Assembly (NCBI RefSeq): GCF_030546645.1
Contig: NZ_JAUOTO010000002.1
Coordinates: 992,001 to 1,056,000, forward strand
Direction: 5' to 3'
DNA: 64,000 nt
DNA from: Flavitalea plasmicola
GTDB taxonomy: Bacteria > Bacteroidota > Bacteroidia > Chitinophagales > Chitinophagaceae
Shown here: positions 1 to 64,000 of the stretch, in pieces
Numbering within the stretch: position 1 is the stretch's first letter
Layout: each line of letters begins with the position of its first letter
Made by a program: the position numbers and the translations under genes
The notes under the pieces: model-generated
What the model was told of the DNA's origin: nothing
The model's database searches: none
What the model saw: the letters and a program-made list of their open reading frames with translations, nothing else

Positions 1-341
1 TTATCAAAGCTCTCCATCATCGCCTTCAGTCCCGTATAGGTCTCCTCTTTTAAAAAATCGCCCTGGATATAATATATATGCGCGGCAAAACTATCCCACC
101 TGCTTTTATCTGCCACGCCATTACGGCTAAAGGAATTGACACCCGTCAGCAGATCGTTCTTGAATACCGCCTCATCAATGCCAATGGCATCTACGCAATA
201 GATAGCGAATTGCGCCGGCAGGTGGCTCTCGATATACAAATTATACAATGCGGGAATAAGCTTGCGATGCGTCAGGTCACCTTTCGCGCCGAAGATCGTG
301 ATATTGGCGCAGTTAACTTTTTTAAGGGAAGTTGCTTTCAT
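1..341 (-). CDS. zwf: Glucose-6-phosphate 1-dehydrogenase, N-terminal part (cut by window edge)
   Basis: Only the first 113 codons lie in the window; the gene continues past base 1. The product should oxidise glucose 6-phosphate to 6-phosphogluconolactone with NADP, the first step of the oxidative pentose phosphate pathway, in the cytoplasm. The translation from the ATG at 341 reads MKATSLKKVNCANITIFGAK, then GDLTHRKLIPALYNLY. This contains the family's N-terminal dinucleotide-binding signature GAxGDLxxRKLxPALY. The later stretch HIYYIQGDF also fits the family. Upstream lies a 17-bp palindrome (375-391) that could be an operator. The assignment is firm; the remaining three quarters of the protein cannot be checked here. 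Confidence 0.93.
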   Translation of the reverse strand, partial: MKATSLKKVNCANITIFGAKGDLTHRKLIPALYNLYIESHLPAQFAIYCVDAIGIDEAVFKNDLLTGVNSFSRNGVADKSRWDSFAAHIYYIQGDFLKEETYTGLKAMMESFD

Positions 342-374
342 TCGTCAAATATGTCTTTTCAATAATTAATAAAT

Positions 375-391
375 ATACCACTAAATGGTAT
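375..391. promoter_or_regulatory. 17-bp palindrome upstream of zwf (possible operator)
   Basis: ATACCA-CTAAA-TGGTAT is a perfect inverted repeat with 6-bp arms and a 5-base spacer, 34-50 bases upstream of the zwf start codon. This position suits a repressor or activator site. No regulator is identifiable, so the role is inference. Confidence 0.35.
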
Positions 392-510
392 TGATTGGCA
401 AAAAAAATAATGCTACCTTAGCCCTCATTTCCCTTATATCTACGCCTGTCACTGCGCTATTTTACGTGACGATTCACTCATTTTATTATTCAGACCTTAG
501 TACCGGCAAA

Positions 511-666
511 GACAGCCTGCGCAATAATAGTGAACCACAGGTTCACTGGCTGTAACCGCAAGGTTACGAGCGAGAGGGAGCGTGTCGAAGCAGCTCCGCC
601 GAAGCTCCCATCATTAGCGCTATTGCGCAGGATGGCTAATTTCCGATAAAGACAGCCTGCGCAATA
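511..666. repeat. Hairpin-rich intergenic repeat element
   Basis: The gap 342-710 holds no gene but a compact structured element. The 16-mer GACAGCCTGCGCAATA occurs at 511-526 and again at 651-666, and the inverse TATTGCGCAG lies at 621-630. CTGCGCAATA (517-526) can pair with 621-630. Alternatively 621-631 pairs perfectly over 11 bp with 656-666. Inside the first loop are three further hairpins: GTGAACC/GGTTCAC (530-546), GTAACC/GGTTAC (552-567) and GGGAGC/GCTCCC (576-609). This resembles a REP-like or mobile palindromic element, or a structured RNA. No transposase gene is nearby. Confidence 0.6.
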
Positions 667-710
667 CCAACAAATGTTCACATTGTGTTAACTCAAAACT
701 TGTGTTTTTT

Positions 711-1445
711 ATGAAAAAGAACCATTGTCTTATGCTCGCGTTGTGCCTTACCGTGGTTTCAACAGGACTTTTCGCCCAAAGAAGGACATTTGACGTCAAG
801 GACGCCAAATTCACCAAAGAAGACTTTGCCAAACTGAAAGGCGTGCTGAAAGGCGCCGACCCTTCCACCTACTCCGTCCAGTACATCGTGAATGGCAGGG
901 TGGTTGACAAAATGGGTTCCGCGAGCTTCAGCAGGCTCTCCACCGTGGCCATTTACCACAGTCCTGGCAGCCTTAACTCCATCAATGAGGTCGTGACCAC
1001 GATCAGCAATTATGTGAAGACCGTCCTCACCTCCAAATTCAACGAGGCGTATCCGGAGAAAGTAACGGCCATCAACAGTCTGCTGGAACAAACAGCCATT
1101 ATGGGACGGGCCAATGCCATGAAAGTGGATGTCAGGGAAGCCAACATCAGCAAGGACGATTTTGAAAAGCTCAAGGCGACCCTGAGTGGCGCCGATCCTT
1201 CCACCTATTCGCTGATCTACACCGTCGATGGCAAACAGGTAGACAAGGCAGGGTCCGCCAGCTTCAGAAGCCTCACCACGGTCGGAGCATACCATAAGCC
1301 CGGCTCGAACAATTCAATTAACGAGGTGGTCACCACCATCAGCAACTACGTAAAGACAGTACTCACATCGAAATTTGACCAGGCTTATCCCGAAAAGCTT
1401 GCAGCGTTCAACCGGCAGCTGGAAAGCTTTGCCGCTCAGCGTTAA
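711..1445 (+). CDS. Secreted protein with two tandem ~100-residue repeats, function unknown
   Basis: I do not recognise the family. The ATG at 711 is chosen over an in-frame GTG at 702 because the protein then begins MKKNHCLMLALCLTVVSTG, a typical signal peptide ending near LFAQ. The mature part consists of two copies of one domain (about residues 26-127 and 135-237). Both copies contain GADPSTYS and the 22-residue segment starting NSINEVVTTISNYVK, identical at the protein level. The two DNA copies differ at many third positions, which suggests selection on the protein after an old duplication. The mature protein has no cysteine. It is followed by a strong hairpin (1452-1481) and then the SdpA/SdpB-like pair, so it may be their exported partner; that link is inference from position only. 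Confidence 0.75.
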   Translation: MKKNHCLMLALCLTVVSTGLFAQRRTFDVKDAKFTKEDFAKLKGVLKGADPSTYSVQYIVNGRVVDKMGSASFSRLSTVAIYHSPGSLNSINEVVTTISNYVKTVLTSKFNEAYPEKVTAINSLLEQTAIMGRANAMKVDVREANISKDDFEKLKATLSGADPSTYSLIYTVDGKQVDKAGSASFRSLTTVGAYHKPGSNNSINEVVTTISNYVKTVLTSKFDQAYPEKLAAFNRQLESFAAQR

Positions 1446-1451
1446 AACACC

Positions 1452-1481
1452 AGCCCCAACAGACCCCGGTCTGTTGGGGCT
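1452..1481. terminator. Strong hairpin between the duplicated-domain gene and the SdpA-like gene
   Basis: AGCCCCAACAGACC and GGTCTGTTGGGGCT form a perfect 14-bp inverted repeat around two bases. It begins 6 bases after one stop codon and ends 12 bases before the next ATG. No T-run follows, so it may be a partial terminator, a processing site or an attenuator rather than a full stop. Confidence 0.6.
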
Positions 1482-1493
1482 AAACCTATCAAC

Positions 1494-2000
1494 ATGACCA
1501 CGACCACAAAGATCATATGCCTTTGCGTGATGGTGCTGCATTTCTCGCTGATCGGGGTGAAGGCATTCAGGGAATCTCCCGCGCTCAGCCCCTTGCTGAA
1601 ACAGCAGCGGAAAATATTACTGGTATCGGAAGCCTACACACAATTCTCCGTCATGCAGGCCGATTACAGCTTCTTTTCTCCCAACATATCTCCGGACTAC
1701 TTCGTCAAAATGAAGTACCAGGACACCACCGGTCGCTGGGCGGACGCATCCTTCGTTTTGCCCAATAAAGAAGTGGAGAAGAGGTTCCATTCCTGTCTCC
1801 TGGGCATTCAGCAAATGCCCAATGAGCTCACCGACATCGTGATCAAAAGCTGGGCCGCACGTATACTGGACCAGCACCCGGATGCCTTAAATATCAATAT
1901 CAGGATCTTCGCGTCCAAACTTCCGAAAATGCAGGAGTTCCGTGCCAGGGGAAGGAATCCGCAGGAGTTGGTCGCCGACCTGACTTTTCATGCAAACTAA
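1494..2000 (+). CDS. SdpA-like small protein with N-terminal membrane segment, partner of an HTTM protein
   Basis: 168 residues. The N-terminus (about residues 5-25, IICLCVMVLHFSLIGVKAF) is one hydrophobic segment; the rest is predicted soluble. A stretch near residues 58-75 (YSFFSPNISPDYFVKMKY) resembles the aromatic-FF-x-x-NP pattern seen in small partners encoded next to HTTM proteins. B. subtilis SdpA (about 158 residues) has this size and layout and acts with SdpB to mature the SDP toxin. The next gene starts only 6 bases downstream and is an SdpB/HTTM-type protein, so the two almost certainly form one unit. The SdpA assignment rests on size, architecture and context and should be treated as tentative. 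Confidence 0.6.
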   Translation: MTTTTKIICLCVMVLHFSLIGVKAFRESPALSPLLKQQRKILLVSEAYTQFSVMQADYSFFSPNISPDYFVKMKYQDTTGRWADASFVLPNKEVEKRFHSCLLGIQQMPNELTDIVIKSWAARILDQHPDALNINIRIFASKLPKMQEFRARGRNPQELVADLTFHAN

Positions 2001-2006
2001 TCAGCC

Positions 2007-2924
2007 ATGATCCGGAAAATCAAGCATGCCATAGGAACATTTTTTTTCACGCCTGCCGGCTCCTTTAACTTTTCCTTCCTGCGGATCGGCACTGCCCTGT
2101 TCATATTATTGCAGTTCGTCTTTCTTTACCGCAGCTGGTTCGACATTTATGGGGAGGAAGGATATATCGAATGGTTCATCTCCAAAGATCTATTCAGCAT
2201 CGGCTTCCTTCCTTCGGTGATCACCGTCGCCGGCTGGTTAAAGCCCCTGCATATCACCCCCGACCAAACCCTGACGCTGATATCCATCCTGTATTTCCTG
2301 TCAGCCGTTGCAATGCTTGTTGGCTGGCGCCGGAGGCTGGCCGTCGTAACGGCTTTTATCCTCCACCTCACGCTATGCAATACATCCATGATCTTCGGGT
2401 ATGGCGTAGAGACTTTCACCCATATTGCTTTGTTCTATCTGATATTCGTACCCGGCAGGGCTTCCGGTAAAGCCACTGCCTTCAATAACTTTATATGGCG
2501 GACCCTTCAAATCCATCTCTGCCTCGTCTATCTCAATTCGGGTGTCGCCAAGCTCCAGGGAGTGGATTGGCGAATGGGAGAAGCCGTATGGTATACCCTG
2601 GGCAATTCGAACTACGGGAATTTCAACTTACTTTGGCTTTCGAAATTCCCGCTGGTATTAAGATCGGTCAATTGGTGGGTGCTGCTGATCGAGACCTTAT
2701 ATCCCATCTTCATCTGGCCAAAGAGGACCAGGAAATTCTGGCTATTCAATGTGCTGGCCCTTCATTTCTTCATCGGGCTGTTCATGGGCCTGTATATGTT
2801 CGGTGTGATCATGATGATCCTGAATACTGCCGCATTCCTCCATTTTTCCAGGATCCGGGCCGCGGTCACGCTCCCCGATCCAGAACAGGCAGATACCATA
2901 CTCCATCCCACGGTGGAAGTATGA
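2007..2924 (+). CDS. HTTM-domain (SdpB-like) multi-pass membrane protein
   Basis: 305 residues with several hydrophobic segments. The stretch QIHLCLVYLNSGVAKLQGVD followed by WRMGEAVWYTLG is the hallmark of HTTM proteins, which share the membrane domain of vitamin K-dependent gamma-carboxylase. An N-terminal LRIGTALFILLQFVFLYRSW segment also fits. Family members include SdpB of the B. subtilis SDP toxin system; most others have no known reaction. The gene follows the SdpA-like gene by 6 bases. Its 3' end overlaps the convergent ABC ATPase gene by 59 bases. The HTTM family is well supported; its role in peptide maturation or in lipid or polysaccharide modification is open. Confidence 0.8.
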   Translation: MIRKIKHAIGTFFFTPAGSFNFSFLRIGTALFILLQFVFLYRSWFDIYGEEGYIEWFISKDLFSIGFLPSVITVAGWLKPLHITPDQTLTLISILYFLSAVAMLVGWRRRLAVVTAFILHLTLCNTSMIFGYGVETFTHIALFYLIFVPGRASGKATAFNNFIWRTLQIHLCLVYLNSGVAKLQGVDWRMGEAVWYTLGNSNYGNFNLLWLSKFPLVLRSVNWWVLLIETLYPIFIWPKRTRKFWLFNVLALHFFIGLFMGLYMFGVIMMILNTAAFLHFSRIRAAVTLPDPEQADTILHPTVEV

Positions 2925-3804
2925 ATACGGCATCGCCGGCCGCCAGGTCGTTTTCCACCACCCTTGCGATGAGAACGGATCCGGCCTCCTGTAGGATCTC
3001 TATCTCATAAAAGCTACCCCAGAAGGTAATGGACCTTATCACTCCCCTCAATGCGCCTGGAAATGCTTTCTTTCCAACCTTGAAATGTTCCGGCCGGACG
3101 AACAATTGCTTGCCGTTGCCCGCCACCAGGAGGTTGTATTTACCTAATAAGGCCGCCACATATTCAGTCTCAGGCCGTAGGTATACTTCCTGCGGCGCTC
3201 CCTGTTGGACAATGCGCCCTTCCCTCATGATCAAGATCTCATCCGCCCAGGACAATGTATCGAGGGGATCATGCGACACCAGGATACAGGTGATATCCAG
3301 CCTTTGCCCGATGTCCCGTATCACGAATTTCAGGATCTCCTTATGGATCATATCCAGGTTGCTGAAAGGCTCATCCAGCAGCAGCAGGCGGGGCGATCCG
3401 ATGAGCAATTTGGCCAGCGCGATCCGCTGTCTTTCCCCGCCGGACAGCTGATGGGTCTTACGCTTCATCAAATGATCGATCCTGCATAGCCTGAACAACA
3501 CTTTTGCATCTTCCACCGGTAATTCGTTGGCATATTCCAATACCTGTTCTACCCTCAGGTGCTGCGGTAATTCAAATTGCTGGGAAAGATAGGCGATACC
3601 CGGATGGCCCGGTATCAGCTGCTCAGCAGGACCCAGTACCCGCCGCCCCTCAAACAGCACCTCTCCCTTGTCCGGCTGCGCCAGGCCAGCGATGGTCTTC
3701 AGCAAAGTGGTCTTTCCCGATCCCGTCTCCCCTGCCACGGCCAACTTGCGTCCTTTGGCCTGGACAAACTTCACTCCTCCCAATAATACATGTAAAAAAT
3801 CCAT
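2866..3804 (-). CDS. ABC transporter ATP-binding protein (PotA/FbpC-like), orphan
   Basis: 312 residues. Walker A GETGSGKT is at 25-32, the signature LSGGERQR at 120-127, Walker B LLLLDEP at 140-146 and the switch histidine in LVSHDP near 178. From about residue 225 the protein carries a TOBE-like C-terminal domain, as in importers for polyamines, iron, sulfate or molybdate. The N-terminus is short: only about 24 residues precede Walker A. No permease or binding protein is adjacent, so the substrate cannot be assigned. It has a near-leaderless promoter (TAACTTTG, 3812-3819) and overlaps the HTTM gene tail to tail. Confidence 0.85.
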   Translation of the reverse strand: MDFLHVLLGGVKFVQAKGRKLAVAGETGSGKTTLLKTIAGLAQPDKGEVLFEGRRVLGPAEQLIPGHPGIAYLSQQFELPQHLRVEQVLEYANELPVEDAKVLFRLCRIDHLMKRKTHQLSGGERQRIALAKLLIGSPRLLLLDEPFSNLDMIHKEILKFVIRDIGQRLDITCILVSHDPLDTLSWADEILIMREGRIVQQGAPQEVYLRPETEYVAALLGKYNLLVAGNGKQLFVRPEHFKVGKKAFPGALRGVIRSITFWGSFYEIEILQEAGSVLIARVVENDLAAGDAVFILPPWDGVWYLPVLDRGA

Positions 3805-3811
3805 AGGGCGG

Positions 3812-3819
3812 CAAAGTTA
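3812..3819 (-). promoter_or_regulatory. Promoter -7 element for the ABC ATPase gene
   Basis: On the minus strand TAACTTTG matches the Bacteroidota consensus TAnnTTTG. It ends 7 bases before the ATG at 3804, implying a very short 5' leader. No clear -33 TTTG was seen. Confidence 0.5.
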
Positions 3820-3827
3820 CCGCTAAA

Positions 3828-3861
3828 TTTGCTGCATTTACACCCGTTCCGAATATCTTTG
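3828..3861 (+). promoter_or_regulatory. Promoter for the HipA-like kinase operon
   Basis: TTTG (3828-3831), a 22-base spacer, then TATCTTTG (3854-3861) match the -33 and -7 elements of Bacteroidota sigma factors. The ATG at 3869 is 8 bases further on, so the transcript is nearly leaderless. Confidence 0.55.
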
Positions 3862-3868
3862 CCCGGTC

Positions 3869-4657
3869 ATGGAAACGCTTTTCACACTGCTCCGCACCGT
3901 CAATGTGACCCGTTATGTCACCCCCCTTCGGGAAGGAGGCTCTCTTCCAGCCATCGCCGAGGCGGACGATGGCTTTCTCTACGTGCTCAAGTTCCGGGGT
4001 GCGGGGCAAGGCATCAAGTCGTTGATCGCCGAGCTCATCGGGGGCGAAGTGGCGCGCGCCCTGGGCTTAAAAGTGCCGGAGATCGTTTTTGCGCAGCTGG
4101 ACACCGCCTTTGGCCGGAGCGAGCCCGACGAGGAGATCCAGGACCTTCTCAAAGCCAGCGTAGGTCTCAACCTGGGTTTGCATTACCTCTCCGGCTCCAT
4201 CACCTTCGACCCCGTGGCCAATACGGTCGATCCCCTGCTGGCTTCCCGCATCGTCTGGCTGGATTCCCTGCTGACCAATGTGGACCGCACGGCCCGCAAT
4301 ACCAATATGCTGATGTTCCAAAAAGAGCTTTGGCTCATCGATCACGGCGCTGCACTGTATTTTCATCATTCCTGGGATAACTGGAAAGAGCAGGCCGTCC
4401 GTCCATTCGTGCAGGTGAAGGACCATGTATTGCTGCCTTTCGCCAGCCGGCTGGAGGAGGTCGACGCCGAATTCCGCGCCCGCCTCACCCCGGAAAAGAT
4501 CAGCGAAGTTGTCGGACTGATCCCCGATGAATGGCTGGCCAAATGGTCCCTGGACATTTCGGCCCACGACATCCGGCAGGTGTATATCCAATTCCTGGAG
4601 ACGCGCCTTACCCATTCTCACATCTTTTTAAAAGAAGCGCACCATGCCCGGAAATGA
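3869..4657 (+). CDS. HipA-like kinase family protein
   Basis: 262 residues with a compact protein-kinase-like fold typical of small HipA-like proteins. Visible motifs are a candidate ATP-binding lysine in VLKFRGAGQG (K41), a conserved glutamate (E55), the catalytic loop NVDRTARNTN (137-146) and the metal-binding IDHGAAL (157-163), which replaces DFG. These suggest an active phosphotransferase, though its target is unknown. HipA itself phosphorylates glutamyl-tRNA synthetase; this short form lacks the usual HipA N-terminal domain and has no HipB-type antitoxin beside it. The DUF3037 gene overlaps its 3' end by 14 bases, a pairing seen in other bacteria. Confidence 0.8.
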   Translation: METLFTLLRTVNVTRYVTPLREGGSLPAIAEADDGFLYVLKFRGAGQGIKSLIAELIGGEVARALGLKVPEIVFAQLDTAFGRSEPDEEIQDLLKASVGLNLGLHYLSGSITFDPVANTVDPLLASRIVWLDSLLTNVDRTARNTNMLMFQKELWLIDHGAALYFHHSWDNWKEQAVRPFVQVKDHVLLPFASRLEEVDAEFRARLTPEKISEVVGLIPDEWLAKWSLDISAHDIRQVYIQFLETRLTHSHIFLKEAHHARK

Positions 4658-5027
4658 CCTGTTTGAATATGCCGTCCTTCGTGTAGTACCCCGGGTCGAG
4701 CGCGAAGAGTTCCTGAATATCGGGATCATCCTTTATTGCCCGAAACAAAAGTTCCTGCAAACCCTCTTCACCCTGGATGAAGCGAAGCTCACATCGCTTT
4801 TTCCCGGCATAGATATCCCGGAATTGCAACAGCACCTGGAAGCCTTTCGCCAAATCGCCCTGGGCACCCACGAGGGAGGTCCTATCGGGACCCTGGACAC
4901 GGCCTCCCGCTTCCGCTGGCTCACGGCCACCCGCAGTACGGTGCTGCAGACCTCCAAAGTGCACCCCGGATTCTGCGGCGATCCGGCTGCCGCTTTGCAG
5001 CGGCTTTATAACCAATTAGTATTATAA
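4644..5027 (+). CDS. DUF3037 family protein, partner of the HipA-like kinase
   Basis: 127 residues. The opening YAVLRVVPRVEREEFLNIGI and then ILYCP match DUF3037, a small soluble family of unknown function usually encoded directly after a HipA-like kinase. The start codon lies inside the kinase gene (14-base overlap), which implies translational coupling and a joint function. It may be a substrate, regulator or antitoxin of the kinase; the sequence does not decide between these. Confidence 0.8.
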   Translation: MPGNDLFEYAVLRVVPRVEREEFLNIGIILYCPKQKFLQTLFTLDEAKLTSLFPGIDIPELQQHLEAFRQIALGTHEGGPIGTLDTASRFRWLTATRSTVLQTSKVHPGFCGDPAAALQRLYNQLVL

Positions 5028-5043
5028 ATTTTAAAACATCCAT

Positions 5044-5613
5044 ATGACAGATATCACAGAAGTCATCCAGGAACCACTGGAAGAAGCAGGTAAAAGCAAG
5101 ATCAATGCCCTCGTCGCCCTTTTCGTGGCCATTACCGCCACCTTCATGGCCATCTGCAACGTGAAGGACGGCAATATCGTTCAGGCCATGGACCAGGCAC
5201 AAGCCCATTCCATCGACGCATGGTCGTATTTCCAGGCAAAAAGCACCAAACAGGCCCTTGCTGAAAACACCCTCGAGATCCTAAAATCCCAAAAGGCGCC
5301 CGGCAACGATACCCTCATCAAAAAATATGAGTCGCAGATCGCCAAATACGAAAAAGAAAAGACCGAGATCAAGGCGCAGGCCGAAGGCTACCAGAAAGAT
5401 TACGACGACATCAACCTCTTCGACGACCAGTTTGATATGACGGAAGCCCTGCTGACCATCTCCATCGCCATGTTCGGCATCAGCGCCCTCACGCAGCGGA
5501 AATGGCTGCTGTATTTTGCCGCTGGCATGAGCCTGCTCGGCATCGTCTTCGGCATGGCCGCTTTCTTGAAGATCAGCCTGCATTCGGACTTTATCTCGAA
5601 GATATTAGGGTAA
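5044..5613 (+). CDS. DUF4337 family membrane protein
   Basis: 189 residues, starting 16 bases after the DUF3037 gene and probably in the same transcript. One hydrophobic segment is near residues 21-38 and two more lie in the C-terminal third (about 135-150 and 153-178). Between them is a charged helical stretch rich in K, E and Q (about 80-120), likely a coiled coil. This layout is typical of DUF4337, whose function is unknown. The last 9 bases overlap the convergent beta-propeller gene. Confidence 0.75.
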   Translation: MTDITEVIQEPLEEAGKSKINALVALFVAITATFMAICNVKDGNIVQAMDQAQAHSIDAWSYFQAKSTKQALAENTLEILKSQKAPGNDTLIKKYESQIAKYEKEKTEIKAQAEGYQKDYDDINLFDDQFDMTEALLTISIAMFGISALTQRKWLLYFAAGMSLLGIVFGMAAFLKISLHSDFISKILG

Positions 5614-6456
5614 CGGCCTGTATAGTACTTTTCCCTGCAGCATCTCCGGTATAATAAAATACCTGCGGTCCTTACTGATGGTAAAATCCGCCGGTCCGGA
5701 GATCGCTCCGGGCAGCGCCTTCACCCCTTTCGTGGAAAGGTTCATTGCCAACAGCAATCCCTTCTGGTCCTTCCCCCAGTCGGAGAAGTATAATGTATTG
5801 TCCACAACGGCTACCCCATCCAGCATGCCCTTGTAGTCCCCCTGTTTTTCCATCGTGCGGTTACGGACATCGATGATATACACCGTCCCATCCGGATGGC
5901 TCCAGTTGCCGATGGACACGCAATAAAGCTTATGACCGGCATAATACAGCCCATTGGCGCCCGCAATACTGTCTACGGGGAGCGCTTCATACCGGAAAGT
6001 TTTCAGGTCGATGGCATACACCTTCCCATTGTCAGTTGCCGAAGCATACAACATGCCGTCCCCTGCGACAAGGTCATTTAAGAATCCGGTCCCTTCGATA
6101 GCAATCTCTGCTACCTGTCGCCTGGACACGACGTCAAAGCCCACGATCCTGTCGACGTCAGCCACATACAGCGTATTTCCGTCCATGGCCATTCCTTTCG
6201 GCGCATTTAACTTTCCGGACATCGGCAGGAAATGCGCATCCGCCAGCTGGCCGGTGGACAAATCTACCCTGCCGATGAAACCATCCCCGTCTTTTGCGAC
6301 AGGGGTCATCGCCGTGCCGATGTCTGCTACATATAAATTATTACCTGACTGATAAACACTCTCCGGATGATGGAACCCGGTGGTCTCTTTCACGGGCGGC
6401 TGTGCCTGCGCCATAGAAATGATCATAGCCGGGGTAATGATCCATGCTTTCTTCAT
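5605..6456 (-). CDS. Secreted SMP-30/NHL-like beta-propeller protein
   Basis: 283 residues with a signal peptide (MKKAWIITPAMIISMAQAQP). The mature protein is built of repeated blades with recurring pairs such as NNLYVADI, NTLYVADVDR, GMLYASATDNG and NTLYFSDWGKD, as in SMP-30/gluconolactonase and NHL propellers. The metal ligands of true lactonases cannot be confirmed, so a binding or lactonase role is only possible. It is a single-gene unit with its own promoter (6469-6497). Confidence 0.7.
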   Translation of the reverse strand: MKKAWIITPAMIISMAQAQPPVKETTGFHHPESVYQSGNNLYVADIGTAMTPVAKDGDGFIGRVDLSTGQLADAHFLPMSGKLNAPKGMAMDGNTLYVADVDRIVGFDVVSRRQVAEIAIEGTGFLNDLVAGDGMLYASATDNGKVYAIDLKTFRYEALPVDSIAGANGLYYAGHKLYCVSIGNWSHPDGTVYIIDVRNRTMEKQGDYKGMLDGVAVVDNTLYFSDWGKDQKGLLLAMNLSTKGVKALPGAISGPADFTISKDRRYFIIPEMLQGKVLYRPLP

Positions 6457-6468
6457 ATATTTTTTTTA

Positions 6469-6497
6469 CAAAGCTATATGCAGTATGGTAGAGTCAA
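6469..6497 (-). promoter_or_regulatory. Promoter of the beta-propeller gene
   Basis: Reading the minus strand, TTG (6497-6495), an 18-base spacer and TAGCTTTG (6476-6469) fit the Bacteroidota -33/-7 promoter. The start codon at 6456 is 12 bases downstream. Confidence 0.55.
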
Positions 6498-6531
6498 TTT
6501 GGTGGGCGGTCCAAAAACTATCGCCGGCAGA

Positions 6532-7404
6532 TCAAATGGCCGCCGGCTCCGTCACCTGCCGTTGTTTGGGAGTGATATGATATTTTTCTTTGAAGGCATG
6601 GACAAAATGAGCCAGGTTCTCGAAGCCAACGGAAAAACAGACTTCCGTGACATTCATACGCCGGTTACCCAGCAAGTAATAGGCTTCTTCCAGCCTGCGC
6701 TGCTGGATCCAGCGACGGGGGGGCATATGGTAAGTGGCTTCGAACTTTCTTTTGAAGGAAGACAGGCTCAATCCCGCCAGGAAAGCCCATTGCTCCAGGG
6801 CCAGCGTTTCCCTGAAATGCGCTTCCATCAATGCGACAATCGAAGGCGCTCTGTGCGAGGGCAGGCCCTTGATCACTGCATCGAACCCTTTATTGGCGCC
6901 GGCTGATAGCAGCAACAGGAACAGTTCGCGCATCTTCAAAAGCAGCAGTGACTCCACCCGCTTTTTCTCTTCCGGCGCCTGGAAATATTGCACCAGCTGA
7001 TGTACCAGTCCCTTCACAAGGACATCTTCCCGCAGGTGGAACACCTGGCTCACTGCCTGTTGGCTGCTGCTAAAGGCGTCTTCCAGGGACAATAAGAAAG
7101 CGTCCGACAGCCGCACCACCAGGGACTGATAGCCCAGTTGGGGGTCCATCTTTCTCTCCGCCCGGAGATAATTGCCCTTGGCAAGAAAGAACCCTTCGCC
7201 CGGCTGTATTTGCAGTTTACCGTGGGGATGCCACACGGTTTTACGTCCCTGCAGGATAAAACAAAGAAGATGTTCCTCCAGCAGCATCTGTGCCTTTTCC
7301 GTATCCTCGTCCTGGCGATAACAGATCATTTTGATCCCGTCGTCACTGGAAAGCACCAGCCGGCCGTCATTGAATACATCGATCATAGGTATAAAAATAC
7401 GCAA
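6532..7404 (-). CDS. AraC-family transcriptional regulator, likely controls the rhamnosidase
   Basis: 290 residues. The N-terminal half (about 1-175) is a sensor domain with a small beta-rich part around LQIQPGEGFFLAKG. The C-terminal 100 residues hold two helix-turn-helix motifs of the AraC type (LALEQWAFLAGLSLSSFKRK and later VTEVCFSVGFENLAHFVHAF), ending KEKYHITPKQ. The gene starts 6 bases after the stop of the alpha-L-rhamnosidase gene and is surely co-transcribed with it, suggesting local control of rhamnoside use. Confidence 0.85.
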   Translation of the reverse strand: MRIFIPMIDVFNDGRLVLSSDDGIKMICYRQDEDTEKAQMLLEEHLLCFILQGRKTVWHPHGKLQIQPGEGFFLAKGNYLRAERKMDPQLGYQSLVVRLSDAFLLSLEDAFSSSQQAVSQVFHLREDVLVKGLVHQLVQYFQAPEEKKRVESLLLLKMRELFLLLLSAGANKGFDAVIKGLPSHRAPSIVALMEAHFRETLALEQWAFLAGLSLSSFKRKFEATYHMPPRRWIQQRRLEEAYYLLGNRRMNVTEVCFSVGFENLAHFVHAFKEKYHITPKQRQVTEPAAI

Positions 7405-7410
7405 TCCCGT

Positions 7411-10119
7411 TTAATCCTGCGATTGGGGCAGTACGATGTCATACCGGTGGAAGCCGGGACCCACATGGATTGGCGCCCGGTCCGGCAGCAGGATGACAGC
7501 TGAAGTATTTTCAGGTACGATCGCCTTATAATGCACTGTATTTTTGTCCTTCACCCATCCGGACATGACAGTTCCCTGTGGCGAAGCGTATTGGGCGACA
7601 GCCCCGGGGATCTGTCCAAAACCTCCCGGCTGCAGCACGATCTTATCGTATCCTGCCGCATCTTCCGCCGGCCTGATACCCGCCAGGTATTTGTAGAACC
7701 ATCCGCTGATGCTGCCGAACATGGGATGATTGTGGGAATAGATATTGTCACTGTATTCCCAATGCTCCCACAAGGTCGTAGCGCCCTTTTCCAGCATGTT
7801 GCCCCAGCCGGGAAAGTCCTTCTGAAGGGCTATCTTACACGCCAGATCGCCGAGGCCATGCCCGGAAAGCACTTCCAGCATGTATTTGGTACCGAAGATC
7901 CCCGTACTGACATGATCATTTTTTGCATGGATCTGTTCCACCAGCATCTTCAACGCTTTCTCTTCCCCGCCGGGCGGCAGCAGATGAAAATAGAGCGCAA
8001 ACGACTGTGTCGCCTGGGTATGGATCCCCACTGCTCCTGTCGCCGGGTCATAGAATTTCTTTATAAAGGCGTCTTTCACCTGCTGTGCGAGCCGTCCGTA
8101 ATGATCCGCCTCTTCCCCAAGGCCCAGGATCAGGGCCAGTTGCTGCAATAACTGTGTGTTGTAATAAAGAAAGGCCGTACCCGTCACCTCCAGTTGCTTT
8201 GGGTCCAGCGATTCATGGTCCCCGATGCCTTTATTTATAATAAAACCGTCCGCATGCGCATGGAGGAAATCCACCCAGCCTTTTGCCTTTGGATAATATT
8301 TTGCGATCAGCGCGGAGTCGCCATAATATTGATAGAGCTGTTTCAGCAACATGGGTAGCGCCGTCCCCCATCCGATGGGGCCTGCGGTGCGGGTGACACC
8401 CTCGTCGGAAATACCTATATAAGGGGCCGTCTCGGGCAGCGCGCCGTCGGGCTGGGCGTCATCCGCAAAATCCCTCACCGTCTTGGCATAAAAGTCGTGC
8501 ATGTCGAAGTTGGCCATGAATGCCTCGCTGGTCGCTACGATATCGCCTCCATATCCCAGTTTCTCCCGATGCGGACAATCCGATTGGACGCTGAAAAGAT
8601 TGCTGAGAAAAGTATGGATGGATATTTTTTGTATCCGGGAGAACAAACTGTCGGATAAAGCGATTCCTCCGACCGGCCGTACATCCGATGACAGCGGAAT
8701 GCCCCGGATCATATCGCCTGTGAGCTCCCCGGGATATCCATCGATCTCCACATACCGGAATCCATGAAAAGTAAAAGCCGGCTCGAACACAACGCCTCTG
8801 TCTCCCAGGATAAGGTCATCCTGCTGCCAGGCGACATCTGGCGCACCGGGACCGCCAGCGCCCTTGCGCTTAATTTGTCCTGCAACGCTCGTCATTACAT
8901 TCAACGATCCATCAGGATTCAACAGCTCTGCATACCGCAGCCGGATCCTCGTCCCCTTCTTACCCGATGCCGTCAGACGCACGATCCCGGCAAAATTACG
9001 CCCCATGTCGACCAGGTATTTACCGGTCCCTATCCGGCGTATGTCTGTAGCAGGTATCATTTCCCCAGCACGAACAGGCGGATGTTGCTGTGCAACCAAC
9101 GCTCCACCGGGTCCCGTCGTCACTGTCACCTTTCTCCACTGGCCATCATTAAAACCGGGCAGGTCCCATCCGGGAATCGCATAACGATCATCATAGGTCG
9201 ACCCGATATAATTGTTGTTCCTTCTCAAAGGACCATCCGTCACCTTCCACGAGCGATCTGACACCACCGCCTGGCGGCTGCCGTCCACGTATACGATCTC
9301 CAGCCTGGCAACCAACCCTGGCGCCCCGACGGCCAGGAACTTCCGTATATCCAATGAACCCCACATCCGCAGCGGCAAGGGATTGTACCAGCCATTGCCC
9401 AATTCCACGCCAAGACAGTTGCGCCCCTTCTTTACCGTTTCCGTCACATCGAATGTATTATAGGGTATCGTTTTTCTATAATCCGTCCAGCCGGGATCCA
9501 AAAAATGGTCGCCTATCTTTTTGCCATTCACCGTGGCCTGATAATAACCCACGCCTGTGATATATAACATCGCTCTCCTGACTTCCCTCACTGCGGTAAA
9601 GTCCTTACGGAACAAAGGCGCCGGGTTATCCTGGAATAAGAGGCTGTCCTGGGTTACAGCAGTCTTGCTGTCCGTCACCCACTCAGCCTTCCAATCGCCG
9701 GAAGCCAGGAGGCCCATCGCCCAATAAGAGCGCTTACTCCAATTACTTACACTATTCCTGCCATCCCAGATCCTTACCTTCCAATAATAGCGGGCGCCTG
9801 ACGTCAGCGCCTTCCCTTTGTAATAAATATTGGTATGGACATTCCCCTGGACGCGACCGCTGTTCCACACGTCGGCCTTCCCTTCTTCCAGCAATGCCGG
9901 AGAGGAAGCTACCAGCACCTGGTAGGCAGACTGGATTTTTGGGCTATCCGGCATTGGCTCCCATTCATATTTCCAACCCAGCCGTGGCTGCGGACAGTCG
10001 ATCCCCAATGGCGCCATTTTATATTCACAGGTGAGGTCCACCACCTTCAAAGGGGCTTTACCTGCAAAAGAAAATTCCGGCAGGCAAAAAAGAAAAATGA
10101 TCCAGCAGGTTCTTGTCAT
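7411..10119 (-). CDS. Secreted alpha-L-rhamnosidase, glycoside hydrolase family 78
   Basis: 902 residues from the ATG at 10119; the frame stays open another 91 codons upstream but that would run into the neighbouring gene and lacks a signal peptide. The chosen start gives the signal peptide MTRTCWIIFLFCLPEFSFAG. The layout follows GH78: an N-terminal beta domain (LTCEYKMAPLGIDCPQPRLG), a rhamnosidase N domain (FRKDF, then GYYQATVNGKKIGDHFLDPG), and an (alpha/alpha)6 catalytic barrel with the acidic motif CPHREKLGYGGD and the later WEHWEY. A C-terminal beta domain closes it. The enzyme should release terminal L-rhamnose in the periplasm or at the cell surface. Confidence 0.92.
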   Translation of the reverse strand: MTRTCWIIFLFCLPEFSFAGKAPLKVVDLTCEYKMAPLGIDCPQPRLGWKYEWEPMPDSPKIQSAYQVLVASSPALLEEGKADVWNSGRVQGNVHTNIYYKGKALTSGARYYWKVRIWDGRNSVSNWSKRSYWAMGLLASGDWKAEWVTDSKTAVTQDSLLFQDNPAPLFRKDFTAVREVRRAMLYITGVGYYQATVNGKKIGDHFLDPGWTDYRKTIPYNTFDVTETVKKGRNCLGVELGNGWYNPLPLRMWGSLDIRKFLAVGAPGLVARLEIVYVDGSRQAVVSDRSWKVTDGPLRRNNNYIGSTYDDRYAIPGWDLPGFNDGQWRKVTVTTGPGGALVAQQHPPVRAGEMIPATDIRRIGTGKYLVDMGRNFAGIVRLTASGKKGTRIRLRYAELLNPDGSLNVMTSVAGQIKRKGAGGPGAPDVAWQQDDLILGDRGVVFEPAFTFHGFRYVEIDGYPGELTGDMIRGIPLSSDVRPVGGIALSDSLFSRIQKISIHTFLSNLFSVQSDCPHREKLGYGGDIVATSEAFMANFDMHDFYAKTVRDFADDAQPDGALPETAPYIGISDEGVTRTAGPIGWGTALPMLLKQLYQYYGDSALIAKYYPKAKGWVDFLHAHADGFIINKGIGDHESLDPKQLEVTGTAFLYYNTQLLQQLALILGLGEEADHYGRLAQQVKDAFIKKFYDPATGAVGIHTQATQSFALYFHLLPPGGEEKALKMLVEQIHAKNDHVSTGIFGTKYMLEVLSGHGLGDLACKIALQKDFPGWGNMLEKGATTLWEHWEYSDNIYSHNHPMFGSISGWFYKYLAGIRPAEDAAGYDKIVLQPGGFGQIPGAVAQYASPQGTVMSGWVKDKNTVHYKAIVPENTSAVILLPDRAPIHVGPGFHRYDIVLPQSQD

Positions 10120-10137
10120 TTTATGTATTGTGAGGTC

Positions 10138-10145
10138 CAAATGTA
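10138..10145 (-). promoter_or_regulatory. Promoter -7 element for the rhamnosidase-AraC operon
   Basis: TACATTTG on the minus strand matches TAnnTTTG and lies 18 bases upstream of the ATG at 10119. This supports that start codon. No obvious -33 element was found. Confidence 0.5.
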
Positions 10146-10201
10146 CGATGGCCAGGAGCATGCACCATCCTGTAGCCACCTGCTCGCATGATAAGAAAGT
10201 T

Positions 10202-10888
10202 TTATTTGAATTCGTATTTGTATGGGACTTCCAGGCTGCCAAAGATCTCTTCAAGTATAGCCACATTGTCCGGATGGCAGGCCACCATTCCGTGTAAACG
10301 CAGTCCATAGCCGTCTTCTTCCAGCCACCAATCCGTCCAGGAATTGATGAGCTCGGTGCACGTCTCGCTTTCCTTCCGGCTCTTCCAGCCACGCTCTTCC
10401 AATATTCCCTGCAGTGTTACCAGGTCTATGTTTTCAAACGCAGCATAGAAATTTGGCGCTGCGGGCATTTTCCTGTCCGCCCGTTCATACAGCACAGTAT
10501 AGGTCACCGCAAAGGGGGTTCGCAGGATCTTCCCCTCCCAGTCCGCAGGCACTTCAGGAAAAATTTCCATTACTTTTTTTTGCAACTCTTTCCAGCCGGG
10601 CATCTCTTCACCAAAAGTCGCCTTCCACCCATTCCAGGTGACGTCCATGCAGATATCATCCACCGTCATCCTCTCCCGCTTGTATCCTTCCAGTCTTTCG
10701 ATCTCCGCCCATTTTATCTTTGCGCGACTCAACTGAAAAGGATACACAAACCCATCCTCTTCAAATGTAAAAAGCGACGGTTTGTCTTCCATCACCGCCG
10801 GATAGGCATCTTCCGCCGGGCGTGAAAAAATGGCTTTAAGTATTTTCAGGAAGTTGTTGATCGGTGTTTTTTGGGTAAAAATAGTCAT
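10202..10888 (-). CDS. Hypothetical cytoplasmic protein
   Basis: 228 residues with no signal peptide or membrane segment. It is acidic and rich in tryptophan, with stretches such as VTWNGWKATFGEEMPGW and SWTDWWLEEDGYGLRLHGM. I do not recognise a family. The size and composition recall immunity-type or stress proteins in this phylum, but nothing supports a specific role. The next gene in the same direction ends 17 bases upstream, so the two may be co-transcribed. Confidence 0.65.
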   Translation of the reverse strand: MTIFTQKTPINNFLKILKAIFSRPAEDAYPAVMEDKPSLFTFEEDGFVYPFQLSRAKIKWAEIERLEGYKRERMTVDDICMDVTWNGWKATFGEEMPGWKELQKKVMEIFPEVPADWEGKILRTPFAVTYTVLYERADRKMPAAPNFYAAFENIDLVTLQGILEERGWKSRKESETCTELINSWTDWWLEEDGYGLRLHGMVACHPDNVAILEEIFGSLEVPYKYEFK

Positions 10889-10905
10889 TCTTTCTCCACA
10901 CTCAT

Positions 10906-11604
10906 CTATCGTTTCAGCGTCCTAAACAACCTATCCCAAACCGTCGTATAAAACCCGAAATTATGCTCCACATCCTGGTGATGGTCGTGATGAAAGGTGG
11001 AAGATCCCAGGCAACGGACAAGCTCCGTTTCCCTCCACCCGGCAGGCAATGGCTCCATCCCCAGGTGTCCTATCAATCCAAACACCAGGTTGACAGTAAG
11101 ATAAATAATGATCGCATACATATTGAATGGATGCAACATCAGCAACACCAGCCACATGCCGCCAAAAGAAACAGTCTCGACAGGATGCAGGATGAAAAGG
11201 TCCATCGGTTGAGGGTCCGTTGCCGCATGGTGCAGCCGGTGGATCATCCCATAAAGAAAAGTCTTGTGGATGATGAGGTGAAATAAATACATCAGCAGGT
11301 CCATAGATAGAAAAAGGATCAGGAAGTCCGCCAGGACCATCCAGCTAAAGCCAAACCTTATCCCGATGAGCCCACGCTGCCAGAGCCAAAATCCCATATA
11401 GGTCACCACCGTATTCAACACATTCGTCACTCCACAGATCAGCCATTCCCTCTTCGTGTATAGGTAACTTTCCCCGTTTGACCTCCGCAGGATGAGACCA
11501 CCCGCATAAAGCACCATACAGGTCAACAAAATATTCTCCAGCAAAAAGATCATCCATATGAGAACATCGGGAAAGCCTGACAGCGCCTCTAAAAGTCTAT
11601 CCAT
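10906..11604 (-). CDS. Sterol desaturase / fatty acid hydroxylase family membrane protein
   Basis: 232 residues with about four hydrophobic segments. Three histidine clusters expected for a di-iron oxygenase are visible: HLIIH near 106-110, HRLHHAATDPQPMD near 119 and HHDHHQDVEHNFG near the C-terminus. The family hydroxylates or desaturates lipids; bacterial members act on carotenoids, sphingolipids or fatty acids. The substrate is not evident. The gene is divergent from the ECF sigma factor gene across 74 bases, so the two promoters may interact. Confidence 0.85.
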   Translation of the reverse strand: MDRLLEALSGFPDVLIWMIFLLENILLTCMVLYAGGLILRRSNGESYLYTKREWLICGVTNVLNTVVTYMGFWLWQRGLIGIRFGFSWMVLADFLILFLSMDLLMYLFHLIIHKTFLYGMIHRLHHAATDPQPMDLFILHPVETVSFGGMWLVLLMLHPFNMYAIIIYLTVNLVFGLIGHLGMEPLPAGWRETELVRCLGSSTFHHDHHQDVEHNFGFYTTVWDRLFRTLKR

Positions 11605-11639
11605 AGATGAAAAACGATAAATAAATATACTTTATTGGA

Positions 11640-11666
11640 TGTCACAATCCGGCCTGGTAAATTGTC
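11640..11666 (+). promoter_or_regulatory. ECF41-type promoter in front of the sigma factor gene
   Basis: TGTCACA (11640-11646), a 16-base spacer, then TGTC (11663-11666). The published target consensus for ECF41 sigma factors is TGTCACA-N16-CGTC, so this matches with one substitution and exact spacing. It implies that the sigma factor drives its own operon. Confidence 0.65.
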
Positions 11667-11678
11667 TTATATTAAGAC
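11664..11678. promoter_or_regulatory. 15-bp palindrome touching the sigma factor start codon
   Basis: GTCTTA-TAT-TAAGAC is a perfect inverted repeat that ends on the base before the ATG at 11679 and overlaps the -10 part of the ECF41-type promoter. A protein bound here would block initiation. No binder is known. Confidence 0.4.
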
Positions 11679-12587
11679 ATGGACAACAAAACAGATACTT
11701 TCCTGGAATACAAGGCTTTACTATTTTCTATAGCCTATAATATGCTTGGCAATATCGACCAGGCAGAGGATATGGTGCAGGACACTTACCTGAAATGGAT
11801 GGAGATCCAGGCAGAGGCAGTGAAACATACCAAGGCATTCCTGGTAAAGGTGATCACCAATAAATGCATCAATCACCTCAGCAGCGCCAAGGTACAAAGG
11901 GAAAAATATGTCGGGATATGGTTGCCTGAACCCTTGCAGGATTACAGCCGGGACAGAGCCCATAACAAGATAGAGACCTATCACGCCTTGTCCATTGGCA
12001 TGCTGGTCCTCATGGAGCGGCTGACGCCGCAGGAGAGAGCCATATTTCTCCTGAAAGAGATCTTTTCCTATGATTATTACGAGCTGGCGGAAATCTTCGA
12101 AAAGGCGCCCGACAATTGCAGGCAGATCCTGAAAAGGGCAAAGGACAATCTTGGAAAAGACACCCGGCGTTTCGAAGTAGACATGAAGGTGCACGAAAAA
12201 ATCCTCAAAAACTTCATGGCGGCCATCTCCGAAGGGAGCATGGAAGAGCTCATCCAACTGTTGAAAGAAGACATCCACCTCTTTGCAGATGGCGGGGGGA
12301 GGTCCTTCCAGGTCCAGGGCCAGCGACTCACGGCATTTGCCAGGCCTATCCAGGGAAGAGAGAACATCGGCAGGCTCCTTCTCAGCATTGTTCCCAAGTT
12401 CCGACAGTCCGTGCCTGATTTCAGCCAGGAATTTATTTTTACGAATGGCATGCCATCAATTATCTCCTATTCGGGGGATGCCCCCCAAAGCCTGGTCTCG
12501 CTTGAAATAGACGATCAAACAATCAGGAATATATACGTACAGACGAACCCGGACAAATTGAAGCACCTAAAAAAGACAGATCTATGA
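11679..12587 (+). CDS. ECF41-type (SigJ-like) RNA polymerase sigma factor with SnoaL-like C-terminal domain
   Basis: 302 residues. Region 2 is at about 8-75 (YNMLGNIDQAEDMVQDTYLKW) and region 4 at about 100-160 (LTPQERAIFLLKEIFSYDYY, then ELAEIFEKAPDNCRQILKRA). From about 170 to 300 there is a SnoaL-like extension, typical of ECF41/SigJ factors, where it replaces an anti-sigma factor and tunes activity. The downstream gene overlaps the stop codon (ATGA, 12584-12587) and a third gene follows 5 bases later. ECF41 factors usually control adjacent oxidoreductase or epimerase-like genes, which fits this operon. A matching promoter lies at 11640-11666. Confidence 0.88.
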   Translation: MDNKTDTFLEYKALLFSIAYNMLGNIDQAEDMVQDTYLKWMEIQAEAVKHTKAFLVKVITNKCINHLSSAKVQREKYVGIWLPEPLQDYSRDRAHNKIETYHALSIGMLVLMERLTPQERAIFLLKEIFSYDYYELAEIFEKAPDNCRQILKRAKDNLGKDTRRFEVDMKVHEKILKNFMAAISEGSMEELIQLLKEDIHLFADGGGRSFQVQGQRLTAFARPIQGRENIGRLLLSIVPKFRQSVPDFSQEFIFTNGMPSIISYSGDAPQSLVSLEIDDQTIRNIYVQTNPDKLKHLKKTDL

Positions 12588-13057
12588 CCTCGCAGACATT
12601 ATTACAGCTTTTACTCGTATTACACCTCGTGGGATTCAGCACCATGGCAGGTACCGTATTGGCGGATTTTTCCATCAACCGGAGACTGAACAAATACCTT
12701 CTATCCGATAAGTCGAAGGCGCTCTCCATACTGGAAGGCACCGCCTTGTTTCCGGCCCTGATAGGCATCGGCGTAGCACTGCTGATCTCCACGGGCATAG
12801 GAATGGTCATCGTCCTTAAAGGAGCCGTTACCGGTATGTTGTGGTTCAGGGTTAAAATGATCCTGGTAGTGCTGGTGATGATCAACGGCGCCGGCATCAT
12901 GAGAAAAAATGGCGCGAACCTTAAATTGTTGCTGTCTGAGAACACTGGCAATAACAATGGCCGTATCCTTGCGCTTAAAAGCAGGATGACCGTCGCCCAC
13001 AGTATACAAATGATACTTTTCCTCTCCATCTTTATTCTAAGCATTTTTCGTCCTTAA
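12584..13057 (+). CDS. Four-helix membrane protein in the ECF41 operon
   Basis: 157 residues with four hydrophobic segments (about 5-27, 50-75, 83-103 and 135-155). No family is recognised with confidence; it resembles small DUF2269-type or DoxX-neighbour membrane proteins in layout. Its start overlaps the sigma factor stop by four bases, so expression is coupled to it. It is a probable target and output of the sigma factor, possibly forming a redox pair with the next gene. Confidence 0.7.
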   Translation: MTSQTLLQLLLVLHLVGFSTMAGTVLADFSINRRLNKYLLSDKSKALSILEGTALFPALIGIGVALLISTGIGMVIVLKGAVTGMLWFRVKMILVVLVMINGAGIMRKNGANLKLLLSENTGNNNGRILALKSRMTVAHSIQMILFLSIFILSIFRP

Positions 13058-13062
13058 CAACC

Positions 13063-13719
13063 ATGTCTGAAAAATATAAGATCCTCATCATCGGCGCCAA
13101 CGGCGGCATTGGCAGGCAGTCAGTGGAAATAGCCCTGGCGGCCGGACACCTCGTGACAGCGGTATTACGCCAGCCAGCCAACCTGGCCCTTACGCATCCT
13201 AACCTGGAAATAATACAGGGCGATGTCATGCACCCGGAAACATTTGAAAAAAAGATAGGACCCCAGGACGCAGTCATTTCTGCGCTGGGGGTCAAGGGCG
13301 GCGTGATGGGAGATAAACCTACCACGCTCTATTCGCAGGGGAATGCCAATCTCCTGCGATTAATGAAAGAGAAAGGAATACGACGCGCCTATTTTATTTC
13401 CGCTTCTGCAATTGAGATAAGCCCTGTAATGCCCTTCTTTGCCCGGTTTGCCGCAAAATACATTCTGCAAAAGCTATTGCGCCACATGTATGCCGATCAG
13501 AGGGAGATGGAAAGACTGGTAAAAATCAGCGGACTTGACTGGACAATCATCCGCCCTCCAAGGCTAACGGACAAGCCCGTTACAGGCAAATATCGTTTCT
13601 CGATCAACAGCTTCCTTAAGAACTGCCTGAGCGTATCCAGGGCTGATGTTGCACACTTCATGATATACAACATATCTAATAAAGACATAATACAAGCAAC
13701 TATAGAGATCGGTTATTGA
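13063..13719 (+). CDS. NAD(P)-binding atypical SDR / NmrA-like protein
   Basis: 218 residues. The N-terminal motif ILIIGANGGIGRQSVEIAL is the dinucleotide-binding loop GxxGxxG of atypical short-chain dehydrogenases. A conserved DAVISALG stretch follows, then the C-terminal part WTIIRPPRLTDKPVTGKY typical of SDR_a5/NmrA-like proteins. The usual catalytic YxxxK is not evident, so it may be a redox sensor or a flavin or quinone reductase rather than a classical dehydrogenase. It is the last gene of the ECF41 operon, where such proteins are common. Confidence 0.8.
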   Translation: MSEKYKILIIGANGGIGRQSVEIALAAGHLVTAVLRQPANLALTHPNLEIIQGDVMHPETFEKKIGPQDAVISALGVKGGVMGDKPTTLYSQGNANLLRLMKEKGIRRAYFISASAIEISPVMPFFARFAAKYILQKLLRHMYADQREMERLVKISGLDWTIIRPPRLTDKPVTGKYRFSINSFLKNCLSVSRADVAHFMIYNISNKDIIQATIEIGY

Positions 13720-13746
13720 CCATACGTTAGTGATGCAGGTGTCTTA

Positions 13747-14328
13747 TCAGGCCAGGTTTGTCTCCAGCTCATGTCCCGCCATTGAGAACAGGAAGTTCTG
13801 CAATTGATGAAGATAGCGGAGACGTACATGAGAAGGGATAGGCTGTTTAAGACGTAATCCTTCGTGATTGAATTCGAAATCAATGTAGCTTCCGCCGACT
13901 TTAAGGATCCATTCCTCACGGACGTAATTGCGGAAGCCACATTTTTCCAGCACTTTGGGCGTTAGCTCAATGGGTTCTATTTCCTGGAATTCGCGTTCTT
14001 TTACCACTTCAATGACCTGCGTGGTATAGGCCGTCTTATAGGATTTGCCCACCGTGGCCATTTCCTGTGTCACCTTTATCTGGGTGTCATATACAAGTGT
14101 GTTGCTGAGAATTTGCTGAACTGTGATGATCTCACCGTGTTGTGTCTGTACCTTGTTGCCGTAGCGGAGTTCTTTTGCGTGTATCATAGAGTCTATTTTA
14201 TACAATGAAATACAATGGATTAACTCATGGTATTTCAAGGGCATAGACTCTGGAAGAGGATCAACTGAGAGCACAAGATACTCGGCGTTATCCAAATATG
14301 CAATACCCTGCCGGTGCAACTTATTCAC
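13747..14328 (-). CDS. Hypothetical protein of a phage-associated Bacteroidota family
   Basis: 193 residues. I recognise a pattern seen in many Bacteroidota phage and accessory proteins: an AKELRYGNKV start-like segment, then IEPIELTPKVLEKCGF, and near the end RLRYLHQLQNFLFSMAGHE. Its function is unknown. The first 47 residues precede the conserved part, so an internal ATG (MIHAKELRYGN) may be the real start. No other phage gene is near, so this is an isolated accessory gene, perhaps a remnant of a transferred element. Confidence 0.65.
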   Translation of the reverse strand: MNKLHRQGIAYLDNAEYLVLSVDPLPESMPLKYHELIHCISLYKIDSMIHAKELRYGNKVQTQHGEIITVQQILSNTLVYDTQIKVTQEMATVGKSYKTAYTTQVIEVVKEREFQEIEPIELTPKVLEKCGFRNYVREEWILKVGGSYIDFEFNHEGLRLKQPIPSHVRLRYLHQLQNFLFSMAGHELETNLA

Positions 14329-14446
14329 ATTACTTCTTCCGTTGATAGGATAAGGTACGCCACTCCTGCATCCGGAGCCACCGACCGGTGACTTGTCAAA
14401 GACAGCTGTTTTTTTTGTCCGTACTTGCAGGAGTAAAAGAATTAGT

Positions 14447-14623
14447 ATGAAATTGATGCTGACGGCTGTATTCTTCCTTTTCAGGAGAAAAAAGATAATA
14501 AGATCATCGGATATTTCCGATGCTGTTAATGAAGCTTTCAGAGATATGAGCAGGGAAATGGGTTACCGGTCTTTGGCCCGTCATCCACGGTTGCTCCATA
14601 TCAAAAAAGAGCAGAAAAATTAA
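14447..14623 (+). CDS. Small ORF (58 residues) upstream of the AlkB-like gene
   Basis: Begins at the ATG at 14447, with a weak GGAG-containing stretch upstream. The N-terminal part is hydrophobic then basic (MKLMLTAVFFLFRRKKIIRS); the rest is a charged helix. No family is recognised. It stops 15 bases before the AlkB-like start and contains that gene's promoter only after its stop codon. The region just upstream has a 9-bp inverted repeat (ACTCCTGCA 14362-14370 / TGCAGGAGT 14426-14434). It could be a real small gene or noise. Confidence 0.35.
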   Translation: MKLMLTAVFFLFRRKKIIRSSDISDAVNEAFRDMSREMGYRSLARHPRLLHIKKEQKN

Positions 14624-14627
14624 GTCG

Positions 14628-14635
14628 TAACTTTG
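14628..14635 (+). promoter_or_regulatory. Promoter -7 element of the AlkB-like gene
   Basis: TAACTTTG matches TAnnTTTG and ends 3 bases before the ATG at 14639, giving a practically leaderless transcript. No -33 element was found at the usual distance. Confidence 0.4.
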
Positions 14636-14638
14636 GTG

Positions 14639-15283
14639 ATGAGCTTGTTTGACGACACGTCCCTCTTTACTACTCCGAAGCCTCGCACAGTCCAGTACGA
14701 TCTCCCCGATGCTGCGTTGACATTGTACGAAGGGTTCTTTCTGAAAAACGATGCAGACAGGCTATATACTTCGCTCCTCCAAATCACCGAATGGCGGCAG
14801 GAACCCATTACATTGTACGGTAAGACCTATCCTACCCCGCGCCTTACGGCATGGTATGGTGATCCGGCGACATCGTATACTTTTTCCGGCTCCAAATGGC
14901 AGCCCCATCCCTGGAATGCGGATCTGCTGTTCATAAAGGAAAGAGTGGAAAAGGCTACGGATACCAGCTTCAACAGCGTGCTGCTTAATCTTTATCGCAA
15001 TGGGAACGACAGCGTCAGCTGGCATAGCGATGACGAAAAGGAATTTGGCCGCAACCCCACCATCGCTTCTGTCAGCTTTGGCGAGACCAGGCCATTTCAC
15101 ATCCGTCATAAATTCCGCAAGGATGTTGAAAAAATACAAATCCCGTTGACGCATGGATCCCTCCTGATGATGGCTGGCCCCATGCAACATTTTTGGGAGC
15201 ATCAGGTACCGAAGACGGCAAAACCTATCCATCCCCGTATTAATCTGACCTTTCGTTTTGTATATTCGCCTACTAATACCTAA
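14639..15283 (+). CDS. AlkB-like 2-oxoglutarate/Fe(II)-dependent dioxygenase
   Basis: 214 residues from the ATG at 14639. The iron ligands are visible: HSD at 129-131 (SWHSDDEKEFG) and the distal histidine in FWEHQVPK (H188). The 2-oxoglutarate-binding arginine lies in PRINLTFR (R200/R206). This is the AlkB family, whose members remove alkyl groups from 1-methyladenine and 3-methylcytosine in DNA or RNA by oxidation. Length and motif order match bacterial AlkB-like proteins without extra domains. An alkylation-repair role is likely but the exact base or RNA substrate is not shown. No Ada-type regulator is adjacent. Confidence 0.9.
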   Translation: MSLFDDTSLFTTPKPRTVQYDLPDAALTLYEGFFLKNDADRLYTSLLQITEWRQEPITLYGKTYPTPRLTAWYGDPATSYTFSGSKWQPHPWNADLLFIKERVEKATDTSFNSVLLNLYRNGNDSVSWHSDDEKEFGRNPTIASVSFGETRPFHIRHKFRKDVEKIQIPLTHGSLLMMAGPMQHFWEHQVPKTAKPIHPRINLTFRFVYSPTNT

Positions 15284-15286
15284 ACG

Positions 15287-16129
15287 ATGTCAACCATGCG
15301 CCCTTTTCCTAAGCTCCTGGCCGCCTTGCTGTTACTCATGACCCTTACCCGACCGGCACAAGCCCAGGTTAACCCAACTAAAGACTCCATCGATTATTAC
15401 AGGAAGGTCATTCACGCCATGTATCAAAAAGCCTTCGACTCCATACGGCAGTCCGATGATTACAAAGTCGCAATTGAAAGATTCCACCTCCACCTCCATC
15501 TTACTAACGGCTATGGCTCATTCACTACCTTCGGCAACGTCGCACAAGCCTCCTATGACATCCTCAACAAAGATATTGCGCAAAGCAATTTCCCTCCGCT
15601 GAAAGGCCCCCAGGGAGGAATAGGGATTGGTTTTACCCGTGAATATCGCAACAGATGGATCCTGGATTTTGTTGTCATGGTCGGCGTTTACAACAAGTCG
15701 GAAAAAGGAGACTCTTCCTTGCAGATCTCGTTTAGAAATGTGCCGCAGATCAACATTGGTTATGACTTTGTCAAATCCCCGAAGGTCAATATTTATCCCT
15801 ACGCAGGACTCGCCGGACGGGTGACCGATCTCAAATACCAACAGCCTAACCAGGTGAGCGGAAATCCAACCAGCATTGTCGACATTCTTCAAAAGGAAGG
15901 ACTGACCGAAATCACGAAATTCAATTTATCGTACCAGGCCGGTCTTGGAGTTGATATTGTCGTGTCTGAAAAAGAACAAGGTAATGGGATTATGCTATTC
16001 CTGAAAGGTGGAACAGATGGTATCATCGGTTCTCGCACTTTGAATATCCATGGCGTGAAATATGACGCGGACATAAAACAGGGTGCATGGAGCCTGGCAT
16101 TGGGCGTAAAGTTCTTCAGAAGAAATTAG
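15287..16129 (+). CDS. Secreted outer-membrane beta-barrel protein, function unknown
   Basis: 280 residues with a signal peptide ending near PAQAQV. The mature protein shows alternating hydrophobic strands with aromatic girdles (GIGIGFTREYRNRWILDFVV, GYDFVKSP, YPYAGLAGRVTD) and ends in SLALGVKFFRRN, like small outer-membrane barrels of this phylum. An alternative ATG lies three codons in (15296). The gene begins 3 bases after the AlkB-like stop codon and may share its transcript, but a functional link is unlikely. Confidence 0.65.
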   Translation: MSTMRPFPKLLAALLLLMTLTRPAQAQVNPTKDSIDYYRKVIHAMYQKAFDSIRQSDDYKVAIERFHLHLHLTNGYGSFTTFGNVAQASYDILNKDIAQSNFPPLKGPQGGIGIGFTREYRNRWILDFVVMVGVYNKSEKGDSSLQISFRNVPQINIGYDFVKSPKVNIYPYAGLAGRVTDLKYQQPNQVSGNPTSIVDILQKEGLTEITKFNLSYQAGLGVDIVVSEKEQGNGIMLFLKGGTDGIIGSRTLNIHGVKYDADIKQGAWSLALGVKFFRRN

Positions 16130-16261
16130 GTTCCTTTTACTTGGACCTCATACAATAAAAACATATATATTTATAATAATCAATGCATTACGCAACATCC
16201 TAGCCTGTTTAAGATGATAGGATCCACCATAAGTTGTCTATGCAACGACCCCATCTCATAG

Positions 16262-16269
16262 TAACTTTG
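16262..16269 (+). promoter_or_regulatory. Promoter -7 element for a small ORF
   Basis: TAACTTTG fits TAnnTTTG and lies 22 bases before the ATG at 16292. A GTTG at 16233-16236 could serve as a -33 element, though the spacing is a few bases long. Confidence 0.45.
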
Positions 16270-16291
16270 TATCAGTAAAAAACATCGAGCT

Positions 16292-16438
16292 ATGAAATCA
16301 CTAATTAAACAGTTATTTTTCGACAGGGAAATGGTAGAAGCTATGAAGATCGCAAAAACAGATCGTGAAGTGCTCTATACCCAGCTGATCAACGGAAAGA
16401 TCACGATGAAGGAATACATTGCAATGACTTCCAAATAA
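16292..16438 (+). CDS. Small conserved-looking protein (48 residues), function unknown
   Basis: The translation begins MKSLIKQLFFDREMVEAMKI and ends KEYIAMTSK. It is a soluble, amphipathic helical peptide of normal amino-acid composition with no signal or membrane segment. A good promoter element lies upstream and the gene ends 7 bases before the convergent T9SS-sorted protein gene. I do not recognise it. It is probably real because of the promoter, the clean start and the codon-like base pattern; homologues would decide. Confidence 0.5.
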   Translation: MKSLIKQLFFDREMVEAMKIAKTDREVLYTQLINGKITMKEYIAMTSK

Positions 16439-16445
16439 CCGACGT

Positions 16446-17399
16446 TCACTCCACTATCACTTTTTGTGTCCATACGTGGGAATGCCCTGGACGCACAGCC
16501 TGAATGAGATATACGCCGGTAGCCAATTCACCTGGCATCTCCCAGGTATCCACCTGCGCCGAGCCACCTACTTCCGCGACTCGTGTCTCGATCAATACAC
16601 CGGCAGCGCTGATCAGGCTAACTTTATAGGTCCCGGGGCCCGATGGCCAGGTGATATGAAACGGCGTTCCTCTGCGTATGGGGTTCGGATAGATCCCCAT
16701 CTCTTTCCGGGGAAGAATATGCAAGGCCGTCAATGTGTCGGTGAGAAATTGCCTGATCTTCACTGAAGGCGAATCGGGCAAACTACTTGCTTCAAGTTGG
16801 ATGCCTCCTGTCCTGACAAAATCATCTAAGGTGTCGCGAGACACTGAGGCACTGGTATCCACGGAGGAAATTTCCGGCGGAGGAAGAGCGTCTATAGCTA
16901 CGGCAGGCATCGTCCCAATCACCGGAGCAATCGACGTCTCCACCGGGTCATACATAGGCTCCAGCTCATGTTCAACGGCAGGCGATACCAATAACCCCAC
17001 CATAAACTCATTTTCTGAAATAATCGCCGTAGTATCTGCCATGGGTGTTGTTTCGCGCCCTGATTGTAGGACTACCTTCCCTTTCAAACCCGTCCGCTCC
17101 GGAGGCGTCCCATCGGCCGTCATCAACGCTCCCGCTATCAGCCAGGGCCAGCCTTTTCCACCATTCTTTTGAACGGGAGAAGGCGCCAGATCCCTCTTCA
17201 TCTGACCCGGTGTCAATCGGCCACACACCTGGGAAGCTGCCCCGCGCATATATTGCAGGATCTCCGCATCGCTCATCGCAGTGAAGTCTACCACCGTCTT
17301 CCGGCAGGCCATGCAATGGCGACCATTTCCCGAAGGATGCATGCTGGCCCAATCCTCATGACAAGGACTGGGAATGTGAAGTTGTAAAGGTTTAGGCAT
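16446..17399 (-). CDS. T9SS-sorted protein with N-terminal Cys-rich (CHEDW...CxxC) domain
   Basis: 317 residues from the ATG at 17399. The first 60 residues carry SPCHEDWASMHPSGNGRHCM followed by ACRKTVVDFTAMSD. This is a Bacteroidota domain with four probable metal ligands (C13, H14, C29, C32) usually found at the N-terminus of membrane or sorted proteins. A short hydrophobic stretch follows (about 82-93). The middle is low-complexity and proline/serine-rich. The C-terminal ~85 residues (YPNPIRRGTPFHITWP to VWTQKVIVE) are a type A sorting domain for the type IX secretion system. There is no clear Sec signal peptide, which is odd for a T9SS cargo. Confidence 0.7.
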   Translation of the reverse strand: MPKPLQLHIPSPCHEDWASMHPSGNGRHCMACRKTVVDFTAMSDAEILQYMRGAASQVCGRLTPGQMKRDLAPSPVQKNGGKGWPWLIAGALMTADGTPPERTGLKGKVVLQSGRETTPMADTTAIISENEFMVGLLVSPAVEHELEPMYDPVETSIAPVIGTMPAVAIDALPPPEISSVDTSASVSRDTLDDFVRTGGIQLEASSLPDSPSVKIRQFLTDTLTALHILPRKEMGIYPNPIRRGTPFHITWPSGPGTYKVSLISAAGVLIETRVAEVGGSAQVDTWEMPGELATGVYLIQAVRPGHSHVWTQKVIVE

Positions 17400-17462
17400 A
17401 CAGTAGGGTTTTTCATGAGATGCAATAAAAAGAAAATTGCATAACACCCTACGATGCACAGA

Positions 17463-18563
17463 TCAGACGATCTCGACCACAGGTTCCTTCTTGCTTTCAA
17501 GATAAGGCTGATGGTACTTCAGCAGGAACAGCTTTTTGGAATCCTGGTAAGTGCTGACGGCCCCGATGATATTCATGAACTTGATATAGCACCAGGCAAG
17601 GTCCAGCTGGTGTTTCAAAAAGCCGCTACGGGCGCTGGAAGGAAAAAGATGGTGGTTATTATGCCATTCGCCGGCCACGAAACCGGGCCAGATCTGGTTG
17701 ATGGAGAGGTCCTTCCTGTTGAAGTCGCTCCCGTCCTTATGCTTATCGGTCTTTCCCTTGGCATGGCCTTCATAATTAAAGGTACGGACGCCTATAGCCC
17801 AAAAGCCTGCAGCCCCGAACAAGGTAAACGCCAGGGCCGGACCGCCTATCAGGCAAAATACCGTAGCCCAGAAAGCCCAGTTAAGCAAACAGCCCACAAT
17901 AGCCCGAACTGGGTTGCAAATAGAGCCCCATCTTTGATATTGCTTATAGGTATTCGGCCTGATCCCTGTATGGTCCATCAGCTTAACCACCTTGGCATAT
18001 TCAGCCTCCGTCAGATCGCGGGCAATCGGCTGGTGATTGACATCCGCCAGGAAACAGTACAGGAAGCCGGCTGTCGCATTATAAGGATCTCCGGGCTCAT
18101 CCGACTTTGCATGATGCACATGGTGGGAAATGACATAGATCTCTTCCGGTATAATATTGATGGTAAGGTTCTTCGTGATAAATCGCCAAAACCTGTTCCT
18201 GAAAGTATATGCGTTGTGCGTGCAGTACCGGTGATGCCAGACGGTGCCATGTGTACCCATCACGATCATACTGTAAAGAAAGGCCACTCCCAGGAGGTAA
18301 AAATTAAAATATTGGAACGCGAAGATAAAGAGGCACGGGATCAGCAAAACCACCCTCGACCAGCTGGAAAAAGCAAGCCAGTTCTTCCTGGTCCTGAAAA
18401 TATTCAGGCGGAAAAAGAACTCTTTCAACAACTGCCGGGGAGAGGGAATGATCAGGCGGCTTTCCGGGTCCTGCCACCCGTAGGAAGGCTGTTCCAGTAC
18501 ATGATCCATCAAATTATTTCTCTTCTGTATTTCTGTGGGTGCGGATGCTTTAATAGTCGACAT
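17463..18563 (-). CDS. Fatty acid (acyl-CoA delta-9 type) desaturase
   Basis: 366 residues with several membrane helices. The three histidine boxes of membrane di-iron desaturases are present: HHRYCTHNAYTF, SHHVHHAKSDEPGD and GEWHNNHHLFPSS. This arrangement matches stearoyl-CoA/acyl-lipid delta-9 desaturases, which insert a cis double bond for membrane fluidity. The gene stands alone, divergent from the Crp-like regulator at 18708 across 144 bases, and could be controlled by it. Confidence 0.9.
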   Translation of the reverse strand: MSTIKASAPTEIQKRNNLMDHVLEQPSYGWQDPESRLIIPSPRQLLKEFFFRLNIFRTRKNWLAFSSWSRVVLLIPCLFIFAFQYFNFYLLGVAFLYSMIVMGTHGTVWHHRYCTHNAYTFRNRFWRFITKNLTINIIPEEIYVISHHVHHAKSDEPGDPYNATAGFLYCFLADVNHQPIARDLTEAEYAKVVKLMDHTGIRPNTYKQYQRWGSICNPVRAIVGCLLNWAFWATVFCLIGGPALAFTLFGAAGFWAIGVRTFNYEGHAKGKTDKHKDGSDFNRKDLSINQIWPGFVAGEWHNNHHLFPSSARSGFLKHQLDLAWCYIKFMNIIGAVSTYQDSKKLFLLKYHQPYLESKKEPVVEIV

Positions 18564-18707
18564 GCAATGCTTTAAGGAGTTTGGATGTAATGTAACGTTA
18601 AAATCGTCAAAAACGTGTACCAGACTGTGAATGAATTGCTAATCATTTGGCTAAAACAGCTATATTCAGACATATGATCTGAGGACAACCACATTTTACT
18701 GAACATC

Positions 18708-19277
18708 ATGCATCCCGCTTTAAAAAAACTATTTGCCGGAAAGATCATTCTGACCCAGGAACAGGAAGAACTGGTCAACGGCTGCTTCAAACCTCTGTCA
18801 GCCAGACGTAACGAGATCCTGGTACAAAAAGGCAGTATCGCCAGGCACCTATACCTCGTAGTAAAAGGTTGTTTGAGAATATTCCTCACCAACGAAGATG
18901 GCAGCGAAGCAACACGATTTCTCATATTCGACGGATCCATGGGTACTGCCTTCCCCAGCTTCATATTAAAAAAACCATCTGTGGCATCCGTCCAAAGCCT
19001 TGGGCCTTCCGAACTGCTGACGTTGAGCTACGCCGACAGACAGACCCTGTTCAACAAGATACCGGGCTGGGAGACCATGTATCGGCAGGCGATGGAACTG
19101 GCTTACATCGAATCCATACAAAGGATAGAAAGTCTCATCACCATGGATGCCAGGGCCCGTTATAAGATCCTGTTACGCGATCATCCTGAGATCATCCAAA
19201 GACTCCCCTCCAGGATCGTGGCCGACTACCTGGGCATTTCACAGGAAACACTGAGCCGGTTGAAATCAAAAAAATGA
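18708..19277 (+). CDS. Crp/Fnr-family transcriptional regulator
   Basis: 189 residues. Residues about 15-115 form a cyclic-nucleotide-binding-like jelly roll (LVQKGSIARHLYLVVKGCLR), and the last 45 residues hold a short helix-turn-helix (RLPSRIVADYLGISQETLSR). The canonical cAMP-binding motif is absent, as in most Bacteroidota Crp-like proteins, so the ligand is unknown. It is divergent from the desaturase and lies 68 bases before the alpha/beta hydrolase, and may regulate either. Confidence 0.85.
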   Translation: MHPALKKLFAGKIILTQEQEELVNGCFKPLSARRNEILVQKGSIARHLYLVVKGCLRIFLTNEDGSEATRFLIFDGSMGTAFPSFILKKPSVASVQSLGPSELLTLSYADRQTLFNKIPGWETMYRQAMELAYIESIQRIESLITMDARARYKILLRDHPEIIQRLPSRIVADYLGISQETLSRLKSKK

Positions 19278-19345
19278 TTTTTTGACTATTGTCAACGTTT
19301 TTCAGAGCCGAAAGGTCTTGCTTTGTACTGTCAAAATGTACAACC

Positions 19346-20359
19346 ATGCACAGGCAAATATGGCTCGTTCTATTATTGTTAACCTATCACTACGCCTTCA
19401 CGCAGGCCAATATTGGTCAGCGCACTTATGCATTCAGGGATTCATTGCGCCATCGTCCCGTGATCACCGAGGTCTGGTATCCGACAGAAGATACTTTACA
19501 GCCGGCTGACAACGGCTTTTCTGCATTTACCCGCAAGCCCACCGTTCGTAATGGCAGGGTGCCAGCCGGCAAATGGCCGCTGGTCATGCTCTCGCATGGC
19601 ACCGGCGCCGGCAGGCTCACCCTCGAATGGCTGGCGCAGGCATTGGCAGAGAATGGATTTATCGTCGCAGCGGTCGACCATTATGGTAATACCTATGATA
19701 ATAAGATACCCCTGGAATTCCTAAAACCGTGGGAGCGCCCATTGGATATCAGCGTTGCTTTGACGGAATTACTAAAGGACAATGATTTCCAACCCTACAT
19801 CGATCAACGGAAGATAGGCGCCATCGGCTTCTCTTTTGGAGGATTCACCGTAATAGCCCTGGCAGGAGGCGAGGTGAACTATACTACGCTGATCAATTAC
19901 TTCAAGACCACGGGCCGTAAAGAGCTGGAACTACCCGAGTTTCCCGGCCTTGCAAAATACCTGGATGACACTGCTCTTACAGCTGGCGTCAAACGTGCGC
20001 CTGCGCTAAAGGACAGCCGGATCAAAGCCTTCTTCGCCATCTCTCCGGCCCTGGGACCCGGTTTTACCACAAAGCAACAGTTTAAGAATATCGCCGACCC
20101 TGTTTATATCACCGGATCGCAAAGCGACAGCATTGCACCCGCAAAAACCAATGCCCGGCACTTTCATCAGTTGATCAGCAATTCAGGTTATTACGAATTC
20201 TCCGGCAAGACAGGACATTATGTGATGCTGGGCGAGGCCATAGATGAAGTGAAAAAAGAAGGTCCTACTCTTTTCGTGGATGATCCCACCGTCAACAGGC
20301 ATGCCGTCCATCTTAAAGTCGATAGCCTGGCCGTTGAATTCTTTAAGAAGAACTTATAG
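19346..20359 (+). CDS. Secreted alpha/beta hydrolase (dienelactone/PAF-acetylhydrolase-like)
   Basis: 337 residues from the ATG at 19346; a longer start at 19289 would hide the signal peptide (MHRQIWLVLLLLTYHYAFTQ). The nucleophile elbow GFSFGG carries the catalytic serine, SHGTGAGRLTLEWLA provides the oxyanion region, and GKTGHYVMLG contributes the histidine. This resembles predicted dienelactone hydrolases and PAF-acetylhydrolase-like esterases. The substrate is unknown, but an exported ester hydrolase is well supported. It has no operon partner. Confidence 0.8.
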   Translation: MHRQIWLVLLLLTYHYAFTQANIGQRTYAFRDSLRHRPVITEVWYPTEDTLQPADNGFSAFTRKPTVRNGRVPAGKWPLVMLSHGTGAGRLTLEWLAQALAENGFIVAAVDHYGNTYDNKIPLEFLKPWERPLDISVALTELLKDNDFQPYIDQRKIGAIGFSFGGFTVIALAGGEVNYTTLINYFKTTGRKELELPEFPGLAKYLDDTALTAGVKRAPALKDSRIKAFFAISPALGPGFTTKQQFKNIADPVYITGSQSDSIAPAKTNARHFHQLISNSGYYEFSGKTGHYVMLGEAIDEVKKEGPTLFVDDPTVNRHAVHLKVDSLAVEFFKKNL

Positions 20360-20449
20360 AAGCTCAGCTCATACACTTTTTTCCGCATTTCATTCATTCT
20401 TACCCCTTAGTTGCTGTTCCATGCAGATAATTTTACATAAAAAACATCC

Positions 20450-21409
20450 ATGGAAAAGATGCTCCTCCTTGCACTCTACACATCCTGCATCCTGCCCCAT
20501 CTCTCCGCCCAATCTTCCAGGATAGAGTATCGTACGATCGTAAAGCTCACCCCTGCCGAACAAATAAACAATCTCCTCACCTGCTGGAAGCCCAATGAAA
20601 AGGCCGCACCATCGCTCATTGTCATCCAGCAATCAAATGGGACATTCTCCATCATTTCTGACAACACCAGGAAAGACAATCTAACCCGTGAACAGGTGAG
20701 CGCATCCTTCATCTGCCCTAACACCGATCCGAATAAAGTTCCCAAAGAATCCTATACAGGGTATAGCAAGCTGCTGGCCAATGGCGCCTATAGCAAAGTT
20801 CTCTTCATGCGGGAATCGGGCAATCGCTTCGTGGCAGTGGTAGCAGATGACAAGAAACAGTTTTTCTTCATTAATTCAGAAGGCCAGAAAACATTGCTGG
20901 ATGGCAAGCCGGATAACCTCATCACCAACCAGGACGTGTCCAGGGCGGCCGTTGTGCTGGCCGACAAGCAGGCAACGCCCATGGAAGAGGTGAATAAAAT
21001 GTCTCATGATCAGCAGATAGCCTTTTTTGAGAAAATGCGCACCACCGACCTCACGCGCAAAGTCTGGCTTTCCGACAATAAAACGTTCACCGTACTAAAA
21101 AAAAGCCGGCTAAGCTTCGACGTGTCCGGCCGCCACTTCATAGAGATACAGCCCAAAACCTTCTACATCGACGGAGTACCCTGTCAGAAAGATATTTCCG
21201 GCGGCGGCACGCAATTATTTGTAAGCCCCGATGGGAAAGACTGGGCCTATTGCTACATGATCTATCTCTCATTTAAGAACAACACCAACCTGCAGAATGT
21301 CTTCAATCCCTTCATCACTATAGAGGACGGAAAAGAATATTTGAATTGGTTCATCGTCCAAAAGGAGAATAACAGCACCTTGCTAAAGCACGGTAAAAGG
21401 CAATGGTAG
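20450..21409 (+). CDS. Secreted hypothetical protein
   Basis: 319 residues with a signal peptide (MEKMLLLALYTSCILPHLSA). The rest is predicted soluble, with short beta strands such as SKVLFMRESGNRFVAVVADD and KQFFFINSEGQKTLL that suggest a propeller-like or WD-type fold. There is no recognisable catalytic motif. It lies 90 bases after the hydrolase and is followed by a 290-base gap; function unknown. Confidence 0.6.
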   Translation: MEKMLLLALYTSCILPHLSAQSSRIEYRTIVKLTPAEQINNLLTCWKPNEKAAPSLIVIQQSNGTFSIISDNTRKDNLTREQVSASFICPNTDPNKVPKESYTGYSKLLANGAYSKVLFMRESGNRFVAVVADDKKQFFFINSEGQKTLLDGKPDNLITNQDVSRAAVVLADKQATPMEEVNKMSHDQQIAFFEKMRTTDLTRKVWLSDNKTFTVLKKSRLSFDVSGRHFIEIQPKTFYIDGVPCQKDISGGGTQLFVSPDGKDWAYCYMIYLSFKNNTNLQNVFNPFITIEDGKEYLNWFIVQKENNSTLLKHGKRQW

Positions 21410-21699
21410 AGGCATTCCCAGTCCACTACAGATAGGAATAGTCAACCATATAATAACGACCTTTATAATCAACGATTTACGGCAGCCATTTCATCGTACA
21501 TTTCCTACGTAATATACCCTATGACATCCCATTTGTGATGAGTATCTTTGACCTTATCGTTACAGTCTTCTGCAAAATGAAAAACCCTTACTACCGTACC
21601 CGACAGAAGACTGCAAATCCTCCCAATATTCTATGCTAAACACTTCGTTGAAGTAATCCAAAACCTGGGGCCGGCATTGTTTTACCTTAATTTAAAACG
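21410..21699. other. 290-base gap: possible leader region of the lytic transglycosylase gene
   Basis: No long gene is present. A promoter-like TATCTTTG lies at 21543-21550. Downstream is a perfect 10-bp inverted repeat, CAGTCTTCTG (21563-21572) and CAGAAGACTG (21604-21613), flanking the start of a 20-codon ORF (21577-21639, MKNPYYRTRQKTANPPNILC). Together these could form an attenuator or leader-peptide region for the gene at 21700, but the ORF may be chance. Confidence 0.35.
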
Positions 21700-22569
21700 A
21701 TGTTGAAGTCACAAGTACCCTTTTTCGTTTGTAGTTTAGCATTTATCGTAGCAACGCCACAAGCCGCCAACTCGGGCCGTGCAAAAGTGCTCCCTGTAAA
21801 AAATGTATTGGTTGCACCTGCCAATACATCCAGCGTAAAAAGCCCGGCAGCTCCCTCCAAAAAGAGTAAGTTCTCATTGCCTGCTCCCGACCAGCAGCAG
21901 ATGAAATTTGTACATGCATACATTAAGAACAACGACGATTGCCTGCTTACTGTAAAGCACAGAAGTGAAGGCCCTTTCGCCATCATCGATTCCGTTCTCG
22001 GCCGCTATGGTCTCCCGCTGGAGCTGAAATACCTGGCCGTGATCGAGTCCGACCTGAAGCCTACGGCCCTATCCCGGGTAGGCGCGAAAGGCCCCTGGCA
22101 ATTGATGCCCGGCACAGCGCATGAGCTTGGATTGAAGGTCAACCGTCGCGCAGACGAACGGGTGAACTATTACAAGAGCACGCGTGCAGCCGCGAAATAC
22201 CTGAAGGACCTGCACAGGGAATTCAAAGATTGGCTCCTCGTGCTGGCTGCTTATAATGGCGGTCCCAGGCCCGTCTATAGAGCGATCCGCAAATCACATA
22301 GCCGCAATTTTTGGGTTCTCCAGCGCTATCTGCCCGCCGAATCCAGGCTGCATGTGAAAAGATTCATCGCTACCGCTTATTATTTCGAGCGTGCCGATAG
22401 TCTGGCGGCCAGGCCGGCCGCTGCCCCAGCGCCCATGGCCAACTACGCCGTATCGAAGAGCAAGCCGCAGGAAACCCAGGAGTCGGCAGATGAAAAGTTC
22501 AGCCGGCTGATGAAGGAATCGGCGGGTTCATTAAAGACCTCCAGCGAACTGTTGGATCAAAATTATTAA
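21700..22569 (+). CDS. Lytic transglycosylase (SLT domain, MltD-like)
   Basis: 289 residues with an N-terminal signal-like segment. The SLT catalytic domain (about 90-235) shows the catalytic glutamate in AVIESDLKPTALS (E116), the GPWQLMPGTA motif and AAYNGG (183-188). These enzymes cut peptidoglycan glycan strands with formation of 1,6-anhydro ends. No LysM domain is present; the C-terminal 55 residues are low-complexity (AARPAAAPAPMANYAVSKSK). It probably acts in the periplasm in wall remodelling. It is followed by a rho-independent terminator at 22600-22630. Confidence 0.9.
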   Translation: MLKSQVPFFVCSLAFIVATPQAANSGRAKVLPVKNVLVAPANTSSVKSPAAPSKKSKFSLPAPDQQQMKFVHAYIKNNDDCLLTVKHRSEGPFAIIDSVLGRYGLPLELKYLAVIESDLKPTALSRVGAKGPWQLMPGTAHELGLKVNRRADERVNYYKSTRAAAKYLKDLHREFKDWLLVLAAYNGGPRPVYRAIRKSHSRNFWVLQRYLPAESRLHVKRFIATAYYFERADSLAARPAAAPAPMANYAVSKSKPQETQESADEKFSRLMKESAGSLKTSSELLDQNY

Positions 22570-22599
22570 GTCTGTGTAATTCACCTTTCATGACCATCA

Positions 22600-22630
22600 C
22601 TGGGGCTTCATTTTTGGAGCCTCAGTTTTT
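22600..22630 (+). terminator. Rho-independent terminator after the lytic transglycosylase gene
   Basis: CTGGGGCTTCA (22600-22610) pairs with TGGAGCCTCAG (22615-22625) through two G-T wobbles around a TTTT loop, followed by TTTTT. It lies 31 bases after the stop codon. Confidence 0.7.
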
Positions 22631-22664
22631 CCGACTTTTCCTATCTTCACTTCAAAACACCCAA

Positions 22665-23126
22665 GTGAAGCCCCTTCGCTCCCCCCTATCCATTCTCATC
22701 GTTACGCAAGCCCTTCTATGCCTCCTGGAGACCTATCTCGTCTCCAAAATATCCTTCATCGGTAAAGTAGGCATCGCCATCGTACACCGGGAATATAGCC
22801 TGCTGCGCTCCGGCTGGAAAACCTTCCTCCTGCTGTTCAGCATCCAGGTCGTCATCATCATAATCCAAAGTATCATTGAAAAAAAATCCCCCAAAAGGTT
22901 AGCTACCATTGTCAGCGCTGCTATCCTTCTTCTCGGCGTCATCGGGCTCTACGTCACCTTCCAGGATTTCCTCCACACCTACACTCACCGCCTGCTGAAA
23001 GAAAGATTCCACGCCGCATTCTATCTTTTCTGGCTCAGCTGGACCGGCACCTGCCTGTATTTCATCGTACTGCTGAACAAAAGAAAGCCGGAGACATTCC
23101 CGCTGGATCCTAATATGCCCATTTAA
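22665..23126 (+). CDS. Four-helix membrane protein, function unknown
   Basis: 153 residues from the GTG at 22665. An in-frame ATG at 22590 exists, but it lies before the terminator of the preceding gene and would put that hairpin inside the coding region, so it is unlikely. The protein has four hydrophobic segments (about 9-25, 50-70, 82-102 and 118-138), with LFSIQVVIIIIQSIIEKKSP as one clear helix. No family is recognised. Confidence 0.55.
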   Translation: MKPLRSPLSILIVTQALLCLLETYLVSKISFIGKVGIAIVHREYSLLRSGWKTFLLLFSIQVVIIIIQSIIEKKSPKRLATIVSAAILLLGVIGLYVTFQDFLHTYTHRLLKERFHAAFYLFWLSWTGTCLYFIVLLNKRKPETFPLDPNMPI

Positions 23127-23228
23127 TCCCGCTTTAATCCCTCTTTAACAGCACCTTAGTAATCCCACCAGGCTTAATCCGCTCCAATAAGCGAATTGCA
23201 TTTCATCTCCTAACAAAAAAATCTATGT

Positions 23229-23603
23229 ATGAAAAAGTTACTCATCGCCACCCTGATCATAGCTGGAAGCCTGGTTGCTAATTCCGCCCATTCCCAGGTG
23301 CATGTCGAAGCGCAGTTTGGCACATACGAAAGGGATTTCCCCGGCTACACCTATTACACCTATCCCGCCTGGCGGGGCCATTACCAGGATCGCTGGTATT
23401 ATGAGCACTACCGTCGCAGGTTCCACAGAGAGCACAGGCATTATTTCCGCGGTAGGGAATTCGACCATCATGCATGGGAAGGCCGGAATGATGGGGATAG
23501 AGGAAGAGGCTGGGACCGTGATCGGGACAGAGGTTGGGATCGTGATCGGGACAGAGGCCGTGACAGAGACGGCGACCGCGACCGTCATGACCGCCGTTAC
23601 TAA
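23229..23603 (+). CDS. Secreted protein with an Arg/Asp-repeat tail
   Basis: 124 residues with a signal peptide (MKKLLIATLIIAGSLVANSA). The first half of the mature protein is rich in Tyr, Arg and His (YPAWRGHYQDRWYYEHYRRR). The last 35 residues are a WDRDRDRG-type repeat of alternating Arg and Asp, encoded by 24-bp DNA repeats at 23508-23555. Small secreted Tyr/Arg-rich proteins of this kind are common in Bacteroidota and have no known function; the tail may bind nucleic acid, polyanions or other charged tails. Confidence 0.65.
   Translation: MKKLLIATLIIAGSLVANSAHSQVHVEAQFGTYERDFPGYTYYTYPAWRGHYQDRWYYEHYRRRFHREHRHYFRGREFDHHAWEGRNDGDRGRGWDRDRDRGWDRDRDRGRDRDGDRDRHDRRY
23508..23555 (+). repeat. 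24-bp tandem repeat encoding Arg/Asp octapeptides
   Basis: Two nearly identical 24-base units (23508-23531 and 23532-23555, differing at two positions) encode WDRDRDRG. A degenerate third follows. The unit length is a multiple of three, so copy-number change would keep the reading frame. Confidence 0.75.
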
Positions 23604-23623
23604 GATAGCAGGAGCGTAATGAT

Positions 23624-24877
23624 CTAAACCGTTTTCTTCAGCGTGATCACCGTAATTTCCGGCCAGATACCGAGGCGTCCAGAAAATGCCAGAAAGCCGA
23701 AACCGCGGTTCACATAGAGAAAACGGTTTTTTTCATTTGCCAGACCCGCCCAGTCGAGATAGCGGTACGCGACAGGGCTCCAGCGCAGCTTATCCGTTTC
23801 CACGCCGAACTGCGCTCCATGCGTATGCCCGGCCAGGGTTAAATGAATGGTCGTATCGTGATACCGTATCTTCTCTTCCCAATGCGTTGGGTCATGCGAC
23901 AGGCAGATCTTGAACGCATCCTTATCCACGCCTTCCAACGCCTTGTCAAGATCGCCGATCTGAATAAACCCCTTTCCCCAATTTTGCACGCCGACAAGCG
24001 CTATCTTTTGCCCATTCTTTTCCAGCAGCACATGTTCGTCCAGCAGTAGCCTGTAGCCTAATGCAGCATGATGCGCTTTCAGCTTTTCCAGATTGGCGGC
24101 TTTCTCTTCGGGGCTGGCCCACTCGATATAATCGCCATAATCATGGTTTCCCAGCACGGAGAACTGTCCATAGGGCGCTTTCAAAGATCCAAAATGAGCG
24201 ATATAGGGTTCGATCTCCCAGGCCGCATTGTTCACCAGGTCGCCGGTGAATACGAACAGATCGCTTTTCTGTTCTTTGGCAAGGTCGATCCCTCTTTGCA
24301 CGGCTGTCGTATTGTCGAAGGAGCCCGAGTGGATATCGGACAGCTGTGTGATGGTAAACCCGTCAAAAGCCTCAGGCAGATCGTCGAAATAGACCGTCTG
24401 GCGGTGCACCCTGTAATCGTACTTGCCTTTCAGCATGGCGTATAGGAATCCTGTAAAAGGAATGGCTGCAAACAATACCGCCGCGTCGCTGATAAACCGC
24501 CTGCGGCCGGGGATCAATGATCCCGCACCGGCACCGGTCCCAAAAAGCCTTCGCCCAATGCCATAGAACAGCCTTCCTATATCCCCCAGGGATAAGACCA
24601 CCACAAAAAAAACCTTCGTAATAAAAAAGACAACGAACAAACTGAGCATCCATTCATGATAAGGCGTCATCCCCCGGGCGGACCTGTAGCTGGGCACTCC
24701 TGCGACGAACAGTACGGTGACACCCAACGATATGATGAGATACCCCCATTTGACCAGGGGCCACCTTCGGCCCGTCTTCAGGCTTTTTAAACCGCTCAGC
24801 ACATACCAATCCAACAGAAAATTTATACCCAGGATAATTAATAAGATCCTTATGGCGGCGGAACCACTTCTATGCAT
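23624..24877 (-). CDS. Membrane-anchored metallophosphoesterase
   Basis: 417 residues. About four N-terminal membrane segments (residues 5-150) precede a calcineurin-like phosphoesterase domain with all its metal motifs: SDIHSG, FTGDLVN, GNHDYG, a later SHDP and GHTHGAQ. This is the YkuE/LpxG-like group, which cleaves phosphodiester or pyrophosphate bonds in lipid or nucleotide substrates. The domain probably faces the periplasm, but this and the substrate are inferred. It is divergent from the AraC regulator at 24981 and convergent with the Arg/Asp-rich protein. Confidence 0.85.
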   Translation of the reverse strand: MHRSGSAAIRILLIILGINFLLDWYVLSGLKSLKTGRRWPLVKWGYLIISLGVTVLFVAGVPSYRSARGMTPYHEWMLSLFVVFFITKVFFVVVLSLGDIGRLFYGIGRRLFGTGAGAGSLIPGRRRFISDAAVLFAAIPFTGFLYAMLKGKYDYRVHRQTVYFDDLPEAFDGFTITQLSDIHSGSFDNTTAVQRGIDLAKEQKSDLFVFTGDLVNNAAWEIEPYIAHFGSLKAPYGQFSVLGNHDYGDYIEWASPEEKAANLEKLKAHHAALGYRLLLDEHVLLEKNGQKIALVGVQNWGKGFIQIGDLDKALEGVDKDAFKICLSHDPTHWEEKIRYHDTTIHLTLAGHTHGAQFGVETDKLRWSPVAYRYLDWAGLANEKNRFLYVNRGFGFLAFSGRLGIWPEITVITLKKTV

Positions 24878-24980
24878 GGAGCAAATATCTCATTAATTTT
24901 CTCCGGGGCCAAAACCGGTTAATATCAAAAAAATCCATAAATTGACACGCAATAGGCTCTAACCAATACATCCGTAAATC

Positions 24981-25853
24981 ATGCGGCCCCAGCTACATAA
25001 GCTTCCTTTATCTCCGGACTCTTCCTTTATTTATATCAATTGGGAGTGCAATTACTTTGATAAGGCCTGGCACTTTCACAAAGAATATGAATTAGTGCTG
25101 ATCGACAAAACAGAAGGCACCCGCTTCATCGGGGATAAGGTCAGTTTTATTAAAGAGAGCGACCTGATGCTTATCGGACCAAATATCCCCCATTTATACA
25201 GAAATACAGAAGACTACTACCAGAACAAAGGCATCGTTGCCAGGTCAAGCTTCATTCACTTCACGGATGATTTCCTGGGCGACGCTTTCTTCCGTCTGCC
25301 CGAAATGAAGCTTGTCCGGCGGCTGCTGGACAAGTCCTCGCTTGGCCTGGAGATCGTAGGCAAAGCCAATAAATATGTCAAAGGCAAACTAAGGGAAATG
25401 GAGTCGATCCCCCCTGCCAACCGGCTGATCAAATTAATGGAGATCCTCGTATACCTGTCCACCAGTAAGGAGCTGGAACCCATCTTATCCCGCGCATTCA
25501 CCGCCAATAACTCCAATGACACGGACAAGATCGACACCGTGTTCCAGTTCATTCTAAAAAATTATAAGAACGAGATCTACATCGAAGAGATAGCCGAGAA
25601 ATTAAATATGAGCATTGCGTCTTTCTCCCGCTATTTCAAGCACCATACCCGGAAGACGTTTTCCAACTATGTCACGGAGATCCGGATAAGCCATGCCTGC
25701 AGGTTGCTAATGGAAGGCAATTATAGCATCTCGGAGATCTGCTATCAAAGTGGATTCGAGAACCTTTCTAATTTCTACCGTCATTTCAAGAAGCATACGG
25801 GGCTCATCCCCAAGGAATATAAGGGGCGCTTCCTATTGGGCTCCCACGTGTGA
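24981..25853 (+). CDS. AraC-family regulator next to the large catabolic cluster
   Basis: 290 residues. Residues about 15-75 form a cupin-like sensor (NYFDKAWHFHKEYELVLIDK, then DLMLIGPNIPHLYRN). The last 100 residues hold the two AraC helix-turn-helix motifs (YIEEIAEKLNMSIASFSRYF and YSISEICYQSGFENLSNFYR). It lies immediately downstream of, and convergent with, the 36-kb minus-strand cluster, so it is the nearest candidate regulator of that system. No direct evidence links it to the shared operator motif at 34761, 59607 and 61062. Confidence 0.85.
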   Translation: MRPQLHKLPLSPDSSFIYINWECNYFDKAWHFHKEYELVLIDKTEGTRFIGDKVSFIKESDLMLIGPNIPHLYRNTEDYYQNKGIVARSSFIHFTDDFLGDAFFRLPEMKLVRRLLDKSSLGLEIVGKANKYVKGKLREMESIPPANRLIKLMEILVYLSTSKELEPILSRAFTANNSNDTDKIDTVFQFILKNYKNEIYIEEIAEKLNMSIASFSRYFKHHTRKTFSNYVTEIRISHACRLLMEGNYSISEICYQSGFENLSNFYRHFKKHTGLIPKEYKGRFLLGSHV

Positions 25854-25870
25854 TGAAATTTCACGCAATC

Positions 25871-25943
25871 GAAGAGATCTCATCCATTTGAAGAGATCTC
25901 ATCCATTTGAAGAAACCTTATCCATTTGAAGAAACCTCATCCA
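25871..25943. repeat. 19-bp tandem repeat spanning a stop codon
   Basis: Units at 25871-25889 and 25890-25908 are identical (GAAGAGATCTCATCCATTT); 25909-25927 and the partial 25928-25943 are variants (GAAGAAACC...). The repeat overlaps the 3' end of the FAD/Fe-S oxidase gene, whose stop codon (25918-25920) sits in the third unit. It forms most of the short gap between two convergent genes. Confidence 0.85.
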
Positions 25944-28737
25944 ACAGGTAGAAGATGCTCCTGTAGTTGGCGCCCGCTGCCTCCGATAAAGCCATTTCGC
26001 AAGTCTTTCCTGTCGAGTAGTAGCCGGTGGCAGCCTGTGCAGCAGCCTCTGCGCCCTCCTGACGACAAGCTGCCGCCGTAAGTCCCGGATAATAGAATCC
26101 CCTATCGCCGGCCATTCCGCAGCAACCCGAAGTAAAAGGGATCACAGGGTTTTCCACGGTGCGCGCCGCCAGCTCTTCCAGCTTTTTATAGGTTCCCATT
26201 TTGTGAAGACTGCAAACAGGGTGAAAGACCGCCTTGCCCTTCATCTTCTTAACGGACAGTCGCGGCAGCAGGATGTCCATGGCGAATTCCAGGCTGTCGA
26301 ATATCTTCAGGCCGTCGAACTTGGCCTGGTTGTCCGGCGTCAGATAAGGCCTGCATGTATGCAACGAATGACTGCAGGAGCTGATATCGATCACCACGGG
26401 GATCTTACCTTCGCCGGTCCATTCCCATAATTTTTCGATCGTCGCATTCACCGTATGCCGGTAGGCCGGTGCAAACCCTTTCGAGGAGAAAGCCTGCCCG
26501 CAACAGCTCCCGGACAGACCGGGCGGGATCAGCAGCGCTGTTTTTGCCCGTCCTGCCAGCCGGAGCAGCACATCGGCGATGGAATCCTGCTTCTCTTTAT
26601 CACGCCCCATCATCCGGGTGATGCAGGTGGGAAAATAGACAGCCTCCGGTGCGGCAGTCCGATTAGCCCGCACCCGCACAGGTCCCGTCAGCTGTGAAGT
26701 CCACAAGGGGAACGATGGCAGGATCCGGCGTACGCCACTGGTAAGCCGTGTCATAGTACGTGCGCCCAGAACCGTATTGATCAACCTTCCGGAACGAAGT
26801 CCCAGCTTGACGAGTAACTCTATTAGCCTGAAATTCCGGGCCACACGCAAGGCCATCGCATTGGCCGACGGAGAATGGTTCTCCCTGCGCAGCCGTTTGA
26901 TCAGCTCGCCTGTATTGATATCGACGGGGCAGTTGGTAGCGCACATGCCATCCACCGCACAGGTGGCCATACCATCATAGGCATAATCCTTCAGGATAGC
27001 GTCATATGTCGCGGTATCGCCTGCTGATTGCAGCCGGGACAAAGACCTTCTCAATACGATCCGTTGCCGCGGCGTCAACGTAAAATCCCTGCTGGGACAG
27101 CTCTGCTCGCAATAGCCGCACTCCACACATTTGTCCACTTCCTCTTCCACGACAGGCAAGGACTTGAGATGCTGCAGATGACAATTTTTATCCTCGTTCA
27201 ATATAACACCCGGATTGACGATGCCCTCCGGGTCCAGGAGACGCTTCAACTCCTTCATCACCTCATAGGCGGCACTACCCCATTCCGCGGCGACGTAAGG
27301 TGCGATCTGCCGGCCCGTGCCATGCTCCGCCTTCAAAGCTCCCTGGTATTTATTGATCACCATATCCGCGAGCGCATCATTAAAATCGCTGAATGCAGCG
27401 ATCTCCTCCGGGGTGGCGACCGATTGCGAAACGACAAAATGCAGGTTGCCATCCTTGGCATGGCCAAATACGATCGCATGCTCGTAATTGAATTTTACAA
27501 ACAGCTCCTGCAAGGACCCGATCGCCTCTCCCAGCCGCTCTACCGGCACAGCTATATCTTCCAGCATGACGGAAGTGCCTTTCGCCCTTACGGCAGCCAC
27601 CGAGGGATACATCCCTTTACGCAGCTTCCAGAAGATCGCCCGCTCTTTTTCATCGGAGGTGAATTCCGCGGGATAGATAAGCGGCAACGAAGAGAGGAGG
27701 GCGCTGGCCGCCGACAGCTTATCCTTCAGGCTGTCCATATTATCCGACTGATATTCGCAAAGTATGCAGGAGGCCTGTGCAGGCAGCTCTTTTAGAAAAG
27801 CGGGCGCCACAGCCAGGTGCTCAATGCTACGAAGGGCCGCCCTGTCCATGAACTCCAGCGCTTCGGCCCCACTGTCTTTCAACGCCGGTATCGCATCGCA
27901 GGCGCTCCGGGGAGAATCGAAGAACAGGAGCGCAGCACTTTTAAAAGGTTTGTCCGGCAAAGTATGCAGGACCGCCTCGGCAATAAAGCCCAGGGTCCCT
28001 TCCGCACCGATGAGGAGGTGCGCCAGGATATCCAGCGGATGCTCGAAATCCACAAAGGCATTCAGGCTGTACCCTACAGTGTTCTTCTGCTTATACTTGC
28101 GCCTGATCCTGGACAGCAGCTCTACATCTTCCATCACCCTCCGCCGCAGATGGCCGATGCCCTTAAACAGGTGCGTAGCCTCAAACCTCGCATAGTCCGC
28201 AAAAGTCCCCGTGTCATACACAGACCCGTCTGCCAGCACAAATTTTATATGAGATAAAGTATGATAAGAGTTGTCAGCCACCCCGCAGCACATGCCGCTG
28301 GAATTATTGCTCAGGATGCCGCCCATCATGGCGGCCTGGATGCTGGCGGGATCGGGACCGATCTTACGGCCAAATGACCTGAGACGATGATTGACGGCAG
28401 CGCCCGTGACACCCGGCTGGACCCTGACAAAATCCCCATTCCGTTCCACGCTTACCAACGGCCAGTGTTTCGAGATATCCGCCAGGATGCCGTCCGTGAC
28501 GGCCTGCCCCGAAAGACTGGTGCCGCCTGTTCGGAAAGTAACGGAAGTCCCGCATTGCCGCGCGATCTGAAAAAGTGTTTGAATATCCGCTACCGAAGCC
28601 GGGAAAACCACCGCCTTGGGAACCAATGTATAGAAGCTGGCATCCGAGGAATAAGCATGCAGGTCGATAAGCCTTGTCTTCAGCCTTTCCTGCGGAAAGT
28701 GCCGGCTTAGCTCATCTATCACATCATTTTTTTTCAT
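25918..28737 (-). CDS. FAD-linked oxidase / Fe-S cluster fusion protein (D-2-hydroxyacid dehydrogenase type)
   Basis: 939 residues from the ATG at 28737; further upstream codons lack support. The N-terminal half is an FAD-binding PCMH domain (VTFRTGGTSLSGQAVTDGIL) and FAD-oxidase C domain as in GlcD/DLD/YdiJ. Two ferredoxin-like cysteine clusters follow (KCVECGYCEQSCPSRDF and CAVDGMCATNCPVD). The C-terminal third has two CCG domains (SGSCCGQAF and TSGCCGMAGDRG). Such fusions oxidise D-2-hydroxyacids such as D-lactate, glycolate or 2-hydroxyglutarate and pass electrons to the respiratory chain. As the last gene of the sugar-acid operon it could oxidise a hydroxyacid released by the aldolase step. 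Confidence 0.88.
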   Translation of the reverse strand: MKKNDVIDELSRHFPQERLKTRLIDLHAYSSDASFYTLVPKAVVFPASVADIQTLFQIARQCGTSVTFRTGGTSLSGQAVTDGILADISKHWPLVSVERNGDFVRVQPGVTGAAVNHRLRSFGRKIGPDPASIQAAMMGGILSNNSSGMCCGVADNSYHTLSHIKFVLADGSVYDTGTFADYARFEATHLFKGIGHLRRRVMEDVELLSRIRRKYKQKNTVGYSLNAFVDFEHPLDILAHLLIGAEGTLGFIAEAVLHTLPDKPFKSAALLFFDSPRSACDAIPALKDSGAEALEFMDRAALRSIEHLAVAPAFLKELPAQASCILCEYQSDNMDSLKDKLSAASALLSSLPLIYPAEFTSDEKERAIFWKLRKGMYPSVAAVRAKGTSVMLEDIAVPVERLGEAIGSLQELFVKFNYEHAIVFGHAKDGNLHFVVSQSVATPEEIAAFSDFNDALADMVINKYQGALKAEHGTGRQIAPYVAAEWGSAAYEVMKELKRLLDPEGIVNPGVILNEDKNCHLQHLKSLPVVEEEVDKCVECGYCEQSCPSRDFTLTPRQRIVLRRSLSRLQSAGDTATYDAILKDYAYDGMATCAVDGMCATNCPVDINTGELIKRLRRENHSPSANAMALRVARNFRLIELLVKLGLRSGRLINTVLGARTMTRLTSGVRRILPSFPLWTSQLTGPVRVRANRTAAPEAVYFPTCITRMMGRDKEKQDSIADVLLRLAGRAKTALLIPPGLSGSCCGQAFSSKGFAPAYRHTVNATIEKLWEWTGEGKIPVVIDISSCSHSLHTCRPYLTPDNQAKFDGLKIFDSLEFAMDILLPRLSVKKMKGKAVFHPVCSLHKMGTYKKLEELAARTVENPVIPFTSGCCGMAGDRGFYYPGLTAAACRQEGAEAAAQAATGYYSTGKTCEMALSEAAGANYRSIFYLLDEVSSNG

Positions 28738-28781
28738 ATCATTGTCCACCTGGCCCAAAGATACGGCTTCGCGTACTTGTT

Positions 28782-29528
28782 TTAGTAAGTGGCCCTTCCA
28801 CCGGAGAGATCGAAGGTAAAGCCCGTGGAAAAACTGTTGTAAGGAGATACGATGTAGGCGGCAATATTGGCAGCTTCTTCCAGCGTCCCGCAACGTTTCA
28901 TGGGTATCTTGTCCGTCATGTACTTCACCTGCGTTTCTGGCATATTGTCCACCAGGGGCGTCCTGATGACCGCGGGAGCCAGCGCGTTGACTGTAATGCC
29001 CTGCTCGGCATACTCTTTTCCCTGGACCTTGGCCATACAGATCACTGCCGCCTTCGATGCGGAATAAGCCAGCATCCCCACATTGCCCTCCTTTCCTGAA
29101 ATGGAGGCGATGTGCAAGATACGTCCATACCCTTTCGAGATCATATGGGGCAACACGGCCCTGGAGGTATAAAAACTGCTCATAAAGTTGATCTCAAACA
29201 CCTTATGAAGGTCGGCACTATCCACTTCATGGCTATGGATATTGGTAAGTCCCGTAATACCGGCACAGTTGACGAGAATATCGATCTTTACAAACCGGTC
29301 CGCGATATCCCGCACGGTCTTTTCCACCAGGCCCTGGTCCGTAACGTCGATGGAAAGCGGCAGCGCCTTCTCTTCCCCATATTTGCCAAACTCATCTCGC
29401 AGCCCCTTGATATTGAGATCGAGCAACACCACCTGCGCGCCCTTTGCCAGCAACTTATGCGCAATGGCCAACCCGATGCCCGAGGCAGCACCCGTGACAA
29501 TAGCCACCTGCCCGTTGAAATCCTCCAT
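28782..29528 (-). CDS. Short-chain dehydrogenase/reductase (SDR) of the sugar-acid operon
   Basis: 248 residues, classical SDR. The cofactor motif is TGAASGIG; NCAG, the catalytic serine in HIASISG and YSASK are all present. It resembles dehydrogenases of deoxy-sugar acids (KduD-like or 2-keto-3-deoxy-L-fuconate dehydrogenase-like) as well as FabG. Its place between a DHDPS-family aldolase and a hydroxyacid oxidase suggests oxidation or reduction of a keto-deoxy sugar acid. The exact substrate is not shown. Confidence 0.85.
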   Translation of the reverse strand: MEDFNGQVAIVTGAASGIGLAIAHKLLAKGAQVVLLDLNIKGLRDEFGKYGEEKALPLSIDVTDQGLVEKTVRDIADRFVKIDILVNCAGITGLTNIHSHEVDSADLHKVFEINFMSSFYTSRAVLPHMISKGYGRILHIASISGKEGNVGMLAYSASKAAVICMAKVQGKEYAEQGITVNALAPAVIRTPLVDNMPETQVKYMTDKIPMKRCGTLEEAANIAAYIVSPYNSFSTGFTFDLSGGRATY

Positions 29529-29545
29529 GTTGAAAAAGTTTACTA

Positions 29546-30475
29546 TTAAAAATTTTTGTCGTTCACCAACGCCACCACCCGTTGATTCAGCTCCCTGATA
29601 TATTTGACGCTGGAGGGATCTGGTATATATGCCGCCTTACGGGCCACGCTGTTATGCAATACCCCCCTTGCGATGAGGAGCTCCTTTTCGGCATAATGGA
29701 AAAGTTCCATATTCTGCAGGGAGAAGAAGATCTGCGGCATCACCTTTTCGAAAAGGTCAAATGCCTTATCATGCTTTCCTTCCTTTCGCAGGACAAAAAC
29801 TTTCTGCAGGATGTCCGCCACTGCCAGGCCGGGCATGACGCCGGCAATGCCCAACGGTACTAATTCCAGCATATACAAACCACCCCATCCTTCGAACAAA
29901 CCCACCTTTCCCCCCGTCGTACGGATGATGTCCTCGAACTTCGGCGCACACAGGGGTTCTTCCAGCTTCAGATATTTAAAGTTAGGATGCGTGTCCATCA
30001 GGTCTTTGATAAAAGGAACGCTGATGGAGGAACCACCCGGATTAAAATCCTGTATCAGGACAGGGGTATTGGGTACGGCCTTTAGAAAACCAGACAAATA
30101 CTCTTTCAGGGAACTATCCGGCAAACCAAAGATCCGCGGCACAGCCAGCGAGATGACATCGGCCCCGGCCGCCACATTGGCCTTGGCCAGGCGGGCGGCT
30201 ATTTTCAAAGAAGGGTGATTGGACTGCGCGACGATCTTCAGACGACCCGCCGCATGTTCCACGGCTACCTTCACCACGCGCAGCTTCTCCTCATCCGACA
30301 GCTTGTAAAATTCGCTGGCATAGGCCGGCAGACAGACAGCCTTGATACCGCCTGCAATAGCAAAATCGATCAGCCTGCGCAACGCGGCTTCATCAATTTC
30401 CTCATCCTCCGTGAAAGGCGTCGGCACGATTGGCACGACGCCAAACAATTCATTTTCATTTTTATCCATGATCAT
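29546..30475 (-). CDS. DHDPS/NAL-family aldolase or dehydratase (first paralogue)
   Basis: 309 residues; an alternative start is the ATG two codons in. The (beta/alpha)8 barrel of this family is recognisable by VVPIVPTPFTEDEEIDEAAL near the start and the Schiff-base lysine in KYLKLEEP. The usual active-site tyrosine (YNxP) is replaced: the corresponding stretch reads IQDFNPGG. Members with such changes often act on keto-deoxy sugar acids rather than on aspartate semialdehyde. The operon context (enolase-superfamily dehydratase upstream) fits cleavage of a 2-keto-3-deoxy sugar acid into pyruvate and an aldehyde. Confidence 0.8.
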   Translation of the reverse strand: MIMDKNENELFGVVPIVPTPFTEDEEIDEAALRRLIDFAIAGGIKAVCLPAYASEFYKLSDEEKLRVVKVAVEHAAGRLKIVAQSNHPSLKIAARLAKANVAAGADVISLAVPRIFGLPDSSLKEYLSGFLKAVPNTPVLIQDFNPGGSSISVPFIKDLMDTHPNFKYLKLEEPLCAPKFEDIIRTTGGKVGLFEGWGGLYMLELVPLGIAGVMPGLAVADILQKVFVLRKEGKHDKAFDLFEKVMPQIFFSLQNMELFHYAEKELLIARGVLHNSVARKAAYIPDPSSVKYIRELNQRVVALVNDKNF

Positions 30476-30480
30476 ACAGT

Positions 30481-31407
30481 TTACGTATTCAGTTTTAGCA
30501 TATTGTTCTTATACTGGCGGTGGTCCACAATGGTGAGGATAAGGGTGGCTATCAACACCAGCACGCCGCCCACGACGGACTGGAAGCTCAGCGTCTCTCC
30601 CAGGAATATCGCCGCGATGGGCAGGCCTAAAAAAGTGATCATATAATTTGATAGCGCCACCTGGGTCGCGTCCAGGAACTTCAATACTTTAAAGAACAGC
30701 AGCATGGAAAGGAAATTGTGGAAAAGGGTCAGGGATACCATGCCCAGCCAGGTCTTCGTGGTAAAATGAGGTACCTGGGCGAACATCCCGGGTTCATAAT
30801 ACAGCACCATAGGGGTCAGCATGATCACCAGCACCAGGTAGGTATAGAACACCATCTCCATTTCCGTAAACCTGTCCGCCACCTTCTTGCATCCCACATT
30901 ATAATATGCATTGCCGACGATGGCCAGGAAGATGAGGAGATTGCCCAGGGCATATTTCGAGCTGAGGTCCACCTGCCGGATATCATTGGTGCTGCAGAGT
31001 ACGACGCCGATGATGGCGATGGCAAAGCTGGCCCAGCGGATCTTATTCATCTTTTCCTTCAGGATCAGGAAAGCAAAGACAGCAGTGATCACGGGCAGCG
31101 CAAGGACCAGGATGGCGGCATTACTGGCAAGGGAATACTGGGTGCCATAGGTCATGAACACCTGCGAAGGGAAGGCTCCCAGCGCACCCAGCTGCACAAA
31201 TACAAGGGCATCTTTCAGCTTCTTTTTGCCCTTCCTGAAATCCTTGACAACAAAAGGAAATAAAAATATCGTCGCCAGGAGCATAGGCGCCCAAACGGTG
31301 AAATAAGGTCCTACCTGGTCCTGGGTAAGCTTGATGCTCGTGAAATGGAACGACCATATCAGGTTGCAGAACAGTAAGGTGACCCAGGCGATGATTCCTT
31401 TCTTCAT
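30481..31407 (-). CDS. DMT-superfamily (EamA) transporter
   Basis: 308 residues with about ten membrane helices in two EamA repeats, starting MKKGIIAWVTLLFCNLIWSF. EamA proteins move small metabolites such as sugars, sugar acids or amino acids. It is 5 bases from the aldolase and 8 from the dehydratase gene, so it may import the sugar acid or export an intermediate of this pathway. Its substrate cannot be read from sequence. Confidence 0.85.
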   Translation of the reverse strand: MKKGIIAWVTLLFCNLIWSFHFTSIKLTQDQVGPYFTVWAPMLLATIFLFPFVVKDFRKGKKKLKDALVFVQLGALGAFPSQVFMTYGTQYSLASNAAILVLALPVITAVFAFLILKEKMNKIRWASFAIAIIGVVLCSTNDIRQVDLSSKYALGNLLIFLAIVGNAYYNVGCKKVADRFTEMEMVFYTYLVLVIMLTPMVLYYEPGMFAQVPHFTTKTWLGMVSLTLFHNFLSMLLFFKVLKFLDATQVALSNYMITFLGLPIAAIFLGETLSFQSVVGGVLVLIATLILTIVDHRQYKNNMLKLNT

Positions 31408-31415
31408 AGATCTAT

Positions 31416-32555
31416 TTAAGCGGTGATGTACAAATGCTGTCCAGTCTTATATTTTTTTAATTTTTCGCGATCCAGCTCCACGCCCAGTCCATATCCCTGC
31501 GGTACAATGGCGGCGCCATGCTCAAACCGGATGGGTGAGGTGATCAGGTCGTCTTCCCTCACCAGCTCACCGAAAATGTCGGAAGGTATAGTACAGCTGG
31601 CGCTGGCTGCGGCGATGTGAAGCCCCATGGTTTCCGAGATGCCCAGGTCCACTTCCGACCCACGCCAGCAGGATTTCCCTTCCAAACCGGCGACGCCGGC
31701 CAGCAACAGGCAGTTGTAAGCGCCTCCGTTGAAATTATATCCATCTGCCGCATCCGCCCGTACAAAACGTATCATATCGGTGATGTCCTGCGTATAGGGC
31801 AGCGAAATATGCCGGTATAAAGCAATACCCAACTTTTCCTTCAGATAGCGATACCCTTCCACATTCGCATGCGGGATAGGATCTTCCAATCCCAGCATGA
31901 TGCCGCTGTCCACCCCTTCCATCAGCCGCAGTGTTGTGTCCACATCGTTCCATCGCTGATTAGGATCGAGAATGATCTTAATGCCATCGCCGCATCGCTG
32001 CCGGATGGCTTCCGTCCACAGGCGTACCGGGTCTTCATCCGAACATTTGAACTTAAATACCTTATGCCCTTTTTCCATCGCTTCAAAAGCTTTTTGAGCA
32101 GCATCTTCCGGTGTCCTGCGGCCCGTCCAGCCATTACAGTCCACGGCGGTACGAAACCCGCCTCCCAGCAGCTGGTAAATGGGCGCTTTCAACAGCCTTC
32201 CTCCCAGGTCCAGCACGGCCGTCTCGAATGCCTCATAGATCCGCTGGTCGCCGACAGGCAATGCCCGCCAGTTCATCTTCAGCACATCCATCCCAGCAAA
32301 TTCCACCATCGCCTGGTAAACAAGATCCTTCGAAGCGCTGCGGTAGGTCTCGCCTATGCCTGTAAGTCCGTTCTGCAGGGTGATCTCCAGGATCCACTTG
32401 GGTTGATTGGCAAATTCCGTCCAGCTGGCACCCGTGAGATGCCTTTGTGCAAAGGCTGCGTCCTTATCCAGCACATTCTCCGAGTTGAGACTGCCTGGTT
32501 TCGCAGGTACGATGACCTCCGTCGCCCTGATAGATCGTATGATTGTCGCGCTCAT
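31416..32555 (-). CDS. Enolase-superfamily (mandelate racemase type) sugar-acid dehydratase
   Basis: 379 residues. Features of the mandelate racemase/muconate lactonising group are visible: the KxK base in HKVFKFKC, metal ligands in ILDPNQRW and GLEDPIPH, and a later DAADGYNFNGG. These enzymes abstract the proton next to a carboxylate; most in sugar-acid operons are dehydratases that make 2-keto-3-deoxy acids. This would feed the aldolase two genes downstream. The gene overlaps the preceding dehydrogenase by four bases (ATGA). Substrate stereochemistry is not predictable here. Confidence 0.85.
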   Translation of the reverse strand: MSATIIRSIRATEVIVPAKPGSLNSENVLDKDAAFAQRHLTGASWTEFANQPKWILEITLQNGLTGIGETYRSASKDLVYQAMVEFAGMDVLKMNWRALPVGDQRIYEAFETAVLDLGGRLLKAPIYQLLGGGFRTAVDCNGWTGRRTPEDAAQKAFEAMEKGHKVFKFKCSDEDPVRLWTEAIRQRCGDGIKIILDPNQRWNDVDTTLRLMEGVDSGIMLGLEDPIPHANVEGYRYLKEKLGIALYRHISLPYTQDITDMIRFVRADAADGYNFNGGAYNCLLLAGVAGLEGKSCWRGSEVDLGISETMGLHIAAASASCTIPSDIFGELVREDDLITSPIRFEHGAAIVPQGYGLGVELDREKLKKYKTGQHLYITA

Positions 32556-33499
32556 ATCTTCTTCGAATATTTTTCAGCCAGCTTTCTTATGTCATAGCTG
32601 AATTCTATGAATGTCTTTTCCCAATGCTCCGCGCTCTCTTCCGTATAAGGATAAAATCCCTTTGCATTGCTCACACCCAACGCGCCTTCATTTACCACCT
32701 GCTCCATCAGCTTCGGCATCGCAGTGGAATTATCCAGGTCGGGAAATAAATCCTTCATGACCGTCATATAAGCCGGGATACCCGTCAGGTCCATAAACCG
32801 AAAAGGCCCTGCAAAAGTGATCCAGTAGCCCAGGTCATTGCGAAGGCTCCGGTCCACATCTTCGACGGAAGCATACCCTTTCTCCACCAGGTGAAAGGCC
32901 TCCCGCAACATGGCATACATGATCCGGTTGGTAATGAATCCGCGGATGTCCTTCTTCAGCAGGGAAGGCTCCTTACCCCAGGACTCCGCCAGGTCGATGA
33001 TGATATGGGCGTAGGTGATGTCCGTTTGTCCGCCGCAGATGACTTCCATAAACCGGGTGATATGCGCTGGTTCAGCCCAGTGGATCCCCAACAGGCGCTC
33101 GGGATGCGCCAGCCCTTCCTGCAGGATCGTGACAGGTATGGCGGATGTATTGCTGCCGATGATGGCCGTAACAGGCAGCACAGTCTCCAGTTTCCGGTAG
33201 AGAGATTTTTTTTCTTCCACACTCTCGACGATCGACTCGATCACGATCTCGTATCCTTCCAGCTGGGCTACATCATCCGTGATGGTAAGTCTCGCCAGCG
33301 CCAGCGCGGGATTTTCATCCAGCATCCCTTCTTCCTTCAGTTCTTCCAGGTATCCTAATATCCGCTGACGCGCTTCCTTCGCCTGGTCCATGGTTTTCAC
33401 CAGGGATGTGACGGTATGACCGGCTGCAAGTATACAGGTAGCGATGCTGCTGCCCATTAATCCCAACCCCACAGTACCGATAGGTATCTTTTTTCTCAT
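32552..33499 (-). CDS. 3-hydroxyacyl-CoA dehydrogenase family protein, probably a gulonate-type dehydrogenase
   Basis: 315 residues. The Rossmann motif TVGLGLMGSSIA, the SNTSAIPVT stretch, the catalytic histidine in GIHWAEPAHI and the KKDIRGFITNRI motif are all in place. The family includes 3-hydroxyacyl-CoA dehydrogenase and L-gulonate 3-dehydrogenase (lambda-crystallin). The HWAEP variant replaces the HFFNP of fatty-acid enzymes, and the operon has no fatty-acid genes, so a sugar-acid substrate is favoured. That choice is inference. Confidence 0.8.
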   Translation of the reverse strand: MRKKIPIGTVGLGLMGSSIATCILAAGHTVTSLVKTMDQAKEARQRILGYLEELKEEGMLDENPALALARLTITDDVAQLEGYEIVIESIVESVEEKKSLYRKLETVLPVTAIIGSNTSAIPVTILQEGLAHPERLLGIHWAEPAHITRFMEVICGGQTDITYAHIIIDLAESWGKEPSLLKKDIRGFITNRIMYAMLREAFHLVEKGYASVEDVDRSLRNDLGYWITFAGPFRFMDLTGIPAYMTVMKDLFPDLDNSTAMPKLMEQVVNEGALGVSNAKGFYPYTEESAEHWEKTFIEFSYDIRKLAEKYSKKI

Positions 33500-33514
33500 G
33501 AATTAGTTTTGGTA

Positions 33515-33895
33515 TTATCCTATGACAGCTATAGCATCGATCTCTACTTTGATCCCATCAGCCAGGACGGATTGCACCGTCGTCCTTGCCGGCAGAACAC
33601 CGGTGAAAAAAGAAGCATACGCCGCATTGTATCTGTCAAAATCATTGATATCGCTTAAATGCACGGTACATTTCACGATGTCATCCACTGTTCCTCCCGC
33701 CGCCTCCACGATCTTTCGCACATGCGCGAGGGTCAGCAAGGTCTCTTCTTCAATGGTGCCATATTTTACTTCCCCTGTGGCCAGGTCCAGGGGCCCCTGT
33801 CCGCTGACAAACAACATTCCGCCCGCCAGGACACCCGAAGAGTAGGCGCCCGTCGAAACAAACTTACCAGGATGCTTAATTTCTTTCTTTCCCAT
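33515..33895 (-). CDS. ridA: RidA family enamine/imine deaminase
   Basis: 126 residues, one RidA/YjgF domain, with the key arginine in LPARTTVQS and the conserved GGMLFVSGQGP. RidA proteins hydrolyse reactive enamines and imines released by PLP enzymes, or act as related deaminases in catabolic pathways. Its start overlaps the creatininase-family gene by 20 bases. Its presence suggests an amino-group-bearing or imine intermediate in this pathway, consistent with amino-sugar breakdown. Confidence 0.88.
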   Translation of the reverse strand: MGKKEIKHPGKFVSTGAYSSGVLAGGMLFVSGQGPLDLATGEVKYGTIEEETLLTLAHVRKIVEAAGGTVDDIVKCTVHLSDINDFDRYNAAYASFFTGVLPARTTVQSVLADGIKVEIDAIAVIG

Positions 33896-34706
33896 CTTTA
33901 TTCTTTAAATTTTGCAGGAATGGCCACGTGGAAAATGACTCCAGGAAGGTCACCAGCGATTGCACGGCGTGCTGGTACAAGTGCCGTCCCTTTTCGGCAG
34001 TCGCCAGCTGCGGCTGGCCGCTGCTGCCATTCCCTGAGATAAAGGCGGTCTGTTTGAATATGGAGACGCCCCGGTAAGGCTCGTCGTCCTCCCAGCCAAT
34101 GTAGCCATTGCTTTCGGGTCGCTCGGCCCGTACAGCCTTCTCCATCTGCACCTTCTCCGGGAACAAATGCAGCATCAGGCTCGTCTCGTACTCGCAGGCA
34201 TGGCTGAGCGCAGGGCTTTCCATGGGAGCCGCCCCTGCAAAAATGCTTCCCGCCAGCTCCCAATAGGTCGCCAGGACAATATTGGGCCGGAGATACGTAT
34301 CATAGCTGCCGCTCAGCAAAGCCAGCGCCTGCTTCACCGGCGTAATATTGCCGCCATGGCCATTCAGCAGTACGACCCTTCGGAAGCCATTTTGTAACAG
34401 GGAGCTCACCAGTTCGACGACCACCTGGGTATACAGGGCCGGCGAAAGGCTCATCGTCCCGCCAAAAGACAAATGGTGATGACTGGACCCGAAGGTCAGC
34501 GTGGGGCACAACACCACCTGGTCGCTCATTTTTTCCTCTGCCGCAATGGCCACTAACGACACAATATCCGTATCGGTGGAGACTGCCAGGTGAGGACCAT
34601 GCTGCTCGATGGCGCCCAACGGCAATATGACGATCTTTTCCTCCGCCGCACTGCCTATCGTTAGATAATCCTGTGAAGAGTATAGCATATCTCCCGCATT
34701 TGTCAT
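33876..34706 (-). CDS. Creatininase-family hydrolase (first gene of the sugar-acid operon)
   Basis: 276 residues. The metal-binding motifs GAIEQHGPHLAVSTDTDI and LLNGHGGN are those of the creatininase (creatinine amidohydrolase) family. Besides creatininase itself, members include the inositol-pathway enzyme IolN, which hydrolytically opens a diketo-inositol ring, and other cyclic amide or ketone hydrolases. In an operon with dehydrogenase, dehydratase and aldolase genes, ring opening of a cyclic ketone, lactam or lactone is more likely than creatinine use. It leads a transcription unit preceded by an operator-like motif (34761-34779) and a palindrome (34735-34750). Confidence 0.85.
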   Translation of the reverse strand: MTNAGDMLYSSQDYLTIGSAAEEKIVILPLGAIEQHGPHLAVSTDTDIVSLVAIAAEEKMSDQVVLCPTLTFGSSHHHLSFGGTMSLSPALYTQVVVELVSSLLQNGFRRVVLLNGHGGNITPVKQALALLSGSYDTYLRPNIVLATYWELAGSIFAGAAPMESPALSHACEYETSLMLHLFPEKVQMEKAVRAERPESNGYIGWEDDEPYRGVSIFKQTAFISGNGSSGQPQLATAEKGRHLYQHAVQSLVTFLESFSTWPFLQNLKNKDGKERN

Positions 34707-34734
34707 TTTATAAAATTAGCCGTAAACACCAGAC

Positions 34735-34750
34735 GATAAATGTATTTATC
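34735..34750. promoter_or_regulatory. 16-bp palindrome upstream of the creatininase operon
   Basis: GATAAAT-GT-ATTTATC is a perfect inverted repeat with 7-bp arms, 29-44 bases before the ATG at 34706. On the minus strand it contains TACATTTA (34744-34737), one base off the -7 consensus TAnnTTTG, so a bound protein could control initiation directly. Confidence 0.45.
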
Positions 34751-34760
34751 TGTCAGTTAT

Positions 34761-34779
34761 GTATACTTTTTCAACACCC
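34761..34779 (-). promoter_or_regulatory. Shared regulon motif, copy 1 (creatininase operon)
   Basis: Plus-strand GTATACTTTTTCAACACCC; 16 of 19 positions are identical in the copies at 59607-59625 and 61062-61080. It lies 55-73 bases upstream of the creatininase start and directly abuts the stop codon of the preceding gene. Confidence 0.55.
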
Positions 34780-36150
34780 CTATTTCATGTTTTTACGGGC
34801 CATTTCCAAAGCTTTCACGGTCGTGTAATATTTAGCCAGCATGTTGGGAACCTCCCAGCCGGGCAATGCTCCCTCTTTCACGTAACCCAGGTACTTTTTC
34901 GTCACGGCTGCAAATGTGGCCTCATGGTCCAGGTTAAATTTGTCCGGAACGGACACACTCCACCCCTTAGGGGTCTTTACCAGCGACAAGCCGGGCCAGT
35001 GGTCCGTCAGATGATCTATGGCTTTGTGAAGGGCACTGTCAAATGCGGGAGAATACTTTACCGGTTCGATGTACAACACCGGTTTGTATCCTTCCTCCTT
35101 CCCCTGCCGGATAACAAGATTGGCCAGCGTACCCCGTAATACGGAATAATGCGTGTCGCCCGCCCCTTCCGGCGCCTGGAAGTTCCACTTTACGGAGACC
35201 CGTGCATGTACGCCTTTCAGGGTATAATCCATTTCCCCATTGGCATATACCTGCAGCAGCGAGTCCTTCACATCAGCCGCCAGAAAATCCGGGTATTTAT
35301 CCAGCTGCGTGGACTTCTTAAACTCCGAAGGCGTCAGGATCGTCGGCCACCTGCGTGCGGACAACATTTCTATGTCTTTTCTATAGTCAAGCACCGTATC
35401 CGGGAAACACTCCCACTGGATCAGGTCCACCAGGTGGGTAGTGACATCCACGATCCCCTCCCCTTCCTGTGTCACATCAAAATACCAGGATGGCCTGATC
35501 AGCGGCTTGCCGGAAACCAGCTTGAAATAATGATGGACGCTTTCTTTCGTGACGGCAGGGTTTTCCTTCGTTCCCTTTTCCAAATGCCCGAACACTTCCG
35601 GTGTCAAAGACAGCTGCCGCTGCAGGACCGTGGTGATCTGGTACCGCTCTGTCATGATGTCGTACAGGAGCACCTTATTCTTTTTTGCGATCGCAAAAGC
35701 CTCTTCCAGCCTGGGCAGATCACCCGGCTGGATGATCATCGGCTTGTCCGAAAAAACATTGAACCCCGAATCCACGGAAGCCCGGATATAATCTATCTTT
35801 TTCTTATTGTTGCCGGCGATCACCACCACGTTGCCGGCTTTGTCCCTGAACATGCGGGACAGGTAATCAGGCCCCTCGTACACTTCTTCCTTCCATTTTG
35901 TGGGGTCATCGTTCCGGGTGTTGTACTTTTCGATCAATGCCAGATGCGCTTTCAGCTCCTGGCCGCCGGGTGCATATACATGCACCACCGTATCGATGTC
36001 AGGATAACCCGACTTTTGTACCAGGGCCGCATGAAAATGACCCGGGTCCAACGTCACCAGTCTTATAGGAAAATTGCTTTTCGAAGGGGCTGATGCCGGT
36101 GTTTGTCCACAAGCGGATAGTAATATCATAGCTCCTAATAAATATTTCAT
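34780..36150 (-). CDS. Gfo/Idh/MocA-type oxidoreductase lipoprotein
   Basis: 456 residues with a lipoprotein signal (MILLSACG lipobox, cysteine near 14). It belongs to the group with a 'putative oxidoreductase C-terminal domain'. The region VVVIAGNNKKKIDYIRASVD and the FSDKPMII motif correspond to the dinucleotide-binding fold and the EKP motif of Gfo/Idh/MocA proteins. It would act in the periplasm, anchored to a membrane, with a tightly bound cofactor. As the last gene of the long SusC-led operon it adds another exported sugar oxidoreductase. Substrate unknown. Confidence 0.78.
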   Translation of the reverse strand: MKYLLGAMILLSACGQTPASAPSKSNFPIRLVTLDPGHFHAALVQKSGYPDIDTVVHVYAPGGQELKAHLALIEKYNTRNDDPTKWKEEVYEGPDYLSRMFRDKAGNVVVIAGNNKKKIDYIRASVDSGFNVFSDKPMIIQPGDLPRLEEAFAIAKKNKVLLYDIMTERYQITTVLQRQLSLTPEVFGHLEKGTKENPAVTKESVHHYFKLVSGKPLIRPSWYFDVTQEGEGIVDVTTHLVDLIQWECFPDTVLDYRKDIEMLSARRWPTILTPSEFKKSTQLDKYPDFLAADVKDSLLQVYANGEMDYTLKGVHARVSVKWNFQAPEGAGDTHYSVLRGTLANLVIRQGKEEGYKPVLYIEPVKYSPAFDSALHKAIDHLTDHWPGLSLVKTPKGWSVSVPDKFNLDHEATFAAVTKKYLGYVKEGALPGWEVPNMLAKYYTTVKALEMARKNMK

Positions 36151-36160
36151 GCTTATCTTT

Positions 36161-36913
36161 TTAAATATCCATCATTTCGGCGCTTAATGCATCCAGGAAT
36201 AAAATGGCGTGTTCATGATTACGAAGTATGGACGCAGGATAATCCTCCACCACCTCCCGGTGTAAAGTATTGAACACTGCCTGGGCTTTCGACCGGCCCG
36301 GTACGATGCAATAAATGAACCGGCCCGACATCAAGGCAGGAATGGTCAAAGTAATAGCGTGGGTGGGCACGGACTCCAGCCCGGGAAAGCAACCGTCGTT
36401 CACCTGCTGCTGCCGGCAGGACTGGTCCAGGGCTACCACCTTCACCGCATACGGATCGTCAAAATCCGCCGTGGGGGGATCGTTGAAAGCAATATGACCA
36501 TTCTCCCCAATGCCCATGCAGACGATGTCCGGAGGGAAGCTTTCTAACAATGCGCCATACCGTTGACATTCCTTCCTGAGGTCCACCGCATCCCCATTGA
36601 TGTAATACACGGCAAGAAAAGGCACTTTATCGAACAATCTTTCCCGGAGAAAATTTCCAAATCCCTGCACCGCATCGGGACGCAATCCAATATACTCATC
36701 CATATGAAAGGCGCGGATCCTTCCCCATTCGATGGGGGCCTGCCGCAAGGCCTGCAGGAATTCCTGCTGGGAAGGCGCCGCAGCAAATATGATATTCACC
36801 GTGGCCTGCTGCCGCAACAGTTCATTGATCCGCCTTGTCACTTGTTGCGCGGCAGCTGACCCCATCTCGGTCCGGGACTGGTGCACCTGCAATTCCAGCT
36901 TATTTATTCTCAT
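36161..36913 (-). CDS. nagB: Glucosamine-6-phosphate deaminase
   Basis: 250 residues, close to the usual length. The catalytic AFHMDEYIGL (D72 by count, as in E. coli NagB) and GIGENGHIAFNDPP (H140) are present. The enzyme converts glucosamine 6-phosphate to fructose 6-phosphate and ammonia in the cytoplasm. Its start overlaps nagA by 14 bases, so the two are coupled. The sequence is fairly divergent, so a related hexosamine-phosphate substrate is possible. Confidence 0.85.
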   Translation of the reverse strand: MRINKLELQVHQSRTEMGSAAAQQVTRRINELLRQQATVNIIFAAAPSQQEFLQALRQAPIEWGRIRAFHMDEYIGLRPDAVQGFGNFLRERLFDKVPFLAVYYINGDAVDLRKECQRYGALLESFPPDIVCMGIGENGHIAFNDPPTADFDDPYAVKVVALDQSCRQQQVNDGCFPGLESVPTHAITLTIPALMSGRFIYCIVPGRSKAQAVFNTLHREVVEDYPASILRNHEHAILFLDALSAEMMDI

Positions 36914-38090
36914 ACACCCATTCTCCTTTTATGATTGTAGCATGTACATTTATATCTTGATCGAAAATGACGATGTCGGCATCCATTCCCGGCGCCAGGG
37001 CCCCCTTGCGGTCCCCCAGGCCAAGTATGGAGGCTGGCGTAGCCGTCATCATCCGAACGGCTTCCGGCAGCGTGACACCCGCCTTCCGGATCATGGTACG
37101 CACCAAACGATCGGCCGTAGCCACACTGCCCGCAAAAGCACTGCGATCCGGCAGTTTAGCCACGCCATCCTCCACCAGCACCTTCAGCCCGTGATGGATA
37201 TTGCCCAGTACGCTGTCACCTTCCGGCATTCCGGCAGCCCGCATGGCATCCGTAATGAGGGCCGTTCGCGCAGCGCCCTTTATTTTATACACCAGCTGGA
37301 GCAAAGGTGCGGGAAGGTGTACGCCGTCGGCGATGATCTCCACGTCCATACCATCGATGAGAAAAGCCGCCTCCACCACTCCGGCATAACGGTAGGCATT
37401 CCGGCGCGTTACGCCCGACATCCCGGAATAGAGATGCGTCGCCAGCGTATAGCCATTATTAAAACCTTCCAGCGCTTCCTCGTAGATGGCGTCCGTATGC
37501 GCCATCGATACCAGCACCCCCTTCTCACGAGCTTCGTGGGCAAAAGCGATGGCGCCTTTCAATTCAGGCGCGGCGCTCCACCGCCTGATAAGATGCGCCT
37601 TTTCCAGGATCTTCCGGTACTCCGCTGGATCCGGATCGCGGATATAGCGCGGATCCTGGGCGCCACGCTGGTTCATGGCAAAATAAGGCCCTTCCAGGTG
37701 CATACCCAGGAACTGGGCGCCCTGGGTGTTCTTCGGCAGCGCCCGCTCGTAGGTGGCTATCGTATGCAGGATCTCTTCCCCGGACCCGGTGAGCGTCGTA
37801 GGCAGCATGGCCGTGGTGCCAAAGCGGGCATGTGTCTCCGCGATGGCCAGGAAGGCGGATTCATGACCATCCATAAAATCGAAGCCCCCGCCACCGTGTA
37901 CATGCAGGTCGATAAAACCCGGCGACACATACATTCCCCGTGCATTGAAGGTCCTGGCTCCCGGCGCAGGCAGATCGCCGGCGCCCATGGATTGAATGAT
38001 GCCGTCTGACAGCACAACTGATCCACTTTCCACCATCCCGCCGGGGGTGATGACCTTTCCGTTGATAATTTTCGTCAATGCCTGGCTCAT
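36900..38090 (-). CDS. nagA: N-acetylglucosamine-6-phosphate deacetylase
   Basis: 396 residues of the amidohydrolase superfamily. The motifs FIDLHVHGGGGFDFMDG, MHLEGPYF, SMAHTDA, ATHLYSGMSG and LITDAMRAAG match NagA. It removes the acetyl group from GlcNAc-6-phosphate before NagB acts. The gene lies between the sugar transporter (4-base overlap) and nagB. No N-acetylhexosamine kinase is encoded in the window, so phosphorylation must be done elsewhere. Confidence 0.92.
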   Translation of the reverse strand: MSQALTKIINGKVITPGGMVESGSVVLSDGIIQSMGAGDLPAPGARTFNARGMYVSPGFIDLHVHGGGGFDFMDGHESAFLAIAETHARFGTTAMLPTTLTGSGEEILHTIATYERALPKNTQGAQFLGMHLEGPYFAMNQRGAQDPRYIRDPDPAEYRKILEKAHLIRRWSAAPELKGAIAFAHEAREKGVLVSMAHTDAIYEEALEGFNNGYTLATHLYSGMSGVTRRNAYRYAGVVEAAFLIDGMDVEIIADGVHLPAPLLQLVYKIKGAARTALITDAMRAAGMPEGDSVLGNIHHGLKVLVEDGVAKLPDRSAFAGSVATADRLVRTMIRKAGVTLPEAVRMMTATPASILGLGDRKGALAPGMDADIVIFDQDINVHATIIKGEWVYENK

Positions 38091-39379
38091 GCTGCTCCCT
38101 TTAATTTAAATGTAGCCCAGTTCCTGATGCGATGGCCGTATACTGCGTAGAAAAACAGATAACAATAACATGGCAGCAGGATCCAGTAAGCCTGCTGCAC
38201 CCCCGATCTGTCGGCCAGCCATCCATACAGCAGCGGCAGGATCGCATTTCCGCACAGGCCCATCACCAGCACGGAAGCACCCGTTTTGGTAAACCGTCCC
38301 AGATCGCGCAGGGCCAGCGGCCAGATGCCCGCCCATATAAGCGAATTGGCAAACCCCAGAAGCACGAGGAACCACAGCGATATGTCCGCCGTATGTCCCC
38401 CGAACACCACCCTGCCGCCGGACAGCACGATCAGCAACGACAGCAGGATGCCCAGCACCGTACATACCAGGAAAGCCTTCGCCTGGCTGATCCAGCGCGG
38501 AATACTGATAATACCGGCAATATACCCGGCGATCGTCGCCAGTAAAGTATAGGAAGGAAAGACCTTTGATTCGGGCAGATGTATATCCATGGAAGCCGCA
38601 TACCCGATGATCGTATCTATTGCCAGCACCTGCGTCCCCACATGGAGGAAAATGGCCAGCGCGCCCAGGATCAAATGAGGGAACTGAAATATGCTGGTCT
38701 TGCCCAAATTGGCCGACGCCACCGTCTCATCCTCATGTTCCGTATCGATCTCCGGCAATGAAGAATACCGCACCAGCCATCCCAGGAAGAGGAGAATAAC
38801 GCCCACGCAGGCATACGGTATGATCACCCTCCTGATCAACTCATCCAGCGCCGCATTTCGCTGAACGGCCCCCATCCGGGGCAGGCTTCTGAACAGCGCG
38901 CTGTCCGTCGGCCGCAGGACCACTGCTGCAAATAACAACGGCGCGAGAATGCCCGCCCCCTTGTTGCACACACCCATAATGCTGATGCGCTGTGCCGCCC
39001 GCTCTCTGGGCCCGATGATCGTAATATAGGGGTTGGCTGCCGTCTGAAGGATCGCCAGCCCCGCGCCAATGGCGAACAGTCCTATTAAGAACCCCGCATA
39101 TGTCCTGCCCAACGCCGCCAGGATAAACGCAAAGGCGCCCCCTGCCATTATCCAGAACCCGGCCATCATGCCTTTCCTGAACCCGATCCTCCTTAACAAC
39201 CAGGCAGCAGGCAACGAGATCACGAGATAGGAGATATAAAAAGCAAATGTCACCAGGTATGACTGGAAATTATTCAGCTCACAGGCTATCTTGAAATAAG
39301 GGATCAAAATGGCGTTGACCCAGGTGACAAACCCAAATACAAAGAATAGAATGCCGATTATAGTAATGTTCTTTGTCAA
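38087..39379 (-). CDS. MFS sugar transporter (FucP/NagP-like)
   Basis: 430 residues with about twelve membrane helices. The N-terminal FGFVTWVNAILIPYFKIACE and the central IGAGLAILQTAANPYITIIG segments are typical of the fucose/GlcNAc/glucose:H+ symporter group. Location before nagA and nagB (4-base overlap with nagA) points to N-acetylglucosamine or a related hexosamine as cargo across the inner membrane. This is strong by context, not by sequence alone. Confidence 0.85.
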   Translation of the reverse strand: MTKNITIIGILFFVFGFVTWVNAILIPYFKIACELNNFQSYLVTFAFYISYLVISLPAAWLLRRIGFRKGMMAGFWIMAGGAFAFILAALGRTYAGFLIGLFAIGAGLAILQTAANPYITIIGPRERAAQRISIMGVCNKGAGILAPLLFAAVVLRPTDSALFRSLPRMGAVQRNAALDELIRRVIIPYACVGVILLFLGWLVRYSSLPEIDTEHEDETVASANLGKTSIFQFPHLILGALAIFLHVGTQVLAIDTIIGYAASMDIHLPESKVFPSYTLLATIAGYIAGIISIPRWISQAKAFLVCTVLGILLSLLIVLSGGRVVFGGHTADISLWFLVLLGFANSLIWAGIWPLALRDLGRFTKTGASVLVMGLCGNAILPLLYGWLADRSGVQQAYWILLPCYCYLFFYAVYGHRIRNWATFKLKGAA

Positions 39380-39381
39380 GC

Positions 39382-41499
39382 TTATTTGTCTTTTGCAAAC
39401 CCTTCTTTGATAACCTTATATTTTGCAGGGAACCGCTCAGGGTCCTGGTGGCAATAGATCAGTACGCCATCCGCGGACCTCCTTCCTCTCTCCAATACCT
39501 CTTTTACATATTCCGCCGTAGGATCTCCCAGGCTGCTATGCGCCGTCGCATAAATATCCAAAAAAACAGGGAAACCCGGGGAGAATCTCGTACGCAATGC
39601 AGCGATCTCGCTTTCCACATGGGTGGCGTCCTGCAGATTGGCCGACACCGATTCATTCCGGTAAGGGAATAGGATGCCATCCAGCAAGCTGCCATAGGCC
39701 GCCGCAAAAGCGGGGGTCACCTGTTCAAAGTAGCTGCAGGGAATAAATGCCAGCCTGGGATTGATCGCACGGGCGGCCGATTGAAAATCCTTCACGTACT
39801 CCGGGGTAAGGAATTTCAGGTTGTGTACAAAATCATCGATGCTCCAGGCCACCAGGTTCGGCTCCTTCAGGCTGAGCTTAGCCAGCCCGACAGCCCATTT
39901 TTTAAAATCAAGGCGATAAGGTTCCGAATAATCTTTTTGAAAAGGCGGCGATTCTGATGGCGGCACGAGGGTTACCCAAACTTTGATGCCCGCCTCCCGC
40001 GCGACAGGAAGGAAACCGGCCAGGGCATTCATATCATTTGCCTTTCCCCAAGCCAGCCAGTGATAGGTGTTGGCGTGCAGTTCTTTCAGCTGACGGATCA
40101 GCAAAGCCTGATCCACTTTTCCCTTTTTATCCCGGGGAGGGAACGCATATGTGCCCAATGTACCGCGCAGCCCACCCTGGCTGCCCGCGGCCGCCATCAC
40201 GTGTCCTATCGCCTTGAAGACACTGTCTTCCACTCCTTTCGCAAAAGGTCCCGGCAATCCATAATAGATCATGTTCTCTTCACCCTCATATCCACCCTCT
40301 TTCAGCACCCGCTCTGAAGGGATATAACACATCACCTCACTGGAATATCCCGCTACAAAAATATTCTCTCCGATGAATGCATGTTTGGCCCTTAAAGAAT
40401 AATCCACCACCACCTCGTCACTGAGCGCCAGGATGGTGAGATCATCCCCAAAACGCACGGCCTGCACAGGATAGGTCAGATGATCCTGTTGCCATCCCCT
40501 GTTATAAGCCTCCAGCATCAGCTTTGCCCTGCGCTGCAGGAATTTATTATTCCCAACGATATCCTTTTGGTAGATGCTGACGTCAAACGGACTGAAAGGC
40601 AGGTCCACCTTTGTATAAGCGGTATAGACAGGCGCCCGCACAACCTGCATCACTCCTCCCAGCGCTTTTTGCACGGCATCCGCCAGCTCCTGGCCATGCG
40701 TACGGGCGAGCTCCACGGTCCCGCGGGGAGCAGGGTTTTGGTCGCCCGCGCATCCCATGAGGAACATGGCCTGGACACCCGGATGGGCTTTCTCCAGCGC
40801 CAGCTGGGCGAATCCCGCATAGTCGCCATTGATGAGAAAATTATTGTCCACCAGTGTAGTGTTATGGCACGCATAGCCAAAAAGGATCGCCAGCTCCTTA
40901 CCATCCATCCCCACTACTTTCAACACAGGCACATCATGATCGACGGGTCCTGGTCCAAAAAGCTTCTCACGCCGGTTGACAGCAAACCCGGCTGTTCCCC
41001 TTGCGGTATACAACTTTGCGGGCGCCAGATTGCCCAATGCCGTCCCTATCAGCTTTACCAGCTTCGTGGTCAGCTGCTGGTCATACAAGGACACCAAACG
41101 CTGGTCTTCTTCACCGAAGTCATAGATCATGTCTACACAGGGCCAGATCATCGGCGCAGAATGCGTGTGCGAGGAATTCAGCAGCAGCTGTTCCCGTTTG
41201 ACGCCATAGAGGCTATCCACCTGCCGTATGACATCTTCCGAAATTTCATGTGAAAGGCCCAGGAGGTCCGTCGTCACAATCACGATACGGCCACCCGGGC
41301 TACTTTCAACCACCAGCGCCTTTGCCCAGATGTCATGCAGCACGCCTTTAGAAGGTTCGTCCCGTCCGGCATACCCATTCAGCCACATCGGCCCCTCTGG
41401 CGTGATCTTCACCCTGGCCATACCTGCACGGATAGATCCATCCGCCGCCCATACCAGCCGGCTGCACAATATCAGGCATAAGAATATTTTCCACTTCAT
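39382..41499 (-). CDS. Neutral-ceramidase-like N-domain fused to a TIM-barrel-like C-domain, secreted
   Basis: 705 residues with a signal peptide. Residues 20-440 match the neutral/alkaline ceramidase N-terminal domain: zinc-site motifs NSSHTHSAP (111-116) and FGYACHNTTL (H212). The catalytic serine found in true ceramidases (GDxSPN) is replaced; the equivalent reads GCAGDQNPAPRG (249-260). From about residue 455 there is a second domain (GTYAFPP, HANTYHWLAWG, VAWSIDDFVHN) that looks like a glycosidase-type barrel. This is therefore probably not a ceramidase, but a hydrolase of the glycan system with unknown substrate. Confidence 0.75.
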   Translation of the reverse strand: MKWKIFLCLILCSRLVWAADGSIRAGMARVKITPEGPMWLNGYAGRDEPSKGVLHDIWAKALVVESSPGGRIVIVTTDLLGLSHEISEDVIRQVDSLYGVKREQLLLNSSHTHSAPMIWPCVDMIYDFGEEDQRLVSLYDQQLTTKLVKLIGTALGNLAPAKLYTARGTAGFAVNRREKLFGPGPVDHDVPVLKVVGMDGKELAILFGYACHNTTLVDNNFLINGDYAGFAQLALEKAHPGVQAMFLMGCAGDQNPAPRGTVELARTHGQELADAVQKALGGVMQVVRAPVYTAYTKVDLPFSPFDVSIYQKDIVGNNKFLQRRAKLMLEAYNRGWQQDHLTYPVQAVRFGDDLTILALSDEVVVDYSLRAKHAFIGENIFVAGYSSEVMCYIPSERVLKEGGYEGEENMIYYGLPGPFAKGVEDSVFKAIGHVMAAAGSQGGLRGTLGTYAFPPRDKKGKVDQALLIRQLKELHANTYHWLAWGKANDMNALAGFLPVAREAGIKVWVTLVPPSESPPFQKDYSEPYRLDFKKWAVGLAKLSLKEPNLVAWSIDDFVHNLKFLTPEYVKDFQSAARAINPRLAFIPCSYFEQVTPAFAAAYGSLLDGILFPYRNESVSANLQDATHVESEIAALRTRFSPGFPVFLDIYATAHSSLGDPTAEYVKEVLERGRRSADGVLIYCHQDPERFPAKYKVIKEGFAKDK

Positions 41500-41509
41500 G
41501 GTTGTATTG

Positions 41510-42835
41510 TTATTTAGCGACCGGTATGCTTACCAGGTCCGTACGGGTCTTCCCCTTTTCCGTCACCCTCGCCAGTGTATACACCGTCCCATCCTGTCCC
41601 ACAGCAATGGAATTGACATACAGCGGCCGCTGCCCGTCCGCATAGAAGATAGCGCCATGGTCCCGGTATCTGCCCGTAGGAATATCATACGTCACAAGGT
41701 GCAGGTCCTCCAGTCCCTTCGCCTCCCCCATCGCCGTGCTGCTCTTGCCCTTCACACGATGTCCTTCCACATAGACAGGCCCCCCGGTGAGATAATACAA
41801 GGTATGCTGGTCCGGGCCCAATATGAATCCGAGGTAACCATAGCTGAACTGGTCAAACATCCCGCTGCGTTTGGAAGGTGCGGAAGTGATGCGATCGATG
41901 ACGTTCACTCTTTCAGCGTGAGGATCGAATTGAAAAAGATAGCCGGAGTTGCCATGCACGCCATAAACCGACTTGTTCCCCGGATACCAGACCGTCTGCC
42001 GCCAGTTATATCCCATATGACCGGCCGAAGTGGGATCATAGCTACCGAAATAATCTTTTTTCATATCCTCCTCCAGGGGTTCCAGCGCAGACCCACCCAG
42101 CTTCAGCCGGAAGATGGTGCCCTCCGACGTCGTGGCATACACAGCCCCATCCGCAGGATCGATGGCAAGGCTACGGCACAAGGTCCGGAAGTTTTTACCG
42201 GAACCATTCTCGCCCTCGCCGGACAAAGGGCCGATGTCCTTCAGTTCCTTTTTTTCCAGGTCATACCGGAAAACATAACCGGTGGGCCAGGTGATGCAAT
42301 AAATCAACCCCCGCTTTGTATCCATGTTCATCGTGAGGATACCTTCCTGGTGCGGCGCGATGGCCAGGTCATCGAACTTCCCGGTCTTCATGTCATACGC
42401 CAGTATATGCCCTCCGGGATAGGCCTTGTATCCTGCCGGAGGTATGCCCATCTTCTCCATACCGTCCACCATACTGTAGTAACCCACATGCGTGGCGAAA
42501 TACAGCTTGCCGTTGGATTCCACAAAACGTACATGACTTTTACCCTGCACAATGGTTTTAAGCCCCTTCTCGCCGCAAGCCTCCGTAATGTCACCGCAGT
42601 GATGGATCTTCCCCGTCCGGGGATCGAAGGAATACATCTGTCCACCCGTATCGATGGATTGAGAGCTAAGCACATAGTAGATCCTGCCGTCACTGGCGGC
42701 AGAAATCGCATTATACGTATCGTGCGCAATGTCAAACCCGGAGTTGTACGTTGTAGCCCGCAACTGTTTTGAAGGTCCTTGCGCAAATCCTGCTGTCATC
42801 ATTAGCATTAATAGTGTTCCTGTCAATGTTTTCAT
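41510..42835 (-). CDS. Secreted beta-propeller protein of the glycan cluster
   Basis: 441 residues with a signal peptide (MKTLTGTLLMLMMTAGFAQG). Blades recur as short strands with YSFDPRTGKI, LAYDMKTGKFD and FRYDLEKKELKDIG. The fold resembles secreted propellers and oligogalacturonide-lyase-like proteins in polysaccharide loci. The catalytic residues of a lyase cannot be confirmed. Its stop overlaps the aminotransferase start by four bases on the same strand, so its function is tied to that module. Confidence 0.65.
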   Translation of the reverse strand: MKTLTGTLLMLMMTAGFAQGPSKQLRATTYNSGFDIAHDTYNAISAASDGRIYYVLSSQSIDTGGQMYSFDPRTGKIHHCGDITEACGEKGLKTIVQGKSHVRFVESNGKLYFATHVGYYSMVDGMEKMGIPPAGYKAYPGGHILAYDMKTGKFDDLAIAPHQEGILTMNMDTKRGLIYCITWPTGYVFRYDLEKKELKDIGPLSGEGENGSGKNFRTLCRSLAIDPADGAVYATTSEGTIFRLKLGGSALEPLEEDMKKDYFGSYDPTSAGHMGYNWRQTVWYPGNKSVYGVHGNSGYLFQFDPHAERVNVIDRITSAPSKRSGMFDQFSYGYLGFILGPDQHTLYYLTGGPVYVEGHRVKGKSSTAMGEAKGLEDLHLVTYDIPTGRYRDHGAIFYADGQRPLYVNSIAVGQDGTVYTLARVTEKGKTRTDLVSIPVAK

Positions 42836-44190
42836 TTCTTCATATTTAGTGTACCCGCATTTGCATGTATCTTTTCAATCGCGTTGACGATGTCGTCCAT
42901 ATCCGGCTTATCGGCCAGCAGCAGGGACTGATAGAACCATACAGCCTCTTCATTACAAAGCTTGTCATTCAGGGGACAATTGTTCCGATCGTTAAAAGCA
43001 TGCATGTCCAGTTCCGCCGCGGTATACATCTTCCTGTAGTTCTTCGACCCGAACGCGTTCTCCAGGTAGGGCATCTTGTTCAGCGGTGCATATCCTTCGC
43101 TGCAGGGAATGCCTTCCGCATTCAACGCTTTCAGGAAGTCAGCCCTGGGCAGCCCCTTAAAGCCTTCCTTGTCGTACCGGAACGGGAACAGGTGGAAAGC
43201 GGCCTTGGTAACATTGTCGTATAGCTTGTAGGGAATGACGCCGGGTATCTTGCTAAGCTTCCCCCTGAGATAAGCAGCATTCGCGTTTCTTTTCTCTGTC
43301 TCCCCTTGCAATCGTTTCAGCTGCCCCAGTCCGATGGCCGCCTGGTATTCCGTCAACCGCAGCTTGTTGCCGGCGATCAACGTACCCGCGTTCACCTGCC
43401 CGACGACAGAGCCATACGGGTTGCCATAATTGTGGTAGGAATAACATTTATCCATGAATTGCCCGTCGTTGCTGGTGATCGCCCCACCTTCCCCGATGGC
43501 CAGGTTCTTCGAATTCTGAAAGCTCCAGCAGCCTGCGTGGCCAAAGCTACCGACACGCCGGTGATCGATCTCTGCACCATGCGCCTGGCAGGCATCTTCG
43601 ATGACGACCAGGTCATGCTTTTTTGCGATCTCCATGATACGCACCATATCGGCGGGGAGCCCCAGGATATGCACGGGGATGATGGCCCTGGTCCGGGGGG
43701 TGATCTTTGCCTCTATTTTACCGGCATCTATCTGCCAGCTGGCCACATCGGTGTCGACAAAGACGGGCATGGCTCCCGTCGCAAGCACCGCTGCCACCGT
43801 AGCAATAAAAGTATAGGGGGGCACGATCACCTCATCACCGCCGCCGATGCCCATCTGCAGCAGGGAAGCGATAAGGGCATTGGTCCCATTCACCACCGTA
43901 AGGCTTCTCTTCGTCCCGATGTAGGCCGCCCACTCCTGCTCGAACTGAGTGACCAGGGACGCCCTGGACCAGATCCCGCTGCGCAGATCGTCGACGACTA
44001 TCTTCTCGTCCGTGTCCTTGTTCCAGATGGGCCAGGCCGGCCAGGGTTTTGTCCGCACGGGACTCCCCCCCAATATGGCAGGAGTCCGCCGGTCCGTGGC
44101 CGACAATATCGAAGGCGTAAGCAATGTCCCGGCAGCTACGATCCCGGTTGATTTGAGAAATGCTCTCCGGCTTTTATTTTTCATGTTCAT
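42832..44190 (-). CDS. Tat-exported DegT/DnrJ/EryC1-type PLP aminotransferase
   Basis: 452 residues. The start MNMKNKSRRAFLKSTGIVAA is a twin-arginine signal with RRAFLK. The mature enzyme has the DegT features: NGTNAL (101-106), the PLP-stacking region VIEDACQAHGA (D199), and the PLP lysine in WSFQNSKNLAIGEGG (K228). The family transfers amino groups to keto-sugars, normally in the cytoplasm during amino-sugar synthesis. Here it would be exported folded with its cofactor, in a catabolic locus, beside a Tat-exported Gfo/Idh/MocA enzyme. Transamination or deamination of amino-sugars in the periplasm is the natural hypothesis, but unproven. Confidence 0.88.
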   Translation of the reverse strand: MNMKNKSRRAFLKSTGIVAAGTLLTPSILSATDRRTPAILGGSPVRTKPWPAWPIWNKDTDEKIVVDDLRSGIWSRASLVTQFEQEWAAYIGTKRSLTVVNGTNALIASLLQMGIGGGDEVIVPPYTFIATVAAVLATGAMPVFVDTDVASWQIDAGKIEAKITPRTRAIIPVHILGLPADMVRIMEIAKKHDLVVIEDACQAHGAEIDHRRVGSFGHAGCWSFQNSKNLAIGEGGAITSNDGQFMDKCYSYHNYGNPYGSVVGQVNAGTLIAGNKLRLTEYQAAIGLGQLKRLQGETEKRNANAAYLRGKLSKIPGVIPYKLYDNVTKAAFHLFPFRYDKEGFKGLPRADFLKALNAEGIPCSEGYAPLNKMPYLENAFGSKNYRKMYTAAELDMHAFNDRNNCPLNDKLCNEEAVWFYQSLLLADKPDMDDIVNAIEKIHANAGTLNMKK

Positions 44191-44194
44191 GATT

Positions 44195-45253
44195 TTAGAT
44201 CTTAATATTCTTCTTCATCGCCGACCGCGCCTTCTCCAAGGTCGCTGCCAGGCTCACTGCCGCCCCGCCTTTCCGGCGGCTTTCATCGGCAGCCTCCATA
44301 AATGCATAGATCTCCAGCGTCTCGTCTTCGCTCACCGGCGATACGCCGGTCCCGAAAAAACGGATGATCTGCCGCAGCAACGCCTCATATCCCGAATACG
44401 GACCCACCCGCGCCACCCCTTTCTCGCCAAAGACGGTGCCGCCATACTCGTGCTGGCCGGTGCGGGTTCCCCGGAAAGTACCGATGCGCCCGTCATTCCA
44501 GACGCCCGTCACCACATCCGTGCTTTCGGTATAGATGCGGATCACATCCTTACATCCCTTTCCCATTACTGTGATCAACGTCTCGATACCATGGATACCA
44601 TACCAGAAAAAGTCCGGGTGATGCGGCTCCAGCGGCGCCGGGCTGAAAGCATCCGCCCCCAGCACCTTACCCACCGTCTTCCCTTCTGCGATGTCCTGCA
44701 TGCCCTTCATATAGCGCAACGACGAGGCCGAAAAGACAGGCACCTTGTATTTCTTTGCCGCTTCGAAGATGGCCACCGTCTCCGCCAGCGTGCCGGCAAC
44801 AGGTTTGTCGATGAACAATGTCTTACCCGCCCGCATGACGGTCAACGCCTGTTCCAGATGGGGGCGACCGTCATTGGTCTCCAGCAATATCACGTCCACT
44901 TTATCCAATAAGATCGCGATGGAATCCACGATCTCCACTCCCCTCTTCTTCACCTCTTCCGTATAAGAAGGGATCCTTTCCGTGCTGCTCTGGATGTCCC
45001 TGCTGCCCCACGGATAGGCAGCCACTATCCTGTATCCATTGTACTCCGGATCAGGCGCGTCCCCGTTCAACGCCTCTACGAACGCAGTGCTATGGGATGT
45101 GTCCAGGCCGATGATGCCCACCCGCTTGCCGGGCATGGGATTGTTTTGGATCTTTCGTACGATCATAGCAGCGGCAGAACCTGTCAGTCCAAGACCGATG
45201 CCTGCCATTGACGCTGACGTTATGAACTTTCTCCGACTAAAATGATGTCCCAT
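44195..45253 (-). CDS. Tat-exported Gfo/Idh/MocA-family oxidoreductase
   Basis: 352 residues. The N-terminus has a twin-arginine signal (FSRRKFITSASMAGIGLGLT). The dinucleotide fold starts at RVGIIGLDTSHSTAF, a variant in which the glycine loop reads GLDTSH, and includes TLFIDKPVAGT (the EKP-like motif). It lies 4 bases from the exported aminotransferase gene, recalling cytoplasmic oxidoreductase-aminotransferase pairs that make 3-amino-sugars (such as NtdC/NtdA). An exported pair could oxidise and (de)aminate a sugar in the periplasm. Confidence 0.85.
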   Translation of the reverse strand: MGHHFSRRKFITSASMAGIGLGLTGSAAAMIVRKIQNNPMPGKRVGIIGLDTSHSTAFVEALNGDAPDPEYNGYRIVAAYPWGSRDIQSSTERIPSYTEEVKKRGVEIVDSIAILLDKVDVILLETNDGRPHLEQALTVMRAGKTLFIDKPVAGTLAETVAIFEAAKKYKVPVFSASSLRYMKGMQDIAEGKTVGKVLGADAFSPAPLEPHHPDFFWYGIHGIETLITVMGKGCKDVIRIYTESTDVVTGVWNDGRIGTFRGTRTGQHEYGGTVFGEKGVARVGPYSGYEALLRQIIRFFGTGVSPVSEDETLEIYAFMEAADESRRKGGAAVSLAATLEKARSAMKKNIKI

Positions 45254-45267
45254 GGTCCTGTCGATTT

Positions 45268-47256
45268 TTAATATTGTGCTACTGCATATGTTTCGATCCC
45301 CGTAAGGTCTATCCGGATAACATTCTCTGCAAAAACAGGTCGCCGCGTATCCCCTATCTCAGGGCTTCTTACAGACAAGGCTCCGAAATGGATCCTGCTG
45401 TCGTCAAAAGCGTATTCCAGCATGTTATCCGTCATATCCGAATGAAAATCCTGCAGGATGGGCGTTCCTGAGCCCTCCTTCAAAGTAGGATGCGCCACGG
45501 CCACCAAACCCCTGTTCAAAAAATGAATGGCGGCGCCATCCTTATATTTTCTTATCCTCGCCGCCCATAGCCTGTTGCCGGATAGCTGTCTCAGCAAGGG
45601 TTTGAATCTACCATGCAGGATAAGGTCATTAAGCGGATCGGCGGTCGTGGCGGAGCGAATGATGGTTAGGTGTTTGTAGTGTTTTTCTTCCAGTTCCTCC
45701 GACAAAGCACGTCGTCTACGGAACCCCTTTTCATCGTGCGTACCGAAGGGCAAAGCCAGCCACACCGTTCCTCCCTTCGCAAGAAAGGACTGCAAGGCCC
45801 TGAACTGGCTGTCAGACACGCAAGCCACGCCATCTAGGATCAGGGGCGTATGCTCTTCGCTCAGGGCCTTGCTGTCGGAAAGCTCGTGGGACCTGACAAG
45901 GCGATAGCCGACATTATATGCAAGCAAGCGGAGCGACCAGGCCTTGACCCTGTCCCATTGTTCAAGCCCGTCTTCGTCCCGCCAGCCGTTTTCCCTGCAA
46001 TAGCTGCTGCTGACAAGCCTTACCTCTGCCACATCTTCCCCCTCCGTGTCCTTCAGGTCGCTGTTGCGCATGTCCCAATTATTGTAAGGCCGCATAATAT
46101 CCTCCACTTCCATGGCATCCGCCGGATCTTCTTCCAATCTTCCATACAATGTGCTGCTCCAGTTGGCCACTCCCCAGAATCGGCTTAGGCACCATCCAAG
46201 ATAGCCACCCTTTTCCCGGATCATATAGCTGATGGTGATAGCCGGCGCATTTCCCTTCTTCTGCGCGGCGTCCTTTTGGTACAGCGCTTCCGCATCCATG
46301 ATCATCCAATTGACCATCTTCATATTGATGCCTACATTCTCCAGCATGAAGAGGTCCAGGTAGGGCGCCATCTTCTCCAGGTTGAGGGCGATGGAATTCA
46401 AAACGATCGGGCCTGCATTGGAACAACAGGTCATCAGGGGCAGCTCGCCGATGGTGCTTTTGATCATTTTCAGATGATCAGCCACCGCATCCGCCTTCAT
46501 CCGCAACCAATCCCTGAAAGCGGGATTGTCATAATTTCCCCAGGCAGACCTGTCCTCCAGCGTGGTATCTCCCCAAAAGGACCGTTCGCCAAACGGAGGG
46601 ATCTCGTGCCCGTAGTCCTTTCTCAACCGCTCGCGGCAATACCTGCATCCACAGGTAGTAAAGCCGGCATAATCGCACATATCATCCACCTCTATCCCGT
46701 CAATAGGCACTTCCTTCATGAGCCTTTGCAGGTATTTCTTATGCATATCCAGAAAACCGGGGTTGTTGTGGCAGAACACGTCCAGCTCATAATAGTCCGC
46801 ATACCCTCTGCCGCCGTCACGAAGATCTACCTCGCAGAGATCGTTGAAATAATATCCTTCATATTGGGCCAGCGCGGCGGATGAAGCATCATGGAACAAC
46901 AGCACATGGTGCCGGTTGGTCCTCATCAGCTCCTTCAGCCTGTGATCCCCCCTGGGCCTTTCCACATGATTGCAGGAATAGTGCTCCATGAACTTTATAT
47001 CATATTGATGCAGCTCTTCGCAAACATTGGCAAAATAGCCGTGCAATTGCCCGAAATAATTCGAAAAGTCAAACCGGACGTGGAATCCGAAATTGATGGC
47101 CGTATCGATCCCCGCTTTCGAAAACCCCTCTGCCCTTCGCCGGATCTTGTCGACAATTTTTTTCTGCGGCCATTGAATATCTTCAAAGGTCGTCCACCAG
47201 CTGGCCGCACGCCGGGGTATAAAACCAGGTGGCCGGGTACTTTTCTCCATGATCAT
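45268..47256 (-). CDS. Predicted cytoplasmic glycoside-hydrolase-like protein, unassigned family
   Basis: 662 residues from the ATG at 47256, which overlaps the previous stop codon (ATGA). The N-terminal ~400 residues look like a barrel hydrolase: FEDIQWPQKK at the start, the DGIEVDDMCDYAG acidic strand, and a cysteine motif GCRYCRERLRKDYG seen in many unclassified GH42/alpha-amylase-like proteins. The C-terminal part (DGVACVSDSQFRALQSFLAK) resembles a beta-galactosidase trimerisation (GATase-like) domain. No signal peptide is present, so it would act on imported oligosaccharides. Substrate unknown. Confidence 0.65.
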   Translation of the reverse strand: MIMEKSTRPPGFIPRRAASWWTTFEDIQWPQKKIVDKIRRRAEGFSKAGIDTAINFGFHVRFDFSNYFGQLHGYFANVCEELHQYDIKFMEHYSCNHVERPRGDHRLKELMRTNRHHVLLFHDASSAALAQYEGYYFNDLCEVDLRDGGRGYADYYELDVFCHNNPGFLDMHKKYLQRLMKEVPIDGIEVDDMCDYAGFTTCGCRYCRERLRKDYGHEIPPFGERSFWGDTTLEDRSAWGNYDNPAFRDWLRMKADAVADHLKMIKSTIGELPLMTCCSNAGPIVLNSIALNLEKMAPYLDLFMLENVGINMKMVNWMIMDAEALYQKDAAQKKGNAPAITISYMIREKGGYLGWCLSRFWGVANWSSTLYGRLEEDPADAMEVEDIMRPYNNWDMRNSDLKDTEGEDVAEVRLVSSSYCRENGWRDEDGLEQWDRVKAWSLRLLAYNVGYRLVRSHELSDSKALSEEHTPLILDGVACVSDSQFRALQSFLAKGGTVWLALPFGTHDEKGFRRRRALSEELEEKHYKHLTIIRSATTADPLNDLILHGRFKPLLRQLSGNRLWAARIRKYKDGAAIHFLNRGLVAVAHPTLKEGSGTPILQDFHSDMTDNMLEYAFDDSRIHFGALSVRSPEIGDTRRPVFAENVIRIDLTGIETYAVAQY

Positions 47257-48677
47257 AAGATTTTTGTGTCGCCACCTTTTTCCATCGAAATGTCTATTGG
47301 CTGATTGCTTTTCCACGCGCCGGCGGTAAAATCAGGTACATCGATCGAGTTGCTGCGGTTGGCCACTGACCATACGCTCAAGGGGGCGACAGCGCTCCAA
47401 AGCGCCGCGTCATAGACATTCTGATCCAGGGGCAGTCCATTTCGCAGACAGTCGATGGTCCGCCAGTCCATGATAAAATCCATTCCGCCATGGTCGCCGA
47501 TGCCTTTCGCGGCCCCGCCGATCTTTTTGATCAGGGGCGGCATATACTTTTCTTCCAGCTCCTTGTATTCCGCCGCGCTCAGCCATTCATGTCCCCGGGC
47601 ATAACGCGCCGGTTCCGGGTATTTAAGACCCACGCCCTTCGTGCCGCTGACCAGCTGGATGCGGGAATAAGGCCGTGGAGAGGAAACGTCGAACTGCACC
47701 ATGATGGTCTTTCCATGCGCCGTGCGGATCATGCTGGTGTTCATCGTCCCATTGAAATGCCTCCCCACATACGGCTTATAGAAAGCATCGGTAGCGGCCA
47801 GCTTCTCCGCCAGCGGGCCCGTAATGAAATCGTTGGATGACATGGATACCACGTATTCCATTTTGTCACCCCGGTTGATATTCAGCAATTGGCACAATGG
47901 GCCCAATCCATGTGTCGGGTAAAGATTTCCCTTCCTTTTATATGCTTCTTCCAGCTCCCACATCTGGTAGAAATGTTCTTTCGAGAACATCAGCTCCTGT
48001 AAATTATGGATATATGCCCCCTCACAATGCACGATCTCGCCGAAGAATCCCTGCCTGGCCATATTAAGGGTCAGCATCTCCGACATATCGTAGCAACAGT
48101 TCTCCGTCATCATACAATGTTTCTTCGTCCGCTCAGACGCCTCCACCAGCTGCCAGGCCTCTGCAATGCTCTTAGCCGCGGGCACTTCCACGCAGACATG
48201 CTTACCATGGTTCATAGAGAAGACAGCGATAGGCGTATGCAGCGCCCAGGGCGTAAGAATATAAATGAGGTCCAGATCATCCCGCTCACAAAGTTTCTTC
48301 CATACTTCCGGTCCTCCGGAATAGAGCGCCGGATGATGGCCCGATGCTTCCACCAGCTTTTGTGCCAGCGCCACTCTTTCAGGCCGGAGATCGCACAAAG
48401 CTTTTATTTGCACCCCTTCGATCCTTGTCATCCGCTCTACCGCGCCGTATCCCCTGTTACCAATACCGACAAACCCTATCCTCACCGTCTCCAGCTTTGG
48501 TGCGGCATATCCGCTCATATTAAACCGCTGTTTGGGCGGCGCCTGCTCCGCCTGCTGCCTGATCTGGTCCAGTTCTTCCACGCTGCCCGCATAGGCAGGC
48601 AGGAAATGGGCGACAACTCCCAATCCCGTAAGACCCGACATCCTTAAGAAATCCCGACGGTTATTTTTCATATTCAT
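47253..48677 (-). CDS. Tat-exported GH109-like NAD-dependent glycosidase
   Basis: 474 residues from the ATG at 48677 (4-base overlap with the upstream stop). A twin-arginine signal (NNRRDFLRMSGLTGLGVVAH) is followed by the hallmark FNMSGYAAPKLETVRIGFVG with the NAD loop GIGNRG. The stretches TPWALHTPIA and VEVPAAKS are also typical. This is the GH109 pattern, known from alpha-N-acetylgalactosaminidases that use a redox-assisted elimination mechanism with bound NAD. It adds a HexNAc-directed activity to the cluster. GH109-like proteins with other specificities exist, so the substrate is not fixed. Confidence 0.85.
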   Translation of the reverse strand: MNMKNNRRDFLRMSGLTGLGVVAHFLPAYAGSVEELDQIRQQAEQAPPKQRFNMSGYAAPKLETVRIGFVGIGNRGYGAVERMTRIEGVQIKALCDLRPERVALAQKLVEASGHHPALYSGGPEVWKKLCERDDLDLIYILTPWALHTPIAVFSMNHGKHVCVEVPAAKSIAEAWQLVEASERTKKHCMMTENCCYDMSEMLTLNMARQGFFGEIVHCEGAYIHNLQELMFSKEHFYQMWELEEAYKRKGNLYPTHGLGPLCQLLNINRGDKMEYVVSMSSNDFITGPLAEKLAATDAFYKPYVGRHFNGTMNTSMIRTAHGKTIMVQFDVSSPRPYSRIQLVSGTKGVGLKYPEPARYARGHEWLSAAEYKELEEKYMPPLIKKIGGAAKGIGDHGGMDFIMDWRTIDCLRNGLPLDQNVYDAALWSAVAPLSVWSVANRSNSIDVPDFTAGAWKSNQPIDISMEKGGDTKIL

Positions 48678-49735
48678 AATAGACATTCTTCTAAAAATCT
48701 GGGTGTATATCCATTTTCCTGCGCCCATCGCACAGCCGTCAATATCCTCTCCCGGAAATCCGGCTGATAGTTGAAATAAAAAGGATAATAATACTGCTCA
48801 TGCACCAGCAAGTCCACATAGGGCGGCAATCCGCCACGCTGTCTGTAACCGTCCAGGTGCGGCCGGATATCAGCCAGGTCCGTTTTATCGATGACAATGC
48901 TGGTCCGGAAGAACACCAGGTCCTGCTTGATATCCTTCCAGACAAAACGCTTCTTCAAATGTCTTCTTACTTCGACGCCATGATAAAAGCTCACCGCCGG
49001 CAGGTCGTCATCCACATTGAAATAGCCCAGCAGCGCCTTGTATCCAAGGTCCTTCACCGCCCTGGCGCCCTCCACCGTCAGCTCACCCCAATGGATGGTC
49101 GTCACCGGCCCCATCACTTCCTCCCCGGCAAAACGCCGGATCTCCTTTATCACCAGCTCGCCATCTTCTTTCACTTTTTCATATCCTGCCGTCCTGTACG
49201 GCATGTCCGGGAATTCGCCCAATGCGTGAAAGCTCAGCCTTAACCAGCCGGCCTGGGCTTTCCACTCTTCTTTGAATTCATCGCTCAGCTGCGAAAGGTT
49301 GAAGCCATCCGTCTCGTAAAAAAGATTCAGATGGACTTTGGTGCCATAGGTGTCATGCACCTGCTTCAGAAAGGCCAGGTAGGAATTGTCGAAGATAGAC
49401 CGGTATTTTCCCGCATTGTTATAAATATCCCTTAAGAACCAGATGTTGTCATCGATGGACAGCCGGTATCCGCCGGCAAAATTCCGCAGCCGGTGGACCG
49501 TCAGAAAAATCCTTTCCCCCGTCGTTTCATTGCTCACCTCGATCTGATTCTCATATGCTGTCAGGACCGCCGGCGCTGCAAACACTCCCTTCCCATAGAT
49601 GGCCTTGACGCCTCCCACCCGGATCTCACTTCCCGGGTCGCTGGCCACGGTCACCTTAATGACAAGCCCGTCTCCCGACACCACGCCGTCCCTTTCATGT
49701 AGCATATCTCCATTTATCGGGCTAATTATTTCCAT
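48674..49735 (-). CDS. Putative NodB-like TIM-barrel protein of the glycan cluster
   Basis: 353 residues without signal peptide. The first 90 residues form a beta-sandwich-like domain (VVSGDGLVIKVTVAS). The rest begins YRLSIDDNIWFLRDI, whose paired aspartates recall motif 1 of NodB deacetylases. Later elements are LRLSFHALGEFPD, TTIHWGELTVEG and VDLLVHEQYYYPFY. I infer a divergent polysaccharide-deacetylase-type barrel, but the second histidine motif is not canonical, so the reaction is uncertain. It overlaps neighbours on both sides (10 and 4 bases), so it is integral to the operon. Confidence 0.55.
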   Translation of the reverse strand: MEIISPINGDMLHERDGVVSGDGLVIKVTVASDPGSEIRVGGVKAIYGKGVFAAPAVLTAYENQIEVSNETTGERIFLTVHRLRNFAGGYRLSIDDNIWFLRDIYNNAGKYRSIFDNSYLAFLKQVHDTYGTKVHLNLFYETDGFNLSQLSDEFKEEWKAQAGWLRLSFHALGEFPDMPYRTAGYEKVKEDGELVIKEIRRFAGEEVMGPVTTIHWGELTVEGARAVKDLGYKALLGYFNVDDDLPAVSFYHGVEVRRHLKKRFVWKDIKQDLVFFRTSIVIDKTDLADIRPHLDGYRQRGGLPPYVDLLVHEQYYYPFYFNYQPDFRERILTAVRWAQENGYTPRFLEECLL

Positions 49736-51597
49736 TCCTGTAAAGATTTAACAGGTTCCACTTTTGTGTCACCCGGCACTAAAAATACATTGAAAGCTCC
49801 TTTTCCGCCCGCAGGCAAATGGGTAATAAAACCAACGATCACCGTCCCTGCGTTCGGCGAGTCATAATCATGCGGCGGTGGATCCGAAACCCATGTCCGC
49901 ATTTCCACCGGCGCGGTTCCTTCCACTATTAAAGCCAGCTTCTTTCCCTGCCGGGTAAGCTCTGCACGGTGAGGACCGGTGATTTGCACCGATGCCGGCG
50001 TAAGCATGGACCACCGGACGGTGGCCGCCGTGTCTCCCGCGGCTATTTCGTCACGTACGACCACATAGCGGCCTTTACAAATAGCCGCGCCCCGGTCAGC
50101 ACGCGCCAATTGCCCTTCATACAAGGAGGATAGGGCCACCTTCGCCTCCATAAAAGTCGCATCGGCCGTGTACCCCTGCAGTTTCGCATGTCCTTTCACC
50201 CGCTGTTCCTGCCCGTTGACGGTGAGCGTATTATGCACCTGGTTGATGTAACGGAACACCTGCCAGCGCTGACCGCCCTGGCGGTCCTCCCATAGATCAA
50301 TATTTTTCGACTCCAGCGAATTGTAATCCTGGTAGCCGGCATCCATGGCCCATCGCACACCATTGGCTTCCATTACGAATGAACCGGCATCCATATGGCC
50401 ATGCGTGATCGAGGGCGAGCCTCCTTTTACGCCCAGGAAAATAGCGTTGGTGTCTGTCCAGGAGGTGCGCATCAGGGCGACAGGATTTCTGCCCGCACCG
50501 ACCCAGGTCCGGGACCGTGGGGGTGTGATGCCTTTGATATCTATGCCGCTGCCCCACAACAACACCAGCGGAAGGAACCGATACGAGAGCTGCGACTGCA
50601 ACGCAGCGCCTTTGATGAACCTGCGCTCCTGCCACAACAGCGACAGATCGCCGGACCTACGCGCAAACCAGTACATGGCCGGTTGCAAAGTGGCCCTGGC
50701 GCCCGCATCGGAATAATTGAACACCTGGCCCGAAGGTCCGATCATATGCTCCATATAAGCGGCGGACTTCATAAAGCCCGATTGGCCGCTGAGCCCGAAG
50801 TCATGCCCAAACATTTTCCGCAACCCATCCATGAACAGCACATTGTAGGTGCTGCCATATCCCCAGTAGCTGTAGCCTTCGGCATAAGCGCCATCCGGCT
50901 CATAGTCCTTCATGCTGATGACAATACTTTTAAGGCTCCGGTTGATCACCTGCTTAGCAAAGGCCGGGTCAGTGTCGTAAATGGCCATGGCGCCATAGCT
51001 GATACCGGTGTTGCACACCTGGTTCCAGTTGTTCGTGACGGAAAGCCATTTGCGGTAGGCATGGTAGCTCGTGTCATAAGAAGTGAGGATGCCCTTGTTA
51101 ATGATTGCGCCGCTTATTATCGCCCGGGAAGATGCCGGCAACTCATTATACAGCCAATCATATCCGATGGCGGCGGCCATCGTCAGCTCCACCACATCAA
51201 GATAATGGGAAGGGTTCCAGTCCTTAAAGCTACAGATGGCAAGCAGTTCTTTTTCCGCCTTTTCAAAATATTTTTTTTCACGGGTGACCCGCCAGGCATA
51301 GCTGAGGTAGAACACCCTGTATAAACACCAACGATTCGCGTCCAGCCGGATGCCTTCCATCACTCTTTCCGAAGAAGGAAGGGGCAGCAAGGAGTCGCAT
51401 TGACGAAGGATGGCCTGATGGATCTCCTTCCAGGTATTATCGGAACCAATGGCCGCGCGGATCCTTTGCTCATCTCCCATCGTCATCAACAGCCGGGGAT
51501 GCGGAGGGACAACGGGCAGAGTGTCTATGACGGTTCCCTGTCCCTGCAGTCGCAGGATGAACACGATCGAAAATACAAAGACACCGATCCTTTTCAT
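49726..51597 (-). CDS. Secreted heparinase II/III-like polysaccharide lyase
   Basis: 623 residues with a signal peptide (MKRIGVFVFSIVFILRLQGQ). The N-terminal half is an (alpha/alpha) toroid containing VTNNWNQVCNTGISYGAMA; the C-terminal half is a beta-sandwich with GHMDAGSFVMEANGVRWAMD, the hallmark of heparinase II/III-like lyases. Such enzymes cleave uronic-acid-containing polysaccharides by beta-elimination and leave an unsaturated uronyl end. That end is the substrate type for the GH105 domain of the next gene. The exact polymer is not determined. Confidence 0.85.
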   Translation of the reverse strand: MKRIGVFVFSIVFILRLQGQGTVIDTLPVVPPHPRLLMTMGDEQRIRAAIGSDNTWKEIHQAILRQCDSLLPLPSSERVMEGIRLDANRWCLYRVFYLSYAWRVTREKKYFEKAEKELLAICSFKDWNPSHYLDVVELTMAAAIGYDWLYNELPASSRAIISGAIINKGILTSYDTSYHAYRKWLSVTNNWNQVCNTGISYGAMAIYDTDPAFAKQVINRSLKSIVISMKDYEPDGAYAEGYSYWGYGSTYNVLFMDGLRKMFGHDFGLSGQSGFMKSAAYMEHMIGPSGQVFNYSDAGARATLQPAMYWFARRSGDLSLLWQERRFIKGAALQSQLSYRFLPLVLLWGSGIDIKGITPPRSRTWVGAGRNPVALMRTSWTDTNAIFLGVKGGSPSITHGHMDAGSFVMEANGVRWAMDAGYQDYNSLESKNIDLWEDRQGGQRWQVFRYINQVHNTLTVNGQEQRVKGHAKLQGYTADATFMEAKVALSSLYEGQLARADRGAAICKGRYVVVRDEIAAGDTAATVRWSMLTPASVQITGPHRAELTRQGKKLALIVEGTAPVEMRTWVSDPPPHDYDSPNAGTVIVGFITHLPAGGKGAFNVFLVPGDTKVEPVKSLQEWK

Positions 51598-51599
51598 AG

Positions 51600-54500
51600 C
51601 TAAAAATCCGGCTTGAATAATTCTTCAAAAGATTGATTGGCCACGTATGCCCGCTGATGCGTGATCCGGTGATCCAGCACCTTCAGCAGCAATTTCTCCC
51701 AAAGTCCGTATTCTACGTCAAACCTTCCAGCCATGGTGTTCAGCCGGTAGGGCATATTCTCCGACAGCCAGCTCTCCTTATAGTCGTCCTTGAGTCCGCC
51801 GCCCTCATCCATTACATCCTGGATAAATCCATGGCAGATGTAAGCAATATCGTAATACACGAAATCATTCTTTTTCTTATCCAGCATGGCTTCATTCCAT
51901 CGATCGCAGATGATCTTCGCCCAAATAAAACGGGTGGCCGTATAGTGGAGCAAGCGGGCCGAGACCAGCAGGGAATGGATAAAGGCGCTGTCCCTCCCAC
52001 TCTTTTCCAATGCCCTGATCAACCAGGTCTGCACTTCTTCGCTCTCCTTGCGGGCTTGCTTAAATGCTTCGATATGCGTACGGGTATTTTCCAGGTAATA
52101 CGGCGAAAAAGGGTTCGACCAACTTTCTACAATGGTCCCTCCGGGGAGGTTGGATGTATTCTTCCCGAGGCATTTGGACAGCTGGTCGATCGTACGACCC
52201 AAACCCAGCAAAGCCTCCCTTAGCTCATCGCTCGCTGCCGGGTACATTACATCGCTGTAACGCGCAGTAAAAGTTCTTTTATCCGGCGCCGTTCCCTGCC
52301 ACGCGCCTATGCACCCATAGGCCATGAACATCCAGGACGGGCGTACATACGGCTCTACGGCATCCGTCCATACCGAGGTGATAAACCCCAATGTCTGATG
52401 CTGCATACCTGCCTTCAGCGTGAGATCGATATTGTCATAAGTATAGTCCGTCGATGGATAGATATGGCCCCAGCCGGATACGGCAGGCTGAATAAAAAAT
52501 GTTCTTTTCTCTTTTAACACCGGGTCCAGGTATTGATGGATCGCCGCGGTATCAGGAGCATACTCCCATATGACAGGGATCACTTCTTTAGGGAACTTCG
52601 ACATAATGTCCGGGTAGTAAGTGTTCATATCCGTCCACGCCAGCACTGTTTTCCCGTACTTTTTCCATTCGTTTGCAACGAAGTCCAGGTGCTGCAGCCA
52701 CAATTGCTCGGAATGAATGCTGCTGTCCACGTCCTGAGATATACGATTCGTCTCCCAGGTCTCGTCGAAACCCACATGCACAAAGGGGCTGCTGAACAGC
52801 TGCGTGTACTGTTTGATCCAGTCCTGTAATATCACCTTCACCTGCGGGTTCCTGGGATCCAGTTCCTCGCCATATTTTCCGATGGCCAGTGAAGCATATT
52901 TTTCCTGTTTCAGCAAATCGTGTAAATGACCGTAAAAAGCCACAAAAGGGATCACATCCATACATCTTTCCCGGGCATAGGCGATGATCTCCTTTATCTG
53001 TTCCTGCGTATAAGCCGCGCCATAGTTCATCCCCTCATATCCCTTCATGGCAATGCTCACCTCGTTGTAGAAATAATATTGGTTCACTTTCCACTTCGAC
53101 AGGAAGCTGATCTGCCGTTTGATCTCCTCCACCGTCGGCAATCCGCCATGGGCAAAGTCCATCATCACGCCCCGGTGAGGCAGTGCAGGCTGGTCCTCTA
53201 TTTCTACAAAGGGCAACGACGCCTGCCCGCCTGACAACTGGCGGATGGTCTGCACGGCATAGTAAAGCCCGGCGGCAGTGTGGGCATTTACCCGTATGCC
53301 CTGGGCATCGACAACTAATTTATAATATTCTTTATTTGCTTCTTTTCCGTCTATTGTCCAACGAAGCGAGGTACCAACGCGGGCGGCGGCACCCTTGTTT
53401 TTTTCCCTAAGGATGTCTTTTAGTTCATTCAGGGCAAACCTCATCTCCGGAGTGGTATTGGCTGGAACGTTAACAGAGAGTCCCGCCAGTGCCAGCTGAC
53501 CTTCCCCATAGGCGATATGCTGCGGCGCCGGCAGCAGGACAGGCTGCGGCGTCACTGTTCCGCCACCCAAAAGTTTGTACACTTCACAGCCAGCCAGTAA
53601 AAAAGCGCCCACGCCGTATACATTCGTGCTTTCATAGTCCACCTGGTCGGGCCTGTCCGAGATCGCCTGCACATACCCCAGCTTACCATCCGGATGCACC
53701 GAGCTGGTCAGCGCCATCCAGGCTTTCAGGACGACAGGTTCATATTTCTCGCGCTGCAGCACACCGTGGTTGATGCCCCAGGCCAGGGCATAACAATAGA
53801 AGCCTGTGCCGCTGGTCTCTTTGCTGGTGAAAGCGCCAGGGTCCAGCAGAGAAGCATGCCAGGTCCCGTCAGGCTGCTGGAGCCCCGCGATCCTGGCCGC
53901 CATGGCTTGAAATTGCTGCTCGAACTTTTTCCGTCCCCGATAGCCGGAAGACATATTCTCCAGCATCCTGGCCAGTCCTCCCATTACCCAGCCATTGCCT
54001 CTCGACCAGAATACTTTGGCTCCATTGGCTTCCTTCCTGCCAAAAAAAGTGCTGTCCCTGAAAAAGAGGCTTTCGCCCGGATCGAACAAGTAAGCCGAGG
54101 TCTTCCACCACAGGCTATCGGCCTTCTTCAGGTAACGCATATCGCCCGTGGCCGTCGAAAGATAGGCAAGGGCAGGCGGCCCCATGTACAGTGCGTCACA
54201 CCATGCCCATTCATGAAAATAAACTTTATTCTTAAAGGCCAATGATTCATCAAAACGCCTTGCAACAATGGTATCCGCCTGTTCCTTGAAATTTTTGATC
54301 ATCTTCGGCTCCCGGTATTTCATATACAACAGGGAGTACATCTGCCCGACACAGTAGTCATCTGCAAACAAACGATGCTCGCCCGTCTGCCAGCCATTAC
54401 CTTCGCCTATTTCATACAACCACCGGTGATATTTTTCTTCATTGCTCAACTTCGCCCATGCCGCCATACCTGTATACAGTGAGGCATCTTCCCATTCATT

Positions 54501-54653
54501 CTTCACGTACGGGTTACGACCGGCCTTAAATTCCATGATCTGCCAGTCCGCCACCCGCTTCATGTAGTCTATGATACCGGCTTTATTATCCTGAGACCAT
54601 ATATTTCCGGCGATGAGAAGAGAAAACAAAGCAGTATACACTTTCCTCGACAT
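51600..54653 (-). CDS. GH105 unsaturated uronyl hydrolase fused to a GH20-type beta-N-acetylhexosaminidase
   Basis: 1017 residues with a signal peptide. Residues about 25-365 are a GH88/GH105 barrel: ADDYCVGQMY (D98/D99), WCDALYMGPP (D153) and FWSRGNGWVMGG. Residues about 372-490 form a GH20b-like domain. From 492 there is a GH20 catalytic barrel (HRGVMMDFAHGGLPTVEEIK) with the catalytic pair in VHVGFDETWE (D630, E631). The C-terminal 200 residues are helical. One chain would thus remove an unsaturated uronyl residue and then an N-acetylhexosamine, alternating as in a repeating uronate-HexNAc polymer. The fusion gives the clearest clue to the substrate of this locus. Confidence 0.82.
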   Translation of the reverse strand: MSRKVYTALFSLLIAGNIWSQDNKAGIIDYMKRVADWQIMEFKAGRNPYVKNEWEDASLYTGMAAWAKLSNEEKYHRWLYEIGEGNGWQTGEHRLFADDYCVGQMYSLLYMKYREPKMIKNFKEQADTIVARRFDESLAFKNKVYFHEWAWCDALYMGPPALAYLSTATGDMRYLKKADSLWWKTSAYLFDPGESLFFRDSTFFGRKEANGAKVFWSRGNGWVMGGLARMLENMSSGYRGRKKFEQQFQAMAARIAGLQQPDGTWHASLLDPGAFTSKETSGTGFYCYALAWGINHGVLQREKYEPVVLKAWMALTSSVHPDGKLGYVQAISDRPDQVDYESTNVYGVGAFLLAGCEVYKLLGGGTVTPQPVLLPAPQHIAYGEGQLALAGLSVNVPANTTPEMRFALNELKDILREKNKGAAARVGTSLRWTIDGKEANKEYYKLVVDAQGIRVNAHTAAGLYYAVQTIRQLSGGQASLPFVEIEDQPALPHRGVMMDFAHGGLPTVEEIKRQISFLSKWKVNQYYFYNEVSIAMKGYEGMNYGAAYTQEQIKEIIAYARERCMDVIPFVAFYGHLHDLLKQEKYASLAIGKYGEELDPRNPQVKVILQDWIKQYTQLFSSPFVHVGFDETWETNRISQDVDSSIHSEQLWLQHLDFVANEWKKYGKTVLAWTDMNTYYPDIMSKFPKEVIPVIWEYAPDTAAIHQYLDPVLKEKRTFFIQPAVSGWGHIYPSTDYTYDNIDLTLKAGMQHQTLGFITSVWTDAVEPYVRPSWMFMAYGCIGAWQGTAPDKRTFTARYSDVMYPAASDELREALLGLGRTIDQLSKCLGKNTSNLPGGTIVESWSNPFSPYYLENTRTHIEAFKQARKESEEVQTWLIRALEKSGRDSAFIHSLLVSARLLHYTATRFIWAKIICDRWNEAMLDKKKNDFVYYDIAYICHGFIQDVMDEGGGLKDDYKESWLSENMPYRLNTMAGRFDVEYGLWEKLLLKVLDHRITHQRAYVANQSFEELFKPDF

Positions 54654-54674
54654 GTACAGTTTTCTTTAAATATA

Positions 54675-56255
54675 CTAATTAACATCCCACCAGAGTCTCG
54701 TCGCACAATTATCGGGGCCGCCCAGCTTCTGTATGGCCCTGTTCACCGCATCGCCGTTGGTTTGTTTCTCGGGATCCAGGTAAGGCATACGTTTGATCGT
54801 GGTTCCCGCCGGAACGTCCGGGTTGTCGCTGTGCAGCACGGGGTAAAGTTCCGGCAAATTGGTCCTGCGGACCTCTGCCCATCCTTCCATGCCATCAGGC
54901 CATAGTGCCAGGTACTTCTGCTGTGCTATCTGCTTGCGCTGCATCGTTGCATCGGCATCCCACAGCACGGGATAGTCATTTACAGCAGGAGAACCCATCA
55001 GGTCTCCCGGAGGCGCCGGCGTAGCCGTATTGTTGACATAAGCATCGATGACAGTCTGATCCGTAATGCCCCATTGCGCCATGGATGTCCGGATACCCGT
55101 CTCATACAACGACTGGGCGGTGCCCCCCATATTCCAGCCATTGAGCGCACCTTCCGCGCGCAGGAAATAAGCTTCCGCGGCATGCATGATATCCTGGTGC
55201 ACGTCATATACGGTCTTCCAGACGCCATTGCTGTAGCTGCACCAGCGGGTGCCCATATTGGAAGTATAAGGCCGGGTATTACCCACCAGCACCTTCTCGC
55301 TGACATAAAGCCCATTCCGCAGGCCATTGTATTTCCCATCGGCTGTCGACGGCTGCCAGAAGATAGGCATGCGGGGATCATTGTACCCCTTTTGCATGGA
55401 GAGCATGGTCGCGCTGGCACGGATATCCTCCCAACCGGCGATAACAGCCAGTCCATTGTATTCGTTATACGTCTTTGTTGACTTAGGCATATATGCATCG
55501 GTGGCAATATCCGTCATCACACCGCCGGCAACCGCAGCTTCCGCCTGCGTCTTCGCGGTGGCTGCATCTACACCCGAGATCCGCAATGCCAGCCGAAGCC
55601 TTAAAGTATTCGCAAATTTGATCCAGGCAGACACCGGGTCGGCCTGCTTGCCATATACGAGATCATAGGACCCGAAAGGTTTCTCTCCCACATGATTCTT
55701 CAGCACCGTGACAGCAGCATCCAGTTTTTTGAAAAAATCATAGTAGATGGAATCCTGGCGGTCGTACTCTACGACGCGCTTGCCATTGGCCGCCTGGGAG
55801 TAAGGGACAGGTCCGAAATAATCAGTGATGCGATGGAAGACCCATACCCACCAGATATTGGCCAGCGCATTTTCGGCAGAGGCGGCATCCGTTCCGGCCA
55901 TGATCGTCCTCAGTTGAGGAGCTGCAGCAACATAGGCAGGGTTCCAGCAGGCAGGCATCCAGGCGGGAACGACGACATACCGGTCTGTAGGGAAAGATTG
56001 TGCCGCCTGGCCAAAGAATTGAGAATATACGCTGGCGATCGTCCCCTCCCCGATCTCGAAATTGTCAGGGCTAAGCGTCGGAGACATTTGCGCATAGGCA
56101 AACATGTTTGGATACTGCGCGGGGGTAACAAGCGCTATTGTAGACGGATCTGCATTCATTTCCGCAAACTTCTTCGTACATCCGCCCAGGCTGACAGCCA
56201 GGAAGAGAAAGAACAACCCGTTCCGCATATTTCGAATATTAATTATTTTAAACAT
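54675..56255 (-). CDS. SusD/RagB-like outer-membrane glycan-binding lipoprotein
   Basis: 526 residues with a lipoprotein signal (FFLFLAVSLGGCTKKF; an internal ATG at 56228 is an alternative start). The body shows SusD-family features: an N-terminal NADPS segment, ENALANIWWVWVFHRITDYF, and the C-terminal RKQIAQQKYLALWPDGMEGW. It covers the SusC channel from outside and delivers oligosaccharides to it. It starts 13 bases after the SusC gene. The ligand is presumably the uronate-HexNAc polymer degraded by the enzymes downstream. Confidence 0.92.
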   Translation of the reverse strand: MFKIINIRNMRNGLFFLFLAVSLGGCTKKFAEMNADPSTIALVTPAQYPNMFAYAQMSPTLSPDNFEIGEGTIASVYSQFFGQAAQSFPTDRYVVVPAWMPACWNPAYVAAAPQLRTIMAGTDAASAENALANIWWVWVFHRITDYFGPVPYSQAANGKRVVEYDRQDSIYYDFFKKLDAAVTVLKNHVGEKPFGSYDLVYGKQADPVSAWIKFANTLRLRLALRISGVDAATAKTQAEAAVAGGVMTDIATDAYMPKSTKTYNEYNGLAVIAGWEDIRASATMLSMQKGYNDPRMPIFWQPSTADGKYNGLRNGLYVSEKVLVGNTRPYTSNMGTRWCSYSNGVWKTVYDVHQDIMHAAEAYFLRAEGALNGWNMGGTAQSLYETGIRTSMAQWGITDQTVIDAYVNNTATPAPPGDLMGSPAVNDYPVLWDADATMQRKQIAQQKYLALWPDGMEGWAEVRRTNLPELYPVLHSDNPDVPAGTTIKRMPYLDPEKQTNGDAVNRAIQKLGGPDNCATRLWWDVN

Positions 56256-56268
56256 TGTCGGCGTTTTT

Positions 56269-59200
56269 TTAGAATGAAAGTTTCAGGTTCAGGCCCATGC
56301 TTCTCGTCGTGGGAAGATTGAAATATTCCGCGCCCTGGTAGTTGCTGTTACCAAAGCTGGCTTCAGGATCGATACCCAGCTTCCGCTTGCCGATGCCAGG
56401 AATATCCAGCGTGGATTTTCCTCTGTAAAGGAAGAGCAGGTTCCTGGCGACAAAGCTCAGCTTGGCGGCTTTCAGGAATGACGGCAGCCGTTTGAAGTCA
56501 TATCCCAGCGTCAGCTCCCGTATGCGTACATTGGTCGCATCATACGTAAAGAACTCGGCCTTTGCATAATTGCCCTGCGTCACGCTCTGCCACAATTGCT
56601 GTGCGCTGATGGCCTTGGTATTGGCTCCCCCGTTCACACCGCTTACCCCCGGCAGGACCAGCGTTGCGCCATCACGGTATTTTGCCGTATAGTCAGCCAT
56701 ACCGGCGTAAGCCAGCTGCGATTCAGTACCGGAAACGATCACTCCGCCGAACTTACCGTCCACCAGTATGCCCAGGCTCCATCCCTTATAATTGAAAGTA
56801 TTACTGAAGCCGATGGTATAGTTGGGGTTGAAGTTGCCTACGCTGGAAATGGCCGATGTATAGGCTGGCAGGCCCGTGGCGCTATCCATCACCAGCTGCC
56901 CCTTGCTGGAACGCTGCCATTTGTAGCCATACAGGTCTCCGTATGAGCCGCCCACTGCTACCCGGGGAGTGGCCGTGCGGACATTGTCATTCGATCCCAG
57001 GTAAATAAAGGGTACACCGTCCGCCAGGGAGATCACCTTGTTGGTGTTCAAGGCATAGTTCAGCGATACATTCCAGCTGAAATCGCGTGTTTTTACGGGC
57101 TGCGCGTTCAATACCACTTCAAAGCCCGAGTTCTGGATATTACCTGCGTTTATATATTGCGAAGAGTATCCGGATGAGGCGGGTGTCGTCACCATCAGCA
57201 GCTGGTTCTTCGAATTCGTCTTGTAATAAGTAAGGTCCACCCCCAGCCTGTCCTGCCAGAAACGCCATTCTGTTCCTACCTCCAGCGCCGTAGTGATCTC
57301 AGGCTTCAATGTAGGCAACATTTGGGAATTCTGACTGGCAATATAACCCCCGAAGCCGCCCGGTATGAAATTGAATGTTTGCGCCAGCAGAAAAGGATCG
57401 GCGTCATTACCTACCCTCGTCAGCGACCCTCTGACCTTAGCCAGGCTGATCCAGGATGGCATGGTCAGCATGTCCGACAGGATAGCCGACAATCCAATGG
57501 AAGGATAAAAATAATGGTACGGTTCGGGGATCGTGCTGGACCAGTCTTCCCTGGCCGTTATGTCCAGGTTGATAAAATCCTTAAAGGAGAATTGCGCCGT
57601 ACCGTAGACAGACTGCAGCTGACGCTTGACGGTGAAATCCGTCTCCTTCAATGTGCTGGCATATTTCAGGTCGTATTTGTTATTGTAAAGAAGTCCATCG
57701 GCCGCCATGATACGACGTCTGCTTCCTCTATCCAGCAGCGCGGTGCCGATGTTGTAAGTCACTTTCAGGTCCCGGGTGATATTGTTGTTGCCGTTCAGCA
57801 GGACGTCGAAGTTCCTTTCCGATACAAAATTATATTCCTCTGAATAATACCCTCCCGGCTGCCGGGCATAGTTCACCGTATTATTGGCATATCTCGAGGT
57901 ATTGAAATCATTGTAGCTGTCCGAGCTGACACGGCCCTGGATATTCAGCCAGTCCGTAAGCTTATATTTCAGGGACAGCAGACCGATGATCCGGCTCCTG
58001 TTCTCGTCACGATGCGTATTGTTCACTGTCCAGTAAGGGTTCATGATCACCGGGTTGGTGGCAGTCCAGAAAGTGGGTGTTTCCACCCCCGCTACATCCA
58101 CGGTCCTATAATCCTTCAGGTCTTTCTGGTTGACGGTGGTAGGGATGCTGTACACGTTGGCAGCCACCAGACCATCTCCCCCTACGCCGGGTTTGTTGTA
58201 AATATCCTGGACGATATAAGTCACCTTCGCATCCGCCGACAGCCTGTCGGAAAGATTGATGCTAAAGCGTCCATTGAAAGTATTTCGCATCAGCCGGTTG
58301 CCGGGCACGATGCCGGTGGCGTTATTATTGGCATAGGAAAGATAGCTTTGCACCTTATCCGACCCAGCCGTCACCCCGATGGCATTGTTGGTAGACACAG
58401 CCGTCCGGTAGAAATCTTTGATGTTATTGGGAAATGCCTGCAGGTTCACCGTCTTACCCCTCCAGTCCGTTACAGACTGACCTGTTACCTTCTCTCCCCA
58501 GCTATTGCCTGTGGCGGTGCTATATGCTCCGTCAGTACCCTGGCTATACTGGCTTTGCAGCTTAGGTATGCTGAAAGCCCTGTCAGCGGTAACGCCGGAA
58601 TTAAGGCTCACGCTCAATTTTCCCGCCCTGCCTTTTTTCGTGGTGATCATGATCACGCCGTTGGCCGCCCGGCTGCCATATAAGGCCGCACCGGCAGCGC
58701 CTTTTAATACGGACATCGATTCGATATCGTCCGGATTGATATTGGACAAACCGTCGCTGCCGCTCTGACCCTGGTTCGTTGACCCGGCATCATCCTTCAC
58801 TTCTCCCGAAACAGACTGGTTGTCTATGGCTACTCCGTCCACCACGATCAAGGCATTATTATTACTCTGAATGCTTCTGTTGCCCCGCAAGAGCACACGT
58901 GTGGCACCACCGGGACCGTTGGCCGAAGGTGTGATGGTAAGGCCCGCTACCTTGCCGGACAACGTATTGGCAAAGCTGGCATCCCTCACCTCATTGATCT
59001 GATCGCCACTGACCCGCTGGGCGGAATACGTAAGGGATTTCGCCGTACGCTGAATGCCCAGGGCCGTCACCACTACTTCTCCCATACCTTTCCGATCCTG
59101 CACGAGCGAAATGACAATATTGGCGCTTCCGGCATCCACCGGCTGCTCCACAGCGACATATCCAACAGATGAAATAATAAGAATGGCCTTTTCCGAAGGA

Positions 59201-59394
59201 ATGTTCAGGGTGAACCAGCCGTCATCATTGGTAGTAACCCCACCTCTTTTACCTTTAATGGTCACAGTCACGCCTGCAAGCGGCTTACCAGTCTGTTGAT
59301 CCATTACCCGCCCGCGGATGGTCTCTGTGGGAGCCGCCATCAGTCGTCCGATGAAGCCCAGGAGCAGGCACATGCAAAGCATTTTTACACGCAT
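56269..59394 (-). CDS. SusC/RagA-family TonB-dependent outer-membrane transporter
   Basis: 1041 residues. After the signal peptide comes a carboxypeptidase-like beta domain (TIRGRVMDQQTGKPLAGVTV), then the plug domain (SGKVAGLTITPSANGPGGAT and VDGVAIDNQ) and a 22-strand barrel ending GLNLKLSF. It imports large oligosaccharides with energy from TonB. It is the first gene of a 15-gene operon that runs to 34,780. No sigma/anti-sigma pair is adjacent; a shared operator-like motif lies 213-231 bases upstream. Confidence 0.95.
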   Translation of the reverse strand: MRVKMLCMCLLLGFIGRLMAAPTETIRGRVMDQQTGKPLAGVTVTIKGKRGGVTTNDDGWFTLNIPSEKAILIISSVGYVAVEQPVDAGSANIVISLVQDRKGMGEVVVTALGIQRTAKSLTYSAQRVSGDQINEVRDASFANTLSGKVAGLTITPSANGPGGATRVLLRGNRSIQSNNNALIVVDGVAIDNQSVSGEVKDDAGSTNQGQSGSDGLSNINPDDIESMSVLKGAAGAALYGSRAANGVIMITTKKGRAGKLSVSLNSGVTADRAFSIPKLQSQYSQGTDGAYSTATGNSWGEKVTGQSVTDWRGKTVNLQAFPNNIKDFYRTAVSTNNAIGVTAGSDKVQSYLSYANNNATGIVPGNRLMRNTFNGRFSINLSDRLSADAKVTYIVQDIYNKPGVGGDGLVAANVYSIPTTVNQKDLKDYRTVDVAGVETPTFWTATNPVIMNPYWTVNNTHRDENRSRIIGLLSLKYKLTDWLNIQGRVSSDSYNDFNTSRYANNTVNYARQPGGYYSEEYNFVSERNFDVLLNGNNNITRDLKVTYNIGTALLDRGSRRRIMAADGLLYNNKYDLKYASTLKETDFTVKRQLQSVYGTAQFSFKDFINLDITAREDWSSTIPEPYHYFYPSIGLSAILSDMLTMPSWISLAKVRGSLTRVGNDADPFLLAQTFNFIPGGFGGYIASQNSQMLPTLKPEITTALEVGTEWRFWQDRLGVDLTYYKTNSKNQLLMVTTPASSGYSSQYINAGNIQNSGFEVVLNAQPVKTRDFSWNVSLNYALNTNKVISLADGVPFIYLGSNDNVRTATPRVAVGGSYGDLYGYKWQRSSKGQLVMDSATGLPAYTSAISSVGNFNPNYTIGFSNTFNYKGWSLGILVDGKFGGVIVSGTESQLAYAGMADYTAKYRDGATLVLPGVSGVNGGANTKAISAQQLWQSVTQGNYAKAEFFTYDATNVRIRELTLGYDFKRLPSFLKAAKLSFVARNLLFLYRGKSTLDIPGIGKRKLGIDPEASFGNSNYQGAEYFNLPTTRSMGLNLKLSF

Positions 59395-59606
59395 AAGTTG
59401 TTATGTTTTGGTTGTTTAAAAGCTGTTATTCTCATATAGGCAAAGCTTTTCCGGGCGGTGATCACACCCGCGATCATTAGCAAACAGACTAAATTATGAG
59501 GATAAAATTCTTAGGATAAATTAATGGTCTACGCCAGCCATTTCAATTCAACTAACCGAAATTAAAAATTTAACAGAGAAAAAATATTCAATAATCCATT
59601 CAATGT

Positions 59607-59625
59607 GTATACTTTTTTAACATCC
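59607..59625 (-). promoter_or_regulatory. Shared regulon motif, copy 2 (SusC operon)
   Basis: Plus-strand GTATACTTTTTTAACATCC, the closest match to both other copies. It lies in the 241-base gap 59395-59635 upstream of SusC. Apart from this motif the gap is A+T-rich and no convincing TAnnTTTG element was found in it. Confidence 0.55.
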
Positions 59626-59635
59626 TTCGGTACGC

Positions 59636-60994
59636 TTAATATTTGAACACTTTTCCATCTGCCATTACTTCCTGCGTATGCTCATCAAACGTTGCCCTGG
59701 CGCCAGTCTTCACGGCTGCATTGGTCATAATATTCGCAATGGAATGATAATAGCCGGCCTCTACGGGAGCATTAGGTTGTTTACGGCTCCTGATACATTC
59801 CATCCAGTTGCGGACATGGGCCGATGTGTATTCGTCACCACCCGCATTGGCGCGTGTATCGATGGGAGCCATCCTGTCGACCAGGTCCCGTTCGGGCAGC
59901 AAGTTAGGGGGCATGCCCATTTCTTTGCCCATGGCCTCGGTCAACCCACCCTTGGGTGAGATCTTGTTGGTGTTGAGGTTCAGCTCGCCGCCGTTGGAAT
60001 AATAGATCTCGGTTGTTATTTCATCGCCATTATTCACACGGGACATGAATATGACCTGGAACCCTTTTGACAGGTCGTCAGCAGGGCCATAATCAAAGAC
60101 GGCCGTAGTCGTGTCCCAATTGGTTCTGCCATCCCTCCACGTATAGATGCCGCCGTTGGCCACTACGCTCCGGGGGTGGTGCAGCCCGGTGTACCAATGC
60201 ACCGTATCGATCTGGTGGGACATCCATTGCCCCGGCTGACCCGATGAGTAAGGCCAGAAAAGACGATATTCCAGGTACTTCCGCGGATCAAAAGACTCGT
60301 AGGGCCTGTTCAGCAAAAAACGTTTCCAGTCAAGGTCCTCTTCCCTGCATTTCGCGACCAGGGCAGGCCTGCGCCAACGTCCCGGCTGGTTAACATTCCA
60401 GGTGAGCTCCACCGTGGTGATGGGCCCAAATTTGCCTGATGCAATAAAATCCGCTGCTGCCTGGTAATTTTTTCCGCTGCGCCGCTGTGATCCAATCTGT
60501 ACGATACAACCCGACCGCCGTACGGCCCCCAGGGCCATACGGGCATCTTCCATTGTCTCGGCAAATGGTTTTTCACAATACACATCGCATTTCGCCTGTA
60601 CTGCCTCCACCGTATGCAATGCATGCTGGAAGTCGGCCGTACTGATAAATACACCGTCAATACTTTTCCTGTCGAACAGCTCGTCGTTATTCCTGCAAGC
60701 CTGTACGGCGTGCCCCAATTTGTTCGTAAGGTATTCACGACCTTCCTCTCTGCGTAATTTCCAGATATCGCTGAGCGCGACGATGTCGAAGTTCAATTCC
60801 TTATAATGTTGCAGAAAGCTGGGCAGGTGCGCATTCCTGAACCGATCTGAAAATCCCACCACGCCGAGGTTCACCCTGTCGTTGGCTCCGATGATACGGC
60901 GATAACTGGCCGCGCTAAGGCCCATCGTTCCCAAATAAGCGCCTGCCGCCGTCAGCGTCGAGCGCTTTATAAAATCCCTGCGTGTTTCGGACAT
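59636..60994 (-). CDS. Tat-exported Gfo/Idh/MocA-family oxidoreductase (separate unit)
   Basis: 452 residues with a twin-arginine signal (ETRRDFIKRSTLTAAGAYLG). The nucleotide-binding part begins NLGVVGFSDRFRNAHLPSF; the VYCEKPFAE motif holds the catalytic-site lysine. The long C-terminal domain (SGQPGQWMSHQIDTVHWYTG) is typical of exported Gfo/Idh/MocA proteins in Bacteroidota and Planctomycetes. It forms its own transcription unit, with a promoter and the shared motif upstream, so it belongs to the same regulon as the SusC operon. Reaction and substrate unknown. Confidence 0.85.
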   Translation of the reverse strand: MSETRRDFIKRSTLTAAGAYLGTMGLSAASYRRIIGANDRVNLGVVGFSDRFRNAHLPSFLQHYKELNFDIVALSDIWKLRREEGREYLTNKLGHAVQACRNNDELFDRKSIDGVFISTADFQHALHTVEAVQAKCDVYCEKPFAETMEDARMALGAVRRSGCIVQIGSQRRSGKNYQAAADFIASGKFGPITTVELTWNVNQPGRWRRPALVAKCREEDLDWKRFLLNRPYESFDPRKYLEYRLFWPYSSGQPGQWMSHQIDTVHWYTGLHHPRSVVANGGIYTWRDGRTNWDTTTAVFDYGPADDLSKGFQVIFMSRVNNGDEITTEIYYSNGGELNLNTNKISPKGGLTEAMGKEMGMPPNLLPERDLVDRMAPIDTRANAGGDEYTSAHVRNWMECIRSRKQPNAPVEAGYYHSIANIMTNAAVKTGARATFDEHTQEVMADGKVFKY

Positions 60995-61011
60995 AGCAAC
61001 AACCTTTGTAT

Positions 61012-61038
61012 CAAAACTATAAAGTTGAAAGCCGCAAA
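61012..61038 (-). promoter_or_regulatory. Promoter of the exported oxidoreductase gene at 60994
   Basis: Minus-strand TTTG (61038-61035), 15 bases, then TAGTTTTG (61019-61012), matching TAnnTTTG; the spacer is somewhat short. The ATG is 17 bases downstream of the -7 element. Confidence 0.45.
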
Positions 61039-61061
61039 AAATTCGAAATTCTATTTAAAAC

Positions 61062-61080
61062 GTATACTATTTTAACATCC
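61062..61080 (-). promoter_or_regulatory. Shared regulon motif, copy 3 (exported oxidoreductase gene)
   Basis: Plus-strand GTATACTATTTTAACATCC. It lies 68-86 bases upstream of the start codon and just upstream of the promoter at 61012-61038, a position suited to an activator. Confidence 0.55.
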
Positions 61081-61082
61081 GG

Positions 61083-61130
61083 CAAAAAAACAACCCGGCC
61101 GGTTCCGTTGTTTGGAAGCCTGGCCGGGTA
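61083..61130 (-). terminator. Rho-independent terminator after the second DHDPS-family gene
   Basis: ACCCGGCC (61093-61100) and GGCCGGGT (61122-61129) form a GC stem with further pairing inside (GGTTCC with GGAAGCC). On the minus strand it is followed by a run of seven T (61090-61084). It ends the gene at 61154 and separates it from the oxidoreductase unit. Confidence 0.75.
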
Positions 61131-61153
61131 AAAGATAAATTTTCAACTATCTG

Positions 61154-62068
61154 CTAAATGGAAAGATATTCGGGCAATGCGGGTCTTGTTGCCAGTGCCG
61201 TTTCGATTATTTTCAGCGCCTCTTCCCTTTCCTTGCCTGCCAGCTTCAGACGGGGGGCCCGCACAAATTCACTGCCGAAACCTACCTGCGTTTCCGCCAG
61301 CTTGATATATTGCACCAGCTTGGGACAAATGTCGAATTCCAGCAACGGCATGAACCAACGGTAGATCTGCGCGGCCTCTTCCACCTGGCCCGCCTTCACA
61401 AGCCGGTAGATCGCCACCGTTTCAGCCGGGAAGGCGCATACCAGCCCCGCGACCCAACCCTGGGCTCCCAGCAGCATCTCCTCCATGGCGATCGTGTCCA
61501 CCCCACACAACACCTTATAACGGTCGCCAAACGCATTGATCATCCGGGTAACATTCGTCACATCCCTGGTAGATTCCTTTACGGCCTGGATATTATCACA
61601 TTCCTGCAGGTCTTCGAACATGGCCAGCGTGACCTCGATCCTGTATTCCACAGGATTGTTATACAGCATGATAGGCAGATCGGTAGACCGGGCCACCGCC
61701 TTAAAATAATCCACTGTTTCCCTGGCATCCGCTTTGTAACGCATGGGAGGTAAAAGCATCAGTCCATCCGCCTTCCATTTCTTTGCCAGCCTTGCCTGGT
61801 TGATCGCCTCGCGTGTAGAGCCTTCGGCAATGTTCAGGATCACAGGCACCCTGCCGTCCACCGTCTCAACAGCGGACCTTACCAATATCTCTTTTTCATC
61901 CAATGTAAGGGTACTGGCTTCACCCAACGAGCCCGCAAGCACGATCCCGTCCACACCGGCGTCCAACTGGAATTGAAGATTTTTGTTAAACATCGAAAGA
62001 TCCAACTCATCTCCGGATGTAAAATTTGTCGTCAGCGCAGGATAAACGCCTTTCCAATCTACAGTCAT
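61154..62068 (-). CDS. DHDPS/NAL-family lyase (second paralogue)
   Basis: 304 residues. The barrel motifs VYPALTTNFTSGDELDL and GSLGEASTLT open the protein; the active-site tyrosine is retained in IMLYNNPVEY and the Schiff-base lysine in AVKESTRD. Family members cleave or dehydrate keto acids: sialic acid, 2-keto-3-deoxy sugar acids or hydroxyproline intermediates. It is a single-gene unit ended by a terminator and is probably part of the same catabolic theme as the cluster, possibly an N-acetylneuraminate or keto-deoxy acid lyase. The substrate is not settled. Confidence 0.8.
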   Translation of the reverse strand: MTVDWKGVYPALTTNFTSGDELDLSMFNKNLQFQLDAGVDGIVLAGSLGEASTLTLDEKEILVRSAVETVDGRVPVILNIAEGSTREAINQARLAKKWKADGLMLLPPMRYKADARETVDYFKAVARSTDLPIMLYNNPVEYRIEVTLAMFEDLQECDNIQAVKESTRDVTNVTRMINAFGDRYKVLCGVDTIAMEEMLLGAQGWVAGLVCAFPAETVAIYRLVKAGQVEEAAQIYRWFMPLLEFDICPKLVQYIKLAETQVGFGSEFVRAPRLKLAGKEREEALKIIETALATRPALPEYLSI

Positions 62069-62152
62069 AATAAAAATTTTTCAAAATTATCTCAACTGTA
62101 AAAAAATTGCCACCCGTTTTTTAACAAGTAATGGGCTGATATTGACAACTGT

Positions 62153-64000
62153 CTATTCAGCAGTGTGCACCTCCGCTTCTTCTTCAGCTTTTCTTTTCGA
62201 AGAGACTTTTTCCTGCAGGAATTGGAAAATAACAAACAATACCGGTATGATGAACACCCCCAGGATCACACCGGTAAGCATACCGCCTACCGCGCTCCAG
62301 CCGATGGAATGGTTGCCCTGTGCCGATGCCCCTTTTGTAAATATCAGGGGGGTCATGCCCACTACAAAAGCAAATGAGGTCATCAGTATGGGGCGGAGCC
62401 TTAACCTGGCTCCTTCCAGCGCAGCCTCTACCAGCCCTTTGCCTGCCCGTCTCCGCTGTACCGCAAACTCCACGATCAGGATGGCATTCTTAGCCAACAA
62501 TCCTATCAGCATGATCAATCCTATCTGCACATATACGTTATTCTGCAACCCGGCAAATCCTACAAAGGCAAACACGCCCAGGATACCAGTGGGCACAGTG
62601 AGTATCACCGCCAAGGGAAGAATATAACTTTCGTACTGTGCAGCGAGGAGGAAAAATACAAACAGCACGCTTAATAAGAATACGAACGCCGTTTGATTGC
62701 CCGCCCTGATCTCTTCTCTCGTTACGCCGGTGAATTCATAGGCATACCCTTTAGGTAAAGCCTGTTTGGCCGTGGCCTGAACGGCTTTGATCACGTCACC
62801 CGTGCTGAAGCCCGGCTTGGGCGTTATATTGATGGTGACGGCATTGAACAGGTTGTTGCGGGTGACCGTTTCGGGACCATACACACGGACAAACTTAGCC
62901 ACGGAGGTAGCGGGGACCATCCCGCCTGAACTATTCTTTACATAAATACCGTTGAGGGAATTCACGTCCATCCGGTAAGCAACATCGGCCTGCGCCATGA
63001 CCCGGTAGTACTTTCCAAACCGGTTGAAGTCCGAAACAAAACTACTGCCATAATATATTTGCAGCGTATTCATCAGCTCGCTGATAGACACGCCCAACTG
63101 CTTTGCCTTGTCATCGTCCACCTCGATGGTATACTGAGGGTTGCCGGTGTTGAAAGTGGTAAAAGCCGAGCCCACCTCTTTTCGCTGAGACAAGGCCCCG
63201 ACAAAACCCCAGGCCGTCATACCCAGTTTGTCCAGGGGGCCGCTGGCCCTGTCCTGCAGCATCAGTTCCACACCGCTGACATTGCCGAATCCCTGCACGG
63301 TGGGAAAATTTACGAATATGGACAACGCGTCTTTTACCTGACCTGTTTCCCCCATCAATCTGCCGGTGATTTGCGCAGGGTCTTTTGCGGGTCCCCGTTC
63401 GTCCCGGGGTTTCAGCCGGCAGAAAACAACGGCATTGGGCGAGGCAAAAGAGTTGGTGACAAAGTTCATTCCGTTTACATTCCATACATCGCTGGATGCC
63501 CCATCCCGCAGGGCGATCTTGCTGATGTCATCGGTAGCCCGCGCAGTCCTGGTTAAGCTGCTGCCGGCAGGCGTTTGAGCCACCGCTATAATGAAACCCT
63601 GGTCTTCGTCGGGAATAAATCCAGAAGGAGTTTTATTCACCAGTATCACACAGCCTGCGGCGATGATCAACAGGCCGATGATAGGTACCCATTTATGGCG
63701 GATGAGGAATTGCAGGCTTTTTACATATTTCCCCGTCATGGCTGTAAAGCCCGTATTGAACGCCATGAAGAAACGGGCGGCCAATCCTTTTTTTCTCCCC
63801 CCCTGCTCTGCATGCGGATTTTTCAAAAATAAGGCGCACAAGGCAGGGCTTAACGTCAACGCATTGACGGCGGAGATCAGGATGGCAGTAGCCAGCGTGA
63901 ACGCAAACTGCTTGTAGAATACCCCTGCAGGCCCCTGCACAAAGCTGACGGGTACAAACACCGCCGCCATCACCAGTGTAATGGAAATGATCGCGCCCGA
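62153..64000 (-). CDS. RND efflux transporter permease (HAE1 family), C-terminal part cut by window edge
   Basis: 616 codons are inside the window and the frame is open to base 64000, reading SGAIISITLVMAAVFVPVSF at the edge, so the gene starts outside. It shows the HAE1 features: the helices after VFVPVSF, the GFIPDEDQGFIIAVAQTPAG loop that starts the second half, periplasmic pore and docking domains, and the C-terminal helix cluster (IGLIMLIGLLAKNAILIVEF). It should be the inner-membrane pump of a tripartite drug or metabolite efflux system. Its adaptor and outer-membrane partners would lie beyond the edge. It is separated from the lyase gene by 84 bases and is unlikely to share its role. 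Confidence 0.93.
   Translation of the reverse strand, partial: SGAIISITLVMAAVFVPVSFVQGPAGVFYKQFAFTLATAILISAVNALTLSPALCALFLKNPHAEQGGRKKGLAARFFMAFNTGFTAMTGKYVKSLQFLIRHKWVPIIGLLIIAAGCVILVNKTPSGFIPDEDQGFIIAVAQTPAGSSLTRTARATDDISKIALRDGASSDVWNVNGMNFVTNSFASPNAVVFCRLKPRDERGPAKDPAQITGRLMGETGQVKDALSIFVNFPTVQGFGNVSGVELMLQDRASGPLDKLGMTAWGFVGALSQRKEVGSAFTTFNTGNPQYTIEVDDDKAKQLGVSISELMNTLQIYYGSSFVSDFNRFGKYYRVMAQADVAYRMDVNSLNGIYVKNSSGGMVPATSVAKFVRVYGPETVTRNNLFNAVTINITPKPGFSTGDVIKAVQATAKQALPKGYAYEFTGVTREEIRAGNQTAFVFLLSVLFVFFLLAAQYESYILPLAVILTVPTGILGVFAFVGFAGLQNNVYVQIGLIMLIGLLAKNAILIVEFAVQRRRAGKGLVEAALEGARLRLRPILMTSFAFVVGMTPLIFTKGASAQGNHSIGWSAVGGMLTGVILGVFIIPVLFVIFQFLQEKVSSKRKAEEEAEVHTAE

Follow-up and report, generated by a model that had tools for sequence, protein, structure and literature searches.

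Two adjoining genes in the window (the whole 64,000-nucleotide stretch of Flavitalea plasmicola DNA analyzed herein) encode a DegT-family pyridoxal phosphate (PLP) aminotransferase, DegT, and a Gfo/Idh/MocA-fold protein, Gfo352, each of which begins with a Tat-type signal, and the exported pair may deaminate amino-sugars outside the inner membrane. Judging from the sequences, what appears to be new is the exported version of a known aminotransferase/dehydrogenase pairing. The open reading frames lie on the minus strand with a 4 bp gap between them, the Gfo gene being upstream of the DegT gene in the reading direction, and they are surrounded by Pfam and model matches to SusC/SusD, a GH88-GH20 fusion, a GH109 enzyme, and nagP-nagA-nagB (Table 1). 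The degradation locus proposed by the initial annotation is thereby borne out; the enzyme that it labeled "GH105" is a fusion of a Pfam GH88 domain with GH20. The window GH109 is nearest in the PDB to the GH109 entry 6t2b (335 bits) and retains the HGG loop, and the ceramidase-like protein retains the HTHS motif. Among the nag products, NagA scores 274.8 bits with TIGR00221, above the cut-off, and the NagP-like protein scores 354.6 bits with the NagP model, under its cut-off of 625. The 682-aa protein between GH109 and Gfo352 returned no match in Pfam at E 0.001 or in the PDB at E values up to 1, and its homologue in the relative locus L085 carries an RR.

Table 1. Features of the polysaccharide-degradation locus, with positions counted along the window.
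Feature	Position	Strand	Basis or remark
nagB-like, nagA, nagP-like (GlcNAc-type uptake and use)	36161..39379	-	TIGR00221, NagP model, Glucosamine_iso
Neutral-ceramidase-like protein (PF04734 N-terminal)	39382..41499	-	70.2 bits
441-aa SSL_N-like protein, recurring DegT neighbor	41510..42835	-	Neighbor counts in text
DegT: DegT/DnrJ/EryC1/StrS aminotransferase, 452 aa, Tat-type signal	42832..44190	-	Pfam
K228 codon, putative PLP lysine in FQNSKNL	43507..43509	-	Invariant 14/14; aligns with BtrR lysine region
Tat-type DegT signal with RR-x-F and a hydrophobic stretch, approximately residues 1-32 (end set by eye)	44095..44190	-	Invariant R8, R9, F11
Gfo352: protein of Gfo/Idh/MocA fold, 352 aa, Tat-type signal	44195..45253	-	Pfam
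W217-YGIH221-G, position of Gfo-family catalytic histidine	44588..44605	-	W217, Y218, G219, H221, G222 invariant 9/9
D149-K150-P151, position of Gfo-family EKP lysine	44801..44809	-	Invariant 9/9
Dinucleotide-loop position, G46-x-x-G-L-D51-T52-x-H54, non-canonical	45092..45118	-	Invariant columns 9/9
Tat-type Gfo352 signal, approximately residues 1-30 (end set by eye)	45164..45253	-	RR in 37/40 loci
682-aa protein between GH109 and Gfo352	45268..47316	-	ORF
Tat-type GH109	47253..48728	-	PF21252, 134 bits
GH88-GH20 fusion	51600..54653	-	Pfam
SusD and SusC-type pair of locus	54675..59394	-	Pfam

The strings RRAFLK and FQNSKNL in DegT and SRRKFI in Gfo352 occur as the initial annotation had quoted them, and its claim that both proteins are exported is supported by comparison. 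The residues R8, R9, and F11 of DegT are invariant in 14/14 aligned rows (the window and 13 relatives), a conservation beyond chance given that the surrounding signal segment averages only 32% identity, versus 61% for the mature part; residues 1-32 have a pLDDT below 50. In a tree of 69 rows from which the signal was left out, the 24 RR-bearing DegT rows form a single clade (support 100/98), the Tat label having been assigned by an RR/KR-x-[FILM] motif near the start, identity >35%, and an alignment from before residue 40. The tree was built without three DegT matches with long upstream frames (L028, which holds a chance RRAL, L030, and L039), and the label of the L054 row came from a chance KRPM upstream of its true motif, RRRF. 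Nine signal-less DegT relatives align only from residue 38 onward, and the genome's three further strong DegT genes have no signal. The Gfo family carries RR in 37/40 loci, the exceptions being L105 (RK) and L156 and L159 (none), and TatC is encoded in the genome (204.6 bits). In L015 and L016, the Gfo352 domain is fused in frame behind a Tat-type GH109, with the Gfo352 match starting at residue 42 and its own signal lost, while each of these genomes also carries a second, unfused Gfo352. A sequencing artefact was considered as the source of the fusion, which is in frame in two distinct assemblies, though both are metagenome assemblies. From these comparisons, we infer Tat export of DegT and Gfo352 out of the cytoplasm with good support. 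As the prediction draws only on motif and comparison, the signals could instead be non-functional and both proteins cytoplasmic, but this is highly improbable in light of an RR kept within a fast-changing segment, its single-clade distribution, the loss of the signal exactly in the GH109 fusions, and the presence of TatC. A cytoplasmic biosynthetic pair was likewise rejected in view of the conserved signals and the catabolic neighbors.

DegT matches PF01041 at 324.6 bits (curated cut-off, 19.8), and K228, which we take to be the PLP lysine, and D199, presumably the pyridine-N aspartate, are invariant across the same 14 rows, so that the intact PLP lysine noted earlier stands. The DegT profile gives its top scores (279.5 and 277.2 bits) with BtrR, a 2-deoxy-scyllo-inosose aminotransferase, and by profile and fold the nearest entries are BtrR/RbmB, 7b0d, Fic25, and AHBA synthase. 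NtdA/NtdC, with which the pair had been compared, was rejected as the nearest model, since NtdA reaches 130.3 bits versus 196.5 bits for the best DegT of known structure, and the Gfo fold is about equally close to GenD2, 3db2, 3ezy, and KanD2. By analogy, DegT would most likely act as a transaminase on an amino-sugar. The DegT superfamily also takes in dehydrases (ColD, E1).

Gfo352 adopts a two-domain fold and matches PF01408 at 37.4 bits (cut-off, 24), with no Pfam match to the GH109 C-terminal domain. The EKP-type lysine, a hallmark of the Gfo family, has its counterpart in D149-K150-P151, and H221 is invariant, whereas the residue four positions before it is W217 rather than the aspartate of the D-x3-H catalytic pair of the Gfo/Idh/MocA family. 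At the dinucleotide loop, the canonical GxGxxG of that family is replaced by G-x-D-T-x-H in 37/40 loci; the loops of L117, L156, and L159 fit neither pattern. Most loci (37/40) were read through a KP + W[YF]G[IV]H filter, and the KP count among them is consequently not independent; the remaining three, read separately, are L102 (RR and a D-T-S-H loop), L156 (a weak, distant match of 81.7 bits without a signal but with a similar loop, L-D-T-S-H), and L159 (a frame with two stops and neither signal nor loop). Because GxGxxG is replaced, the "NAD-loaded" state ascribed to the Gfo protein is unproven. Assignment as a BT2158-type glycoside 3-dehydrogenase was rejected (20.4 bits with model NF058561 versus a cut-off of 750), as was assignment as a myo-inositol or levoglucosan dehydrogenase, both far under their model cut-offs. 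By fold, GenD2 is ranked first by VIA-align, tied with 3db2, 3ezy, and KanD2, and 13th by Foldseek, and identity to GenD2 and KanD2 is only 18-19%. The odd loop, together with the dehydrases of the DegT superfamily, would also suit a DegT of another PLP type, catalyzing elimination or dehydration, or a Gfo352 that is a sugar-binding or metal-using relative as opposed to an NAD enzyme, an explanation that we regard as unlikely.

Whether the two proteins function together is addressed by their distribution. Gfo352 is found in 9/9 RR-DegT genomes of the order survey, covering 5/5 genera, versus 23/396 genomes overall; in 3/3 further clade-A RR-DegT genomes from the phylum surveys; and in 5/5 named genomes with a clade-A RR-DegT, including one of Planctomycetota (L052) and L017. 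The large surveys scored few candidates per genome, and some surveyed genomes may equal or closely match named ones. The hypergeometric values for co-occurrence, 1.4e-12 by genome and 1.4e-6 by genus, are both too small, owing to kinship among the genomes and to the large genome size of glycan degraders. The initial annotation's adjacent pair therefore holds in part: the genes adjoin in the window, and the Gfo family is present in every clade-A RR-DegT genome checked, but most Gfo-family genes have no DegT nearby. Among 47 Gfo352 genes, gathered through DegT and Gfo352 searches and hence not a random sample, DegT lies within 2.5 kb in only 10, while a nag gene lies within 8 kb in 20 and a Gfo452-like gene within 2.5 kb in 19. 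Around the 17 clade-A DegT loci, a ceramidase-like gene is the most constant neighbor among those tested (within 2.5 kb in 10/17 and within 8 kb in 13/17), and Gfo352 and the 441-aa SSL_N-like gene each occur within 2.5 kb in 8/17; in the L052 genome, DegT and Gfo352 are far apart. These counts are consistent with the absence of a functional pair, such that Gfo352 would serve a Gfo-type redox glycan pathway linked to nag genes and DegT would work apart from it, together with the ceramidase-like protein and the 441-aa protein, the two meeting because polysaccharide loci shuffle together and pile up in glycan-degrading genomes. Such an account is possible but doubtful, given that every checked clade-A RR-DegT genome holds Gfo352 and that several genera and families have the two genes side by side.

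The reading that we tentatively favor is a functional pair in which Tat-exported DegT and Gfo352 deaminate and then reduce sugars freed by the polysaccharide locus. Both would fold in the cytoplasm and leave through Tat, and their substrates would be those freed sugars, probably not nucleotide-sugars. The ceramidase-like neighbor may first strip an N-acyl group, thereby freeing the amine; DegT, with PLP bound, would transfer the amino group of an amino-sugar residue, or of the corresponding glycoside, to a keto-acid and so yield a keto-sugar. Gfo352 would reduce the ketone of this keto-sugar to an alcohol, unless it passes hydride from one sugar to another in the manner of glucose-fructose oxidoreductase. 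The product would then enter GH109 or nagP-nagA-nagB. A broader proposal, of which we are less sure, is an extracytoplasmic module of ceramidase-like deacylase, PLP aminotransferase, and unusual Gfo oxidoreductase that would turn the amino-sugars of a polysaccharide into sugars of neutral or GlcNAc type ahead of uptake. The Gfo oxidoreductase of this proposed module is able to fuse to an NAD-dependent glycosidase.

By analogy, the most likely function of the pair is to transaminate an amino-sugar in the periplasm, giving a keto-sugar, and then to reduce the product. This course is preferred over the oxidative deamination suggested by the initial annotation because GenS2 and GenD2 jointly perform it as a reverse reaction in vitro, in which kanamycin B and tobramycin exchange their 3''-amine for a hydroxyl in the presence of 2-oxoglutarate and either NADH or NADPH (PMC4340712). 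The biosynthetic role given there for GenD2/GenS2 is amination (PMC4340712), and the window pair might similarly place an amino group on a keto-sugar outside the cytoplasm, for decoration or salvage; this is improbable in a catabolic locus (SusC/D, GH88-GH20, GH109, and nagP-nagA-nagB) and would require amino donors in the periplasm.

Unusual amino-sugars are common in bacterial capsules and biofilms, and PLP chemistry outside the cytoplasm, if true, would extend glycan breakdown to them. Periplasmic glycan breakdown would then include PLP transamination in Bacteroidota and, on the strength of one genome (L052), in Planctomycetota, raising the testable question of how enzymes that use PLP or NAD are recharged in surroundings with little free cofactor. 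Concrete starting points are the clade that recurs, the fusion with GH109, and the unusual loop.

No characterized exported DegT and Gfo system was found in the open-access literature searched, which agrees with the statement made earlier that none of this kind was known, and no localization experiment turned up. The proteins closest to DegT by profile and fold (BtrR/RbmB, 7b0d, AHBA synthase, and Fic25) act on cyclitol and other ketones and are not known to be exported. PvdN is exported by Tat and belongs to another PLP subgroup. Like the proposed DegT, it is a periplasmic fold type I PLP enzyme (PMC7497351), but it acts in pyoverdine formation, unlike a DegT of a polysaccharide locus. That exported redox enzymes of the Gfo type take part in breaking down glycans is itself recent knowledge: BT2158, a periplasmic glycoside 3-dehydrogenase, resembles Gfo352 as an exported Gfo-type enzyme of Bacteroidota glycan breakdown, although the available text describes no PLP partner alongside it (PMC11300592). 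Closer at hand, GH109 belongs to the same superfamily as Gfo352 and is its neighbor and, in two relatives, its fusion partner, but the window GH109 has a GxGxxG-type loop and Gfo352 does not. The GenD2/GenS2 pair is, by analogy, the best counterpart of DegT and Gfo352. Like the window pair, GenD2/GenS2 and KanD2/KanS2 of aminoglycoside biosynthesis combine a Gfo-fold dehydrogenase with a PLP aminotransferase, theirs having as its target a sugar that forms part of a glycoside, and neither is known to carry an export signal. GenD2 and KanD2 were crystallized with NAD(H), according to their structure titles, whereas NAD(H) is a candidate cofactor of Gfo352; as in GenD2/GenS2-type pairs, the genes are adjacent in the window, but they are close together in only eight of the 17 clade-A DegT loci.

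The two genes that the initial annotation had proposed to form an exported pair acting on amino-sugars in the periplasm are both real at the coordinates tabulated below: DegT, a DegT/DnrJ/EryC1/StrS PLP aminotransferase (PF01041, 324.6 bits), and Gfo352, a protein of Gfo/Idh/MocA fold (PF01408, 37.4 bits). They belong to a polysaccharide locus of an 8.7 Mb genome, and the closest DegT relatives come from assemblies named Chitinophagaceae and Sphingobacteriales. The joining of GH88 and GH20 domains in one protein of the locus suggests a substrate with an unsaturated uronic acid beside HexNAc; in relatives L015, L016, and L145 the match begins at residue 366-370, i.e., the GH20 part alone. The 682-aa protein matched nothing in Pfam and PDB searches and lacks a signal in the window copy; its L085 homologue carries a twin-arginine (RR) signal.

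Features of the polysaccharide locus (in gene order) and of the same stretch
Feature	Coordinates	Strand	Remarks
SusC		-	
SusD		-	
GH88-GH20	51600-54653	-	1017 aa
Heparinase II/III-like		-	
353-aa protein		-	
GH109		-	
682-aa protein	45268-47316	-	
Gfo352	44195-45253	-	352 aa
DegT	42832-44190	-	452 aa
441-aa protein		-	
Ceramidase-like	39382-41499	-	N-terminal domain; C-terminal extension, residues 444-703
nagP-like		-	
nagA		-	
nagB-like		-	
Two further Gfo-like proteins, same locus	34780-36150; 59636-60994		Non-canonical loops LDPGHFH and GFSDRF
Gene set	28782-34706		SDR, DHDPS, enolase-superfamily, 3HCDH, RidA, creatininase; recurs in parts near locus relatives L072, L145, L146 (weakly L135, L136)

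Judged from sequence, Tat export of both proteins is very probable, and the signals first assigned to them hold up: each has RR-x-F and a moderately hydrophobic stretch, kept across relatives. In DegT, R8, R9, and F11 are unchanged in all 14 aligned rows (window plus 13 relatives), while mean identity is 32% over residues 1-37 versus 61% in the mature part. Nine signal-less DegT relatives align from query residue 38, none from before residue 33. The genome encodes TatC, and its three remaining strong DegT genes are without signal. Within the Gfo352 family, RR is present in 37 of 40 loci, with RK in L105 and no RR in L156 and L159. The strongest single clue to export is offered by L015 and L016, where Gfo352 is joined in frame onto the end of a Tat-type GH109 and matches only from residue 42, its own signal therefore gone; the adjoining DegT retains RR. 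As signal-less L156, a distant Gfo352 relative (81.7 bits), still has the L-D-T-S-H loop, this odd loop may predate the signal.

In a tree of 69 DegT rows with the signal segment left out, the 24 RR-bearing rows form one clade (clade A; support 100/98), one Phycisphaerales sequence included. Four genomes hold two or three Tat-type DegT genes each, spanning ~16-45 kb and two subclades (L076 and L078 on G265 contig 43; L082/L083; L084/L085; L086/L087).

The supposed pairing stood as co-occurrence but not as fixed adjacency. In an order survey of 396 genomes, RR-DegT occurs in nine (a tenth, signal-less match, G006, being left out), all among the 23 with Gfo352; a phylum survey (395 genomes) gave six DegT matches, three of them new and all three with Gfo352, as have 5/5 named genomes with clade-A RR-DegT (L015-L018 and Planctomycetota L052, where the genes lie ~2.4 Mb apart). 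Gfo352 itself matched in 10 of 296 genomes at phylum level, one weakly, and is next door in 8 of 17 clade-A DegT loci. With adjacency only partial, it seems to be DegT that accompanies Gfo352 (or the lifestyle tied to Gfo352) and not the other way round. Among 47 Gfo352 genes gathered through DegT and Gfo352 searches, DegT lies within 2.5 kb in 10, a Gfo452-like gene within 2.5 kb in 19, and a nag gene within 8 kb in 20.

The steadiest DegT neighbour among those tested is the ceramidase-like gene (within 2.5 kb in 10/17 loci, 8 kb in 13/17), whose product retains an HTHS motif; the protein falls outside the neutral ceramidase model (40.3 bits versus 1200). Its C-terminal extension stands as a gene of its own in L085 and L086, and the L015 and L016 genes lack it. 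Amidohydro_2 genes (Pfam), some Tat-type, adjoin DegT in L074, L076, and L082; similar ORFs were seen by eye in L073, L075 (just below cut-off), L079, L081, and L084.

A deaminating function for the pair is proposed tentatively, by combining the precedents below. The exported DegT would strip the amino group from an amino-sugar, leaving a ketone that Gfo352 would reduce or otherwise use, its product feeding GH109 and nagP-nagA-nagB; judging from neighbourhood alone, the ceramidase-like protein could first release an acylated amine. In agreement with the initial annotation, which knew of no such system, searches of open-access literature turned up none that has an exported DegT. GenS2 (a PLP aminotransferase) and GenD2 (a dehydrogenase) target a sugar within a glycoside; supplied with 2-oxoglutarate plus NADH or NADPH, the two jointly run backwards and replace the 3''-amine by a hydroxyl in kanamycin B and tobramycin, GenS2 by itself giving trace product or none (PMC4340712). 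That pair is non-exported, whereas DegT and Gfo352 are predicted to be exported; each half has an exported precedent, namely BT2158, described in PMC11300592 as a periplasmic glycoside 3-dehydrogenase of Bacteroides, and PvdN, by title a periplasmic aminotransferase (cited in PMC7497351).
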